Shown here: positions 1-46,525 of the stretch, piece after piece
How the letters are laid out: the number at the start of each line of letters is the position of its first letter
How positions within the stretch are numbered: position 1 is the first letter of the stretch
IMG/VR virus record: IMGVR_UViG_3300028827_000042
Span: 1 to 46,525 of that record
DNA length: 46,525 nucleotides
Reading direction: 5' to 3' (one strand)
Origin: a virus
The notes under the pieces: model-generated
What the model was told of the DNA's origin: nothing
The model's database searches: none
The model's input: the letters and a program-made list of their open reading frames with translations, nothing else
Position numbers and translations under genes: made by a program

Positions 1-371
1 TTGTATATGGAGGGAAATTGAGAACTGCCGCTGGGAACCAAAAGGATCTGACCAGGTTTCTTGAAGATGAAAATTGTAAAGTTTTGCTGGCTCACCCACA
101 GTCAGCAGGAGTAGGCTTGAATTTGGAAGACGTATGCAGTTACGTTTTCTTTTACGAGCCTACGCCTATCCACGGTCAGTTTTCTCAGGCTATGGATAGG
201 GTGTACAGAGGAGAACAGCGCAAAGCTGTAGTCGTGTATATTTTCCGTTTGCTGGGCACTATCTACCCAAAAATGGTTGAAATAATGCTTGACAATAGTG
301 GTCACGCTGGTATCGTTAATTGCGATAAGTCCACCTTTGCACAGTGGGTTTACGGAGACGAAAGTCGTTAA
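1..371 (+). CDS. Superfamily 2 helicase, C-terminal part (5' end outside window)
   Basis: The reading frame is open to the left edge of the window (in frame from base 3), so this is the C-terminal end of a longer protein and the first in-window start-like codon (TTG at 18) is not a real start. The visible part carries helicase motif V (AGVGLNL), a conserved VFFYEP strand and motif VI (QAMDRVYRGEQ), the pattern of SNF2-like superfamily 2 helicases, where these residues form the second RecA lobe and the arginine finger. The likely role is ATP-driven DNA unwinding or remodelling during phage replication. It leads the + strand replication module and is followed 34 bases later by the next gene. 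The family is well supported; the exact class cannot be decided without motifs I-III. Confidence 0.85.
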   Translation, partial: VYGGKLRTAAGNQKDLTRFLEDENCKVLLAHPQSAGVGLNLEDVCSYVFFYEPTPIHGQFSQAMDRVYRGEQRKAVVVYIFRLLGTIYPKMVEIMLDNSGHAGIVNCDKSTFAQWVYGDESR

Positions 372-405
372 TCATTATGAACCTGATACCTAAGAGGTAA
401 CTGAA

Positions 406-1167
406 ATGGCACTACGAAAAGGCAAAACCAAAACCAACCAAGAAACCATTGACAGCGAAGTTCAAACAGTTGAAAAGACATCTTCTGTTGAAGACGCTGC
501 CCCGTTCGATACGGGGACTCCTGCAGATGAAGAAGGGCATTCCGCCGCCGAAGCTCCAGAGGTTTCCAAGAGTGTAGCAGTAAGCCGTGAGAACGGTGGA
601 GCTGTGGTTGAGCACCGCCCGCAGACCAATGTCATGTCGGCGCTAGCTGAAGACGGGTTCGAGGGTCTTGAGCTTGGGTTTGGTTCCTTCCCCATCATCG
701 CTCTCAAGAACGAGGGCGTGTTTGAGGATACCGAAGGCAACGAATACGACGAGGAATTCGATTGCATTATCCAAGGCACACGGACCAAGTATGTCATCAA
801 GAACACACGTTGTGACAAAAAGGACGAGACCGTTGTGTACTCTTATGATGGCAAGGTCGATGTGAACGACAACCCTCTGCAGGACATCATCGAAGAGTGG
901 GCAGAAGAGGGTTGGGGCCATGAGACCAAGGCGTACCTTGAGGCCACGGCTATTCTTGTCGATGAAAATGGCACAGAATCTGACATGGTTCTGTTGTCTA
1001 TCCCCAAAACCTCAACCAAGAGACTGTCAGGGTATATCGCCCAGAACAAGTTTCGCCGGCAGCTTCTTCCCAATCAGTACGTAACCAAGTGCGAGGTTGG
1101 AGAGAAGATCACAAATGTGGACTTCCCGTTCTATCCGTGGAAATTCACGTTTGTACGGCCACTGTAA
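406..1167 (+). CDS. Acidic replication-module protein, possible ssDNA-binding protein
   Basis: This is a 253-residue protein with a charged, low-complexity N-terminal third (residues 1-75, rich in Glu, Ala, Ser and Thr) and a compact domain from about residue 78. That domain holds the conserved-looking segment GFEGLELGFGSFP and a C-terminal aromatic stretch FPFYPWKFTF. The start ATG has a good ribosome site (AAGAGG about 9 bases upstream). Its position just before the polymerase, and its mixed beta character, fit a phage single-stranded DNA-binding or replication accessory protein, but no diagnostic motif was seen and that function is inference. It is followed by a strong terminator, so it may be made at a higher level than the polymerase, as expected for a stoichiometric DNA-binding protein. 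Confidence 0.6.
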   Translation: MALRKGKTKTNQETIDSEVQTVEKTSSVEDAAPFDTGTPADEEGHSAAEAPEVSKSVAVSRENGGAVVEHRPQTNVMSALAEDGFEGLELGFGSFPIIALKNEGVFEDTEGNEYDEEFDCIIQGTRTKYVIKNTRCDKKDETVVYSYDGKVDVNDNPLQDIIEEWAEEGWGHETKAYLEATAILVDENGTESDMVLLSIPKTSTKRLSGYIAQNKFRRQLLPNQYVTKCEVGEKITNVDFPFYPWKFTFVRPL

Positions 1168-1198
1168 GGCCCTCTGAAAAGAAGTAACACCTGAGTTG

Positions 1199-1232
1199 AG
1201 CCGCGCCTGCTTTAACAGCGGCGCGGCTTTTT
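1199..1232 (+). terminator. Rho-independent terminator after the acidic protein gene
   Basis: AGCCGCGCC (1199-1207) pairs perfectly with GGCGCGGCT (1220-1228) across a 12-base loop and runs into five T residues (1228-1232). It lies 31 bases downstream of the stop codon at 1167 and 30 bases upstream of the polymerase start, so the polymerase must be transcribed by read-through or from an unseen promoter. Confidence 0.85.
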
Positions 1233-1262
1233 ATTCAACGCGAAAGCGGTAAGAGGAAACTC

Positions 1263-4200
1263 ATGAAAGAAATTCTCGATATAAAAGGACTGCTCATGCA
1301 CTCCTTTTTTAGGTGCAGCGACTCCGGGTCTCATTACAGAGACGCAAATGGCAAGAAAGTGGCTTCTGCAGAAGCCGCCTTTGACACTTTTTTAGAATCG
1401 TACCTCAACCCTATTATTGAATCAGGCATAGCCCCTATCGACATTCTTGCTGTATGGGAAGGCGGCAACCAACGCCGTGTGAGGATCTACAGGGGGTACA
1501 AGGAAAAGCGTAGAAACAAAGAAACTGACCCCGTTGTGGAGCAGCAGCTTGACAAGCTGTATAACTACACAAAGAGCTTCCTGCTAGGGATTGGGGCAAC
1601 AAACGTCATCACACCTACAGTGGAAGCCGATGACACGATAGCCTACCTGGTGTCTTCAAAAGACACCTACTGCACAGTGCATACTGTGGACCATGATCTG
1701 GTTCAGCTTCATTCAGACACTTGCAAAGTAGTCATCAAAGGCGAGTACGCTGATGATGAAGCTGGGTTTGGAGTTCCACCTACCCTAATCCCTGTCTATA
1801 AAGCCATCGTTGGAGACCCATCAGACGAATACCCAGGAGTACCTGGACTTGGCAAAGCAGCTTTCAAGAAGCTGCTTGACGAATACGAGGAGGACGGGCT
1901 TCTTGAGCTTGCTGAGATGGGCTACAAGCGCAATCGGTCTGAGCTTAAAGAAATTGTCGAGTCAGGAGAAGCTACTAAGGAACTCGCCAAGATAAGCGAG
2001 CACTTTGGCCAATTCTGCACAATGCTCCAGCTGTCAACCCTCCATCCTGAGTGGTGCCACTCGACGTACAAGAGAAAGGTTATCAGACCAGAATGGCACC
2101 GCAGGGTGCCCAGTGAGCAAAGAGTTCTCAGCGTCCTTAATTCCACTGGCTCGGAAGATTTTTATAGGCTGTACGAACCCTACATGCCGGTAACGGTACT
2201 TGTGACCAAAGACAATGTTGACTCTGTGCTCTATTCAGGAGACTTCTTGGATGATCTTAACGAAAGGCCGGTAGCGTTTGACTACGAGACCTATGACACC
2301 TTGCAGTACCAGGGATTCAAGGATAACTCAGACAAGTATGTGGACGTGCTTAGTCAGAAGATTGTTGGAGCATCTTTCACTTGGGGAAAGAACTACCAAA
2401 AGACTGTGTACATATCTGTGGGTCATTCTGACACAGAGAATAATTGCGATCCTTCAGTTATCGAGGACATGCTAGAAGCTTGCGACAAACTGGTGGCGCA
2501 CAACGCTTCATTTGAAGAGACCGTAACCTACACTAATTTTGGCGAAGACAAGTGGAGGGAAAAACTGTTCGGAAAGATAGCTGACACCACTATTTTTGCC
2601 AGCTATAGGGATGAAAACGAGAGTTCCGGGTTGAAGCATCAGTCAAAGATTTACCTGAACTACAATCAAACTACTTATGAGGAGGTTGTTGGAGACAAAG
2701 AAGGAATGCATGAGCTTACCTCTGACGAGGTATTTAGCTACGGAGCTGATGACGCGATTGTTACTGCCCATTTATACCACTTGAACTCTTTTGTTGTGGA
2801 GCTTGAGGGGACGCGCAAATTCATGGAGGATCATGAGTTTGTGACTACTTCTGTTTTTTCTGACTCGTTCAGGACAGGGTGCCGTATTGACCTGGAACAG
2901 CTGTCAAAAATGAGTGAAGAGGACGGTAATGATCTTGCTGAAAAAAGGAAAAGGCTCCGCCAGATCCTTGAAGAAAACTGCACTGAAGAGAATGTAGAAG
3001 CTGCAGACAGATACATGGGAGAAATCTCAGACTTTGAAGTAGCCAAGATGCGAGCCTCTGGAAAGAGTGAAGAAGAAATTTCTGAGAAGCTCTCTGATAT
3101 ACGCGAGAAATTTATCGCTGGTACAAAGTATGTGCCTTACACAGAAGATGTAATCCCGTACAACTTCATTCCAACAGTAAAGCAATTTCAGAAAGTGTTT
3201 TACGAGCTTGACCCAGAGTGGAACAAGCCGCTTGAAATTGAAGAGCTGCGGGAACGGTTCCCTGAGTATGAGTTTAGCAGTTCTGAGGATGACCCAAGAT
3301 TCCTTGGCACTGTGGCTCCTACAAAGATCTCTGAGGAATACGCCATTAAGCGAGAATTCTTCTCACCAAAAGTCAAAAAGCTGATGAGCTTGGTTCTTGA
3401 AGCGGCTCATCAGTTCAAGCAGAGAGAAGGTAATGCCTACAGTAGGTTGAAGTCTTATGTAGAGTCAGAGGTTATGGCAGCTCACCAAAAGGTAGTGGCG
3501 TCAGGTGACGAGCTTAATCTTGACAGCCCTGTTCAGATGGCTCACCTGCTATATGGAAAGCTAGACCTGCCTATAAGGAATTACACAAAGGTTGACCCTG
3601 GTTCAACCAGAGACAAACTAGGGTTTGGCGGTGGGCCTTCTTCCAATAATAAGTCAGTAGAGATTGCTCTTGCTGAAGATGCCCCTGAAGGAAGTTGGAA
3701 AAGGGAAGTTCTTGAACTGGTCATTGACATCAAATCAATAGAGACAAAGTTCAAGTTCTATTACAACCCTTACCCTAACTGGGTGCGTCCTGACACAGGC
3801 AAGATTCACCCACAGTGCAAGAACTGTGGCACTGTTACAAAGCGCCCGTCAGGGTCTTCACCAAACATTCTACAAGTGAAGAAGGGGCCTATCAGGTCAA
3901 TTTACCTCCCGGCTGAGGAAGGCCATGTCTTGGTGGCACCAGACTTCTCGGGGCAGGAGTTGAGGATTCTTGGCAGCGAGAGTAAAGACCCTGTAATTCT
4001 TGACGCCTACCTTGGTGAGAATAAAAAAGATCTACACTCACTAACTGCTAGTGCGATCACGCCAAAGATAGCAGCAACAAAGAAGCCTGACATCTACAAA
4101 CAAATTGTGTATGACAAGGATAAAAAAGTTGCTCAGGACTACGAACAGTTCTGTAAGTGGAGAGCCTCAGATGATGAGACTCTGAGAGAGTTTGCTGAGT

Positions 4201-4835
4201 TTGTAAGAAACAAGCGAGCCAAAGGGGTTAACTTCCTGGTGAATTACGAGGGTGGTGCTGGAACCTTGTCAACAGACCTGTTGGTTCCAAAAGATGAAGC
4301 TCAGGAGTTCATAGACGGTATGTTTGCCCTTTACACTCACATACCAAAATTTCAGGAAGAGTCTCATAAGCTCGCCGCTCTTAATGGGATGGTGAGAACA
4401 GCTTACGGGAACATCAGGCACATGACTGATGCCATAGTAAGCAGAGATGACGGAGAGCGTATGCGTATGGAAAGGCAGGCTTCCAACTATCGTATCCAGG
4501 GGTGCGCTGCTGACATTCTGAAAGTAGTGGTAACTGAATGCCACAGAACAGGGTTGTTGGAAGATACTGGAGCGGTAATTATTGCTCCAGTATATGACGA
4601 ACTGGTGTGTTCAGTGCCTGTTGAGAATCTTGTAGAGTTCTGTCAAAGGCTACAAAAGATTATGGACCTCACACCACCTGGGCACGAGATACCGATGATG
4701 TCAGAGTTCTCTGTTGGGTTTGACTGGTTCAACATGGTGGAAACTGGCACTGATACGTCAGAAGGTACTCTGCTTAAAGCAGTAGAAGAAGCAGCTGAAA
4801 AGCGTAGAAAGTTCAAAGGTGAAGAAAATGACTGA
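1263..4835 (+). CDS. Family A DNA polymerase with 5' nuclease and 3'-5' exonuclease domains
   Basis: At 1190 residues this is longer than the roughly 930 of bacterial Pol I. Residues 1-270 are a FEN-type 5' nuclease (EADDTIAYL, VDHDLVQL, then GDPSDEYPGVPGLG with the helix-hairpin-helix glycines). A DEDD proofreading domain follows, with FDYET near 340, LVAHNASFEE and YGADDAIVTAHLY. The polymerase core has motif A at VAPDFSGQELR (Asp894), motif B at RAKGVNFLVNYEGG and motif C as VYDEL (Asp1112-Glu1113). Motif C usually reads VHDE; here His is replaced by Tyr1111. The extra length lies mainly between the exonuclease and motif A and is charged and helical-looking. The start has AAGAGGAAAC upstream. 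It is the replicative polymerase of the phage and overlaps the helicase gene by 8 bases. Confidence 0.95.
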   Translation: MKEILDIKGLLMHSFFRCSDSGSHYRDANGKKVASAEAAFDTFLESYLNPIIESGIAPIDILAVWEGGNQRRVRIYRGYKEKRRNKETDPVVEQQLDKLYNYTKSFLLGIGATNVITPTVEADDTIAYLVSSKDTYCTVHTVDHDLVQLHSDTCKVVIKGEYADDEAGFGVPPTLIPVYKAIVGDPSDEYPGVPGLGKAAFKKLLDEYEEDGLLELAEMGYKRNRSELKEIVESGEATKELAKISEHFGQFCTMLQLSTLHPEWCHSTYKRKVIRPEWHRRVPSEQRVLSVLNSTGSEDFYRLYEPYMPVTVLVTKDNVDSVLYSGDFLDDLNERPVAFDYETYDTLQYQGFKDNSDKYVDVLSQKIVGASFTWGKNYQKTVYISVGHSDTENNCDPSVIEDMLEACDKLVAHNASFEETVTYTNFGEDKWREKLFGKIADTTIFASYRDENESSGLKHQSKIYLNYNQTTYEEVVGDKEGMHELTSDEVFSYGADDAIVTAHLYHLNSFVVELEGTRKFMEDHEFVTTSVFSDSFRTGCRIDLEQLSKMSEEDGNDLAEKRKRLRQILEENCTEENVEAADRYMGEISDFEVAKMRASGKSEEEISEKLSDIREKFIAGTKYVPYTEDVIPYNFIPTVKQFQKVFYELDPEWNKPLEIEELRERFPEYEFSSSEDDPRFLGTVAPTKISEEYAIKREFFSPKVKKLMSLVLEAAHQFKQREGNAYSRLKSYVESEVMAAHQKVVASGDELNLDSPVQMAHLLYGKLDLPIRNYTKVDPGSTRDKLGFGGGPSSNNKSVEIALAEDAPEGSWKREVLELVIDIKSIETKFKFYYNPYPNWVRPDTGKIHPQCKNCGTVTKRPSGSSPNILQVKKGPIRSIYLPAEEGHVLVAPDFSGQELRILGSESKDPVILDAYLGENKKDLHSLTASAITPKIAATKKPDIYKQIVYDKDKKVAQDYEQFCKWRASDDETLREFAEFVRNKRAKGVNFLVNYEGGAGTLSTDLLVPKDEAQEFIDGMFALYTHIPKFQEESHKLAALNGMVRTAYGNIRHMTDAIVSRDDGERMRMERQASNYRIQGCAADILKVVVTECHRTGLLEDTGAVIIAPVYDELVCSVPVENLVEFCQRLQKIMDLTPPGHEIPMMSEFSVGFDWFNMVETGTDTSEGTLLKAVEEAAEKRRKFKGEEND

Positions 4836-6159
4836 TATTGTATTTAACGAAGACCAAAAGAAAGGGTTTGATGAGATTGTTAAATTCGTTGAGTCAAACA
4901 AAAGCACAGACAGGACTCTGGTACTTAAAGGGTACGCAGGTACAGGTAAAACCACCCTTATCCAAGAGGTGACAAAGAAGTTTGCAGGACATAAAGCATT
5001 CTGCTTTACAGCACCTACAAACAAGGCCACAAAAGTGCTTATGGAAATGTCATCTGAACAGAACTCAGGAGTGTCTGACATCATGACAATCCACAGGCTG
5101 TTGGGACTTGTGATGTCTCCTGACGGGTCAGTCAAAGTCCTCCGTAAAAAGGGAAGCGGAGATGCAGTAGCTAATTACAATGTTGTTGTTATAGATGAAT
5201 GCTCAATGGTAAGTGCTCAGCTCATGGAGCATATAGACGACATTCTTGATAACCACCGACACCTTAAAATAATCTACATGGGTGATCCCATGCAGCTGCC
5301 TCCTATAAACGAAGAGGAGTCTCTGACATTCACAAAGGCTCAGCATGTGGTAGAGCTTAAGTCAGTTGTCAGACAAGCTGACGGAAGCCCCATAATCAAA
5401 CTATGTTCTGACATAAGGATGTCTATTGAGCAGGGAAGGACTCTTTATGAGTTGAAGTCAGAAAGAGGGGCTGACGGTAAAGGTATTTTCGTCCTTCAAA
5501 AACCAAAGTTTATTGAGTGGATGAAAAAAGCGTACTCATCAAACTCATACGCCACAGACCCTAAGTCGTTCAAGACTATCGCATGGAGGAACGCAGTAGT
5601 CGATAAGGCCAATAGACAGATCCGCAGGGCTATTTACCCATTGCCTGAAGACGGCAGTTACCTTGACAAGTTCATGCTTAACGAGAGGGTTGTTGTTGCC
5701 TCTCCTGTTATGGACATGTTGGGAGAGGTGATATTGGCGCATACTGACTCTGAAGGTGTTGTAGAGTCCTTGGAAATTATTGATGCCCACCCTTGGCTAC
5801 GTGCTTATGGCAAGTTCAAAGTATATAGGGTCGTTGTTAAGTTCTTTGGACTAGGCCCAGTAGAGTGCTTTTTACCGCATGAGGACTCACAAAAAGACAT
5901 TAACAAACAGCTTAACAGGCTGAGTTCAGAAGCTAAAAAAGACAGCAGGCTGTGGGGGGCATTCTGGAGTTTCAAAGAGGCTTTCCACGATCTGAGATAC
6001 GCACACGCCATTACCTCACACAGGTCGCAGGGCAGCACTTATGACAACGTGTTTGTGTACCACTCAGACATTATGTCGAACAGGAACAAGACTGAGGCTT
6101 TGAAGAGCTTGTACGTAGCCTGTTCACGTGCCAGGTCTAATCTGATCATACTGGAGTGA
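4828..6159 (+). CDS. Dda/RecD-like superfamily 1B DNA helicase
   Basis: This 443-residue protein has Walker A GYAGTGKTT near residue 35, Walker B VVIDECSM near 120, motif III GDPMQLPP, and the C-terminal 2B/motif V-VI elements AHAITSHRSQGSTYDNVFV and LYVACSRARSNLIIL. That is the layout of T4 Dda and RecD2-type 5'-3' helicases, which load on single-stranded DNA at forks and in recombination. I chose ATG 4828, which has AAAGGTGA just upstream, over the in-frame GTG at 4819. The start sits inside the last codons of the polymerase gene, so translation is probably coupled. Confidence 0.92.
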   Translation: MTDIVFNEDQKKGFDEIVKFVESNKSTDRTLVLKGYAGTGKTTLIQEVTKKFAGHKAFCFTAPTNKATKVLMEMSSEQNSGVSDIMTIHRLLGLVMSPDGSVKVLRKKGSGDAVANYNVVVIDECSMVSAQLMEHIDDILDNHRHLKIIYMGDPMQLPPINEEESLTFTKAQHVVELKSVVRQADGSPIIKLCSDIRMSIEQGRTLYELKSERGADGKGIFVLQKPKFIEWMKKAYSSNSYATDPKSFKTIAWRNAVVDKANRQIRRAIYPLPEDGSYLDKFMLNERVVVASPVMDMLGEVILAHTDSEGVVESLEIIDAHPWLRAYGKFKVYRVVVKFFGLGPVECFLPHEDSQKDINKQLNRLSSEAKKDSRLWGAFWSFKEAFHDLRYAHAITSHRSQGSTYDNVFVYHSDIMSNRNKTEALKSLYVACSRARSNLIILE

Positions 6160-6164
6160 CTGAC

Positions 6165-6683
6165 ATGCAAATCATAACAGACTCTGACATTCGCAAGGCA
6201 ACAGGGCTGCGGTCTGACCTGTTAGGAAAATGGCTTGAGAAGCATTTAAGCAAGACGTTCAGGCAGCTTGAGAACGACGCTGAATTTAGGGCTGTGCGGC
6301 TGCATGATACAGCTGCAGCAGGTAACTTCCTGCCGGCTACTGATGGAGATTACATTTTGATGTGCTCTGGTACAGGTATTCTGCTAGAAGCAAAATGCTC
6401 AGCGAAATATGATTCACTGGCTTCCTGTGCATCCAGCAACATCAGCAAGGGTCAGATACTTAGCCAGAGGTTGTGGTCGCGTGCTGGAGGCACAGGGCTA
6501 TTTGTGTTCGCTTCTGTCTTGTCAAGAACTTTCCAAGTGTGGGACGGGCTGCATGTTGCAAAGCAAAGAGTGGCTGGAAGCAGGTTGGACGCCAAAAAGG
6601 GAGTAATCCTGACAGGGGGCCTGCAGCACATGCCATACGAGCTGTACGACTTCTTCAATAACCGCGGCAACGGAGGTAGCTGA
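6165..6683 (+). CDS. PD-(D/E)XK family nuclease
   Basis: This 172-residue protein has a restriction-fold active site: Asp60 and Asp62 in TDGDYI, followed by Glu75-Ala-Lys77 in LLEAKCS, then Gln and aromatic residues in GQILSQRLW. That matches PD-(D/E)XK nucleases of the Holliday-junction-resolvase/VRR-NUC size class. The likely role is processing branched or damaged phage DNA together with the neighbouring helicase and SbcCD pair; the substrate is not evident. ATG 6165 was chosen because GGAG lies 8-9 bases upstream; an in-frame GTG at 6156 lacks this spacing. The stop codon shares one base with the start of the next gene (TGATG). Confidence 0.75.
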   Translation: MQIITDSDIRKATGLRSDLLGKWLEKHLSKTFRQLENDAEFRAVRLHDTAAAGNFLPATDGDYILMCSGTGILLEAKCSAKYDSLASCASSNISKGQILSQRLWSRAGGTGLFVFASVLSRTFQVWDGLHVAKQRVAGSRLDAKKGVILTGGLQHMPYELYDFFNNRGNGGS

Positions 6684-7813
6684 TGCTTATTTTTTACTCT
6701 GACCCACACATAGGATTAAACAGAAGGGCTAACACCACCACAAGCTCAAGAGCGAAGTTTCAACGAGAGATAACAGCCCACCTGGAAAGCGTACTGAGTT
6801 ATGCAAAAGAGGAGTTTGGAGAAGACTCCAAGGTTATTTGTGGAGGTGACTTTTTCGACAAGCACAGCAACAAGGAAAGCATCATAGTAAGCGCCGTAGC
6901 CTCATATAAACTCACTGACCTTATCATTGCAGGCAACCATGATGTGCTAAATAACACCTCGTCAGTAGGCTCTCTTTTAATGATGGATGAAGTCGTAAGT
7001 TCTGTTGGTGGGGATGGGCGAAGTAAAACATACGTAGCCCACGCAGCAGTTGGTAGCAGTTCCTATTCAGTACACGAATACCACGACGATAATTGTGTAG
7101 TGTACGCAGTCCCTCATCACTCTACGCAAGAGCTGTTTGAGACAGCTCTTGAAAATGCCGCTGAGGACTGCAAGTCAGACAATACAAGATATACCAAGGT
7201 ATTGTTGACTCACTGTAACTATGACTTGAGCGAAGACCACGTCAAGAACGATACCACACTTGTTATGACAGCAGATGACGCCAATTACTTGCTTGATGAC
7301 TGCGGCTTCGATTACATATTCCTTGGGCACGACCATTCCCCAAAACTTGACCACGATGGAAGAGTAGTGGTTATGGGAAGCACAATGCCAACCTCTTTCT
7401 CTGACATAGGCAGTAAGTACATCTACACTCTTAGCTCTGACGGAGAGCTTGACAGTCGCTGTATATGGAGTAAAGACGCAGGATATGTGCAACTATCCAT
7501 CAACAGGGTTGAAGATTGGCCTTCTTCATTTGATACAGGAGTGATGTTTGTAGAAGTAACTGGAGAAGTAGAGGCGAGTAAACGATCTTGGGCCGTGGCT
7601 GAAATCTCGAAGCTATTTGACATCGGAGAGTACGTGCTTGCTGTCAGAGACTCAGTATCAATTATTGACGCTGACAAGATCAATTCAAACGTCATACCAG
7701 AGCTTCCAACAGCCAGGACTGTGCGTGATGTCATAGCAGCAAGGTTAAAGGACACTGACCTGTTCGATCTGTGGGAAAAGAAAATAAAAGAGGTTGAATC
7801 AAATGCTAACTAG
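6683..7813 (+). CDS. SbcD/Mre11-like recombination nuclease (T4 gp47-like)
   Basis: This 376-residue calcineurin-like phosphoesterase shows the ordered metal-binding motifs SDPHIG, GGDFFDKHS, AGNHDVL, LLTHCNYD and FLGHDHSPK. In the Mre11/SbcD/gp47 family these coordinate two Mn ions for 3'-5' exonuclease and endonuclease activity. Its partner, the SbcC-like ATPase, begins 11 bases before this stop codon, the usual coupling of these subunits. The C-terminal third lacks recognisable motifs and would form the capping and SbcC-binding parts. The complex trims DNA ends during recombination-dependent phage replication. Confidence 0.92.
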   Translation: MLIFYSDPHIGLNRRANTTTSSRAKFQREITAHLESVLSYAKEEFGEDSKVICGGDFFDKHSNKESIIVSAVASYKLTDLIIAGNHDVLNNTSSVGSLLMMDEVVSSVGGDGRSKTYVAHAAVGSSSYSVHEYHDDNCVVYAVPHHSTQELFETALENAAEDCKSDNTRYTKVLLTHCNYDLSEDHVKNDTTLVMTADDANYLLDDCGFDYIFLGHDHSPKLDHDGRVVVMGSTMPTSFSDIGSKYIYTLSSDGELDSRCIWSKDAGYVQLSINRVEDWPSSFDTGVMFVEVTGEVEASKRSWAVAEISKLFDIGEYVLAVRDSVSIIDADKINSNVIPELPTARTVRDVIAARLKDTDLFDLWEKKIKEVESNAN

Positions 7814-9983
7814 CGTCGTTATTGAGAACTTCAAGAAGCATAAGAAACTCAGTGTTGGCCTTAAAAATGGTGTCAATGTTATTATAGGGCCTAACTACAC
7901 AGGTAAATCGTCTGTGCTTGAGGCTATAGCTTACGCCTTTGGAGGCCCTAAGTTCGTTAGAGGTGGAGCACAGGTAATAGCTCAAGACTCGGGTGAGCCA
8001 ACAAAAGTAGTGGTTAATTTTGAGACTGGAGGAAAGGGTTATGTCATTACAAGAGGCAGCAACACAACCTCGTTGGTGTCAGATGATGGGGACTTGGCTA
8101 CAGGTGTCACCGCTGTCAATGAAATGCTTGATGAAGTAGTAGGGTCTGACAGGCAGTTGTTTAACATTCTGAGGTACAGCCGGCAAAATGAAGCAGCTCT
8201 GCTTCTCACTGAAGGAGAGGCAAAGCTTACAAGAATGCTGGAGTCTCTTACCGGGTCTGACATCCTGGACAGAGTTTTGCATAGTTTGAAAAGCGACAGG
8301 GACGGTCTTTCAAGTAAGATGGAAGATCTCGACATCCAATCTGTGTCAGAAGATGAGATTGACAGCTTGTCAAAAAATGTTGACAGCATGAAACGAAAAA
8401 TTGTCGAAGCAGAAGAAATGCTGTCTGAAGTGTCCAGCGCCAAGGACAGCTTAAATTCAGAGTACAAAAAGCTGTCCGCTGATCTGTCAGAGTTGATAGA
8501 GACTGAGAAAAAGGTGCAGTCGTTAGTAGCCGAAAAGTCAGGTCTTAGAGAAAGGTTGAAAGTAGTTGAAGAGTCTTTGCAAAATTCTAAGGACAGGCTG
8601 GATTCTATGGAATCTCCTCTAGACTCCTCAAAGTTGTCAGAATTGGAAGACAAGATGAAGTCTTTGTCTGCCGAGCTTCGTCAAGCTAAGGACTCTGTAG
8701 CTTACAGAGACAGGCTGACTGACTCTATTAGCAGGCTGAAAAAATCAATAGAACGCCAAAAGCTGTTCGTGTCAGATAATGAAAAAGGGTTGCTGGAATT
8801 AGACAGCGCTGCTGCTGAGCTTACAGAAGCGTCTAAGTATGACAGCCTGCATAAAAAACGTGTCGGCATAGAGGCAACGCTAGATAGGTTGAAAAAGAAA
8901 GAGCGTGATGGTGTGTGCCCAGAATGTCTAAGACCTCTGGACGACGCAGACCTGAACCTTGACGAGCTTAGAGCTGATATCTCAAGAGTTGAGAGTGAGC
9001 TAGAGTCCGTTAAAGTTTTAGAGAAAGTGGCTGAACTGCAAAATAGGAAGCTTGCTAAGATAGGGACTGACAAGGCAAAACTACACGGTATATTGTCAAG
9101 GGATAGGTGTAACTTGAAGGGGCTTATTGACGAACTGGCAGACGCTAGTAACTCCCTAAGCGAGTTGGTTGTGCCAAGCCAAGACGCAATAGATGAGCTT
9201 GAGTCTGAGGTGTCAAGTATTAACGAGACGCTAGGCAAGCAGAATAAAGTAGCGAAAGAGTACAGGAGAGCTGAGAGGGAGGTTGAACGCTTGTCAATAG
9301 CACTTGATGATTCAGTGAAGTGTTTAGCAGCGGTAGAAGAGAAAATGAACCTTCTTAAAATAGAAGGCGGTATGTCAGTAGAAGACCTCAAGGCAAAGCT
9401 AGACGAGGTTAGCTCCAAGCTAGAAAAGGCGTCTGATAATGAGGCTTCTGTGCTGTCAAAAGTAGGTGTTATGAAAGTAGATTTGGAAGCCATGACTAGC
9501 AAGCTCAAACTGCTGCTTTCTGCTAAAAGCAAGATCGACGAAATTACTGCTCAGCTTGACAAAGTTTCACGCCTTGAGAAATTTCTCAGATCTAATAGAG
9601 CCGCAGTTATGGACAACACCTGGAAAGCCATTATGGCTGGGGCATCCTCAGTAGTGTCGATGATTACAGGAGGGGTGATAGATGAGGTTACAAGGGACAG
9701 CGAGAACGGCATCAGGTTCTACGAAAACGGGGCTATGCGTCCAGTAGCAGCGGCATCAGGGTGTCAGCAAGCTGTCATAGGGGTATCTATCAGAGCCACC
9801 ATTTCAAAAATGTTCTCTACAGGTATGAGGTTTTTGATGCTCGATGAGATAACGGCTGACATGGATGAAGATCACGCAGCAGCTACTATGGCCATAGTGC
9901 GAGAGCTTTCAGACCAAGTTATCTTTATCACACACAGATCGGCAGACATTTCTGACGACTACAACACCATAGAACTTGAGTAA
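7803..9983 (+). CDS. SbcC/Rad50-like ATPase (T4 gp46-like)
   Basis: This 726-residue SMC-like protein has Walker A GPNYTGKSS near residue 35, long coiled coils (roughly residues 170-600), a zinc hook CPEC at Cys372/Cys375 near the centre, and C-terminal Walker B FLMLDEITADMDED followed by the switch His in FITHRS. The ABC signature is unusual, ASGCQQAV in place of the common LSGGE. ATG 7803, with AGAGG upstream, is preferred to the in-frame TTG at 7794. With the upstream SbcD-like subunit it should tether and process DNA ends. It is the last gene of the + strand module and ends 10 bases before a large hairpin shared with the convergent tail operon. Confidence 0.92.
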   Translation: MLTSVVIENFKKHKKLSVGLKNGVNVIIGPNYTGKSSVLEAIAYAFGGPKFVRGGAQVIAQDSGEPTKVVVNFETGGKGYVITRGSNTTSLVSDDGDLATGVTAVNEMLDEVVGSDRQLFNILRYSRQNEAALLLTEGEAKLTRMLESLTGSDILDRVLHSLKSDRDGLSSKMEDLDIQSVSEDEIDSLSKNVDSMKRKIVEAEEMLSEVSSAKDSLNSEYKKLSADLSELIETEKKVQSLVAEKSGLRERLKVVEESLQNSKDRLDSMESPLDSSKLSELEDKMKSLSAELRQAKDSVAYRDRLTDSISRLKKSIERQKLFVSDNEKGLLELDSAAAELTEASKYDSLHKKRVGIEATLDRLKKKERDGVCPECLRPLDDADLNLDELRADISRVESELESVKVLEKVAELQNRKLAKIGTDKAKLHGILSRDRCNLKGLIDELADASNSLSELVVPSQDAIDELESEVSSINETLGKQNKVAKEYRRAEREVERLSIALDDSVKCLAAVEEKMNLLKIEGGMSVEDLKAKLDEVSSKLEKASDNEASVLSKVGVMKVDLEAMTSKLKLLLSAKSKIDEITAQLDKVSRLEKFLRSNRAAVMDNTWKAIMAGASSVVSMITGGVIDEVTRDSENGIRFYENGAMRPVAAASGCQQAVIGVSIRATISKMFSTGMRFLMLDEITADMDEDHAAATMAIVRELSDQVIFITHRSADISDDYNTIELE

Positions 9984-9984
9984 A

Positions 9985-10022
9985 GAGCCGCAGGCTCTAC
10001 TGGATGTTTATCCAGTAGAGCC
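9985..10022. terminator. Hairpin between convergent operons
   Basis: GGCTCTACTGGAT (9993-10005) and ATCCAGTAGAGCC (10010-10022) form a perfect 13-bp stem with a GTTT loop between the ends of the + strand replication operon and the - strand tail operon. A second, overlapping pairing of GAGCC with GGCTC is possible at 9986-9998. T tracts are poor on both sides, so it may act mainly as a 3'-end barrier or stabiliser. The left arm and loop include the last codons and stop of the tail tip gene. Confidence 0.6.
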
Positions 10023-13000
10023 TTCCGGTGTATTTGGTGCAAGCCAGCACTTTTGTCTCAGCTGCATTTACACCAAGTAACCGCTCCACCCTGTCATGAG
10101 CTATGGCTGTAGGGTAAGCTTGGTCGGCAGCACCACCATTTGCTGCACATACGAAGTAAGGGTTATCGTGGCTCCACCCTGAAGTGACAACAGCTCCTGA
10201 AGCTATGGACAGCTTTGTGATTGCCCCAGTAAAGTGCATTCCGTCAAACTCGTTAATAGAGTAATCGCTGTAGTTACCATACCCGGATACCAGCAAATTG
10301 CCTCTGGTTTCAACAGCCCCCTCATACAATCCTGTTACTTGGTACTGCGGCCTGTGCAGTTGGTTAACAATATAAGAAGGGAAATCGTTTGCCGCTGTTA
10401 TATACAGGTTAGAGGCCCCGACAGATATTGGGTACATGCTATTCGCTATCCCAGACGAAACTGCCACAGGACGAATCTGGCTATTGCTGTTGGCCCATAA
10501 ATACTGCCAAGCTGCCACACTTGATGCGTGCTGTACGTAACACACATACGAGCGGGACGCTGCAGAGTCCCATACTTCTACAGCGAATCCTCCCGGACCT
10601 GGTACTACGTACTCACAGACCAATCCAGAAGCGCCTGTAATCCCCAAGTCAACTTCAGTACGGGTGCTTAAGGTTATAGACCCTGTAATCAAGTCAACTT
10701 TGGTGGACAATGTATAGTCCTGCCCTGCAGCTCCAGTGTACGGCACGTTCCAGGTTGCCGCTATCACTCCTGTTTCCCCAGTTTTGAACAGATCCACAGC
10801 GTACTGCTCGTTGGCAGTTATGGTTCTGTCTCCTGCCGGCGGTGTTGGCGATGCCACAGAATTCTGGTTAGTGCCGTCATGGGCCATTACATGCACGACG
10901 CCATGCAGGTCTGACAGTCCAGTAGCTTGACCGTTAACCACAGACGTAGCGACTGTGGTATATACCTGTGTCTTGTCAGACACATAGACATAAGAGGCGT
11001 CAATCAAAACCTTGGATGCGGAATTAAACCCAGTGTCAGATATGCTGAAAGTGCTGGTTATAGCTGCTGTTACAGACGCTATGTCAGCTACATTGAAAGT
11101 AACCCCGTCAGTAGTCCATAAAATCTTAGCAGTGGATGCTGATGCACCTGTAACATCAATCAGGTCAGGCGAGTTGCCGGCCAGCATTCCTACCAAATTA
11201 CCGCCAGTGTGAGTGGCAACCACATTTCCATTTTCGTCACACTCATATATGGTGGCGTCATTGCCTACGCCTGTTACCAACACTACAGATCCATCGTCGC
11301 ACACATACCTGTACTGCTTTGGCATAGTAAGGTCAGTATGCACGTAGTTGGAAGACTGTCCTGATTGTGAAATATGTGACTCCCAAGTACCCAGATAGCT
11401 GCTATTTCTGAAATTTTGAACCCTTGTGGTTTGCAGCGTAGTGTTGGTCGCGTCACTGCTATAGAAAGCAGACACCTCCACATAAACAAAAGGGCTTAAA
11501 AGTCCGTCTAGTGTAAGTGATTGTTCTGTTGCCTTCGGCAGACTGACAAAATTGGTAGTGCTATCAGCAACCTGATCCAACAAAACAGTGTTATTTGAGT
11601 CTCTTACTATCACTCTGACAGCGATGTCAGGAGACTCAGCTGAGTTGGAGTACACACCTTCTCTGGGTGGAGTGCCTATAGAAACAGTCTTGTCATCGAA
11701 CCTCCATAACACTTGCATTTCTGAGGCAAGATACTTAATTCTTACCGCCCTTATTGGAGCAGGGCGCGCTGCTCTTGACACACCAGCCAAGGTTATGGCT
11801 GGTGCTTGTGAGTATGGCAGAAGGTCGCTAAATGTCTCTGTGAGTAAGCGGTAACTGGCGTTACTGCCGTTTGATATAGCCACATTGTTAAGACCGCCGT
11901 AAGACCTTGAAACGTCGTTTATATCACGCATCAGGAACCCGTACATTTTTGTTCCTTTTGGGACAACGTGATACTTAGGGACAGTATCAAATGCCGCCCT
12001 GTACAGGGTCAGGTCGTACCCACCGTCGCTTCTCAATGCTATAAGATCCACAAGAAATATCTCACCATCCATAAACAGCGCTGCTGTGGTGGAGTTGTTT
12101 ATTTCAGTTGCGTTTTCAGAAGACGGTTTGTTTACACCTTCAGGGTACATAGTAAGTTGGAACGAGTCTTTTGTCCTAACATCACCCATTCTCAACCCGT
12201 CAACGCTTAGTACCCAAGTGCTGGCCAACAGGTTGCTTGTTTCACCTAGGTTATTGTCCAGGTGGAACCCATTAGTGTCTTGTGACGGTTTCTTTGCGAA
12301 CACATAAAACGTGTCAAGAGACAGGTCATAAGTGTTAAAGTCTGCGGCACTTTGTACGTTGTACAGCGAGTAGTACGGCATGGCTACTGCTTCAAGAACG
12401 TCAGTAGCTAATGCGTTGTCGCTTGTGACGCTTTCCCATGTAGAGTTTATTTGTTCAGATGACAAACCATAAACTGAAGTGTAGGAAGTGTAGTCCTTTA
12501 TAACATCTTCCATAGCAAGGAGCTTTATCTTGCCGTCGTGCAAGTCGCCATAGTCGATATTCAGCACACGAAACCTTGTGCCGATGAAATTATAATCAGG
12601 GTAGTCAAGAGTAAACACAGACCCTGTAGTCAGGTTCCAGGCTTCCTTGTTAACCACTATCTCTACCCTGGCCAAAGGGTAGGACAGTAACGACAGGTCT
12701 CTAGCCCCAGCCCTTGCCGCCAAGGCTTGCGACCTGTAGCCAGGGTATGTAACAGTTCTTGGTACGATGTCCCCTTGAGTGTCGAGGTTTGAAGCTGAAT
12801 GCAGAGTAAGTGATGCTTTGTCATAGTTTGTCTTATCAGTGTACTCTACTGTGATCTCGTTTATTGTAGAACTCCAAGAAGTGCGCTCAAAAGAAGTAAA
12901 CTCCAACAGATTGTCTTTTGTGACAGCAAGTTCTACTGGATCTCCCTCTCTTAAAAGTCTTACTGTGAGCTTTCCTGTGGATGGGGACAGGTACATCACC

Positions 13001-13695
13001 CCGTTGATATGGGTGAGCACTTCTCTGATAAACTTCTTCATCCCCTTACTGTCAGCAAATCTCAAGGAAGCCCCCACCCCCTCGGCCTTAAGTTGCGTTA
13101 TGACACTTTCCAAAGCAGGGATGTCAACTTCCGACTCAGAAAGCCCAAGCCCCCATTTTGTGTTGAACAAACATTCCTCAATAATAGCTCCAAGGTTTGC
13201 ATCGTACCCGTCTGTATTTGGGTCAACGCCATATACCGCCACTTCAAGGTCAGTGACAGGGTTAGAAGCGTAAGTGAGAGCAGGTCTGCGATATCCTCTG
13301 AACTCCCAAGGGCGCATAGAGGGGTTCATAGAGCAGATGTACGCTTGCTCAGCAGTGACAGTAGATAGTCCTCTTAATGGAACAACGCCCACACCAGCCG
13401 GCAGTGATGGGTCAACTGCTACAACCTTGTTTAGGTATTGCAGTGGTTGTTGGTCTGGTTTACCAAACTGCAATCTAAGCTGACCAACAACCCCACCCCC
13501 TTTCTTCTTACCTCCGTATAGGTTAGGTTTGTTAACATAGGGGTCACTACCGTCAAGGTAGTTGCCTGCGTCAAGGATAGTTTTCTCTGTGTTGTTGGTA
13601 TAAATAGCATGCAACTCTGTTAACTCATCTTGGCAAATGCAGAATTGGAGGCCAAGATAATACTTATACCCGATTGTTACGTTGGAACTACCCAC
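9997..13695 (-). CDS. Tail tip protein, J-like, with C-terminal propeller-like region
   Basis: At 1232 residues this is the last gene of the - strand virion module. The N-terminus (NVTIGYKYYLGLQ) and the region around residues 120-290 (PSMRPWEFRGYRRP, GAIIEECLFNTKWGLG) resemble lambda gpJ-type tail tip or host-specificity proteins, which form the central hub and carry the receptor-binding end. The C-terminal half (about residues 770-1232) is rich in beta strands and Ser/Thr, with repeated turns and a final RLYWINI, which suggests a propeller or other all-beta receptor domain; this part is inference. The start follows the preceding stop by one base. The upstream small gene carries what looks like the extreme N-terminal segment of related tip proteins. 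Host recognition is the likely role. Confidence 0.82.
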   Translation of the reverse strand: MGSSNVTIGYKYYLGLQFCICQDELTELHAIYTNNTEKTILDAGNYLDGSDPYVNKPNLYGGKKKGGGVVGQLRLQFGKPDQQPLQYLNKVVAVDPSLPAGVGVVPLRGLSTVTAEQAYICSMNPSMRPWEFRGYRRPALTYASNPVTDLEVAVYGVDPNTDGYDANLGAIIEECLFNTKWGLGLSESEVDIPALESVITQLKAEGVGASLRFADSKGMKKFIREVLTHINGVMYLSPSTGKLTVRLLREGDPVELAVTKDNLLEFTSFERTSWSSTINEITVEYTDKTNYDKASLTLHSASNLDTQGDIVPRTVTYPGYRSQALAARAGARDLSLLSYPLARVEIVVNKEAWNLTTGSVFTLDYPDYNFIGTRFRVLNIDYGDLHDGKIKLLAMEDVIKDYTSYTSVYGLSSEQINSTWESVTSDNALATDVLEAVAMPYYSLYNVQSAADFNTYDLSLDTFYVFAKKPSQDTNGFHLDNNLGETSNLLASTWVLSVDGLRMGDVRTKDSFQLTMYPEGVNKPSSENATEINNSTTAALFMDGEIFLVDLIALRSDGGYDLTLYRAAFDTVPKYHVVPKGTKMYGFLMRDINDVSRSYGGLNNVAISNGSNASYRLLTETFSDLLPYSQAPAITLAGVSRAARPAPIRAVRIKYLASEMQVLWRFDDKTVSIGTPPREGVYSNSAESPDIAVRVIVRDSNNTVLLDQVADSTTNFVSLPKATEQSLTLDGLLSPFVYVEVSAFYSSDATNTTLQTTRVQNFRNSSYLGTWESHISQSGQSSNYVHTDLTMPKQYRYVCDDGSVVLVTGVGNDATIYECDENGNVVATHTGGNLVGMLAGNSPDLIDVTGASASTAKILWTTDGVTFNVADIASVTAAITSTFSISDTGFNSASKVLIDASYVYVSDKTQVYTTVATSVVNGQATGLSDLHGVVHVMAHDGTNQNSVASPTPPAGDRTITANEQYAVDLFKTGETGVIAATWNVPYTGAAGQDYTLSTKVDLITGSITLSTRTEVDLGITGASGLVCEYVVPGPGGFAVEVWDSAASRSYVCYVQHASSVAAWQYLWANSNSQIRPVAVSSGIANSMYPISVGASNLYITAANDFPSYIVNQLHRPQYQVTGLYEGAVETRGNLLVSGYGNYSDYSINEFDGMHFTGAITKLSIASGAVVTSGWSHDNPYFVCAANGGAADQAYPTAIAHDRVERLLGVNAAETKVLACTKYTGRLYWINIQ

Positions 13696-13917
13696 TTAGT
13701 TATTCTCCTCGAATTCACGCTTAGCCAATGCTACAGCAGCCTGGATATCAGGGTGTTGTGAATCAGCAAGAAGTCTGGCAGGGACGCCTTCTCTGACAAA
13801 CCGTTTCCACCCTTCAATACCGTACAAAGCCACAGCCGCGTCTCTGGCTCCTTTGGCGCACAGACCCAATGACCGGAGATGGTCTATAGTGACGATAGGC
13901 TCGTCACTTACCTGCAT
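13696..13917 (-). CDS. Small tail-module protein of unknown function
   Basis: This 73-residue protein begins MQVSDEPIVTIDHLRSLG, then CAKGARDAAVALYGIEGWKRF and VREGVPARLL. I recognise it as the type of short protein often found just before the tail tip gene in siphophages, with a predicted helical fold, but its function is unknown. It overlaps the upstream 75-residue gene by 14 bases and its stop directly abuts the tail tip start, so the three are probably translated together. A role in tail tip assembly is inferred from position only. Confidence 0.75.
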   Translation of the reverse strand: MQVSDEPIVTIDHLRSLGLCAKGARDAAVALYGIEGWKRFVREGVPARLLADSQHPDIQAAVALAKREFEENN

Positions 13918-14131
13918 TGGTAATTACCTCTTCTGTTTTCAAGTCCCCGTACCATAACACATTGGCGCTCTTGATAAGAAATGTGCCGAAGATGACAGGA
14001 AGGCTCTTACCTTGGTTAAGTCTTGGTACATCGAACTCCTCAAGAGAAGCGGCTTCAGGAGTGTCTATATCTGGAGCAAACACAGCAGACAGAATGAGCG
14101 AGATAGTTAGCTGTATGAGTATAGTTTCCAT
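13904..14131 (-). CDS. Small tail tip-associated protein with hydrophobic N-terminus
   Basis: This 75-residue protein has a hydrophobic segment at residues 4-19 (ILIQLTISLILSAVFA) followed by GKSLPVIFGTFLIKSANVLW and a YGDL motif. The second segment is the pattern I associate with the beginning of longer J-type tail tip proteins, here a separate small gene. It lies between the gpL-like gene and the 73-residue gene, overlapping both. Whether the hydrophobic stretch is a membrane anchor or packs inside the tail tip cannot be told from sequence. Confidence 0.75.
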   Translation of the reverse strand: METILIQLTISLILSAVFAPDIDTPEAASLEEFDVPRLNQGKSLPVIFGTFLIKSANVLWYGDLKTEEVITNAGK

Positions 14132-14132
14132 A

Positions 14133-15071
14133 TCAGTTTAATGGAGTTCTGAACGCTGAAGTAAACGGGTCATCCGTAGAAAGGTGCGGAATCCCACCAA
14201 AGTTCTTGTAGTTTGAAAACTTGAAATAGCAGTGCTTTGTGTTTCTTGCACACCCTGGGTACAGGTCAAGAACCATGCCAGATACGATACCTGAAGCTGG
14301 TCTTTCAAAGTTAATAGTCACGTTGCTTTTTGTACCTGATATGGCTCCGTCGTATGACATCGAAGTAATGCCTACCCTGTGCTCTTGCCCAGTAACAACG
14401 TCTATGTACTTGGCAAACCCACCATTATAGTGATTGGCATAGTCATACACAGAGCTTAGGTTAACCGCCCCAAACAACCCGCCATTGTGATCTTCTTCTA
14501 CTGTAACGGTGGTTTGGCTAACAACAGACGTAACTACTCCTACCCTTCTTGCCGACTCTTTATGCACCTTACACTCGTTTATGGAGAATAAAGCATAAGG
14601 GCAGTGAATCGTCGCCCTCCTACGCAAAGCTAGTCTGTCAAGTACTTCATACGCGCTCTTGCAGGTTAACACTGCTTTGTTGCCAGAAAACTTCACATCT
14701 GATACGCGACCTTTCCATATAATCAAGTTCTCCCTGTCTGTGATCTGCCCGTATGATTCGTCAAATGCTACAGAGATATCAATGTTAATCACTCCGTTAG
14801 GAGGCTCTGACTTGTACCTTTCTGCTATCTCACTGTCCCTTGGCACCTCGATTGTTACAGGGGCTGATATGGTAGATGACGTGTGCTTTATCTTACCGCG
14901 GCTTATGGGGATGCTTTTGTAAGGGGTATTTGAAGCGTCCGCCGGGTCCACATAGTCATCGTCCCTGTTAGTATATCTGTAATCCAGCATAGACCCGTCG
15001 CCTATATAGAACCGGTACAGCTCTCTTGATGATGACTTTTCAGCAATCTCGTAGTCGTTTCTAATGGCCAT
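14133..15071 (-). CDS. Tail assembly protein, gpL-like (phage BR0599 / DUF2163 type)
   Basis: This 312-residue protein has an N-terminal half typical of DUF2163 proteins (KSIPISRGKI, then DRENLIIWKGRVSDVKFSG) and a C-terminal half of the BR0599 type, with CPYALFSINEC (Cys157, Cys167), PGCARNTKHC (Cys274, Cys281) and the closing motif FSNYKNFGGIPHL. The four paired cysteines resemble those that hold an iron-sulfur cluster in lambda gpL, which supports a place in the distal tail ring between the tape measure end and the tip hub; the cluster is inferred. Its position between the distal tail protein and tip genes agrees with that role. Confidence 0.85.
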   Translation of the reverse strand: MAIRNDYEIAEKSSSRELYRFYIGDGSMLDYRYTNRDDDYVDPADASNTPYKSIPISRGKIKHTSSTISAPVTIEVPRDSEIAERYKSEPPNGVINIDISVAFDESYGQITDRENLIIWKGRVSDVKFSGNKAVLTCKSAYEVLDRLALRRRATIHCPYALFSINECKVHKESARRVGVVTSVVSQTTVTVEEDHNGGLFGAVNLSSVYDYANHYNGGFAKYIDVVTGQEHRVGITSMSYDGAISGTKSNVTINFERPASGIVSGMVLDLYPGCARNTKHCYFKFSNYKNFGGIPHLSTDDPFTSAFRTPLN

Positions 15072-15075
15072 AGAT

Positions 15076-18000
15076 CTACTGTAACAAAGCTGTTGTAAGG
15101 TTGTGTACCTTTTTAACTGACACGGTTACTTCTACAAGATTAGGCCCCATCCATCGGCACTGCAGTTTATCTGTAAGGAGCGTTGCCTTAACCAACAGGC
15201 TTAACCTTCTTGCCATACCTTTTCCAAGCACATCTGAAGACGTCTCCAGATAACCGTCTATCCCCAGCCTTGTAACGCCAGCTGACAGTTGTGTGATGGA
15301 TGTTACAGATAGAGTATATCTGTTCTTGAAAGGCGGCGTACCGTCTGTTTCAAGAAGAAGGTCAATGCTTCCGTGCTTTTCAGGAGCAAACCCTGATAGT
15401 AGGCCATTGTCCTCTACATCAAAGTATGTAGCTGGGTTTGGAGAGGTGACAATTGTAGCGTCAGAAACCATATACACAGATCTGAAATCAAGAGGCGCCC
15501 AGAAGTCATTGTATCTGCCAGACAGGAAGAAAGCTGACCTGAAGAACTCGTCTATCTCGCTTGAACCGTAGAGCAAGATATTTCCACTAGCCCCCATTTC
15601 AAGGTCATTATACACAAGCTCCACAAGCTCGTCCGCTGACGTAGAAGTAGATAAGCTATGACGGGGGGTAGTTATTGTAAGCCCTTGTCCGTTTTCTGAT
15701 TTCTTGTCAAAGTAAGGCAGCACTGGCAAAGGCACTCCGCCCTCCGATGAATGCGTATCCCAGGAGGGGGCAACCGCCTGATACCTTGAATATGCTGATG
15801 TTGTTTTGAAGGTGGCTGAAAGCTCAACAACATCCCTAGTAATAGTCTTCACCGAAACATTGCTGCCAATGTTACATGTGGTGGCTGGGTATAGCGAAAC
15901 TCCAGCAGGCAAATCAGTATCAAACCCGCCGAACAGCAGCAGACTAGAAGCCTCGGCAGATCTCACTCTCCTGTACTGTTCAGCGTACCCACGAGGGGTA
16001 ACTACTACATAATCCCCAGCCTTTATAAGTCCGCGGGAGTTGTCAACAGGAATCAGACTGTCACCTGCGGCTACTGCAGACTGTAGCTTGTGCTCGAACA
16101 TCCACTCAGGCAGCATGAACTCAACCTCTGACATAAACCTGAGAGAGTTCATGACCCTCTGTGCTGAAGACCTGCCAAGTAAATGTGAAACCTTGAACGA
16201 AGCTCTAGGATAGCTCCTTAGTTTCCTGCGCTTCTCAAGGCTATTCAGCGATTTTGTTACAGAGGTGGCCCAGTCATATTGAACAGGTATTCCCTTGTCC
16301 CATGAAGGAGGCAGCGCCCATACGTTTGGCTTGTTGAAAATTACCTTGAACTCCACAGGTAAACTTGAGTTGTCGAACGTAACAGTAAAGGTTAGATCCA
16401 CATCTCTTGCTATACCTTTTGGGACAGTTATTTGTGCAGAGTGCTCTAGGCCAGCAGGTATAACAGTCCCTACCTGTAAGTTGGTGAACGACACTTCATT
16501 TGTAGGCCCGGAGATACTTACTACGATGTTATCTGAGGTAGCGTTATTGATAAACAGCAACTGTGCGGTTGTATCTTCAGACAGGATGCCAAGGTTTACT
16601 GGGGTGCCAGACAGAAGCTCAACAACCTTAAATTTAGCTTGGTTGGTAACAGGCAGCGTGTACTTCAGCATTGTCATATTTTCCAGCATTACCATCAGAG
16701 TACGCCCGCCTTCGTATAGCTTTGCGTCAGCAACAGGGCTTTGAAGCATTCCTGCTTCTGAAAATATGTTCCTGTATTTGAACTCAGTCCAATACTTGCT
16801 GGTTGTTTTGTCAGAATAGCTTTTAAGAGACGTTTGAACCAAGTTGCCACCGCCAGTAACAGCTACTGTTCTGATTCTGGTTCCAACCTCATTTTGAACT
16901 TCTAACACAGACACAAGTCGTTCATCGGCAGAATCACCGGCCCAGAAGCCATGCTGTCCAACGTCAGACACTCTTACACTTGTTGTGCCGACGCTTGCAA
17001 TATCAAATGGCACGGCCATTTGGCGCACTTTTAACTCCCCACGCGCTAAGTAATTATCTACAAAACCAAGGTACTGACCTGAGCTGTCTTGGTAGTGAAA
17101 GTTGCCCTCCGATGAACCGAATTGAGAGGATTCTACTACAGCTGGGTCAGGTGTGATAGACAAAACGTCATAGCCGGCAGAGGTTGATAGACTTGCGATG
17201 TTGTTTCCGTTGTCCTTGTAGTACAGCTTCCCTCCTGTGTTACCCCAGAAAATACCGGAGTTAATACCGTTTTTGTATATAAATTCTGCTGAAGACACAG
17301 ATGAGATATCAAACGGTGTGTCCAAAATATACTTGGCAAGATACTTGTAGCTTGTATCAAAACTGCCTGTGTCTATCTCGCTCAAATATACAGTCAATGT
17401 TCTCCCGTCCGGAGAAAAGTCGAATGAGTTAGCCCTTGAAAATCCGTCGTTATCGTACCCATCAGCGGGCCATTGATTAAACAGTTCGACAGCCGCTGCT
17501 GGACTCTGTACTCCAGAGAACACTGCTTTGTCAAGGTCAAACTTTTCAACTCCTCGGGTAAGGTTATACTCGTATAGAGTGCCTGTGTCTGACAGCAGCA
17601 ACATTGACGTCCCAGCAGGGCTGACATATAGATCGACCACCCCAGACAACTCTGCTGAAAACTTTGAAATGTCTGCGAACTGAAAAGGCATTTCCCTGAC
17701 TTCTCGAGAAACATTATCGAAGTAGTAAGGAGCGGCTCCATACAACTCTACTTTATGTACGCCAAGAGAATCGCAGATAAACACATATTTCCCTGAGTTA
17801 GCGTAGCGGATACCGGACACCGCATAGTCAGCTTGAGCAGATGGAAACTCAGTAGCATAAGAAGAAGCATTTGACAGGCTAAGACTACCGTCTCCTGTTT
17901 CAGAAGCAGCCGCACCTGTGACACCATCAGAATTAGGGCAAGTCCTATGGCATAAGTAATAATAGTTATTTGCCGATGTAGGCCCAGCAGCCACCAGGTT

Positions 18001-18471
18001 ACCAAGAGATTCAGAGTAATCGAACCCACCGTCTCCGAGCACAATCTCTGACCCTGTTGCTGTAGGTAGCCTCATCCTGCCGTTGTATCCAGTACCTTCA
18101 AAGTATGAGGCTGTGGTCAAATCAAAAGGAACGTTCAAGTCAAATCTTAAAATGTACAACCTGTCGTCTGACACAAACAGTTTGGTCCCATCAGCACTGA
18201 TCCTTACTGATTTGAGGTTGAACTGGTTGTAATACGTCTGGAATATAGTGCCAGCATCGTCAACATAAAAACTCTGGCCAGAGTACACAGCTGTAGTGAA
18301 ATCGAACGGAGCTGTTAGCGTGTACTTATACACTGTCCTTGTAGCTCTGCCGGCCATAAACAACAGCAACCCATCTGGGCTAAAACAGAAACCCATAGGG
18401 TTGCCGTCTTGGGCCGTAAATGAGAATGACCTACCAGTGTATAGTGGGGCGTCTAAATCGAAAGTTGGCAT
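15076..18471 (-). CDS. Distal tail protein with N-terminal propeller-like repeats
   Basis: This 1131-residue protein has two visibly different parts. Residues 1 to about 620 contain repeated units combining an S(P/A)DG turn, two strands, and a connector of the form L-x-x-PFD-(F/L/I)-(T/S)-(T/S), for example at residues 4-13, 52-65 and again at several later sites; this is the look of a beta propeller. From about residue 730 (WALPPSWDKGIPVQYDW) the sequence resembles the distal or minor tail proteins that follow the tape measure in many siphophages, with EFMLPEWMFE and VVVTPRGYAEQYRRV. The gene lies 7 bases after the tape measure gene. The C-terminal part probably joins the tail end, and the propeller may decorate the tip or bind the cell surface (inference). 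Confidence 0.75.
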   Translation of the reverse strand: MPTFDLDAPLYTGRSFSFTAQDGNPMGFCFSPDGLLLFMAGRATRTVYKYTLTAPFDFTTAVYSGQSFYVDDAGTIFQTYYNQFNLKSVRISADGTKLFVSDDRLYILRFDLNVPFDLTTASYFEGTGYNGRMRLPTATGSEIVLGDGGFDYSESLGNLVAAGPTSANNYYYLCHRTCPNSDGVTGAAASETGDGSLSLSNASSYATEFPSAQADYAVSGIRYANSGKYVFICDSLGVHKVELYGAAPYYFDNVSREVREMPFQFADISKFSAELSGVVDLYVSPAGTSMLLLSDTGTLYEYNLTRGVEKFDLDKAVFSGVQSPAAAVELFNQWPADGYDNDGFSRANSFDFSPDGRTLTVYLSEIDTGSFDTSYKYLAKYILDTPFDISSVSSAEFIYKNGINSGIFWGNTGGKLYYKDNGNNIASLSTSAGYDVLSITPDPAVVESSQFGSSEGNFHYQDSSGQYLGFVDNYLARGELKVRQMAVPFDIASVGTTSVRVSDVGQHGFWAGDSADERLVSVLEVQNEVGTRIRTVAVTGGGNLVQTSLKSYSDKTTSKYWTEFKYRNIFSEAGMLQSPVADAKLYEGGRTLMVMLENMTMLKYTLPVTNQAKFKVVELLSGTPVNLGILSEDTTAQLLFINNATSDNIVVSISGPTNEVSFTNLQVGTVIPAGLEHSAQITVPKGIARDVDLTFTVTFDNSSLPVEFKVIFNKPNVWALPPSWDKGIPVQYDWATSVTKSLNSLEKRRKLRSYPRASFKVSHLLGRSSAQRVMNSLRFMSEVEFMLPEWMFEHKLQSAVAAGDSLIPVDNSRGLIKAGDYVVVTPRGYAEQYRRVRSAEASSLLLFGGFDTDLPAGVSLYPATTCNIGSNVSVKTITRDVVELSATFKTTSAYSRYQAVAPSWDTHSSEGGVPLPVLPYFDKKSENGQGLTITTPRHSLSTSTSADELVELVYNDLEMGASGNILLYGSSEIDEFFRSAFFLSGRYNDFWAPLDFRSVYMVSDATIVTSPNPATYFDVEDNGLLSGFAPEKHGSIDLLLETDGTPPFKNRYTLSVTSITQLSAGVTRLGIDGYLETSSDVLGKGMARRLSLLVKATLLTDKLQCRWMGPNLVEVTVSVKKVHNLTTALLQ

Positions 18472-18478
18472 AGGTTAC

Positions 18479-21400
18479 TCAACCCTTCAAAAACGGAGAA
18501 AGACTATCTGAATTTCTCTGGATAGTGTTAAGTATGACCTTTTCTCCATTATCTGATTGCATGGCATCTACCAGCAGGTTCTGATCCAGCAGGTTTATAA
18601 TCTTTGGCTCTGTAGTTACTTCTGGAGCAGGGGCGTTCAGGACTGAAGCCACTATCCTGGAAGTTCCTGTGTCTGCCTTTTTGCCAGGGAACCCTCCAGA
18701 AGCAAATTTTCCAGGCTTCATCTTATTGATCGCGTGAACAAAGTCTTCTCCAAGAATGTCCACAGCATTTGCTGTCAGTATAGCCTCTCCAGTGCTTACC
18801 CTTATCGGCTGCCTTCTACCTGAGCTGTCGATTACCGTTCCACGCAGTGAATCTGAAGTGCCAGTACCAGGGCCTTTCAACACCCCTCCGCCGGCTGCTT
18901 TCAACACTCCACCACTCTTTGCACCAAATCCAGCTGTCTCGTACAACGCGCCAGTGTTAGCCCTTACAGCTAGTGTATTGGCAGCCAGAGCCGAAGTAAT
19001 GCTTACTGTTTCACCTGCCTTTTTGGCATCACTGAGACGCTGTGTCAGCTGCGACAAGATAAGCTGCCTGGCCAATCCTTGGGTGTTACCTGACAGAGCC
19101 AAGTTGACAGCTGTATTAGCATCAATAGAAGAAGTGTTTTCTTCAGTAGCCTCTTTCTCTTGCAGAATAGGGTCACTCTGCTCGTCTTGAGGACTTTGAA
19201 CTGCTAACCCTCCTGAATCTGCCGACTCAGGCACACCTTCTCCAAACCCTCTCTGTTTGTTTGGCGCACTTTGCCTGTTGACCAGCGGGCTTGTACCTCC
19301 TTGGAACGGTCCCACATCAGAAGTCTGAACATACACTTCATATGCTGTGACTTGCATCTTCTTGTCTTGCTTGGCGTCAAAGAACTCAAGTACGTAGTCC
19401 ATGCTGGATTGCACAAGCTGAGTTATGGCGTTGTCAATAAAAGCGTTGAACACACGTCCAAGCCCGGCTTGTATGCCATTTCCAACAGCCTCAAGAAAAG
19501 TCTGTATTGTCCTAGGAGACTCTTGATACCACACTGCAACAGAAGACTTTAGAGATTCTGCCATTGCGTCTGTAGAGTTAAGCCATGTTTCTCTAAAGTT
19601 CTCAAACGACAACGCGTTGCCTTCCAGCTGCTGGTTTACTGAATATAAGCGCCCAGCAAGTTCAGCCGTTTGTACAGACGCTTCGATAGCCGCAGACTTA
19701 AGGGTTGATAGTTCTTCTTCACCAGCACCAGAAGCCTTGGCCTCGTTATATCTTGAGGTAGCCAAAGAGCTTTTCTGCAGGCTGTACTGCAGATCTACCC
19801 TGAGCTGTCTTTGGATATCCTCAAGCTCTTTGGTAGGAGATTTACGACTACCAGACGCCGACAGGAAAGCTTCTCTTACAAGCCCTTTCTGCCCTCCAGC
19901 GGATGCAAGCAAATCCAGCTTATGCCTCTGCTCTAATGCAGCCACTTCCGTTTCTATTTGAAGGCGGCGCAAGGATGTTTCAAGCAACTGTTGCTTGTAC
20001 TCTGAAGTTAGCTTCGTGAGTTTGGCGTCCTGCTCTGACAACTGTAGGTTGGTTATCTCTATGTCAAGCAACTCTTGTTTAACTTCTCCAATGCGCTTAA
20101 CAAGCCGAGCTGCTCTTTCACTGTCACCGGATGAAACAGCGTTTGCAAGCTCAGCACTTAGCCTCTCCTTTTCAAGCGAAAACCTCTTTTCTGCCGAAGA
20201 CAGGATGTTGTCTTGGTATTTCCTTACAAACTCCTCACGCTGGGCTTGGTAGTCAGCAGAGATTTTCTCTCGCTCTACCAGTTTTTTCTGGATACCGGCT
20301 CTAGCCTTCTGAAGCTCAACCCTATGCTTATCGTCAACAGGGTCATCTCCGTAGGCTTTCCTGAGCTTTTCAAGATATGCCCGCTCAACGTTGATCTCCT
20401 CGTTTTTAATGCGAAGCAGTAAGTCACGCTTTGCCCTAAGAGGGTTGTCCTCGTTGTCTTGAGTAAGCAGACGGAGGTTTTTCTTCTTAGCCTCAGCTAT
20501 GAGCCTGTCAAGATTATAGATCTCCCTGTACAGGGCCGGGTCTTGTTGATAAGGGCTTTTAGCAACCTTGCCGATCTGCTCGTCTGGGGACTTACCTTTT
20601 GCCTGCGTTGCCCTTTCCACAGCAGCAAGAATAGCCCTGGTTTGTGCATTAGGCGACAACAGCCCGTTACTACTGTTAAACGCAGTAGGCGGCAGCCGCT
20701 TACCGTCAGCTGTTACTACCGGGGTTAACACTCCTTGCCTGGCTGTTTTGTTATTTTTGAGTTCCAGAAGCAGCTCATGCAAGGCCTTGTCGTTTCCTGC
20801 TGCACTCTTGATCTGTGCGTCAGACAGCCTGGTAAGTTCATCTAACGCAGCAGAAACCTTCTGCACTGTCCGCTCATTGGAGGTTTCTATCTCTCCCTGA
20901 ACTTCTACTCTGCGCTTTCTAAGCGCACCAAGAAATAGCGCCACATTGTCAGCAGCAGCTCTTGACTGAGACACCTGGTCAGCAGGAGCAGAAGCCCGCT
21001 TAAGCCTTTTTGTCTGTAGATCCAGCCTCCGTTGGAGAACTTCAAGCTCGCTAACAAGCTCATCTATATACGCGATGCCTGACTCGCCTACGGCCTCCAA
21101 AGACTTGGCCATAGCGTTTGCCTTGATCTTCAGGACATTTTTGTCAGAAGTAGATGTAACATCGTACAAAGCTTCCGATACAAACGCGTCAAGTTGCGCC
21201 TTCTTCGCCTCAAGCTCTGCCTCTACAAGCCCAGACACTTCTCTATTGGCTTCAGCAAACCTATCCCAAAATGCCTGAATAGACTTTAACAGGGCGTCTG
21301 TATCTTCTGAGATATTCCCAGCCGCGGCGTCTAGAGCCAGCTGTATTGCAGCATCGCCAGATTCGACAACCTTCAACAAAGCTTTATCTTGCTCGGTAGC

Positions 21401-24400
21401 CGCCCCTGATTTCACGTTTTCAAAGGCTTGCTGAAGGTCTCTGTTGAGCGCTTCTACATTAGCTGCGACAGAGTTTCTAAGTCCCTTCAGAGTGTTAGCC
21501 AAGTAATTTACTTGTTCCTCAACATCGCCTGAGATGTCTGTAATTCCAGTTACATTGGACAAATTCTCTAAAGCTTTTGTGTACTCAGCAGTGCCTTTTG
21601 TAAACCCGGTGTCTCTGTAGTCTATAAGTGCCTTTTCTATTTTGCGTATCTCGTCAGCAGAGCGGCTCCCAAATAGAGAGGAGAAAGCTTGCTGGTAGTC
21701 GAGCAGCGCTTCCGCGTTTCTTTGCAGCTCACCACCTACCGAGTCATCTGAGATTACAGTAGCGTTGGCGTAGTCCGCTACCTTGGCGCTCTCATACCTT
21801 GCTGAAACTTTTTCGATTTTCTCAACTCTCTGACGAGCAGATTCGGCCTTGTCACGCAGGGCTTTAATGCGGTCAAGGTGAGCCTCTCTCTTTTTCTGTT
21901 CAGAGTCCTCGTCTGACATCAGCTTGTCGAACAGAAACATCGCAGCTGTAGTTGCTAGTCCTACTAATGTCAGTGACTTCGCAGCTCGGAGAAGGAACCC
22001 TCCAACCTTCAAAAATGTCTCTTTTGTAAGCAGAGACATGAAGTAGGCTACGGCACCCAAGCTCTTCTCCGCAGATTTCGCAAGTTTCTCTGCGTCACCC
22101 TTTGTGCCAAAGAACTTTTTAAGTCTGCCGCTTCCACTAAACAGGCTGAAAAACGTAATTACACCGGCCAATGTGTTAAGAGTCTCTGGTGACACCAAGG
22201 ACTCTTCACCTCTAGCTCTGTCCTCCAGCTGCTTCGTACCTATATAACCACCAGCCGCAGCGCCAGCCAGCGCACCTAAAGCCCTCTTGGCAGGGGTGCG
22301 CCCAAGCAAAGACCCTAAGATACCCCCAGACACCACAGTCCCTGCGATCTGTCCTGCTCCGCCCTCTCCAAGAGATCTGGCTTTGGTGTCAAGCTCGGTG
22401 ATCCACTTTACGGTCTCTGTCATCTTGTCGATAAAGTCTTCTAGAGACCTTATCGGGCCTTCAGCCATATTGGCTGACAGTACCGTAAAGGCGGCGCTAA
22501 GGTTATCAACTGAAGCTGTAAGCGAATCCATCTGCGTGGCTGATGCTTTGAATACTTGGTTTCCAGACGCCAGCTTTGTTTGTGAAGCCTCAAGTTGGTC
22601 GATGTTGTTTACAAGAGCAGTCAAAGCATTAGCCGCTCTGATATCAAAACCCCTGGATAGAGACTTTTTACCTGCGCCTGTAAACCCTAACCTGTTAAGC
22701 TCACGAATAGCAGCAAGCAAAGGGTTGAGTTCTCCTGTAAACGAAAAGAACTTGTCACGGACTTCCTTACTGGTGAGCTTTTCCCCGATCTCTGCGTACC
22801 TCTGTTGCAGGGCCTTGACTGTTTTGTTGTCTGGAGAGAACAGCTCATTTAACCCCTGACGCAAACCTGTTGCTGTAGTAGAAGCTTTGAGACCAGCGTT
22901 CCGTAAAGTAGTTACAGCTGACAAATAGTTTTGGGAGGTAAGATTGTACTGCTTGGCTACCTGAGCAGAGATTCCTAGAATAGTTCTAAGATCGTCGCCA
23001 GTCAGTTTTGAGATATTGATCGCTTTTGTAAGCTGGTTAGCAATATCAAGATCATCAAGCTCAGTAAATACATTCCGCATGGTGGACACGAGGTCAGCAG
23101 CGGTCTTTATTTCGGTCTCAGTTCCAGCAGCAAATTTAGCTACTGCTTCAAGAGTGTTAGGCAGTTCAGAAGCTGTGACCCCAGCCTGTGACAACACCCT
23201 GGCAGCATCTGCTACCTCTTTTGTGGTGTATTTCGTCTCAAGAGCCACCCTTTTGATAGCCCCTGAGATTTTCACCATCTCCTTGTCGGTGGCATTAGCT
23301 ATCGCCTTGATGCTATACAAAGCATTGTCGAGTTCTACAACTGAAGTTTTTAATGCGTTTACAGCACCCAAGGCTTGATACAGCGCACCATACCCAAGAG
23401 CATACCTGAAGAACTGTCGTACAAGCAGAGACCCCTGCCCAAGAGTAACATTCAGCTCTTTGGCAGCTGTGTTGAACCTTTTTGTCTCAGAGGATGCCTG
23501 CCTGTAGAGCTTGTTATACCTGGCTATACTTGAATTGAGTGACTTCAGTGCTCTGGGGTCAATCTCAACACCGGAAGAGAGCACTTGAGATTTAAGTGAC
23601 TTCAGGTTGTTATACTGCTTCCTAGCCAAATCAGCCACACGGCCAGCCTGTGAAGCGTAAGCTCTGGCCTGTCCAGCAGTTTCTGCCTCTAGCCCTCGAA
23701 TCGACCTTAACGCAGCTTGATTCTTCCTCAGATCACTAACAGAGTTGCGCCTTGCCTTGCTGACCCTTTCCTCAAGCTCAGCAACCTTTTTAAGGTCGGC
23801 CTTTCTTTTTGCAGCCAGACGGGCCTCTTCTTTCGCCCTTGCCCTTGAGGCTGCCTCTCTTGTAGAGCGGTTTTCATAAGCCTTGTTTAAGCTTTCTGCG
23901 TTTGCCCTTGCTTCTTTCTCAAGGGCATTAAGCTTCTCTCTCAGCCTTATGGCGTCTTTAAGCTGCTTTGCCCCAAGCCCAGACCTTTTTGAGGCTAACA
24001 GGTCATCCACCTTGTATCTCTGAGCAGCAGCTGCCTTTGCCAGTCCTTCAGATCTTTTTGCTTGAGACAGGATTCCTGACGGCGACGTAGGCACTACGCT
24101 CTTTAACCTACGAAGCTCTTTTGAGTAGTCTCTAAGGCTCCTTAAACCGTCTCTCCTGGCTTTTGAAGCAGCTTCTGTAGCTTTTGCTGAATCACGTTCA
24201 GCTTTAGCGGCAGCTGCTTGGTCTATACGTGATTTATTTACTTGGCTTACTACCTTACCGTAAGCAGCAGCCTCGTCAGACAACACTTTAAGGCTTCTCT
24301 GTAAGCCCTTTATATTCCGCCCACGAAGCTTTACATAGTCCCCTGTTGCAGGGTCAAATACATTTTGGTCTGCTTGCAGTTTGCTGAGCTGCTGCAAGCT

Positions 24401-24901
24401 GCGGATAGAGTTCTTTGTGGCCTCGTACCTACGGGCAGCCAGTGTCTCCTCTCTTTTGGAGAGCTTCTCTCCGGCTATAATTTTGCGCCTGGTTGCAGCA
24501 TTGATAGCCCTGTCAGCTTCTATGAGTTCAAGGCTAGATCTCCTAGCTTGTGCTGCTAACTCCTTGGCTTGGGCAAGTTGGTACGACTGAGCTGACGGTG
24601 GCTTACCGCCTTTCTCAGCCGCGGCCAGCCGAGCTTCCTGAATTTTTTTAGCTTCTTCGTAAAGCCTGTCAGTTTCAGCTTTATACTGCTTCTTGAACTT
24701 TGCGAACTCAGCAGGAGACATCCTCTCGATGTCAGGGGCAACTTTGAACCGCCCTCCAGCAGTTACAGACAGACCTTTTATAGCCTCCTTGAACTGCGCC
24801 TCGATTTTCCTGTTAAGCCCTTTTGTTTTTATAGCAACTTCATCAGGGTTTACAGTTACCTGCGCTTGCAGCTCTATACCAAGCTTCTTTTTTCCAGCCA
24901 T
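18479..24901 (-). CDS. Tail tape measure protein
   Basis: At 2140 residues this is the longest gene here. Residues 1-500 are Ala/Lys/Arg/Glu-rich coiled coil. The conserved tape-measure domain lies at roughly 510-720 (LETKYTTKEVADAARVLSQA, then AAGTETEIKTAADLVSTM). Hydrophobic segments suitable for insertion into the host membrane fall near 850-1000 (GTVVSGGILGSLLG, ALGALAGAAAGGYIG, LVGLATTAAMFLF), and a second long coiled coil follows. It sets tail length and is ejected to help DNA cross the envelope. At 0.15 nm per helical residue the length corresponds to about 320 nm of tail. It starts 4 bases after the assembly chaperone gene. Confidence 0.95.
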   Translation of the reverse strand: MAGKKKLGIELQAQVTVNPDEVAIKTKGLNRKIEAQFKEAIKGLSVTAGGRFKVAPDIERMSPAEFAKFKKQYKAETDRLYEEAKKIQEARLAAAEKGGKPPSAQSYQLAQAKELAAQARRSSLELIEADRAINAATRRKIIAGEKLSKREETLAARRYEATKNSIRSLQQLSKLQADQNVFDPATGDYVKLRGRNIKGLQRSLKVLSDEAAAYGKVVSQVNKSRIDQAAAAKAERDSAKATEAASKARRDGLRSLRDYSKELRRLKSVVPTSPSGILSQAKRSEGLAKAAAAQRYKVDDLLASKRSGLGAKQLKDAIRLREKLNALEKEARANAESLNKAYENRSTREAASRARAKEEARLAAKRKADLKKVAELEERVSKARRNSVSDLRKNQAALRSIRGLEAETAGQARAYASQAGRVADLARKQYNNLKSLKSQVLSSGVEIDPRALKSLNSSIARYNKLYRQASSETKRFNTAAKELNVTLGQGSLLVRQFFRYALGYGALYQALGAVNALKTSVVELDNALYSIKAIANATDKEMVKISGAIKRVALETKYTTKEVADAARVLSQAGVTASELPNTLEAVAKFAAGTETEIKTAADLVSTMRNVFTELDDLDIANQLTKAINISKLTGDDLRTILGISAQVAKQYNLTSQNYLSAVTTLRNAGLKASTTATGLRQGLNELFSPDNKTVKALQQRYAEIGEKLTSKEVRDKFFSFTGELNPLLAAIRELNRLGFTGAGKKSLSRGFDIRAANALTALVNNIDQLEASQTKLASGNQVFKASATQMDSLTASVDNLSAAFTVLSANMAEGPIRSLEDFIDKMTETVKWITELDTKARSLGEGGAGQIAGTVVSGGILGSLLGRTPAKRALGALAGAAAGGYIGTKQLEDRARGEESLVSPETLNTLAGVITFFSLFSGSGRLKKFFGTKGDAEKLAKSAEKSLGAVAYFMSLLTKETFLKVGGFLLRAAKSLTLVGLATTAAMFLFDKLMSDEDSEQKKREAHLDRIKALRDKAESARQRVEKIEKVSARYESAKVADYANATVISDDSVGGELQRNAEALLDYQQAFSSLFGSRSADEIRKIEKALIDYRDTGFTKGTAEYTKALENLSNVTGITDISGDVEEQVNYLANTLKGLRNSVAANVEALNRDLQQAFENVKSGAATEQDKALLKVVESGDAAIQLALDAAAGNISEDTDALLKSIQAFWDRFAEANREVSGLVEAELEAKKAQLDAFVSEALYDVTSTSDKNVLKIKANAMAKSLEAVGESGIAYIDELVSELEVLQRRLDLQTKRLKRASAPADQVSQSRAAADNVALFLGALRKRRVEVQGEIETSNERTVQKVSAALDELTRLSDAQIKSAAGNDKALHELLLELKNNKTARQGVLTPVVTADGKRLPPTAFNSSNGLLSPNAQTRAILAAVERATQAKGKSPDEQIGKVAKSPYQQDPALYREIYNLDRLIAEAKKKNLRLLTQDNEDNPLRAKRDLLLRIKNEEINVERAYLEKLRKAYGDDPVDDKHRVELQKARAGIQKKLVEREKISADYQAQREEFVRKYQDNILSSAEKRFSLEKERLSAELANAVSSGDSERAARLVKRIGEVKQELLDIEITNLQLSEQDAKLTKLTSEYKQQLLETSLRRLQIETEVAALEQRHKLDLLASAGGQKGLVREAFLSASGSRKSPTKELEDIQRQLRVDLQYSLQKSSLATSRYNEAKASGAGEEELSTLKSAAIEASVQTAELAGRLYSVNQQLEGNALSFENFRETWLNSTDAMAESLKSSVAVWYQESPRTIQTFLEAVGNGIQAGLGRVFNAFIDNAITQLVQSSMDYVLEFFDAKQDKKMQVTAYEVYVQTSDVGPFQGGTSPLVNRQSAPNKQRGFGEGVPESADSGGLAVQSPQDEQSDPILQEKEATEENTSSIDANTAVNLALSGNTQGLARQLILSQLTQRLSDAKKAGETVSITSALAANTLAVRANTGALYETAGFGAKSGGVLKAAGGGVLKGPGTGTSDSLRGTVIDSSGRRQPIRVSTGEAILTANAVDILGEDFVHAINKMKPGKFASGGFPGKKADTGTSRIVASVLNAPAPEVTTEPKIINLLDQNLLVDAMQSDNGEKVILNTIQRNSDSLSPFLKG

Positions 24902-24904
24902 GAC

Positions 24905-25489
24905 TTAAAAACCCATGCTTTTAATGGCCTTGAGGGCCTCACCGTCAATATCCTTATCAGAGGAATCGACATCTATAACCTTTCCGTCAGAGGTCTCTGC
25001 TGACCTGTCACCTTTGTAAGATCCACCGAACCCGTACATAGAAGTCTCAAAGCTTGACCTGACTTCGTGCCACCTGTTGTTTTGTTTTGCAGCTGCTAAC
25101 TCAGCAACAAATTCGTAATCGTATTCGCAGTACAGCTTTACAGAAAGGTCTGGGGAGTAGTTTGCAACGTACATACAAAGCTTATCAGGCATTAACCCAG
25201 CCAGCCACTCCATTTCAGTAGTTCCCATTCCAGGCCCTTTTTGCTTTCTTCCTGGGCTGGTATCTTCAGTAGAAGCTTCATCAGCAGCCCGCTTGTCAGA
25301 TAGCCTACGTGCTATCTGTAAACAGTCCTCGTCAGATATAGAAGCTCCTCCGTTGCTTCTTCCCCACGCAGAGCTAATAGCTTCATATACAGTAGCTTCT
25401 TTGTTTTCTTCTAGCACATCAGAGAGCATTTCAAGAAACAGGAAGCTAATAATAGGCTTTCTTTCAGCGATGTTTTTGAAGTGGGACAT
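24905..25489 (-). CDS. Tail assembly chaperone (gpG position)
   Basis: This protein of 194 residues (from ATG 25489) lies between the tail tube and tape measure genes, the position of lambda gpG/gpGT chaperones that coat the tape measure before tube polymerisation. The sequence includes a helical N-terminal half with MLSDVLEENKEATVYEAI, a polar middle, and an acidic C-terminus. I saw no second overlapping reading frame to make a frameshifted GT product. The chosen ATG comes directly after the T tract of a terminator hairpin and has no ribosome site; the frame stays open upstream to 25612, overlapping the tube gene, so the true start is uncertain. The function rests on position. Confidence 0.65.
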   Translation of the reverse strand: MSHFKNIAERKPIISFLFLEMLSDVLEENKEATVYEAISSAWGRSNGGASISDEDCLQIARRLSDKRAADEASTEDTSPGRKQKGPGMGTTEMEWLAGLMPDKLCMYVANYSPDLSVKLYCEYDYEFVAELAAAKQNNRWHEVRSSFETSMYGFGGSYKGDRSAETSDGKVIDVDSSDKDIDGEALKAIKSMGF

Positions 25490-25490
25490 A

Positions 25491-25519
25491 GAAAAAGGGC
25501 TGCCAATGACAGCCCTTTT
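25491..25519 (-). terminator. Terminator between tail tube and chaperone genes
   Basis: Read on the - strand, AAAAGGGCTG (25519-25510) pairs with CAGCCCTTTT (25502-25493) across a 7-base loop and continues into T's to give a TTTTT run. It lies 29 bases after the tail tube stop and ends one base before the chaperone ATG, which would lower expression of everything downstream relative to the abundant tube protein. Confidence 0.75.
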
Positions 25520-25547
25520 ATACCACAAGAGGAGCCTGTTTTCAGCT

Positions 25548-26369
25548 TTACTGAATGAAGTCAGCACCAGCAGCATACATTCCAGTCGGATGCTTCGGAA
25601 TGATATTGGCAAGGTGATTCAGAGGGCCACCTGCTGCATAATCAGCAGCCGAAGGCTCCAGAAGCTTGATGGTCAACTCTGTTGAACCAAAGTCTTCTGC
25701 GTTAGTTCCGTACTCCATGCCAGAAGAAATAGCGGCTTTCCAGAAGTTCCATACAGCAGGAGAACCGTTACGTTGTACCTGCACGAGAGACACTGCGAAG
25801 TAGTTGGTCTGGTCAACAGCGCCGATAGCAGACTGCTCAGCACGGAAAATCTTGTCGCCGGCTACTGGGGCAAAAGTGAGGGGGGTGCCCGGGTCAAGGG
25901 TAAGGGTGTCTGCCGCTACAGAGTCAACACGGCACACAGACACAGACGCTTTGTCTGTCGCTGAATGCACTACGATAATATCCCCGGCAGCCCAATTTGC
26001 TCCGTCTCCAGTAGTTACCGTAACGGAAGTTGTAGAAGCTGATGAAACCACCAAGGTACGGTCAGCCGCGCCTTGAGTAGTAAACACCGCTGCTGCGTTG
26101 CCCAGCAGAATGTCGATATTGCGCTTTGAATACTCGCGGAGCGTTGCTGTCAGACTGGACTCCTGTGACACAATAGCAGTGTCAACGATCTTCTTTGGAA
26201 AACCCCCCTGGAGATCCACAGAGTTTTGCGATACGGATACAGTGGCGTTGTCGATAAGACCTACACTGTTGCTTTGTACCAGCTGTCCTGCGGAACCGAG
26301 GACGCCAATACGCAGCTCAGCTGTACCGATGTTGAATTTGTTAGTTTGGGCAGAGCCAAGGTTAGCCAT
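25548..26369 (-). CDS. Major tail tube protein
   Basis: This 273-residue beta-rich protein starts MANLGSAQTNKFNIGTAELR and contains a Val/Thr/Ser-rich middle section (about residues 100-175) with GDIIVVHSATDK and TLTLDPGTPL turns that could be an extra surface domain, then a C-terminal part with TELTIKLLEPSAADYAAGGP. It has a strong ribosome site (TTAGGAG) and a relatively long leader of about 110 bases, and it is followed by a terminator, all fitting a highly expressed structural protein. Its position between the neck genes and the chaperone/tape measure pair identifies it as the tube subunit. Confidence 0.82.
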   Translation of the reverse strand: MANLGSAQTNKFNIGTAELRIGVLGSAGQLVQSNSVGLIDNATVSVSQNSVDLQGGFPKKIVDTAIVSQESSLTATLREYSKRNIDILLGNAAAVFTTQGAADRTLVVSSASTTSVTVTTGDGANWAAGDIIVVHSATDKASVSVCRVDSVAADTLTLDPGTPLTFAPVAGDKIFRAEQSAIGAVDQTNYFAVSLVQVQRNGSPAVWNFWKAAISSGMEYGTNAEDFGSTELTIKLLEPSAADYAAGGPLNHLANIIPKHPTGMYAAGADFIQ

Positions 26370-26480
26370 TTTACTTACTCCTAAGTTGAGCTTGGTTGGG
26401 GTTAAACAGCGCGAGCCTTGCCGTGGACTGGCTGCTGTCGATAGTGTACCTCATTTTCAATAGTATGCTAATCAGTTAAG
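26370..26480 (-). promoter_or_regulatory. Leader region of the tail tube gene
   Basis: These 111 bases hold no gene and are the longest gap in the virion module. They include the ribosome site AGGAG close to the tube ATG. I looked for a - strand promoter and found only a TTGAAA without a convincing partner at normal spacing. A phage-specific late promoter or an RNA processing site is possible but not shown. Confidence 0.3.
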
Positions 26481-27437
26481 TTATGAAAGTCTCAGAGCCT
26501 CGGCACGCATCCTGCGCTCCACTTCTTTTGCTAAACCTGCAAAAGCTTTAGAAAGGAATGGCCTACGGTATTCGTTAGCCAGCAACAGCTGGGTAAAGTC
26601 AGGGTGCTCGCTAGATGTCATGCCTAGCTCAGACAAAGAATGATGCTCGTTATCCTTGTGCTTCCCGGTGGCCAGAGACCCATACAAAAGTTCATAAAGC
26701 TCTTCTATTGCGTCTCCTGTTATTTGCCCGAAAGATGTTGGCAATAATATAGTGCCTCTTAAACCGCCTACAGATATCTTTCCGCGCTTGGTTGAGCGGG
26801 TGTATGGTTTGGACTTTGCCGGCCTGAGTCCTGTAGTCTGGAATGTCACACTTCTGCTTGAGCCGTACAGAGACATCACATTGCCATTTGTAGCCTTTAG
26901 CACCTGCCTTGAAAACCCACTGCTTTTAAGAAGCTTATGCAAAGGCTCCCCAGAACCGCCTTTGCTAGAGTTAGTGGGAGGCTTGTTCCATGCCCCTCTC
27001 TCATACCAAAACTTCTTCTTTGACTTCTTCCTGCGCTTTGTCAAAATTCCTCTTGCTATCTTGTCCGTGTAGCTCTTAGACAGACCAGGCCAGGGGGAGG
27101 TAGTGAAATTGGAAAATCCTAGAGATATTCTGAACGCCCCGCCCCTGTTTACTGCTGCTTGTGGAAGCTCAGACGGCCTACTCAGAAAATCAGATACGGC
27201 TGAGAACGCTTCTGTTATGGAGTTATTGGCTTCTTGAGCAAGAGGCACAAGAGATGCTTTAAGAACGTTGCCTGTTTTAGGGTCTGATTTTATTACCCCA
27301 AAAGACAGGTCAACAAACTCAGAGTTTCCTGTACCTACTATCTTGTCTTTTACTGCTTCACCGATGGTACCTAAGCTTGCCCCGGTGTGTTTCTGGACAA
27401 CAAACACTTTTCTGGCATTTAGAGAGTACCTAGACAT
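26481..27437 (-). CDS. Neck or minor tail protein (gpZ position)
   Basis: This 318-residue basic protein begins MSRYSLNARKVFVVQKHTGA and has a Lys/Arg-rich middle (about residues 130-145, TKRRKKSKKKFW) and a helical C-terminus ending in KEVERRMRAEALRLS. It lies directly before the tube gene and overlaps the upstream tail terminator-like gene by 8 bases. Proteins of this size and place, such as lambda gpZ, link tail and head. No diagnostic motif was seen, so the assignment is positional. Confidence 0.6.
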   Translation of the reverse strand: MSRYSLNARKVFVVQKHTGASLGTIGEAVKDKIVGTGNSEFVDLSFGVIKSDPKTGNVLKASLVPLAQEANNSITEAFSAVSDFLSRPSELPQAAVNRGGAFRISLGFSNFTTSPWPGLSKSYTDKIARGILTKRRKKSKKKFWYERGAWNKPPTNSSKGGSGEPLHKLLKSSGFSRQVLKATNGNVMSLYGSSRSVTFQTTGLRPAKSKPYTRSTKRGKISVGGLRGTILLPTSFGQITGDAIEELYELLYGSLATGKHKDNEHHSLSELGMTSSEHPDFTQLLLANEYRRPFLSKAFAGLAKEVERRMRAEALRLS

Positions 27438-27873
27438 TTCTCATGCACCTGGCTTCCAAGGCAAGCATTCTAGCTCCTGACTGCCTGTCCATAACTTGCG
27501 GGTCAACACCACTATTAGTGATAAAAATAGCACCTGAAGGAGTAACAGGCAGTGAAACCTGGCTGTAGTCGTAAACATCAATCCACTCGCTCTTTTTGAA
27601 AGCGTTTTTTATGTCAGACACTATCCCTAAAAGTTCGTAATTTGACGGATCAGATGTTGTTTTTACACCGACTACAAACGACAAGGAGTAAAGAGGGTCT
27701 TGAGGATCTTCGTCCATGTCTATAAACCTCCAGACAAGACAAGTCTTATTAGAGGTAAGAAGCTCGTCTGTGTTTACAGAGTCGTCAAGCTCCACAAAAG
27801 GGATCTGCAGAAGCTGAGACAAATCAGCTACTTTCCTGTCAATAGTGGACTTTACGTGCAACGGAAACCTCAT
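27430..27873 (-). CDS. Tail terminator/completion protein (gpU-like position)
   Basis: This 147-residue protein has alternating strands and helices (SLSFVVGVKTTSDPSNYELL then GIVSDIKNAFKKSEWIDVYD), compatible with the alpha/beta fold of siphophage tail terminators that cap the tube and join it to the head. It overlaps the upstream gene by 4 bases (ATGA) and the downstream one by 8. Identification is from fold appearance and gene order. Confidence 0.6.
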   Translation of the reverse strand: MRFPLHVKSTIDRKVADLSQLLQIPFVELDDSVNTDELLTSNKTCLVWRFIDMDEDPQDPLYSLSFVVGVKTTSDPSNYELLGIVSDIKNAFKKSEWIDVYDYSQVSLPVTPSGAIFITNSGVDPQVMDRQSGARMLALEARCMRNV

Positions 27874-28469
27874 GCTCTGCCACTCCTTTTAGCAAGCTTT
27901 AGCCCTTTCAACCCTATAGTCTCGTACACTTCTTCAATGTTGTAGTAGGTGCCGTCGATAAGTAGCTCGTTATCAGTGCCTATATCCACAGAAGCTGGAC
28001 AGTTCGCTATATACCCGGAGAAATGTACGCCACCATATTCTCTTGAGTTTGAGGTTGATATTTTTTCAAAGTCCACAGGGAAGGTGGCAACTACTACTTC
28101 TGATTTGCCTGCAGCAGCGCCAGAAGCAGCGGTAACTGTGTTATACCTTATAAGCTCCGCCGTGTGGTCAGCTCTTTGTATAAGGTACACAGTGTTGTAC
28201 CTTTCTCCAAAGTCAGCGTCTATGTTGTAATAGCTGACCAAGTAAGTATTGCCTTCGTGGTCCCTTATAGCCTCTATGTTTTCAGGCAGGCCAGTTTTAC
28301 CAGGCATTTGAAAGATACGCTTCTTCTGGCCAAAAGACCGCTCTGTTATAAACCTGTCAAAGGTAAGAATACTGCCTTTTGCTATGTTGAGAATCCAATG
28401 TCCGTTTACCTGATCCCACCCATCCACAGTGTCGTTAGCAAAAGCTGCTATCGCTTGAGAAAGCTTCAC
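27870..28469 (-). CDS. Head closure/neck protein, putative
   Basis: This 199-residue beta-rich protein contains RSFGQKKRIFQMPGKTGLP, a repeated strand pattern in NTYLVSYYNIDADFGERYNT, and a C-terminal NIEEVYETIGLKGLKL. Gene order (after the connector, before the tail terminator) suggests a head-closure or stopper protein. No sequence signature confirms this. It is coupled to both neighbours by 4-base overlaps. Confidence 0.55.
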   Translation of the reverse strand: MKLSQAIAAFANDTVDGWDQVNGHWILNIAKGSILTFDRFITERSFGQKKRIFQMPGKTGLPENIEAIRDHEGNTYLVSYYNIDADFGERYNTVYLIQRADHTAELIRYNTVTAASGAAAGKSEVVVATFPVDFEKISTSNSREYGGVHFSGYIANCPASVDIGTDNELLIDGTYYNIEEVYETIGLKGLKLAKRSGRA

Positions 28470-28957
28470 GTCTTGATACCGGTCACTGGGTCATACGAAG
28501 GTTTTGCTGCACCTATCAAAGCAGAGGCTCCACTTTGATTGCCTGGAGAAACCCCAGCTGCTTTTATAAGCGCTGATCTGTATTCAGCAGCTCTTGATTT
28601 TACCCTCTCTTGTGCAGCCAGCAGCTGCTCTTTTATCGAAAACCTTGAAATGCGAGCCTTGCCATCGCTTATTTCCTGCGGAATTGCCAAAAGAGCATCC
28701 ATAGCCCTGTTAGCTCCGTCGTAACTGCAAAACAACTCTATATACCTTCCAGCAAGAATCTGGTTTGCAGTTGCGTTCTGGGCTTTAGATGAGTTCCACA
28801 CATCCTCATGATTAGGAAGAAACGCCTCCAAATCAGATATGACAGCTATTGACAGCCCCATATCAAGCAACATCTCGTCACTCATTTCATTGTCAGTCAC
28901 CCCCATACAGGCGCGCACTGCGTCAGTATGGGTGTATGCTGTGATTGGGGCTGTCAT
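28466..28957 (-). CDS. Head-tail connector protein, putative
   Basis: This 163-residue, mainly helical protein begins MTAPITAYTHTDAVRACMGV, continues with DEMLLDMGLSIAVISDLEAF and a helix ending ILAGRYIELFCSY. Helical proteins of 110-170 residues directly after the capsid gene region are commonly the adaptor ring under the portal, which fits here. Its N-terminal layout (a short helix, then a run of helices) is like gp6/gp15-type connectors; this is inference from pattern and position. Confidence 0.6.
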   Translation of the reverse strand: MTAPITAYTHTDAVRACMGVTDNEMSDEMLLDMGLSIAVISDLEAFLPNHEDVWNSSKAQNATANQILAGRYIELFCSYDGANRAMDALLAIPQEISDGKARISRFSIKEQLLAAQERVKSRAAEYRSALIKAAGVSPGNQSGASALIGAAKPSYDPVTGIKT

Positions 28958-28990
28958 TTAGCTGCCTACCTATGTGTGTGTGGTACGGAG

Positions 28991-29233
28991 TCAGAGCACC
29001 TCGATGATACCGGCCTCTACTTGAGAGGTAATCCAACGATCCTCATCGTGCTCTACCTCATTATCAAGTGTAAAGCGTACACTGGATAGTGGGTTCACCA
29101 AAGGGTACGGAGTACGAAGAACATACCTACGGCGCTTCGGCTTCGACTTTCTTCCTGGCTTTTGCTTACCACTGGAGGATTGATCTGAAGCAGTAGGTTC
29201 TTGAATAGAGAGTTTGTCTTGTTGGTCTGTCAT
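28991..29233 (-). CDS. Small basic protein downstream of the capsid gene
   Basis: This is an 80-residue protein from ATG 29233, chosen because CAGGAAA lies just upstream; the frame continues to 29302, but that part reads through a terminator-like hairpin. It has a polar N-terminus, a strongly basic centre (GRKSKPKRRRY) and a C-terminal domain ending TSQVEAGIIEVL. The position is that of lambda gpFI-like accessory packaging proteins; the sequence itself is not recognised. Confidence 0.6.
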   Translation of the reverse strand: MTDQQDKLSIQEPTASDQSSSGKQKPGRKSKPKRRRYVLRTPYPLVNPLSSVRFTLDNEVEHDEDRWITSQVEAGIIEVL

Positions 29234-29275
29234 TGTTTCGTTTCCTGTTTTAGTTGATGGTAGTTTGTAAAACAG

Positions 29276-29301
29276 TGCTGGCGGCCACAAGGCCGCCAGC
29301 A
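29276..29301 (-). terminator. Hairpin after the major capsid gene
   Basis: An 11-bp perfect stem (GCTGGCGGCC with GGCCGCCAGC plus one flanking A-T pair) with a 4-base loop lies 15 bases past the capsid stop on the - strand. The downstream sequence has only a short CTGTTTT, so it probably gives partial termination or protects the capsid mRNA 3' end. Confidence 0.6.
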
Positions 29302-29315
29302 AAGCTTACAGCGTA

Positions 29316-30554
29316 TTAGGCGATGGAAGTCACCTTGAACGCTTGATCGTACAGGCGGTGAGCCATCTTGCCCCAGTCAACCCGGAAGAAGTTGCTGCGC
29401 TGCAGTACCATCTGCTCAGTAGCAGTGTAGGACGCAGACACGTTGGTTACTTCGCGAATTGCAAACCGACTGTCAAAGCCCATGATGGTGTTGGCGCCGA
29501 TTACAGAGGTGGGAACCACCAACACATTGGGGACACCAAGAGAGACGTTCAGCAGGTTAGGCTCTACGTTCAGTCCATAAGTGCCCATGTTGCCGGCATT
29601 GGTGCCTGTGGTGTTGGGGTCAAAGATGACAGGACGACCAACCCTGTTCTGGATCTGCAAGTAGGTGTCGATGTCGCAGATGATGGAATCAATGGTGACA
29701 GTACGAGACGGGTCGTACAAATACTTTATCCACCCTTTCTGAGTCACAGTACCGGCAGCTGCCGCAGCATCGTAAGAGGCGAACGGGGTTTGCGGGAGTG
29801 CTGCTTCGCCGGTGTCAGGGTTGCCATTCAGCATCTTTGAGATGTCAGACCACATGATATCCAGCCGCTCCTGTTTGGCCTGCTGGGCAAAGATCAGACC
29901 AATCAGATCTACAGAAGCCCGTTGGATCGCCTGGTCAGAGATCTGCAAACCAATGGAATTGGTGGCGATGGACTTGCTGTACTCGCTTGAGGTGATGCTG
30001 ACCATAGTCTTCGGCAGAGCGTTTTGAGACATAGGTGCGCTGCGTTCAGACTTGGGGGCTTCAACATTGATAAGCGGTTGAGTGTACTGCTCTTGGTCGA
30101 TGGTTTCCTTGGAACCAATCATAGCGCCCCAAGCTGCTTCCTCCGTTGAGTAGTCATTTTGCAGAACCTCGTTAATGAGGTTCATGACCACTTCTGGGAA
30201 GAACACCCGTGAGGCTGGAGTAGTGCCTTGTTGTGACGGGGCTACTACTCCGCCTCCAGCGGAAAGCCCTTCACCTGCCATGCGCCGTTCGGTAACGGTA
30301 CCTTCGAGGATATCCTGAACTTTGGATACCCGGATACCGTGCGAGGCGTCAGCCTTGGTGTAGATGCCAAGGTTTTGGCACCCTTGTTCAAAAGCGGTGC
30401 CGTACCTCTGCACATCAGCGTCAGAGTATTTGTTGTTGATGAGTTGGGTAACTGTCATACCCAAACGTGAGGCGGTTTTGTAATCTTCAAGGGACAGCTC
30501 CCCCTCTCGGATGTTGCCTGCCTGATTGACGTACTTAAACTTAGCGGTTGCCAT
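29316..30554 (-). CDS. Major capsid protein
   Basis: This 412-residue protein lies right after the decoration-protein gene. The first 90 residues are helical and polar, followed by a Gly/Ser/Pro-rich linker (GEGLSAGGGVVAPSQQGT), the region where many phages carry a delta domain or cleavage site. The rest has the character of HK97-fold capsids: long helix NSIGLQISDQAIQRASVDL, strands with GWIKYLYDPSRTVTIDSI, and a C-terminal FRVDWGKMAHRLYDQAF. A good ribosome site, downstream hairpin and gene order support high expression. The cleavage position is not determined. Confidence 0.9.
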   Translation of the reverse strand: MATAKFKYVNQAGNIREGELSLEDYKTASRLGMTVTQLINNKYSDADVQRYGTAFEQGCQNLGIYTKADASHGIRVSKVQDILEGTVTERRMAGEGLSAGGGVVAPSQQGTTPASRVFFPEVVMNLINEVLQNDYSTEEAAWGAMIGSKETIDQEQYTQPLINVEAPKSERSAPMSQNALPKTMVSITSSEYSKSIATNSIGLQISDQAIQRASVDLIGLIFAQQAKQERLDIMWSDISKMLNGNPDTGEAALPQTPFASYDAAAAAGTVTQKGWIKYLYDPSRTVTIDSIICDIDTYLQIQNRVGRPVIFDPNTTGTNAGNMGTYGLNVEPNLLNVSLGVPNVLVVPTSVIGANTIMGFDSRFAIREVTNVSASYTATEQMVLQRSNFFRVDWGKMAHRLYDQAFKVTSIA

Positions 30555-30565
30555 TATTTGTCACC

Positions 30566-30997
30566 TTAGACTTTTTCGAGGAGAACGGTACGACCGGCAG
30601 CGCCAGCGTCCACGCGGATAACGACCCAGTTGTAGGTCGGTTGCGGATGAGCAACAGTGTCAAGAGCAACTACATTTGCCTTGCCAACCGTGCCCAAAGC
30701 GATAGGTGTGCCGGCCTGCACTCTGTCACCTACGTTAAGTGTGCCAGCTTCATCAGCTGCCCAGACACGACCAGTTTTGCGTACTGAACCTACACTGTGA
30801 CCTTCCACAGTGGCAGGCTCAACTGAAGTCACGAAGCCAACAATCTGGTCTCCTGCAGCTGCCTGGTCCATTTGATCGCCGTTATACACGACGGCCTTGC
30901 CGATATCTTTGTCAGAAAATTGACCGGTGTTATTACCGAGATTTTCTGTGAAATCAGGCTGATACGGTTGAATCAGCATTTGACGTTTAGTAGCCAT
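30566..30997 (-). CDS. Head decoration protein (gpD position)
   Basis: This 143-residue small beta-rich protein has GDQIVGFVTSVEPATVEGHS, an SVRKTGRVWA strand and GDRVQAGTPIALGTVGKA. The content is like the small capsid-stabilising proteins encoded between the prohead protease and the major capsid protein. It probably binds capsid three-fold sites after expansion. Identification is by composition and gene order. Confidence 0.72.
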   Translation of the reverse strand: MATKRQMLIQPYQPDFTENLGNNTGQFSDKDIGKAVVYNGDQMDQAAAGDQIVGFVTSVEPATVEGHSVGSVRKTGRVWAADEAGTLNVGDRVQAGTPIALGTVGKANVVALDTVAHPQPTYNWVVIRVDAGAAGRTVLLEKV

Positions 30998-31021
30998 TGG
31001 ATATTAACTCCTTGAGGTTGG

Positions 31022-31591
31022 TTAAGAGGCTTTTGGTACAATGCCAAGTTTGAAGGCGTCAGGTGAATCGTCTTCATCACTGGCTACTGAAGCTGAGGAC
31101 TGTCCTACTTTGAAATAGGATTCAAACTGCTCCTTAACTTTCTTATGCTGGGCAACGATAGTAGCAGCAGGAAGCTCAGACATTTCCATAGGTGTGGACC
31201 TCATTGCCACCTGCATCTTGTGGACTGCCTCGATAGCGATCGCCTTAAGAGCATCAGATGATGCTGAAAGGTCAGACAGCTTAGCTTCCAGGGAATCATT
31301 CTCAGCTTTGAGAGAAGCATTCTGAGCAGAAAGGTCAGCAATTTTAGTAACCAGCCCATCCATAGACGAGGCTGTCATCTGCTCTGACTCATTTTCACCC
31401 TGACCGGATTCCGCTGAAGTCTCACTAGCAGCGGCACCCTCTGTGTCTTCGGTGGTAGTTCCTGCTGCCTCAGTAGATGCCCCTTCCTGATCGCCGTCTT
31501 CCACTACTTCGTGTTCTAGCGACTCCAGGGGGGCACCACTGGCCAGCGCGGCTTGGGTCGCTGAGTTTTTCAGCATTACCGATTTTGGCAT
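31022..31591 (-). CDS. Internally started scaffold protein (Nu3-like), predicted
   Basis: An ATG at 31591, in frame inside the protease gene (residue 304), is preceded by AGGAGA with a 5-base gap, stronger than the ribosome sites of many genes here. The product would be a 189-residue protein, Ala/Ser/Glu-rich with coiled coil near residues 80-125 (DLSAQNASLKAENDSLEAKL). Lambda makes its scaffold gpNu3 in the same way from within gene C. The shared gene design is established knowledge; that it is used here is inferred from the start signal. Confidence 0.7.
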   Translation of the reverse strand: MPKSVMLKNSATQAALASGAPLESLEHEVVEDGDQEGASTEAAGTTTEDTEGAAASETSAESGQGENESEQMTASSMDGLVTKIADLSAQNASLKAENDSLEAKLSDLSASSDALKAIAIEAVHKMQVAMRSTPMEMSELPAATIVAQHKKVKEQFESYFKVGQSSASVASDEDDSPDAFKLGIVPKAS

Positions 31592-32500
31592 GGTTGTCTC
31601 CTGATGATAAGTTACGCCACTATTGTTGGTCTGTGACGCAGGTTTGTCAATAATAGAATTGAAAAAGTCGTTGGTTGATTGAACCGTATCGACAAGTCCA
31701 ACTTCTACCCCATCTTCAGCGAAGAACGTCCGCCCTTCAGCCCAAGAATCTTTGGTTGCGATAGACAGGCTCTCCCTGTTTCCTGAGACCATTTCAAGGA
31801 AAAACTTGTACAAAGTGTCTGCCTTGTCTTGCAAATATGCCTTGTCACTATCGGACAAAGGCTTAGCCGGATGCCCGATGCCTTTATACTTGCCAGCAGT
31901 GATGATGGTAACATCGTACCCGCGGTCTTCAAGGTACTTATACATAGCCTTGTGGGTCAGCAGAACCCCGATGCTACCGACCTCAGACATTTTTGTAGCG
32001 TTGATTTTCTCAGAAGCCGACGCTATCCAGTAGGCCGCAGAGAACGCTGAGCCGTTTACATGGGTATCCACTGGTTTGAATTCTCTGGCCCGCTTTACCG
32101 CTTCACCAGCTGCTTCGATTCCTGAAGTAGTCCCGCCACCAGAGTCTATATTGAGCACAATCCTGGAGATGCTGTCGTTCTCAGCAAGGTAACTTACAGC
32201 GTTGATGATACTCTCATAGGACGTCAGACCAAACAAACTATTTACCCATGAATCCTCTGCTACCAAAGACCCTGTAATGTTTACAATCCCGACCCCATCG
32301 AACTCCTGAAGCAGGTCGAAGAACGGCTCATACTCGTCCTCCGAATCGACAAACGGATTTTCCATAACTGCTGCAGCCGCCATATCCTTTAGCACAGCCT
32401 CGCCGAGAGTTGGGTTTTCAAGGTAAAAGTTGTATGCGTCAGCAACTGTCTTGAATGAGTCTTGGTTTCCGAACCACACAGGGTCTGAATAGCGTTTCAT
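31022..32500 (-). CDS. S49 family prohead protease with C-terminal scaffold region
   Basis: This 492-residue protein resembles lambda gpC. Residues 60-290 are an S49/SppA-type serine protease: strand IVNITGSLV, oxyanion loop NIDSGGGTTSGIEAAGEA, nucleophile Ser154 in GSAFSAAYW, and the likely general-base Lys206 in AGKYKG. Residues 304-492 are acidic, Ala/Ser/Glu-rich and coiled coil, as expected for scaffold, and start at an internal Met with its own ribosome site. It lies between portal and decoration genes, overlapping portal by 4 bases. The protease should cleave scaffold and itself during prohead maturation. Confidence 0.92.
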   Translation of the reverse strand: MKRYSDPVWFGNQDSFKTVADAYNFYLENPTLGEAVLKDMAAAAVMENPFVDSEDEYEPFFDLLQEFDGVGIVNITGSLVAEDSWVNSLFGLTSYESIINAVSYLAENDSISRIVLNIDSGGGTTSGIEAAGEAVKRAREFKPVDTHVNGSAFSAAYWIASASEKINATKMSEVGSIGVLLTHKAMYKYLEDRGYDVTIITAGKYKGIGHPAKPLSDSDKAYLQDKADTLYKFFLEMVSGNRESLSIATKDSWAEGRTFFAEDGVEVGLVDTVQSTNDFFNSIIDKPASQTNNSGVTYHQETTMPKSVMLKNSATQAALASGAPLESLEHEVVEDGDQEGASTEAAGTTTEDTEGAAASETSAESGQGENESEQMTASSMDGLVTKIADLSAQNASLKAENDSLEAKLSDLSASSDALKAIAIEAVHKMQVAMRSTPMEMSELPAATIVAQHKKVKEQFESYFKVGQSSASVASDEDDSPDAFKLGIVPKAS

Positions 32501-33960
32501 TGTGATTTACCGCCTGCTTTCTTTGGAGTGTTTGGAGTCAAGGCGTTGCCTTGAGGGTCTTTTGATACATCTACGGCATTAACCATATCGTCTTTTGAGC
32601 TGCCTGAATTGTCCATAAATCTGGTACCAGATAACCGAGTGTAAGTCTCTGGCAACGCTTGTATCCCAAGCTCGTCTGCAGCTTGCTCATCAGTCAGCAT
32701 ACCGAGAGACAGCAGCTGCAGCACTCTTGTCTGCTTCATGGTTCTGTAGGCTTCAAGCTCGTCTTCCGGCCTGAGATTTATGGGCTTGAATTTGAACTTT
32801 ACATAGGCGTCAACACCATAAAGACGTATAGCCAGCGTCAGCGCTCTGCTTAAAACATCCTCAACTGGACGTTGTATCCCCTTGGCTATTTTCAAAAACA
32901 CCAAGGATTCAGTATTGGAGAGTGACTGTGACCCCTCCATCCTTAAGCCCAAAATCGACGGATGCGACTTAAGCGAGGTAGCCAACATACCTGAAATAGC
33001 AGTCAAAAGCTCAGTATAATCAGCCTTCACATCCTTGTTCTGAACCTCGTCAACTGTAACAGTGTCGTAGGTTACGATAGCGTCCTCTGGAGCAAGACCT
33101 TTAACTACTTCCTCGACCAGCCTGCGCTGCTCATCAAGGAACTCTCTACGCTTGTCCTCATCGTTGACGGCTTCTGCCGGCATCGCGTTGATTATGCGCT
33201 CAGCGTCTATTGATACAACAAGCCTGCTATGCCCAGTAATTTTTATAGCCCTACGCATATCGTCAATAAATTCGTCATAGTACACAGCCATGTTTACTGC
33301 AGGCTCCAACATCGGCGTGACATAGTTCCTTGTTAAGTCTCTATGCACATGACCAACCCAGAAGTTCGGGATATCCAAACTGACTTCTGGGTCACCGTTG
33401 TTGGCCGGTACTCTTTGTATTGGGTACACACTGCCGTCACCTCTGGATACCCACTTCAAAGTTTCAGTGGCAACTGGAACCATTCTGTGTGGGAGTCTGG
33501 CTTTGTCAAGAACTAGCTCCAGCCCTACTTGGCTGGTTATAACAGCTTCTCTAAGCAAGGTTTCTACAAGAGCGTCGATGGTATATACATCAGCGTAACC
33601 TTTGCTGTAGTCATACACGGTATCCATAGTGGCCATTACAGATTTTGCTATCTGAGTGGCTTGTGAGTTGTATGTGTTGGACCCTGTGTTAAAGGCTTTT
33701 ACTGTGTACCCTGATTTTGCAATCTCCACAAATGAGAATATGGAAGATCCCACATTCCCATTTTTCCTGGAAAGCAATCTTAGCGCTTGTGTTGAAGACA
33801 CAAACGAACTTCTAAGCTGCTCTGATGACAGATTGTTTATTATGGGGCTGTTGTCAGGGACTACCGAACCTTTCTCATACCTTGAATAAGCGCTTCTGGT
33901 TGAAGCTCTATTCAAAAGCCTTCTGGGCATAGTTACTTTCTTGGATTGTTTTTTTGCCAT
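32497..33960 (-). CDS. Portal protein
   Basis: This 487-residue protein follows the large terminase and precedes the protease, the portal position. It has an N-terminal basic arm, a middle domain with DIPNFWVGHVHRDLTRNYVT, and the long-helix region ending LSRALTLAIRLYGVDAYVKF followed by LRPEDELEAYRTMKQTRVLQ and LGMLTDEQAADELGI, a pattern seen at the C-terminus of many portals. It would form the dodecameric DNA channel at the capsid vertex. Its start shares one base with the terminase stop, and its end overlaps the protease start by 4 bases. Confidence 0.88.
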   Translation of the reverse strand: MAKKQSKKVTMPRRLLNRASTRSAYSRYEKGSVVPDNSPIINNLSSEQLRSSFVSSTQALRLLSRKNGNVGSSIFSFVEIAKSGYTVKAFNTGSNTYNSQATQIAKSVMATMDTVYDYSKGYADVYTIDALVETLLREAVITSQVGLELVLDKARLPHRMVPVATETLKWVSRGDGSVYPIQRVPANNGDPEVSLDIPNFWVGHVHRDLTRNYVTPMLEPAVNMAVYYDEFIDDMRRAIKITGHSRLVVSIDAERIINAMPAEAVNDEDKRREFLDEQRRLVEEVVKGLAPEDAIVTYDTVTVDEVQNKDVKADYTELLTAISGMLATSLKSHPSILGLRMEGSQSLSNTESLVFLKIAKGIQRPVEDVLSRALTLAIRLYGVDAYVKFKFKPINLRPEDELEAYRTMKQTRVLQLLSLGMLTDEQAADELGIQALPETYTRLSGTRFMDNSGSSKDDMVNAVDVSKDPQGNALTPNTPKKAGGKSQ

Positions 33961-35690
33961 TATAAACCGACTTTAGGTATAGAAGGGTATTTTGAAATCG
34001 GAGCTGCAGTAATGCCTGGCAGCACCCCGACAGCCTTTCGACCTGACTTTGGTTCCAATAGTGTCGCAGCAATGTTCATATAATTCAAGGCGTGCGCGTA
34101 GTGGTCGTCCCCGGTACTAACCCAATTTATTACCCTATCGCCATGAGTATTGAACGACTCAACCCTTTTCATGTTACGCAAATGGGTGTGCAAGGTGAGA
34201 GTCTCAACACCTTTACAAAACCTCACCCTTCCTGCGTTTACCGCCTTTACAAGAAGGTCGAACGATGTGGAGCGTTCAGTTGTAAGGATACCTTCTTCGT
34301 CGTTTACCTTTATGTGCGTAAGCTGGCCCTTACTTGTGCTACGGGTGTAGTAGTTGGCATACCTAACACCAACTGGTGCCCCTGCTACAAACGATGAAGA
34401 TGTAGTGAAATCAGGGCCAGCGTCTATAACAGACTTAACAACCCCAAACATCTTTGAAAGCTCGTTAAGACGATACAACAAATAGCCTTCTGCTGTCTGC
34501 CTCACTCTCTCCATGTATATAACGTCGATCTTTCTGTCAACAGGTTTGCCAATCACAACCCAAGACGTTTTGCCAACGTCAACGCCCATGAGCGTGCCGG
34601 AGCTAACACCGTAGTCAGGAACCAGCGGATTGTACACCGTATTGTTTTCCATGACTTCAAGAATGAAACTATTTGAAGCATCTTCGTCAGGTAGCCCAAC
34701 CTTGAAGTTGACCCAATCAGATTTTTTAGCATAGTCTTCCAAACTCCTTAAAGTCTTACTAATAGGGTTATACCTTATAACATCGTAAGGAAATACCTGG
34801 TACCCGCTAACAGTGCGGTCTGGAAATTTGTGAACCCACTCACGTTTACTTGGGTCAGCCAAATTGGCTTCAGTAATCCTAGCACCACAAGAAGGGCATT
34901 TAAGCCAAGCACCTTCAATGTTGTACGAATCGTTAGACAAATCCTCCTTGTCTATATCGTGCAGGGCCTTGTCGAATCCTGGGATAACTACGTCGTCCAT
35001 AAACGACGGAAATACAGTGTCAGAGCACTTATCGCACTTTACCCCGTAATGGGCTTGTGTAGATACAGCGAATGCTTTACTTATGCCAAACCCCTCTACA
35101 GTGGGGGTGGAGAATCTTCTCTTGATACCTCCGTCCGCGGCGTGACCTAAGCGCGAAGAAAACGTAGTCATGGCCTGCTGATCAGAAAAGTCAACCTCGT
35201 CATGTACGAGAATGTCAGCTGGGACTGAAATAGCTCCTGTCTGCGTGTATGTGCCAAGTATGTACAGAAATGAAGTACCTATTTTCTTTAACTCAACATT
35301 GTCAATGTCCCTGTCCAGCGACTCACTGAGAAATTTTGAGGCTTTTATTACAGGGTCAAATCTGGATTTGGCGAACTTTGACGCAAACCCTGCTGTAGGC
35401 AGCGTGTAGATAGCTGTATGCTGCGGGAGGATGGACACCAGACCAAGCACAAGCCTGAGAGTTAATTCAGACACGCCAACCTGAGAACATTTGCGGCATA
35501 CCAAGTCTCTGGCTTGGTCGTTTACAATCCCTATCTGAAATTCGTGGTCCTTGAATGACCAAGGCTCTCCAGGCAGCTTAGGGTGGGCTGTGTTTATCTC
35601 TAACCATTTAGACAAGCGCGACATATCTACTGACGAGGCCACGCCTGTCCGTACACGCTCCATAAACATTGATGAGTAAGGGTTTGGCAC
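33960..35690 (-). CDS. Terminase large subunit (lambda gpA type)
   Basis: This 576-residue packaging motor shows the gpA-type ATPase with an adenine-site Gln region FKDHEFQIGI, a deviant Walker A CRKCSQVGVSE (residues 65-75), Walker B ILVHDEVDF (160-168), and a zinc-ribbon insertion with CDKC and CPSC near 215-275. The RNase H-like nuclease follows, with LMGVDVGK, VIDAGPD and a C-terminal DDHYAHALNYMNIA supplying acidic metal ligands. gpA-type terminases usually generate cohesive ends, so a cos site may exist in the full genome. It starts next to the o-spanin stop. Confidence 0.93.
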   Translation of the reverse strand: MPNPYSSMFMERVRTGVASSVDMSRLSKWLEINTAHPKLPGEPWSFKDHEFQIGIVNDQARDLVCRKCSQVGVSELTLRLVLGLVSILPQHTAIYTLPTAGFASKFAKSRFDPVIKASKFLSESLDRDIDNVELKKIGTSFLYILGTYTQTGAISVPADILVHDEVDFSDQQAMTTFSSRLGHAADGGIKRRFSTPTVEGFGISKAFAVSTQAHYGVKCDKCSDTVFPSFMDDVVIPGFDKALHDIDKEDLSNDSYNIEGAWLKCPSCGARITEANLADPSKREWVHKFPDRTVSGYQVFPYDVIRYNPISKTLRSLEDYAKKSDWVNFKVGLPDEDASNSFILEVMENNTVYNPLVPDYGVSSGTLMGVDVGKTSWVVIGKPVDRKIDVIYMERVRQTAEGYLLYRLNELSKMFGVVKSVIDAGPDFTTSSSFVAGAPVGVRYANYYTRSTSKGQLTHIKVNDEEGILTTERSTSFDLLVKAVNAGRVRFCKGVETLTLHTHLRNMKRVESFNTHGDRVINWVSTGDDHYAHALNYMNIAATLLEPKSGRKAVGVLPGITAAPISKYPSIPKVGL

Positions 35691-36044
35691 CTACCTGTTA
35701 GCCTCTTCTGATAACACTTTTATTAGTTTATCAGATTCGTCCATGTATTTCCTTGCGCCTTTTATGAACTTCAGTATTTCGACCATATTGAAAGACAGGT
35801 CCTCATATTCTTTAGGAGTGAGGCATATCAACGGAGAGGGGTTTGAAAGCACAGTGAAATCCACTTTGCGTGATTTTACAGGATCTGGCCTTGGCAGGTT
35901 GATTTCAAAAGACGCTCTGTCTATATCACTAGAAAGTCTAACGTCCAGAGGCTTTTTCGATGTCAGAAAACATCCTTGCAGAAGCGCCATTGATACGCTG
36001 CTCGATAATATCAGGAGTGTCTTTGATAAGTTTTTCAAGGTCAT
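35691..36044 (-). CDS. o-spanin, Rz1-like outer-membrane lipoprotein
   Basis: This is a 117-residue protein from ATG 36044; an in-frame TTG at 36053 would add three residues. It has a signal peptide with a basic N-region, a hydrophobic core (LLILSSSVSMALL) and lipobox LQGC (Cys25 from this start). The mature part contains DPVKSRKVDFTVLSNPSPLI and a C-terminal helix after LTPKEYEDLS, as in Rz1/LysC-type proteins. About 107 bases overlap the i-spanin gene in another frame, the classic nested spanin arrangement. It should link with the i-spanin across the periplasm and fuse the two membranes at the end of infection. Confidence 0.85.
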   Translation of the reverse strand: MTLKNLSKTLLILSSSVSMALLQGCFLTSKKPLDVRLSSDIDRASFEINLPRPDPVKSRKVDFTVLSNPSPLICLTPKEYEDLSFNMVEILKFIKGARKYMDESDKLIKVLSEEANR

Positions 36045-36324
36045 GGGTCTCAAACACCTTTAAGGTTTCGTAAGCCTCGTCTCTAGCCTTTGAATACTCT
36101 GCAGATAACTTAACTGAGGCTGCCCTGGCTGCTTCTATTTGAGTCTCCAAGCTACTAACATAATCAGCGTAGGCTGAATCTACAGCTGCCAGGCTACCTC
36201 TTAAAAGCTCGCTTTCTTTTTTAGCGTCCTTAAGCTCCTCAGCCATTGTTGTGTACCTATCAACTGCAAAATAAGCAGCAGACACAATAGCCAAAGCTGC
36301 GGACAGCTTAACCCACAGCAGCAT
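35938..36324 (-). CDS. i-spanin, Rz-like inner-membrane protein
   Basis: This 128-residue protein has an N-terminal membrane anchor (residues 2-20, LLWVKLSAALAIVSAAYFA), a long periplasmic coiled coil (about 25-90), and the C-terminal motif VFETHDLEKLIKDTPDIIEQ with RINGASARMF, which is typical of Rz-type proteins of many siphophages and prophages. The gene overlaps the endolysin by 17 bases and contains the start of the o-spanin in another frame. Its role is the inner half of the spanin complex needed to disrupt the outer membrane. Confidence 0.88.
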   Translation of the reverse strand: MLLWVKLSAALAIVSAAYFAVDRYTTMAEELKDAKKESELLRGSLAAVDSAYADYVSSLETQIEAARAASVKLSAEYSKARDEAYETLKVFETHDLEKLIKDTPDIIEQRINGASARMFSDIEKASGR

Positions 36325-36886
36325 TTGCAGACTCCACTAAAGCTTTTGCCAGCCTTCTGGCTATTACATTGGTAAGTGGGTTGTACTTTTTACTTTTTAC
36401 CAACTCTTTAAGGAACATGGGTTCGAGTATTGCAGAAGGCATTTGTGTTTTTCTAAGAAAATAGTCAACAACCTCGTCACCTTCAATGTCGCCTGAGTAG
36501 TCTTTATGGCTTGGTCTGTCCATCCTATACCAGCCCTCTTTTGCACCTCTGTCTATGTTGCCAATCTCCTTCACCAGAGCCGCTTGAGAAAGCTCAGCGA
36601 GCTTTTTACCTTTAACTGATCTTGGGTGGTATAACGTTTCGCACCCTGATATAACAGAGCGTCCTGGGTACGAGTTAAAGTGCATTTCGTAAGCAACATC
36701 AGCGTTGATTCCATTTATGTATGCCACCTTGAACTGCAGGTCGCCAACAGGAACCATAACAATGTCTCCCTTTGACTCAGAGGCTATCATACCGACCCAT
36801 TCAAGGGCTTTTTCGTACTCCGTTACACCGGCATATGTAGCCCCCTTCTTTCTTTGATGGTGCCCTACTGATAGCGCTATAAGCAT
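36308..36886 (-). CDS. Endolysin, N-acetylmuramoyl-L-alanine amidase (Amidase_3 type)
   Basis: This 192-residue single-domain enzyme shows the zinc-binding series expected of Amidase_3: SVGHH (His9/His10), Glu23, His69 in EMHFNS, and the catalytic Glu in SAILEPMFL near residue 155. It would cut the bond between muramic acid and the stem peptide. There is no signal peptide, so a holin is needed for export. The ribosome site is GAGGAT before ATG 36886. It heads the endolysin-spanin group, immediately before the terminase. Confidence 0.9.
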   Translation of the reverse strand: MLIALSVGHHQRKKGATYAGVTEYEKALEWVGMIASESKGDIVMVPVGDLQFKVAYINGINADVAYEMHFNSYPGRSVISGCETLYHPRSVKGKKLAELSQAALVKEIGNIDRGAKEGWYRMDRPSHKDYSGDIEGDEVVDYFLRKTQMPSAILEPMFLKELVKSKKYNPLTNVIARRLAKALVESANAAVG

Positions 36887-36936
36887 GTGTCAATCCTCAA
36901 AAACAACTTGCAGCTTTGAGACTACTACTTAATGAG

Positions 36937-38388
36937 TCAGTCTATGACTACAGTAGTCCTATCGTCAACAACCACTATTACATTGTCTGTAATCTTTACC
37001 CTGCCGTTGGTTAAATCTTTATAGTACGGAGTGCCGACTTCAAGCCCTCCTATGACTTTGATAATACGACCACTTTCGTATCCTGAATTAGCACTGTTAC
37101 TGCTTAGTAATGAGCTTGTGCAAGACTGGCAGTTGTAGTCTAAAGTTAAAGCAACGGCCACTTCTGCCACTGCTACAGAACCAGTGGCTTTCAGTAATGA
37201 GTTAGTCAAGGCTGAAGAAGTGTCTATTACAGCAGCTATTACTGCAGCTCCTACGCCTTCGTTAACTGACTGTACTGAGAACTGTACGTCAGACCCTGCT
37301 TGGACAAGAGAGATCGTCGGGTTCATAACGGAACTGACGCTTACATTCTCCCCAGCATCGGCGCTAACGAACCCGGACAAATCACTCAACCCAGAGGTCA
37401 TCGCAGCTGTACTATCTGCCCCTGAAGTAACAGACCAGTACACATTGTCTGTTATAGAATCAGTAGCTGCATACTTCTCAGACCCAGCAGAAACAACCGA
37501 AGCAATTTGGGCAGTATCAGTTGAAATTGCAGCTCCATTAGCTGAACCGGTCAATACTGTTGATGCCACTCCTTCTGCAGTAGTAAAAGATGTAACTTCT
37601 GACGGAACGCCGGCGTAAACTGCTGACAACGCTGATTCCAGATTACCCCTAACTGAGGCTGAAACATCTGCAATAGCAGTTAGTGAACTGCTTATGTCTT
37701 TTATCTGCTGTTGCGATATCGCTCCTACTCCAGCAACGGCACCAAAAGTAGCAGACACGTTTGCAAGATTACCGCTGACTGATGCAAGAATCTCTGCTGA
37801 AACTGTAATGCTACCTATCGGCCCGTCGGTTTTATCACTCGCATCGAAAATCGAATAGCCGATCGTCTGATTCTGCAGTGGCGTATTCGCCAGCGTGAAC
37901 ACCCCATCCCCAGACATTGAAACGCTGACACCATCTGGTGATGTGGTCAGATCGTAAATGCAAGAATCGCCAGCAACGACGGCACTGAATGCAGGATCAC
38001 CAGCAAACGGACTGTTGGGGTTGAGGTTGGCGTAATCGACGGTAAACGCCGTGATCGTCGTCCCGGCGCGCGGCTCGACCGTGACCTGCCTGCTCGCCGA
38101 AGCCGTGCCATCGCTGACGGTCAGCGTTTGCGCGGTGCCGTAGTCAACGCCAAATCCGTGCGGGCAATCCGCCGTAACCTGCGTTGCAGAGGCAACAACA
38201 TTGAGGCATGCAACACCAGCGACCGTAACGCCCGTAATACCAGCCAGGTTGCTGCCGGTAATCGTGATCTGGCCGTCAGCCGTGGCGATGTCTGCGCCGC
38301 GCGCGGAGCTGACAGCCGTGATCGCTGGCGCAGCCCCTGACGCAGCGGCCCACAGATTGACAGGCGACCACTCGTGGACAGCAGCCAT
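36937..38388 (-). CDS. Tail fibre-like protein with IPT/TIG domain
   Basis: This 483-residue protein begins with an IPT/TIG-type Ig fold at about residues 20-105 (DGQITITGSNLAGITGVTVA, then TQVTADCPHGFG), followed by a second Ig-like region (about 110-200). The remainder is Ala/Ser/Val-rich, low in charged residues, probably fibrous, ending with a short beta domain (GGLEVGTPYYKDLTNGRVKI). The composition changes within the gene: the N-terminal coding part is very GC-rich, the C-terminal part is not. It overlaps the upstream lectin-like gene by one base. A role in host binding or as a virion decoration is inference. Confidence 0.7.
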   Translation of the reverse strand: MAAVHEWSPVNLWAAASGAAPAITAVSSARGADIATADGQITITGSNLAGITGVTVAGVACLNVVASATQVTADCPHGFGVDYGTAQTLTVSDGTASASRQVTVEPRAGTTITAFTVDYANLNPNSPFAGDPAFSAVVAGDSCIYDLTTSPDGVSVSMSGDGVFTLANTPLQNQTIGYSIFDASDKTDGPIGSITVSAEILASVSGNLANVSATFGAVAGVGAISQQQIKDISSSLTAIADVSASVRGNLESALSAVYAGVPSEVTSFTTAEGVASTVLTGSANGAAISTDTAQIASVVSAGSEKYAATDSITDNVYWSVTSGADSTAAMTSGLSDLSGFVSADAGENVSVSSVMNPTISLVQAGSDVQFSVQSVNEGVGAAVIAAVIDTSSALTNSLLKATGSVAVAEVAVALTLDYNCQSCTSSLLSSNSANSGYESGRIIKVIGGLEVGTPYYKDLTNGRVKITDNVIVVVDDRTTVVID

Positions 38389-39539
38389 CAGGCGATACTC
38401 ACTGCCGCCGGGCCGCCCGCGATATTGGCGTCAGCCACATCTCCGACCACATAATAGACCGCCTGCCCGTCCGCCACATTTGCGGCATTGAGATCGATCA
38501 CCAACTGACCTGCCGCGTCGGTAGCAGCGCCAGCGCCCTGAGCCAAAATCCCGGCGGTTGCCAGATCCTGAGAGTCAAACACCACCCAATCGAGCGCAGA
38601 CAGATTGGCGGCACCGGTCAGCGTCGCCGTCATTGTCGCCGACAGCGTGCTAAATGCGATAGGTGCCAGAGTGCCGATGTTACCTGCAACATCCCTATGG
38701 GCGATGGCGACTTTGTAGGCTGTATTAGGCTGTAGCCCGGTCGCATCAGGCAGCGTGATTGTGCCAGCCGCTGCTACCGCTGCACTCACATTCGCAACAG
38801 CATTTGCGTAGCTGCCGTTTATGACCTCCGCACCAGCAGGGTCCGTAGGCTCCGATGCGAGATATACTGTCGCTGCCATCGTGCCCTCGCCAGTGTCAGT
38901 ATCAGCAGCGATGGTCGCAGCTTTCCAGGCCGGTGTTACAGCGCCGTTGCTGAGTACCGGGGCGGTAACATCTGCGTTTACACCAAACCCAGTGGCAGCT
39001 ACAGATATCCAGCCGCGATTACGGTTATTGCCGTACCTGATGCCGAATGCAAATTGCAGCTGTGCTGATGCGTGTGTCGTATCAGTAGCGGTTAACACAC
39101 TGGTACCATTTATTAACAGATCTAGTGCACCGGAGTTAGTGTCGTATGTCAGCTCTATCTGGTCTCCTAGTAGGTAGGTAACAGCTGTATTAAGTGCCAA
39201 ATCCACATAAACACCAGCATCAACACGCCTGATCTTGGCGCGATCAAGATCCGGGCCGAAATACGCCACATACCCATTGTTATTGGCGTCGAGAAACCCC
39301 ACAAAACTGTCATCTCCAGGCACATTAGACGGGTTGCCAAACTCGCCGAGAGCCGATAATACCTGCGAGGATTTGCTTGCTGTCGTCTGTGTTGCGATAG
39401 ACGTAACATCGACAGGCACTGGCTTGAGGATGCCTGTGTACATGCGAAACAGCCCAGATACAGTAAAATCCGGGTTTGACCAATCTCCGTCAGGCAGACC
39501 AGAAAAATCGTAGGCTATATCACCTGTTACTGTTGCCAT
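38388..39539 (-). CDS. Tail fibre-like protein with lectin-like and fibronectin-like domains
   Basis: This 383-residue protein has an N-terminal region (about 40-185) resembling a concanavalin A-like jelly roll (VGFLDANNNGYVAYFG, then YDTNSGALDLLINGT), followed by a fibronectin type III-like module near 190-300 (ADVTAPVLSNGAVTP, then LQPNTAYKVAIAHRDVAGNI) and an Ala-rich C-terminus. It is GC-rich. Similar arrangements occur in siphophage side fibres that bind carbohydrates. It lies between the beta-helix and IPT proteins and is probably part of the same adhesin set. Confidence 0.7.
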   Translation of the reverse strand: MATVTGDIAYDFSGLPDGDWSNPDFTVSGLFRMYTGILKPVPVDVTSIATQTTASKSSQVLSALGEFGNPSNVPGDDSFVGFLDANNNGYVAYFGPDLDRAKIRRVDAGVYVDLALNTAVTYLLGDQIELTYDTNSGALDLLINGTSVLTATDTTHASAQLQFAFGIRYGNNRNRGWISVAATGFGVNADVTAPVLSNGAVTPAWKAATIAADTDTGEGTMAATVYLASEPTDPAGAEVINGSYANAVANVSAAVAAAGTITLPDATGLQPNTAYKVAIAHRDVAGNIGTLAPIAFSTLSATMTATLTGAANLSALDWVVFDSQDLATAGILAQGAGAATDAAGQLVIDLNAANVADGQAVYYVVGDVADANIAGGPAAVSIA

Positions 39540-39542
39540 TTA

Positions 39543-41021
39543 TTACACCTCGTAGCCGTAAACACCAACCAATGACCGGTCGATGAGCCTATTATTTGCG
39601 TCAACAATGTTGTCAGCAGGGTAGCCGAGCAGATTCTGGCCCATTACAGTAACATCAGCAGATATCGACCAATGCTCTGTAGGGTCGGACGCAATATGGT
39701 CAGTAGTGTTCGGCGATGCGTCTATCACTGTTCCTGCGGAGAAATCATTGACTATGACATTCCAATCTATGTTGATCGGCCCGTCGCCCTGCGCAGTGCT
39801 CCGAATTACAACAGGGGCAAACAGCGTGTTGCGAAATAGCGTTACATTTTTTGGTCCAGTAAACCCACCTATAACAACATCTCCGCCACGAACATCATTA
39901 AATGCTATATACAGGTCATCATGGAATGCCTGACTCGGAGAATTGATTGTCAGGCTGCCAGAGTCGCCTCTGATCGTATTGCCGAACCACACAGTGCCAC
40001 TACTAGACGATTTGCCATTGAGTGCCGTATAGCAGCCAGGAGACATTGTTATATCGTTGTAGAATGCGCCCAAATCAGCACACCCGTACATCTCTACTGA
40101 TGGGATTGCCTGATTGTGCAGCGTGCAGCACTGCATCAGCAGATTCCGTTTTCTGTAGCTGTTGTTACCATCATCAGGTGGAGGCGAGGTTGGAACTACG
40201 CCATTGTACAGCTGGTCGTTGAGAATCTGGAAGTAACCTAGATTGTCGTGCAGAGGGTCTATGGACGATCCTGCATCTGTCAAATCAAACAGCACTATAT
40301 CGTCACCATTCTCGACAAAAACAAAATTATTCAGCGTGTTAGCTGTTGTCAGGCTCCCAATAAAAAACCTACTGAACACACGGAATGTAACATGTTTCCC
40401 GGCAACCAGCTGATCGATTACCGCAGACTCTCCTGGGTATCCGATAAACCCCTCGACATCGGCAGTCCCAATCGTTATGTGATATGTCCCCTTATACGGC
40501 ACATCCAGAGTATCTGGCATCTGATGCGTGCCGCCTCTGAGGTAAACAAATTTACCAGCCGTGCCGGCATTGCCAGGCCAAACATCTGCTATCTGCTGAT
40601 AGGGCGCATTGATAGTGCCGTCACCGCCGGGAGCTGCGGCGGGATCAATAAATAAAAACTGCGCTGCATCTACTGAGACAGACCACGCCAAATTAACAGT
40701 TGCCCCGTCAGCATCAACAATGTCGATATCCACATCAACAATGCCAGATGTTGGAGCGATAAACCTCAACACACCCTTGCTATCTACTGACCCGCCAGCA
40801 GGACTATTAACGGTGTATGTCAACGGCAGCTTGCCAACAACGGCCAACGGCACCGAATACTCTATCCCAGGGTAGGCAACCGTGTACCTGCCGGCAGACA
40901 TCGACCTCGTAGTTGGCTGTATTACACGCATGTTGCCTGCGCCTCCACCGCCCGGCGGGTGCTCCAGCACACCACCCGCGCCGCAACGCATCTGGATGTC
41001 GGTGGCGACGGTCGGGATCAT
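39543..41021 (-). CDS. Beta-helix tailspike-like protein
   Basis: This 492-residue protein has an N-terminal attachment and Ig-like part (residues 1-115), then a segment with the motif FIDPAAAPGGDGTINAPYQQ (about residues 125-150) that introduces right-handed parallel beta-helix proteins of the pectate-lyase superfamily. Repeated short strands follow, with NNFVFVENGDDIVLF, then TVWFGNTIRGDSGSLTIN and NVTLFRNTLFAPVVI. Such spikes often bind or cut surface polysaccharide. Catalytic residues could not be identified. The start MIPTVATDIQMR is preceded by a weak ribosome site. Confidence 0.75.
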   Translation of the reverse strand: MIPTVATDIQMRCGAGGVLEHPPGGGGAGNMRVIQPTTRSMSAGRYTVAYPGIEYSVPLAVVGKLPLTYTVNSPAGGSVDSKGVLRFIAPTSGIVDVDIDIVDADGATVNLAWSVSVDAAQFLFIDPAAAPGGDGTINAPYQQIADVWPGNAGTAGKFVYLRGGTHQMPDTLDVPYKGTYHITIGTADVEGFIGYPGESAVIDQLVAGKHVTFRVFSRFFIGSLTTANTLNNFVFVENGDDIVLFDLTDAGSSIDPLHDNLGYFQILNDQLYNGVVPTSPPPDDGNNSYRKRNLLMQCCTLHNQAIPSVEMYGCADLGAFYNDITMSPGCYTALNGKSSSSGTVWFGNTIRGDSGSLTINSPSQAFHDDLYIAFNDVRGGDVVIGGFTGPKNVTLFRNTLFAPVVIRSTAQGDGPINIDWNVIVNDFSAGTVIDASPNTTDHIASDPTEHWSISADVTVMGQNLLGYPADNIVDANNRLIDRSLVGVYGYEV

Positions 41022-41027
41022 CGGTAT

Positions 41028-41447
41028 TTAGGCGTTACCGTCAGTGAACCGTACCAGGGTGACGTTTACTGTCTGCCCAGGGGCAATAGTAGTGTTGTCG
41101 ATCTCTACATCAGCTCCACTGCCTGTCAGTCCCACGGTGCCGTCCATAACGAAAGCCCCGTCTCTATCCACAATACGCGCCCAAGTGGCTACAAGAGGGG
41201 AGGGGGCTGGGGCTGACGCTTCTGATGTTACGGCGTTAGCAGTAGCCACGCCAGCTACAGGAGCTGGGAAAGACGGGTTTTGAAACTCACACTCAGCCAG
41301 TAAGGTGGTGGCCGCACCGCCCTTTGCCGGTTGAACTCCATCGTAGAATCTGATGGTGCCAGCAGGGTTGGTAGTACCAGAGTCAATGGCAAGACCAATC
41401 TGTTGCACTCGATTGTTTCTGAGCGTGTCATTAAATGCCCAAGTCAT
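41028..41447 (-). CDS. Phage tail-associated protein of a common siphophage type
   Basis: This 139-residue protein has the pattern AGTIRFYDGVQPAKGGAATT followed by LLAECEFQNPSF, then an ARIVDRDGAFVMDGTVG segment. I know this pattern from proteins encoded beside tail fibres in many siphophages and prophages, with an all-beta fold and no proven role. It probably belongs to the virion's distal tail. It has a ribosome site AAGAGG upstream of ATG 41447. Confidence 0.75.
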   Translation of the reverse strand: MTWAFNDTLRNNRVQQIGLAIDSGTTNPAGTIRFYDGVQPAKGGAATTLLAECEFQNPSFPAPVAGVATANAVTSEASAPAPSPLVATWARIVDRDGAFVMDGTVGLTGSGADVEIDNTTIAPGQTVNVTLVRFTDGNA

Positions 41448-41459
41448 TTTGCTTACCTC

Positions 41460-41648
41460 TTAGTCTTTACGGTATTTGGTTTCAACGGACGAAACAAACG
41501 CTGAAGCCGCTTTTCTGGCTTCCTCTTGGTTATTGGCCTTGCCTGAAGACTGTTCAAGAACTTTTCCGAAAACGTCGTAGATCCTTACTGACCATGAAGT
41601 CTGGTCTATAACGGTTTCATTGTATGCTGTGTGTGTCTTTAGGTTCAT
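41460..41648 (-). CDS. Small protein of unknown function
   Basis: This is a 62-residue protein from ATG 41648, chosen because GAGAG lies about 11 bases upstream; the frame extends to 41717, but that would overlap the preceding gene. It has an N-terminal NLKTHTAYNETVIDQTSW, a strand WSVRIYDVFGKVLEQSSG and a C-terminal helix. I do not recognise it. It sits between two beta-rich tail-associated genes. Confidence 0.6.
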   Translation of the reverse strand: MNLKTHTAYNETVIDQTSWSVRIYDVFGKVLEQSSGKANNQEEARKAASAFVSSVETKYRKD

Positions 41649-41664
41649 CGTTTGATACTCTCTC

Positions 41665-42012
41665 TTAAAGTAGATTGTTCCTGTAAATATACCCTCTAAG
41701 AAACCGCATCGAGTCATTAAGGTGCACGGACCATTTATAGCACGGTTTCACAAGAGTAGCTATATCCTGACTAGAAAGCTGGACTGTTACTTGTCCTGAG
41801 CTTCCGCCTAAAGTCACCTTATCCAGGTGTGTCCCTGTAATGATGTCAACTCCAGAGTCAACATCATAGATTCTTAGTTTGGCGGTAAACCCGTTTAAGT
41901 TAATTGGGTTCAGATTTTTATCGAGGTAAGCAAAGGACTCGGAAAACGAGGTGCCGTCAACCAAGTTAAGGTCAACATGCAGTGATTTTCCTTCAAAAGT
42001 GTAATCGGCCAT
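41665..42012 (-). CDS. Tail-associated beta-sandwich protein, BppU N-terminus-like
   Basis: This 115-residue protein has DLNLVDGTSFSESFAYLDKN, followed by GFTAKLRIYDVDSG and SGQVTVQLSSQDIATL, and closes with YKWSVHLNDSMRFLRGYIYR. That pattern resembles the N-terminal domains of baseplate upper proteins (BppU/DUF2479) and similar virion adaptors. It probably attaches a fibre or spike; the name is by pattern only. Confidence 0.6.
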   Translation of the reverse strand: MADYTFEGKSLHVDLNLVDGTSFSESFAYLDKNLNPINLNGFTAKLRIYDVDSGVDIITGTHLDKVTLGGSSGQVTVQLSSQDIATLVKPCYKWSVHLNDSMRFLRGYIYRNNLL

Positions 42013-42064
42013 GACGCAGCTCTATAAATTAAGTGGTCATTATCAATCGCCACACGACTACAAG

Positions 42065-42589
42065 TCAATCAACTTTGTCCAAGCCCTTTTGCAGTGTTTC
42101 AAAAAACACCTCTTGCTGCTCCTCTGGCAAAGTCTTTACCGCCTCCACAGTGGCTTGCTCAACAAGCCTCATGCGGTTCTGGTTGATGATTTTGTCGTGG
42201 AACCTCATTAACGACCCTAGCAAGGTGTTGGAACTGGAGATAAGCTCCTTGGCATCACGAGGGGTATGCCCATCCTTGATTTGGCCATTCTCATCCATAA
42301 TCATGTCACGCAATGCCCTCACCGCCTTTATCTGTTCGTTTACCTCCTCAGCCAAGTCAAAATTAGCACCATAGCCAGGATCGGTCCTGCTGCCTGATCC
42401 GCGGCTTACCACCCCTGCCGCTCTGAAATATGCAGGGTAACTGTCAACAAGTGTGTCAGCCAGTAATTGCATTTGTTGTTCAGAGATAGCCTGCTGCCTT
42501 GCCGCATCAATAATCTGGTTCACAGCATACACCAGCTGTTTGTTAAGTGACCCTTCTCCAAGCCCCTCCTCAAAAGACCTGATAGACAT
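42065..42589 (-). CDS. Helical protein of unknown function
   Basis: This 174-residue protein has predicted helices throughout, a Gly-rich loop (VVSRGSGSRTDPGYGANFDL), and a C-terminal half DAKELISSSNTLLGSLMRFH followed by DKIINQNRMRLVEQATVEAV. The C-terminal half looks somewhat like small terminase subunits, which are DNA-binding helical proteins, but no HTH is clear and the large terminase is more than 6 kb away. Its start overlaps the previous stop (TAATG). Confidence 0.6.
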   Translation of the reverse strand: MSIRSFEEGLGEGSLNKQLVYAVNQIIDAARQQAISEQQMQLLADTLVDSYPAYFRAAGVVSRGSGSRTDPGYGANFDLAEEVNEQIKAVRALRDMIMDENGQIKDGHTPRDAKELISSSNTLLGSLMRFHDKIINQNRMRLVEQATVEAVKTLPEEQQEVFFETLQKGLDKVD

Positions 42590-42978
42590 TACTGCCTCTC
42601 CTTTTGGTTTGTGGTTTCGGTAATTTCCTCAAGCATGGCCAGCTCCTCTTCCACGGTGACAAGGTCAGTGCCCATCTGTAGCTCGTCAGCCAGGTCTTTC
42701 AACGACTGCTGAGAAAAGGTCTCTGGCCTAAGTACAGACAAAAGAGCGCCTGCAATAAATGCAAGGTCTCTGTTTCCAGCCGGATGCCTGTTAGCTTCGA
42801 TAACAGCTCTTAACAGCTTGTCCATCTTGTCTGCTACAATGTCGTATCTCCAAAAAAACACTGACTTGGCAATGTAGTGAATAAGCATCAGCATTGACGA
42901 AACGACGATACACGAGGTGACAAACAGCCCAATATAGGTTGCCCATACAGCAGCATAAGGCACTTGCGAGATTTCCAT
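42589..42978 (-). CDS. Membrane protein of unknown function
   Basis: This 129-residue protein has one strong transmembrane segment (about residues 12-37, with IGLFVTSCIVVSSMLMLIHY), then a polar domain with RHPAGNRDLAFIAGALLSVL and an acidic helical C-terminus. It has a good ribosome site (AAAAGGA) 7 bases before the start and is the first - strand gene on one side of a divergent promoter region. It could be a superinfection or lysis-related membrane protein, but nothing specific was recognised. Confidence 0.7.
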   Translation of the reverse strand: MEISQVPYAAVWATYIGLFVTSCIVVSSMLMLIHYIAKSVFFWRYDIVADKMDKLLRAVIEANRHPAGNRDLAFIAGALLSVLRPETFSQQSLKDLADELQMGTDLVTVEEELAMLEEITETTNQKERQ

Positions 42979-43002
42979 TGTATATTCCTTTTAGGTGCGT
43001 TC

Positions 43003-43060
43003 TTGATGTAACATGGTCATAAAAGTATAACCTAATTTTGAGTTACAAGTAACCTAAAGG
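43003..43060. promoter_or_regulatory. Divergent promoter region with direct repeats and a palindrome
   Basis: For the + strand there is a sigma70-like promoter: TTGATG (43003-43008), a 17-base spacer and TATAAC (43026-43031). On the - strand, TATACT overlaps the same place (complement of 43024-43029) with a weak upstream box, facing the 42978 gene. Around them are two copies of TAACCTAA (43028-43035 and 43050-43057), 22 bases or about two helical turns apart, and a palindrome GTTAC-AA-GTAAC (43042-43053). Together they look like an operator, but the binding protein is unknown. Confidence 0.6.
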
Positions 43061-43062
43061 AT

Positions 43063-43392
43063 GTGGCCAAATTACAGGATCGTGATAACAGAATGTGTAA
43101 AGACATAGCAATAAAGTATGAAACGGCTGGTGAGATGCTTAAAGACTCTGAAGATCAAACAGTCGTGTTTGAATCTTCAGAGTCTGAGGTGACGTTAAAG
43201 TTGACAGATGTAGCCTCTACACTCTCAGAGGCCCTGTCAATAGACCAGAACTCCAGATTGTGCCTGTGCATTATCGGTAAGCTGTTAGATAGGCTGGAAG
43301 AGGGTGAGATCCCTCACTTTGCGTTTACCTTGTCGCAGACAATCAGAGATATGGCTGTTGAAGCGCTTGAATCAAGAATGAAAGACTTGTAG
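43063..43392 (+). CDS. Moron-like gene of unknown function
   Basis: This 109-residue acidic protein is the only + strand gene between 10 kb and the window end. It has a central VTLKLTDVASTLSEALSIDQ, a hydrophobic helix RLCLCIIGKLLDRLEEGEI and a helical C-terminus; there is no membrane or signal segment. I do not recognise it. It has its own promoter and is closed by a terminator. The start is uncertain: GTG 43063 has AGG only two bases upstream, while ATG 43093 has AGGA 13 bases upstream. Early regulation, anti-host or exclusion function are possibilities without direct support. Confidence 0.7.
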   Translation: MAKLQDRDNRMCKDIAIKYETAGEMLKDSEDQTVVFESSESEVTLKLTDVASTLSEALSIDQNSRLCLCIIGKLLDRLEEGEIPHFAFTLSQTIRDMAVEALESRMKDL

Positions 43393-43414
43393 TATATAAC
43401 AGTGGTTTTCCTTC

Positions 43415-43474
43415 ATGAGGTCTCTCCTCAATGTGTGAGGTGCGCTTGACATCACGTTTCCTCCGGGCACCTCA
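43415..43474 (+). repeat. Alternating inverted repeats in a 3' leader
   Basis: Within the 131-base gap 43393-43523, four short segments alternate: TGAGG, CCTCA, TGAGGTGC (43436-43443) and GCACCTCA (43467-43474). The first two can pair as a small hairpin; the last two pair over 8 bp with a 23-base loop, and the inner pair is interchangeable. A TTGACA lies inside the larger loop but has no -10 box at usual spacing. The rest of the gap is the terminator. Confidence 0.5.
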
Positions 43475-43480
43475 TATATT

Positions 43481-43512
43481 GGCCGTGTAAGTTACCTTAC
43501 ACGGCCTTTTTT
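43481..43512 (+). terminator. Rho-independent terminator of the moron-like gene
   Basis: GGCCGTGTAAG (43481-43491) pairs perfectly with CTTACACGGCC (43496-43506) around a TTAC loop and is followed by TTTTTT (43507-43512). It ends the + strand transcript before it can run into the - strand holin-like gene, whose stop is at 43524. Confidence 0.92.
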
Positions 43513-43523
43513 AACCACCATGG

Positions 43524-43862
43524 CTATCGCGAAGACTGTACATGCTTCGGCCTGTCCTTTGAAGCGTCGCTGTACCCCTTTTGTACCAACGCTAACAGAC
43601 CTGACACTGGTGTCAAAACCCCGAACGCAGCGGCTATAGTAGTGGCATCGTACCCGCTCTGCTCAGCTGCGTAGAAGCACCACCAATATGCCTTGAAGGT
43701 TATTACCCAAGCAGCTGCAAGAGACGCTCTACGGATCAAGAACCCGCGTTCCAGCACCTCCCACAACCCATTCAGAATTGCGTTCACTACCGACCAGAAA
43801 TCCTCCACCGCTTTCAGCAATAACGATGTCGGCCCGAAGTTTGTCTTGCTCTCCATACACAT
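43524..43862 (-). CDS. Putative holin, two transmembrane segments
   Basis: This 112-residue protein has an amphipathic N-terminus, then a basic patch FLIRR and two hydrophobic helices (about residues 48-66, SLAAAWVITFKAYWWCFYA, and 74-94, TIAAAFGVLTPVSGLLALV) ending in a polar tail QKGYSDASKDRP. This matches small two-helix phage holins whose tail begins with a short Tyr/Ser/Lys/Arg stretch. The start ATG-TGT-ATG has GAGAGG 9 bases upstream and gives two possible initiation codons (43862 and 43856), reminiscent of the lambda S dual start. It overlaps the upstream gene by 134 bases. A role in releasing the cytosolic amidase is inferred. Confidence 0.65.
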   Translation of the reverse strand: MCMESKTNFGPTSLLLKAVEDFWSVVNAILNGLWEVLERGFLIRRASLAAAWVITFKAYWWCFYAAEQSGYDATTIAAAFGVLTPVSGLLALVQKGYSDASKDRPKHVQSSR

Positions 43863-44070
43863 CTGTATATACCTCTCTTCTGGTGTCGTACCTGTCCATG
43901 TACATTTTAGCGCCTTTGTAGGAGTTAAGCGCCAGAACAGCCATTATCAATAGCGAGATAGCTACGGCAACTGCAAGCATAAGCTCACAAAATATTTTGC
44001 AGTACCTGGCGAAAGCCTCCTCTGCCCTACAGTGATGGCGGATAATGATCATCTTCTGTACCTGGTTCAT
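43729..44070 (-). CDS. Single-pass membrane protein overlapping the holin-like gene
   Basis: From ATG 44070 this encodes 113 residues: a short charged N-terminus with HHCRAEE, one transmembrane segment (about residues 26-50, CELMLAVAVAISLLIMAVLA), then a polar domain with YMDRYDTRREVYTDVYGEQD and a Gly-rich end. The start overlaps the previous stop as ATGA, so I prefer it to the open frame that runs further upstream. Its last 134 bases lie inside the holin-like gene in another frame. It might be an antiholin or a lysis accessory protein; no motif proves this. Confidence 0.6.
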   Translation of the reverse strand: MNQVQKMIIIRHHCRAEEAFARYCKIFCELMLAVAVAISLLIMAVLALNSYKGAKMYMDRYDTRREVYTDVYGEQDKLRADIVIAESGGGFLVGSERNSEWVVGGAGTRVLDP

Positions 44071-44633
44071 AAAAAGTGTGACAGAGCGTGAATTACAAGG
44101 AAAATAGCTACGGTTCTGGCGAAATGACTGCTCTTTACAAGAGAAGTCTTTGGCGACGTAACAGCTGCTGAAACAGCAGAAGCAATGCCATGGCATTTCA
44201 CTTCATACTTTTTAGCTACTTCCTTCCTGTTAATGGCGGAGGCCAACAATTTCAACCTTTTGGATCTTGTTGATTCGTAGTGCAGTTCTTCCTGCGTAAG
44301 AGCAGGCTCAAGAAACTCTGCTGAAGCATAGATATTGAACCCGCGCACCATGCCGTCAAGGAACTGCTGCCTGGTTGGAACAGCGGGCAGCAGTCTGTTT
44401 CTTTGCAGGTGGTCAAAATCAGTGAAGTTTGGTGGTAGGTCGTCGATGGGCAGGGTGGTTGCCTGCTGTTGAGCTTTGTCTTCTGTTGACAAAGGCAGCC
44501 TTGCCGGCAATGGATTTACGTCGATAAGTGAGTTGATGCCAGCTTCATGCAGCTTCGCCAGAATTTCATTCCTGGTTGCTGCAGCTGCCTCGGATACTGC
44601 CGGCGGTTGGTCGGTAGCGGCGGTTGATGTCAT
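44067..44633 (-). CDS. Protein of unknown function with hydrophobic C-terminus
   Basis: This 188-residue protein has an Ala/Pro/Thr-rich N-terminal part (residues 1-75), a helical centre with PAVPTRQQFLDGMVRGFNIY and a hydrophobic C-terminal end (ARTVAIFLVIHALSHFL) that could be a tail anchor. ATGA overlaps at both ends join it to the neighbouring membrane-protein genes, so it is probably made with them. I do not recognise the family. Confidence 0.65.
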   Translation of the reverse strand: MTSTAATDQPPAVSEAAAATRNEILAKLHEAGINSLIDVNPLPARLPLSTEDKAQQQATTLPIDDLPPNFTDFDHLQRNRLLPAVPTRQQFLDGMVRGFNIYASAEFLEPALTQEELHYESTRSKRLKLLASAINRKEVAKKYEVKCHGIASAVSAAVTSPKTSLVKSSHFARTVAIFLVIHALSHFL

Positions 44634-45046
44634 TGCTTTTTCTCAAGCATGGACTGTATCCTTGCCAGTTGGACGCTCATGGCAGTATTCGTTTCCATAA
44701 TTACACGGAATCGTTCATCAAGCTCCCTGCGGTTCCTTGCAATACTGTTTCTGTTTTCGATTACGTCCCTTCTGATACCTCCAAGGACTTCTTGATATGC
44801 CTCGAATTTAAGCTGCTGGAAAGTTTCTGTTTTTGCCTGACGCTCTGACATAGTAACCCACGCCGCGGTCACTGCCCCCATCATCGTAAGGAACATAAAC
44901 ACCGTGCTCAACACACCAATGATATTGGTATTTGACTTGTGTGATCTCATGCCTGATTGAGTGGTAGCGTAGTCAGGCACCATGTAAACGCTCTGCCTCT
45001 CTCTCACATGTACGTACTTCTTATCTTCACTGGTATCGTCAGGCAT
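44630..45046 (-). CDS. Membrane-anchored coiled-coil protein
   Basis: This 138-residue protein has a polar N-terminus (about 40 residues), one transmembrane segment near 42-65 (IIGVLSTVFMFLTMMGAVTA), and a coiled coil to the end (AYQEVLGGIRRDVIENRNSI, then RELDERFRVIMETN). The topology is like an i-spanin, but a standard Rz/Rz1 pair exists at 36 kb, so another membrane role is more likely. Its ribosome site is weak (AAAGAG). It follows the terminator at 45.1 kb and begins the membrane-protein gene chain. Confidence 0.7.
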   Translation of the reverse strand: MPDDTSEDKKYVHVRERQSVYMVPDYATTQSGMRSHKSNTNIIGVLSTVFMFLTMMGAVTAAWVTMSERQAKTETFQQLKFEAYQEVLGGIRRDVIENRNSIARNRRELDERFRVIMETNTAMSVQLARIQSMLEKKQ

Positions 45047-45070
45047 AACGGCTCTTTACTGTGGGCGTAC

Positions 45071-45102
45071 AAAAACGGCAGAGCTTATTCTAAGCTCTGC
45101 CG
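45071..45102 (-). terminator. Rho-independent terminator, - strand
   Basis: A 12-bp perfect stem (CGGCAGAGCTTA at 45076-45087 with TAAGCTCTGCCG at 45091-45102) has a 3-base loop. On the - strand it is followed by TTTTT (complement of 45071-45075). It lies 56 bases after the nuclease gene stop and ends the regulatory operon. The surrounding 112 bases (45047-45158) hold no gene. Confidence 0.92.
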
Positions 45103-45158
45103 TGTCGCAGTGCAATCTGGTAGGTAAAATCTGTTACCTTGGTTTATTGGCTACTCAG

Positions 45159-45515
45159 TCAGTAACCTGCAGGCACAGCCAGCCCTTTATTAACCAGCAG
45201 CTTGTTTATGTTCTGCAGTGATGGTTTATCTGGTGTAGCTGAATAGATCGTTGCTATGTACCGGCCATACTTACCTTTCGTATCCTTTTTTGTCTCCACC
45301 AGAATGTAGTCAGAGTTAACTAGCACCTTCTCAAGGAACTCCTTGGACTCAAGCCCTTTTTTCTTTTCTTCAAGATCCTTTGTTCTTGTTTCAGGCGCGT
45401 TTATGCCTTCCAGCCTGAATCGCTCCTTCACCATCGTACTGAACCCAAGGTCCACCATCAGGTCAACAGTGTCTCCGTCAACCACTTTCACCAGGTACGC
45501 TCTGTATTCATACAT
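45159..45515 (-). CDS. Staphylococcal nuclease-like (thermonuclease fold) protein
   Basis: This 118-residue protein is close to a single SNase domain. It has the OB-fold start VVDGDTVDLMVDLGF, then RFRLEGINAPET (Arg34 and Glu42 match catalytic Arg35 and Glu43 of the family) and KGKYGRYIATIY (Arg85 matches Arg87). A complete active site suggests a Ca-dependent nuclease active on DNA or RNA. There is no signal peptide, so it should act in the cytosol, possibly on host nucleic acid. Its ATG overlaps the HTH gene's TGA by one base. Confidence 0.88.
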   Translation of the reverse strand: MYEYRAYLVKVVDGDTVDLMVDLGFSTMVKERFRLEGINAPETRTKDLEEKKKGLESKEFLEKVLVNSDYILVETKKDTKGKYGRYIATIYSATPDKPSLQNINKLLVNKGLAVPAGY

Positions 45516-45796
45516 CAGATGCCACCATCGCTGTCATTTGACGGCTCGTCTTCAGCAAGACGTGAAGGTGATTCAACATTTTGAGGCACCTTCTCATAAT
45601 AGACCTGCCGGTCAACTACTTTTTCAAGCCCCAAAGCTTCCAACATCGGTTTGTTGGGTCGCTTTCTACCTTTGATTACCGCCGACAAAAACTGCGGCGT
45701 AACCTGAAAGAACCTTGAAGCGCTTGTTCTGGTAGTGAAGTTTTCATCGACATACCTCGCAAGGAGGGTCGCCACTTCTTTCTCTGTCAACATCAT
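45515..45796 (-). CDS. Helix-turn-helix DNA-binding protein, putative
   Basis: This 93-residue protein has a helix-turn-helix at about residues 23-55 (SASRFFQVTPQFLSAVIKGR, then KRPNKPMLEALGL), like Cro/CI-type XRE proteins or small bacterial regulators that lack a ligand domain. The C-terminal 35 residues are acidic and probably disordered. It overlaps both neighbours by 4 bases and 1 base. It could control a promoter such as that at 43.0 kb; this is untested. Confidence 0.75.
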   Translation of the reverse strand: MMLTEKEVATLLARYVDENFTTRTSASRFFQVTPQFLSAVIKGRKRPNKPMLEALGLEKVVDRQVYYEKVPQNVESPSRLAEDEPSNDSDGGI

Positions 45797-45996
45797 TTAC
45801 TCCTGTTTTTGTAGTGTTCTTCAAGCAGAAAAAGGTACATTGTAACCGTCTCCGGCTTGTGGCATTTGGTTGTGGGTCTGAACAAAAACTCATCAGCCCT
45901 TGCTATTTCAAGCCCTAGATCGCACCTCCCTCTGTTAAAATCCAGAGCGGCGCAACCGTTGCACTTACGATGCCTTTTTGGGTCTTGTATTTTCAT
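45793..45996 (-). CDS. Small Cys-rich protein
   Basis: This 67-residue protein has Cys12, Cys15, Cys25 and Cys45 (CNGCAALDFNRGRCDLG then TTKCHKPE), a spacing suited to one zinc ion. I do not recognise a family. It overlaps the HTH gene as ATGA. The upstream start region has no strong ribosome site, so translation may be coupled to the methylase-like gene that ends about 50 bases earlier. Confidence 0.65.
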   Translation of the reverse strand: MKIQDPKRHRKCNGCAALDFNRGRCDLGLEIARADEFLFRPTTKCHKPETVTMYLFLLEEHYKNRSK

Positions 45997-46044
45997 TATG
46001 CACCATTTTTCATGTGTAAACCATAGTTGGGGTGAGTGGTCGGC

Positions 46045-46525
46045 TTATCCCCATTGTTCAGCCATTGCATCGGCAATCCCCTGATAGGTTCTTGATCTAT
46101 CCTTCCATCTGTCTGCTGACGGCGGCAGCCTGTTCTGCCCGCTGTTGGTCTGATTACCCCATCTTGGGAGAGGCTTTTTGGCACCCCGGCAAACCTTACA
46201 TGATTGGCCGTCCTCAACAATCTGATTGCAGCAGACAATCCGTGGGAGCATGTTGTTGGTCGGCTTTAGTACAGGCAGGCCCTTCAGCCATAGGCCAGTC
46301 TTCTTACTGGCGTCGTGCCCAAACATGTATGGGTGAATGTATTGGTCAGGCTGCCTCCACCTTGATGACATGACTCCAACAGGATTTTCTATGCAGATTT
46401 TGTCTATGTTAGCGTTTGCCAGACTCATGAAAAATTCTATAGCTTCCTCTCTGGCTTTCCTTCTCTCTCTCCCTACCAAGGTACCTGGCTTTATGGATTT
46501 TGTTTGCAAGTGAGCGTCCTTATAC
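46045..46525 (-). CDS. Phage DNA methylase-like protein, C-terminal part (5' end outside window)
   Basis: The frame is open to the right edge of the window; the only in-window start, TTG at 46509, is unlikely, since the sequence upstream of it remains in frame. Visible parts are ICIENPVGVMSSRW, the segment PDQYIHPYMFGHDASKKTGL with LWLKGLP, and a C-terminal GQNRLPPSADRWKDRSRTYQ then GIADAMAEQWG. I associate this pattern with phage proteins annotated as site-specific DNA (cytosine) methylases, whose catalytic N-terminus would be outside the window. A cysteine group (CC, CKVC) between them may bind zinc. The function needs the missing N-terminus to be certain. Confidence 0.65.
   Translation of the reverse strand, partial: YKDAHLQTKSIKPGTLVGRERRKAREEAIEFFMSLANANIDKICIENPVGVMSSRWRQPDQYIHPYMFGHDASKKTGLWLKGLPVLKPTNNMLPRIVCCNQIVEDGQSCKVCRGAKKPLPRWGNQTNSGQNRLPPSADRWKDRSRTYQGIADAMAEQWG

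Follow-up and report, generated by a model that had tools for sequence, protein, structure and literature searches.

Within a virus record from IMG/VR, which we analysed in its whole length (46,525 bases, a 46.5-kb fragment; hereafter the window), a gene on the + strand stands alone among genes of the opposite orientation and ends at a strong intrinsic terminator. We put at about one half the probability that this unit is an independently transcribed accessory gene with the layout of a moron, the product of which most likely acts on a host protein and is not part of the virion. The arrangement itself is an ordinary one, of a known type, and its features are collected in Table 1.

Table 1. Features of the + strand unit and its flanks, with positions in the window
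Feature	Position	Strand	Remarks
TerS-like (terminase-small-subunit-like) protein	42065..42589	-	matches the gene that immediately precedes TerL in L002 and L003
Left neighbour	42589..42978	-	129 aa, N-terminal hydrophobic segment
Sigma70-like promoter TTGATG-17-TATAAC	43003..43031	+	best local site, moderate score
Possible weaker divergent promoter GTTACT-18-TATACT	43024..43053	-	score 7.8 vs 9.0 for the + strand site; consensus match only
Perfect palindrome GTTACAAGTAAC	43042..43053		sole exact copy in the window
Orphan ORF	43063..43392	+	109 aa from GTG or 99 aa from ATG 43093
In-ORF hairpin	43143..43185	+	13 perfect pairs, 19 in all with one bulge
3' UTR hairpin	43429..43481	+	15-nt arms, 23-nt loop, abuts the terminator stem
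Intrinsic terminator	43481..43512	+	11 perfect pairs, loop of 4, six T
Right neighbour	43524..43862	-	112 aa, two hydrophobic stretches, convergent with the + strand gene

The phage and the surroundings of the gene

Judged by its sequence, the window is that of an unusual siphophage, distantly akin to Lana, PMBT3 and Vibrio phage 264E42.1. All relatives found for its TerL (33960-35690) were at 45% identity or less, the closest match being in the IMG/VR locus L002 (45%) and the named relatives PMBT3, Lana and 264E42.1 being at 35 to 37%; no relative of TerL was found in GTDB, and megablast of the right third of the window against 50,697 phages gave no match. The three named phages and the IMG/VR loci L002-L009 share a homologous TerL with the window and mostly a TerS-like protein too, and L002-L009 share other head genes with it. 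At the locus edge of L003 (1-527) we observed a short-repeat array with several open frames, which give RPGM-, ASQV- and GRIP-like repeats. Since the record stops inside gene 46045-46524, which matches the phage DNA methyltransferase family PHROG 757, the contig is a fragment.

A + strand block (3-9983) encodes DNA polymerase, a Dda-like helicase, SbcCD-like proteins and a resolvase, and the - strand block encodes the tail tape measure, major head protein, protease, portal, TerL, Rz-like spanins, amidase endolysin and probable fibre genes. Where the two blocks converge there is a 14-bp perfect hairpin (9992-10023), likely a bidirectional terminator. In the gene list made here, 37 likely - strand genes extend from 9997 to 46524 around the ORF and + strand genes otherwise occur only in 3-9983, which bears out the sequence-only reading of a lone + strand gene within a run of more than 30 - strand genes.

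To the left of the gene, the TerS-like product also matches, more weakly, genes near TerL in L009, L007, 264E42.1, PMBT3 and Lana; from its position and homology it is probably the small terminase subunit, and a direct query of IMG/VR with it gave no relative. In L002 and L003 TerS directly precedes TerL, whereas in the window the two lie 6.4 kb apart with endolysin, spanins and fibre-like genes between them, the amidase endolysin and two overlapping Rz-like spanin genes (35691-36886) being directly upstream of TerL. To the right, the product of 43524-43862 was judged holin-like by eye only, and a profile scan gave no family match for it. The + strand gene hence sits between a gene that looks holin-like by eye and one that is probably TerS; lambda bor, presumably, also sits between lysis genes and the small terminase subunit gene. 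Possible membrane (holin-like) proteins are encoded at 43524-45046, 7 kb from the endolysin and spanin genes, and the lysis genes may therefore be split. A strong terminator-like hairpin on the - strand (45075-45103; 13 perfect pairs followed by TTTT) lies between the nuclease gene 45159-45515 and the gene 44630-45046, and may end the transcript of the nuclease gene.

Coding character and product of the + strand ORF

The ORF is more than a chance open frame, and both its codon choice and its amino-acid make-up are coding-like. In Markov-simulated gaps the longest ORF reached such a length in 1.8% of cases. The codon score of the ORF (0.164) compares with 0.188 ± 0.061 for 330-base segments taken from genes of the window, and its synonymous-codon bias (P = 0.0005) and amino-acid make-up (P = 0.001) both lay beyond those of shuffled sequences. 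Translation may begin at GTG 43063 or at ATG 43093, and the start signals are poor for both: AAAGG lies only 2 bases 5' of the GTG, and AGGA lies 13 bases upstream of the ATG.

With a pI of 4.5 and a charge of about -9 the product is an acidic protein, and it has no hydrophobic segment. The earlier remark that it is not recognised holds, as scans of Pfam, PHROGs, NCBIfam, PADLOC, phages, plasmids, IMG/VR and GTDB gave no relative. Similarities to a single-stranded DNA-binding protein (NCBIfam E 0.028, PDB E 1) and to a Schlafen GTPase-like domain (Pfam E 0.054) fell far below the cut-offs and were taken as chance. Profile search and structure prediction had been proposed as checks; profile scans gave no family match, and single-sequence models of the two start versions reached pLDDT values of 47 and 52, too poor for a fold, with no match of E below 0.1 when these low-confidence models were used in fold searches. 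We counted the orphan status toward an accessory role because accessory genes are often orphans.

Promoter region, terminator and hairpins

The candidate promoter consists of TTGATG (43003-43008), 17 bases and TATAAC (43026-43031). With a sigma70 weight matrix it was the best site in 42950-43090 (score 9.0), and 36 sites in the window scored equal or better, that is 0.39 per strand-kb or one per 2.6 kb per strand, so that a site of at least this score would be expected in roughly 3% of 85-base stretches on one strand. A stricter consensus scan omitted the site because the final T of the -10 element is missing. The sequence-only reading had given the gene a sigma70-like promoter of its own; the sequence is present as described, but the match is only moderate.

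A second, weaker match on the - strand could serve the - strand genes that start at 42978, and the palindrome GTTACAAGTAAC within it might be an operator between divergent promoters. This operator reading is weak because, by our own estimate, some 5-2-5 palindrome would occur in the 84-base gap with a chance of about 8%. The divergent layout, with the possible - strand promoter overlapping GTTACAAGTAAC, and the position of the gene beside holin-like and TerS-like genes would suit a regulator of the phage cycle, whose product governs late transcription or the time of lysis by way of a palindrome-controlled promoter pair. However, profile scans gave neither a helix-turn-helix nor another regulator match, the palindrome may have arisen by chance, DNA binders are not typically acidic and the gene was unmatched in ten relatives; we therefore consider such a regulator rather unlikely.

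At the other end of the unit, the perfect 11-bp terminator with six T's that had been described before was found and is strong, its stem (43481-43506) being followed by TTTTTT with no T run on the - strand. The whole window contains seven exact inverted repeats of at least 11 bp (arms up to 69 bases apart). Two further strong hairpins, overlooked in the earlier description, which had named the terminator only, are seen in the sequence and in its predicted fold. The arms of the one in the 3' UTR are 87% complementary as DNA, and pair completely only in + strand RNA, where two G-U pairs complete the stem, whereas the - strand gives A-C mismatches there; the corresponding fold energies are -24.7 (+) and -16.5 (-) kcal/mol. 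This asymmetry argues for transcription of the + strand, as independent though modest evidence. The hairpin inside the ORF has a fold energy of -27.2 kcal/mol (z -8.8 against mononucleotide shuffles), and, among exact inverted repeats of the window, its 13-pair repeat shares second place in length behind that at 9992. We dropped it as a terminator, since no T run follows it on either strand.

These structures raise the question of whether the RNA is as important as the protein, in that the + strand transcript, or a 3' fragment cut near the hairpins, could be a regulatory RNA, either an mRNA that yields an sRNA from its 3' UTR or an antisense RNA that targets read-through transcripts of the late genes. 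Among 120-base windows, 43401-43520 on the + strand had the lowest fold z-score of the entire window (-9.0, rank 1 of 1394) and 43101-43220 on the + strand ranked fifth for RNA structure. The two stacked hairpins with the T6 terminator resemble the 3' end of an sRNA, the predicted combination of a structured 3' end with an intrinsic terminator being the one looked for in 3' UTR-derived sRNAs, and the 3' UTR contains the C/U-rich stretches TTTTCCTT, TCTCTCC and TTTCCTCC. There is also a precedent in STnc6030 of prophage BTP1, an antisense RNA within late genes that gives superinfection exclusion (PMC7067206). Like the + strand transcript, STnc6030 runs opposite to phage late genes; unlike it, STnc6030 has no ORF of more than 60 codons and is antisense to coding genes, whereas the transcript here would carry a coding-like ORF and lie between - strand genes (PMC7067206). 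Against a regulatory RNA, pairing of the C/U-rich stretches with the 44 translation starts in the window was no better than for shuffled sequences (P 0.05 to 0.69), no Rfam family was found at the gathering cut-off, the strong terminator alone accounts for part of the structural signal, and the coding bias indicates that the ORF is translated now or was so recently. The Rfam hits Esr41 (20.6 bits, cut-off 102) and a toxic-sRNA family (18.5, cut-off 50) were below cut-off, and the exact hairpin patterns were absent from IMG/VR. We regard this as the most interesting rival, and as an improbable one.

An accessory gene and its likely action

The reading that the unit is an accessory gene directed at the host is favoured because its layout matches that described for accessory loci such as STMMW_20121 of ST64B, for which an independently transcribed gene antisense to the lytic genes is characteristic (PMC7067206). 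As in STMMW_20121 and in lambda bor and lom, a single gene lies antisense to late genes, here with a promoter and a terminator that are apparently its own. No sequence relation to these genes is known, and the + strand gene differs from them in its strong extra RNA hairpins and in that its sequence gives no clear sign of lysogeny, recent acquisition or phenotype.

The gene had earlier been called a moron-like cassette. Its opposite orientation, its organisation as a unit of its own, the unrecognised product and the lack of a match in distant relatives fit this description, but the signs of acquisition as a unit are mixed, and the gene is no more than a candidate moron if that word is reserved for acquired genes of lysogens. 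The gene had no match in ten distant records (L002-L009, Lana and 264E42.1; PMBT3 was compared through a general phage search only). Its two neighbours, 42589-42978 and 43524-43862, were equally unmatched in the distant relatives, so the absence of the gene says little; all the relatives compared, at a TerL identity of 45% or less, are too far for a presence/absence comparison, and the comparison of the locus in related phages that had been proposed found no close relative. The G+C content of the 510-base unit (42.4%) is in the bottom 1.5% of windows, and its trinucleotide make-up is ordinary and its codon usage like the phage's own. We found no flanking repeats of at least 7 bases around the unit, no insertion scar and no close empty site. 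Of the proteins scanned, none was recognised as a lysogeny protein, and the related phage PMBT3 is virulent and has no genes for lysogeny (PMC8421299), which makes a moron expressed from a lysogen doubtful.

For the accessory gene that we favour, we infer that host sigma70 RNA polymerase would transcribe it from about 43038, independently of late transcription, and that the strong terminator would keep antisense RNA from extending into the holin-like gene and those beyond it. The product would be a small, acidic, probably cytoplasmic accessory protein of 99 or 109 residues and, by analogy with such loci, would target a host protein, in takeover, exclusion or counter-defence. That the ORF is decayed or a passenger, with no function under selection, as the poorly placed ribosome-binding sites of both starts and the orphan status might suggest, is very unlikely given codon and amino-acid biases like those of the window's genes, compact flanks and an intact terminator. 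It would equally be a long shot that the transcript has a dual function, with a small, acidic protein of a new family, directed at the host, encoded on an mRNA whose processed, structured 3' RNA and in-frame 19-bp hairpin jointly act as a second effector or self-regulator.

Reversed stand-alone genes in the late regions of phages are a productive source of exclusion and counter-defence proteins, and the + strand gene, an orphan whose coding signal is clear, is a reasonable choice for a screen. With its strong hairpins, it also offers a test of whether such units carry functional RNA besides protein.
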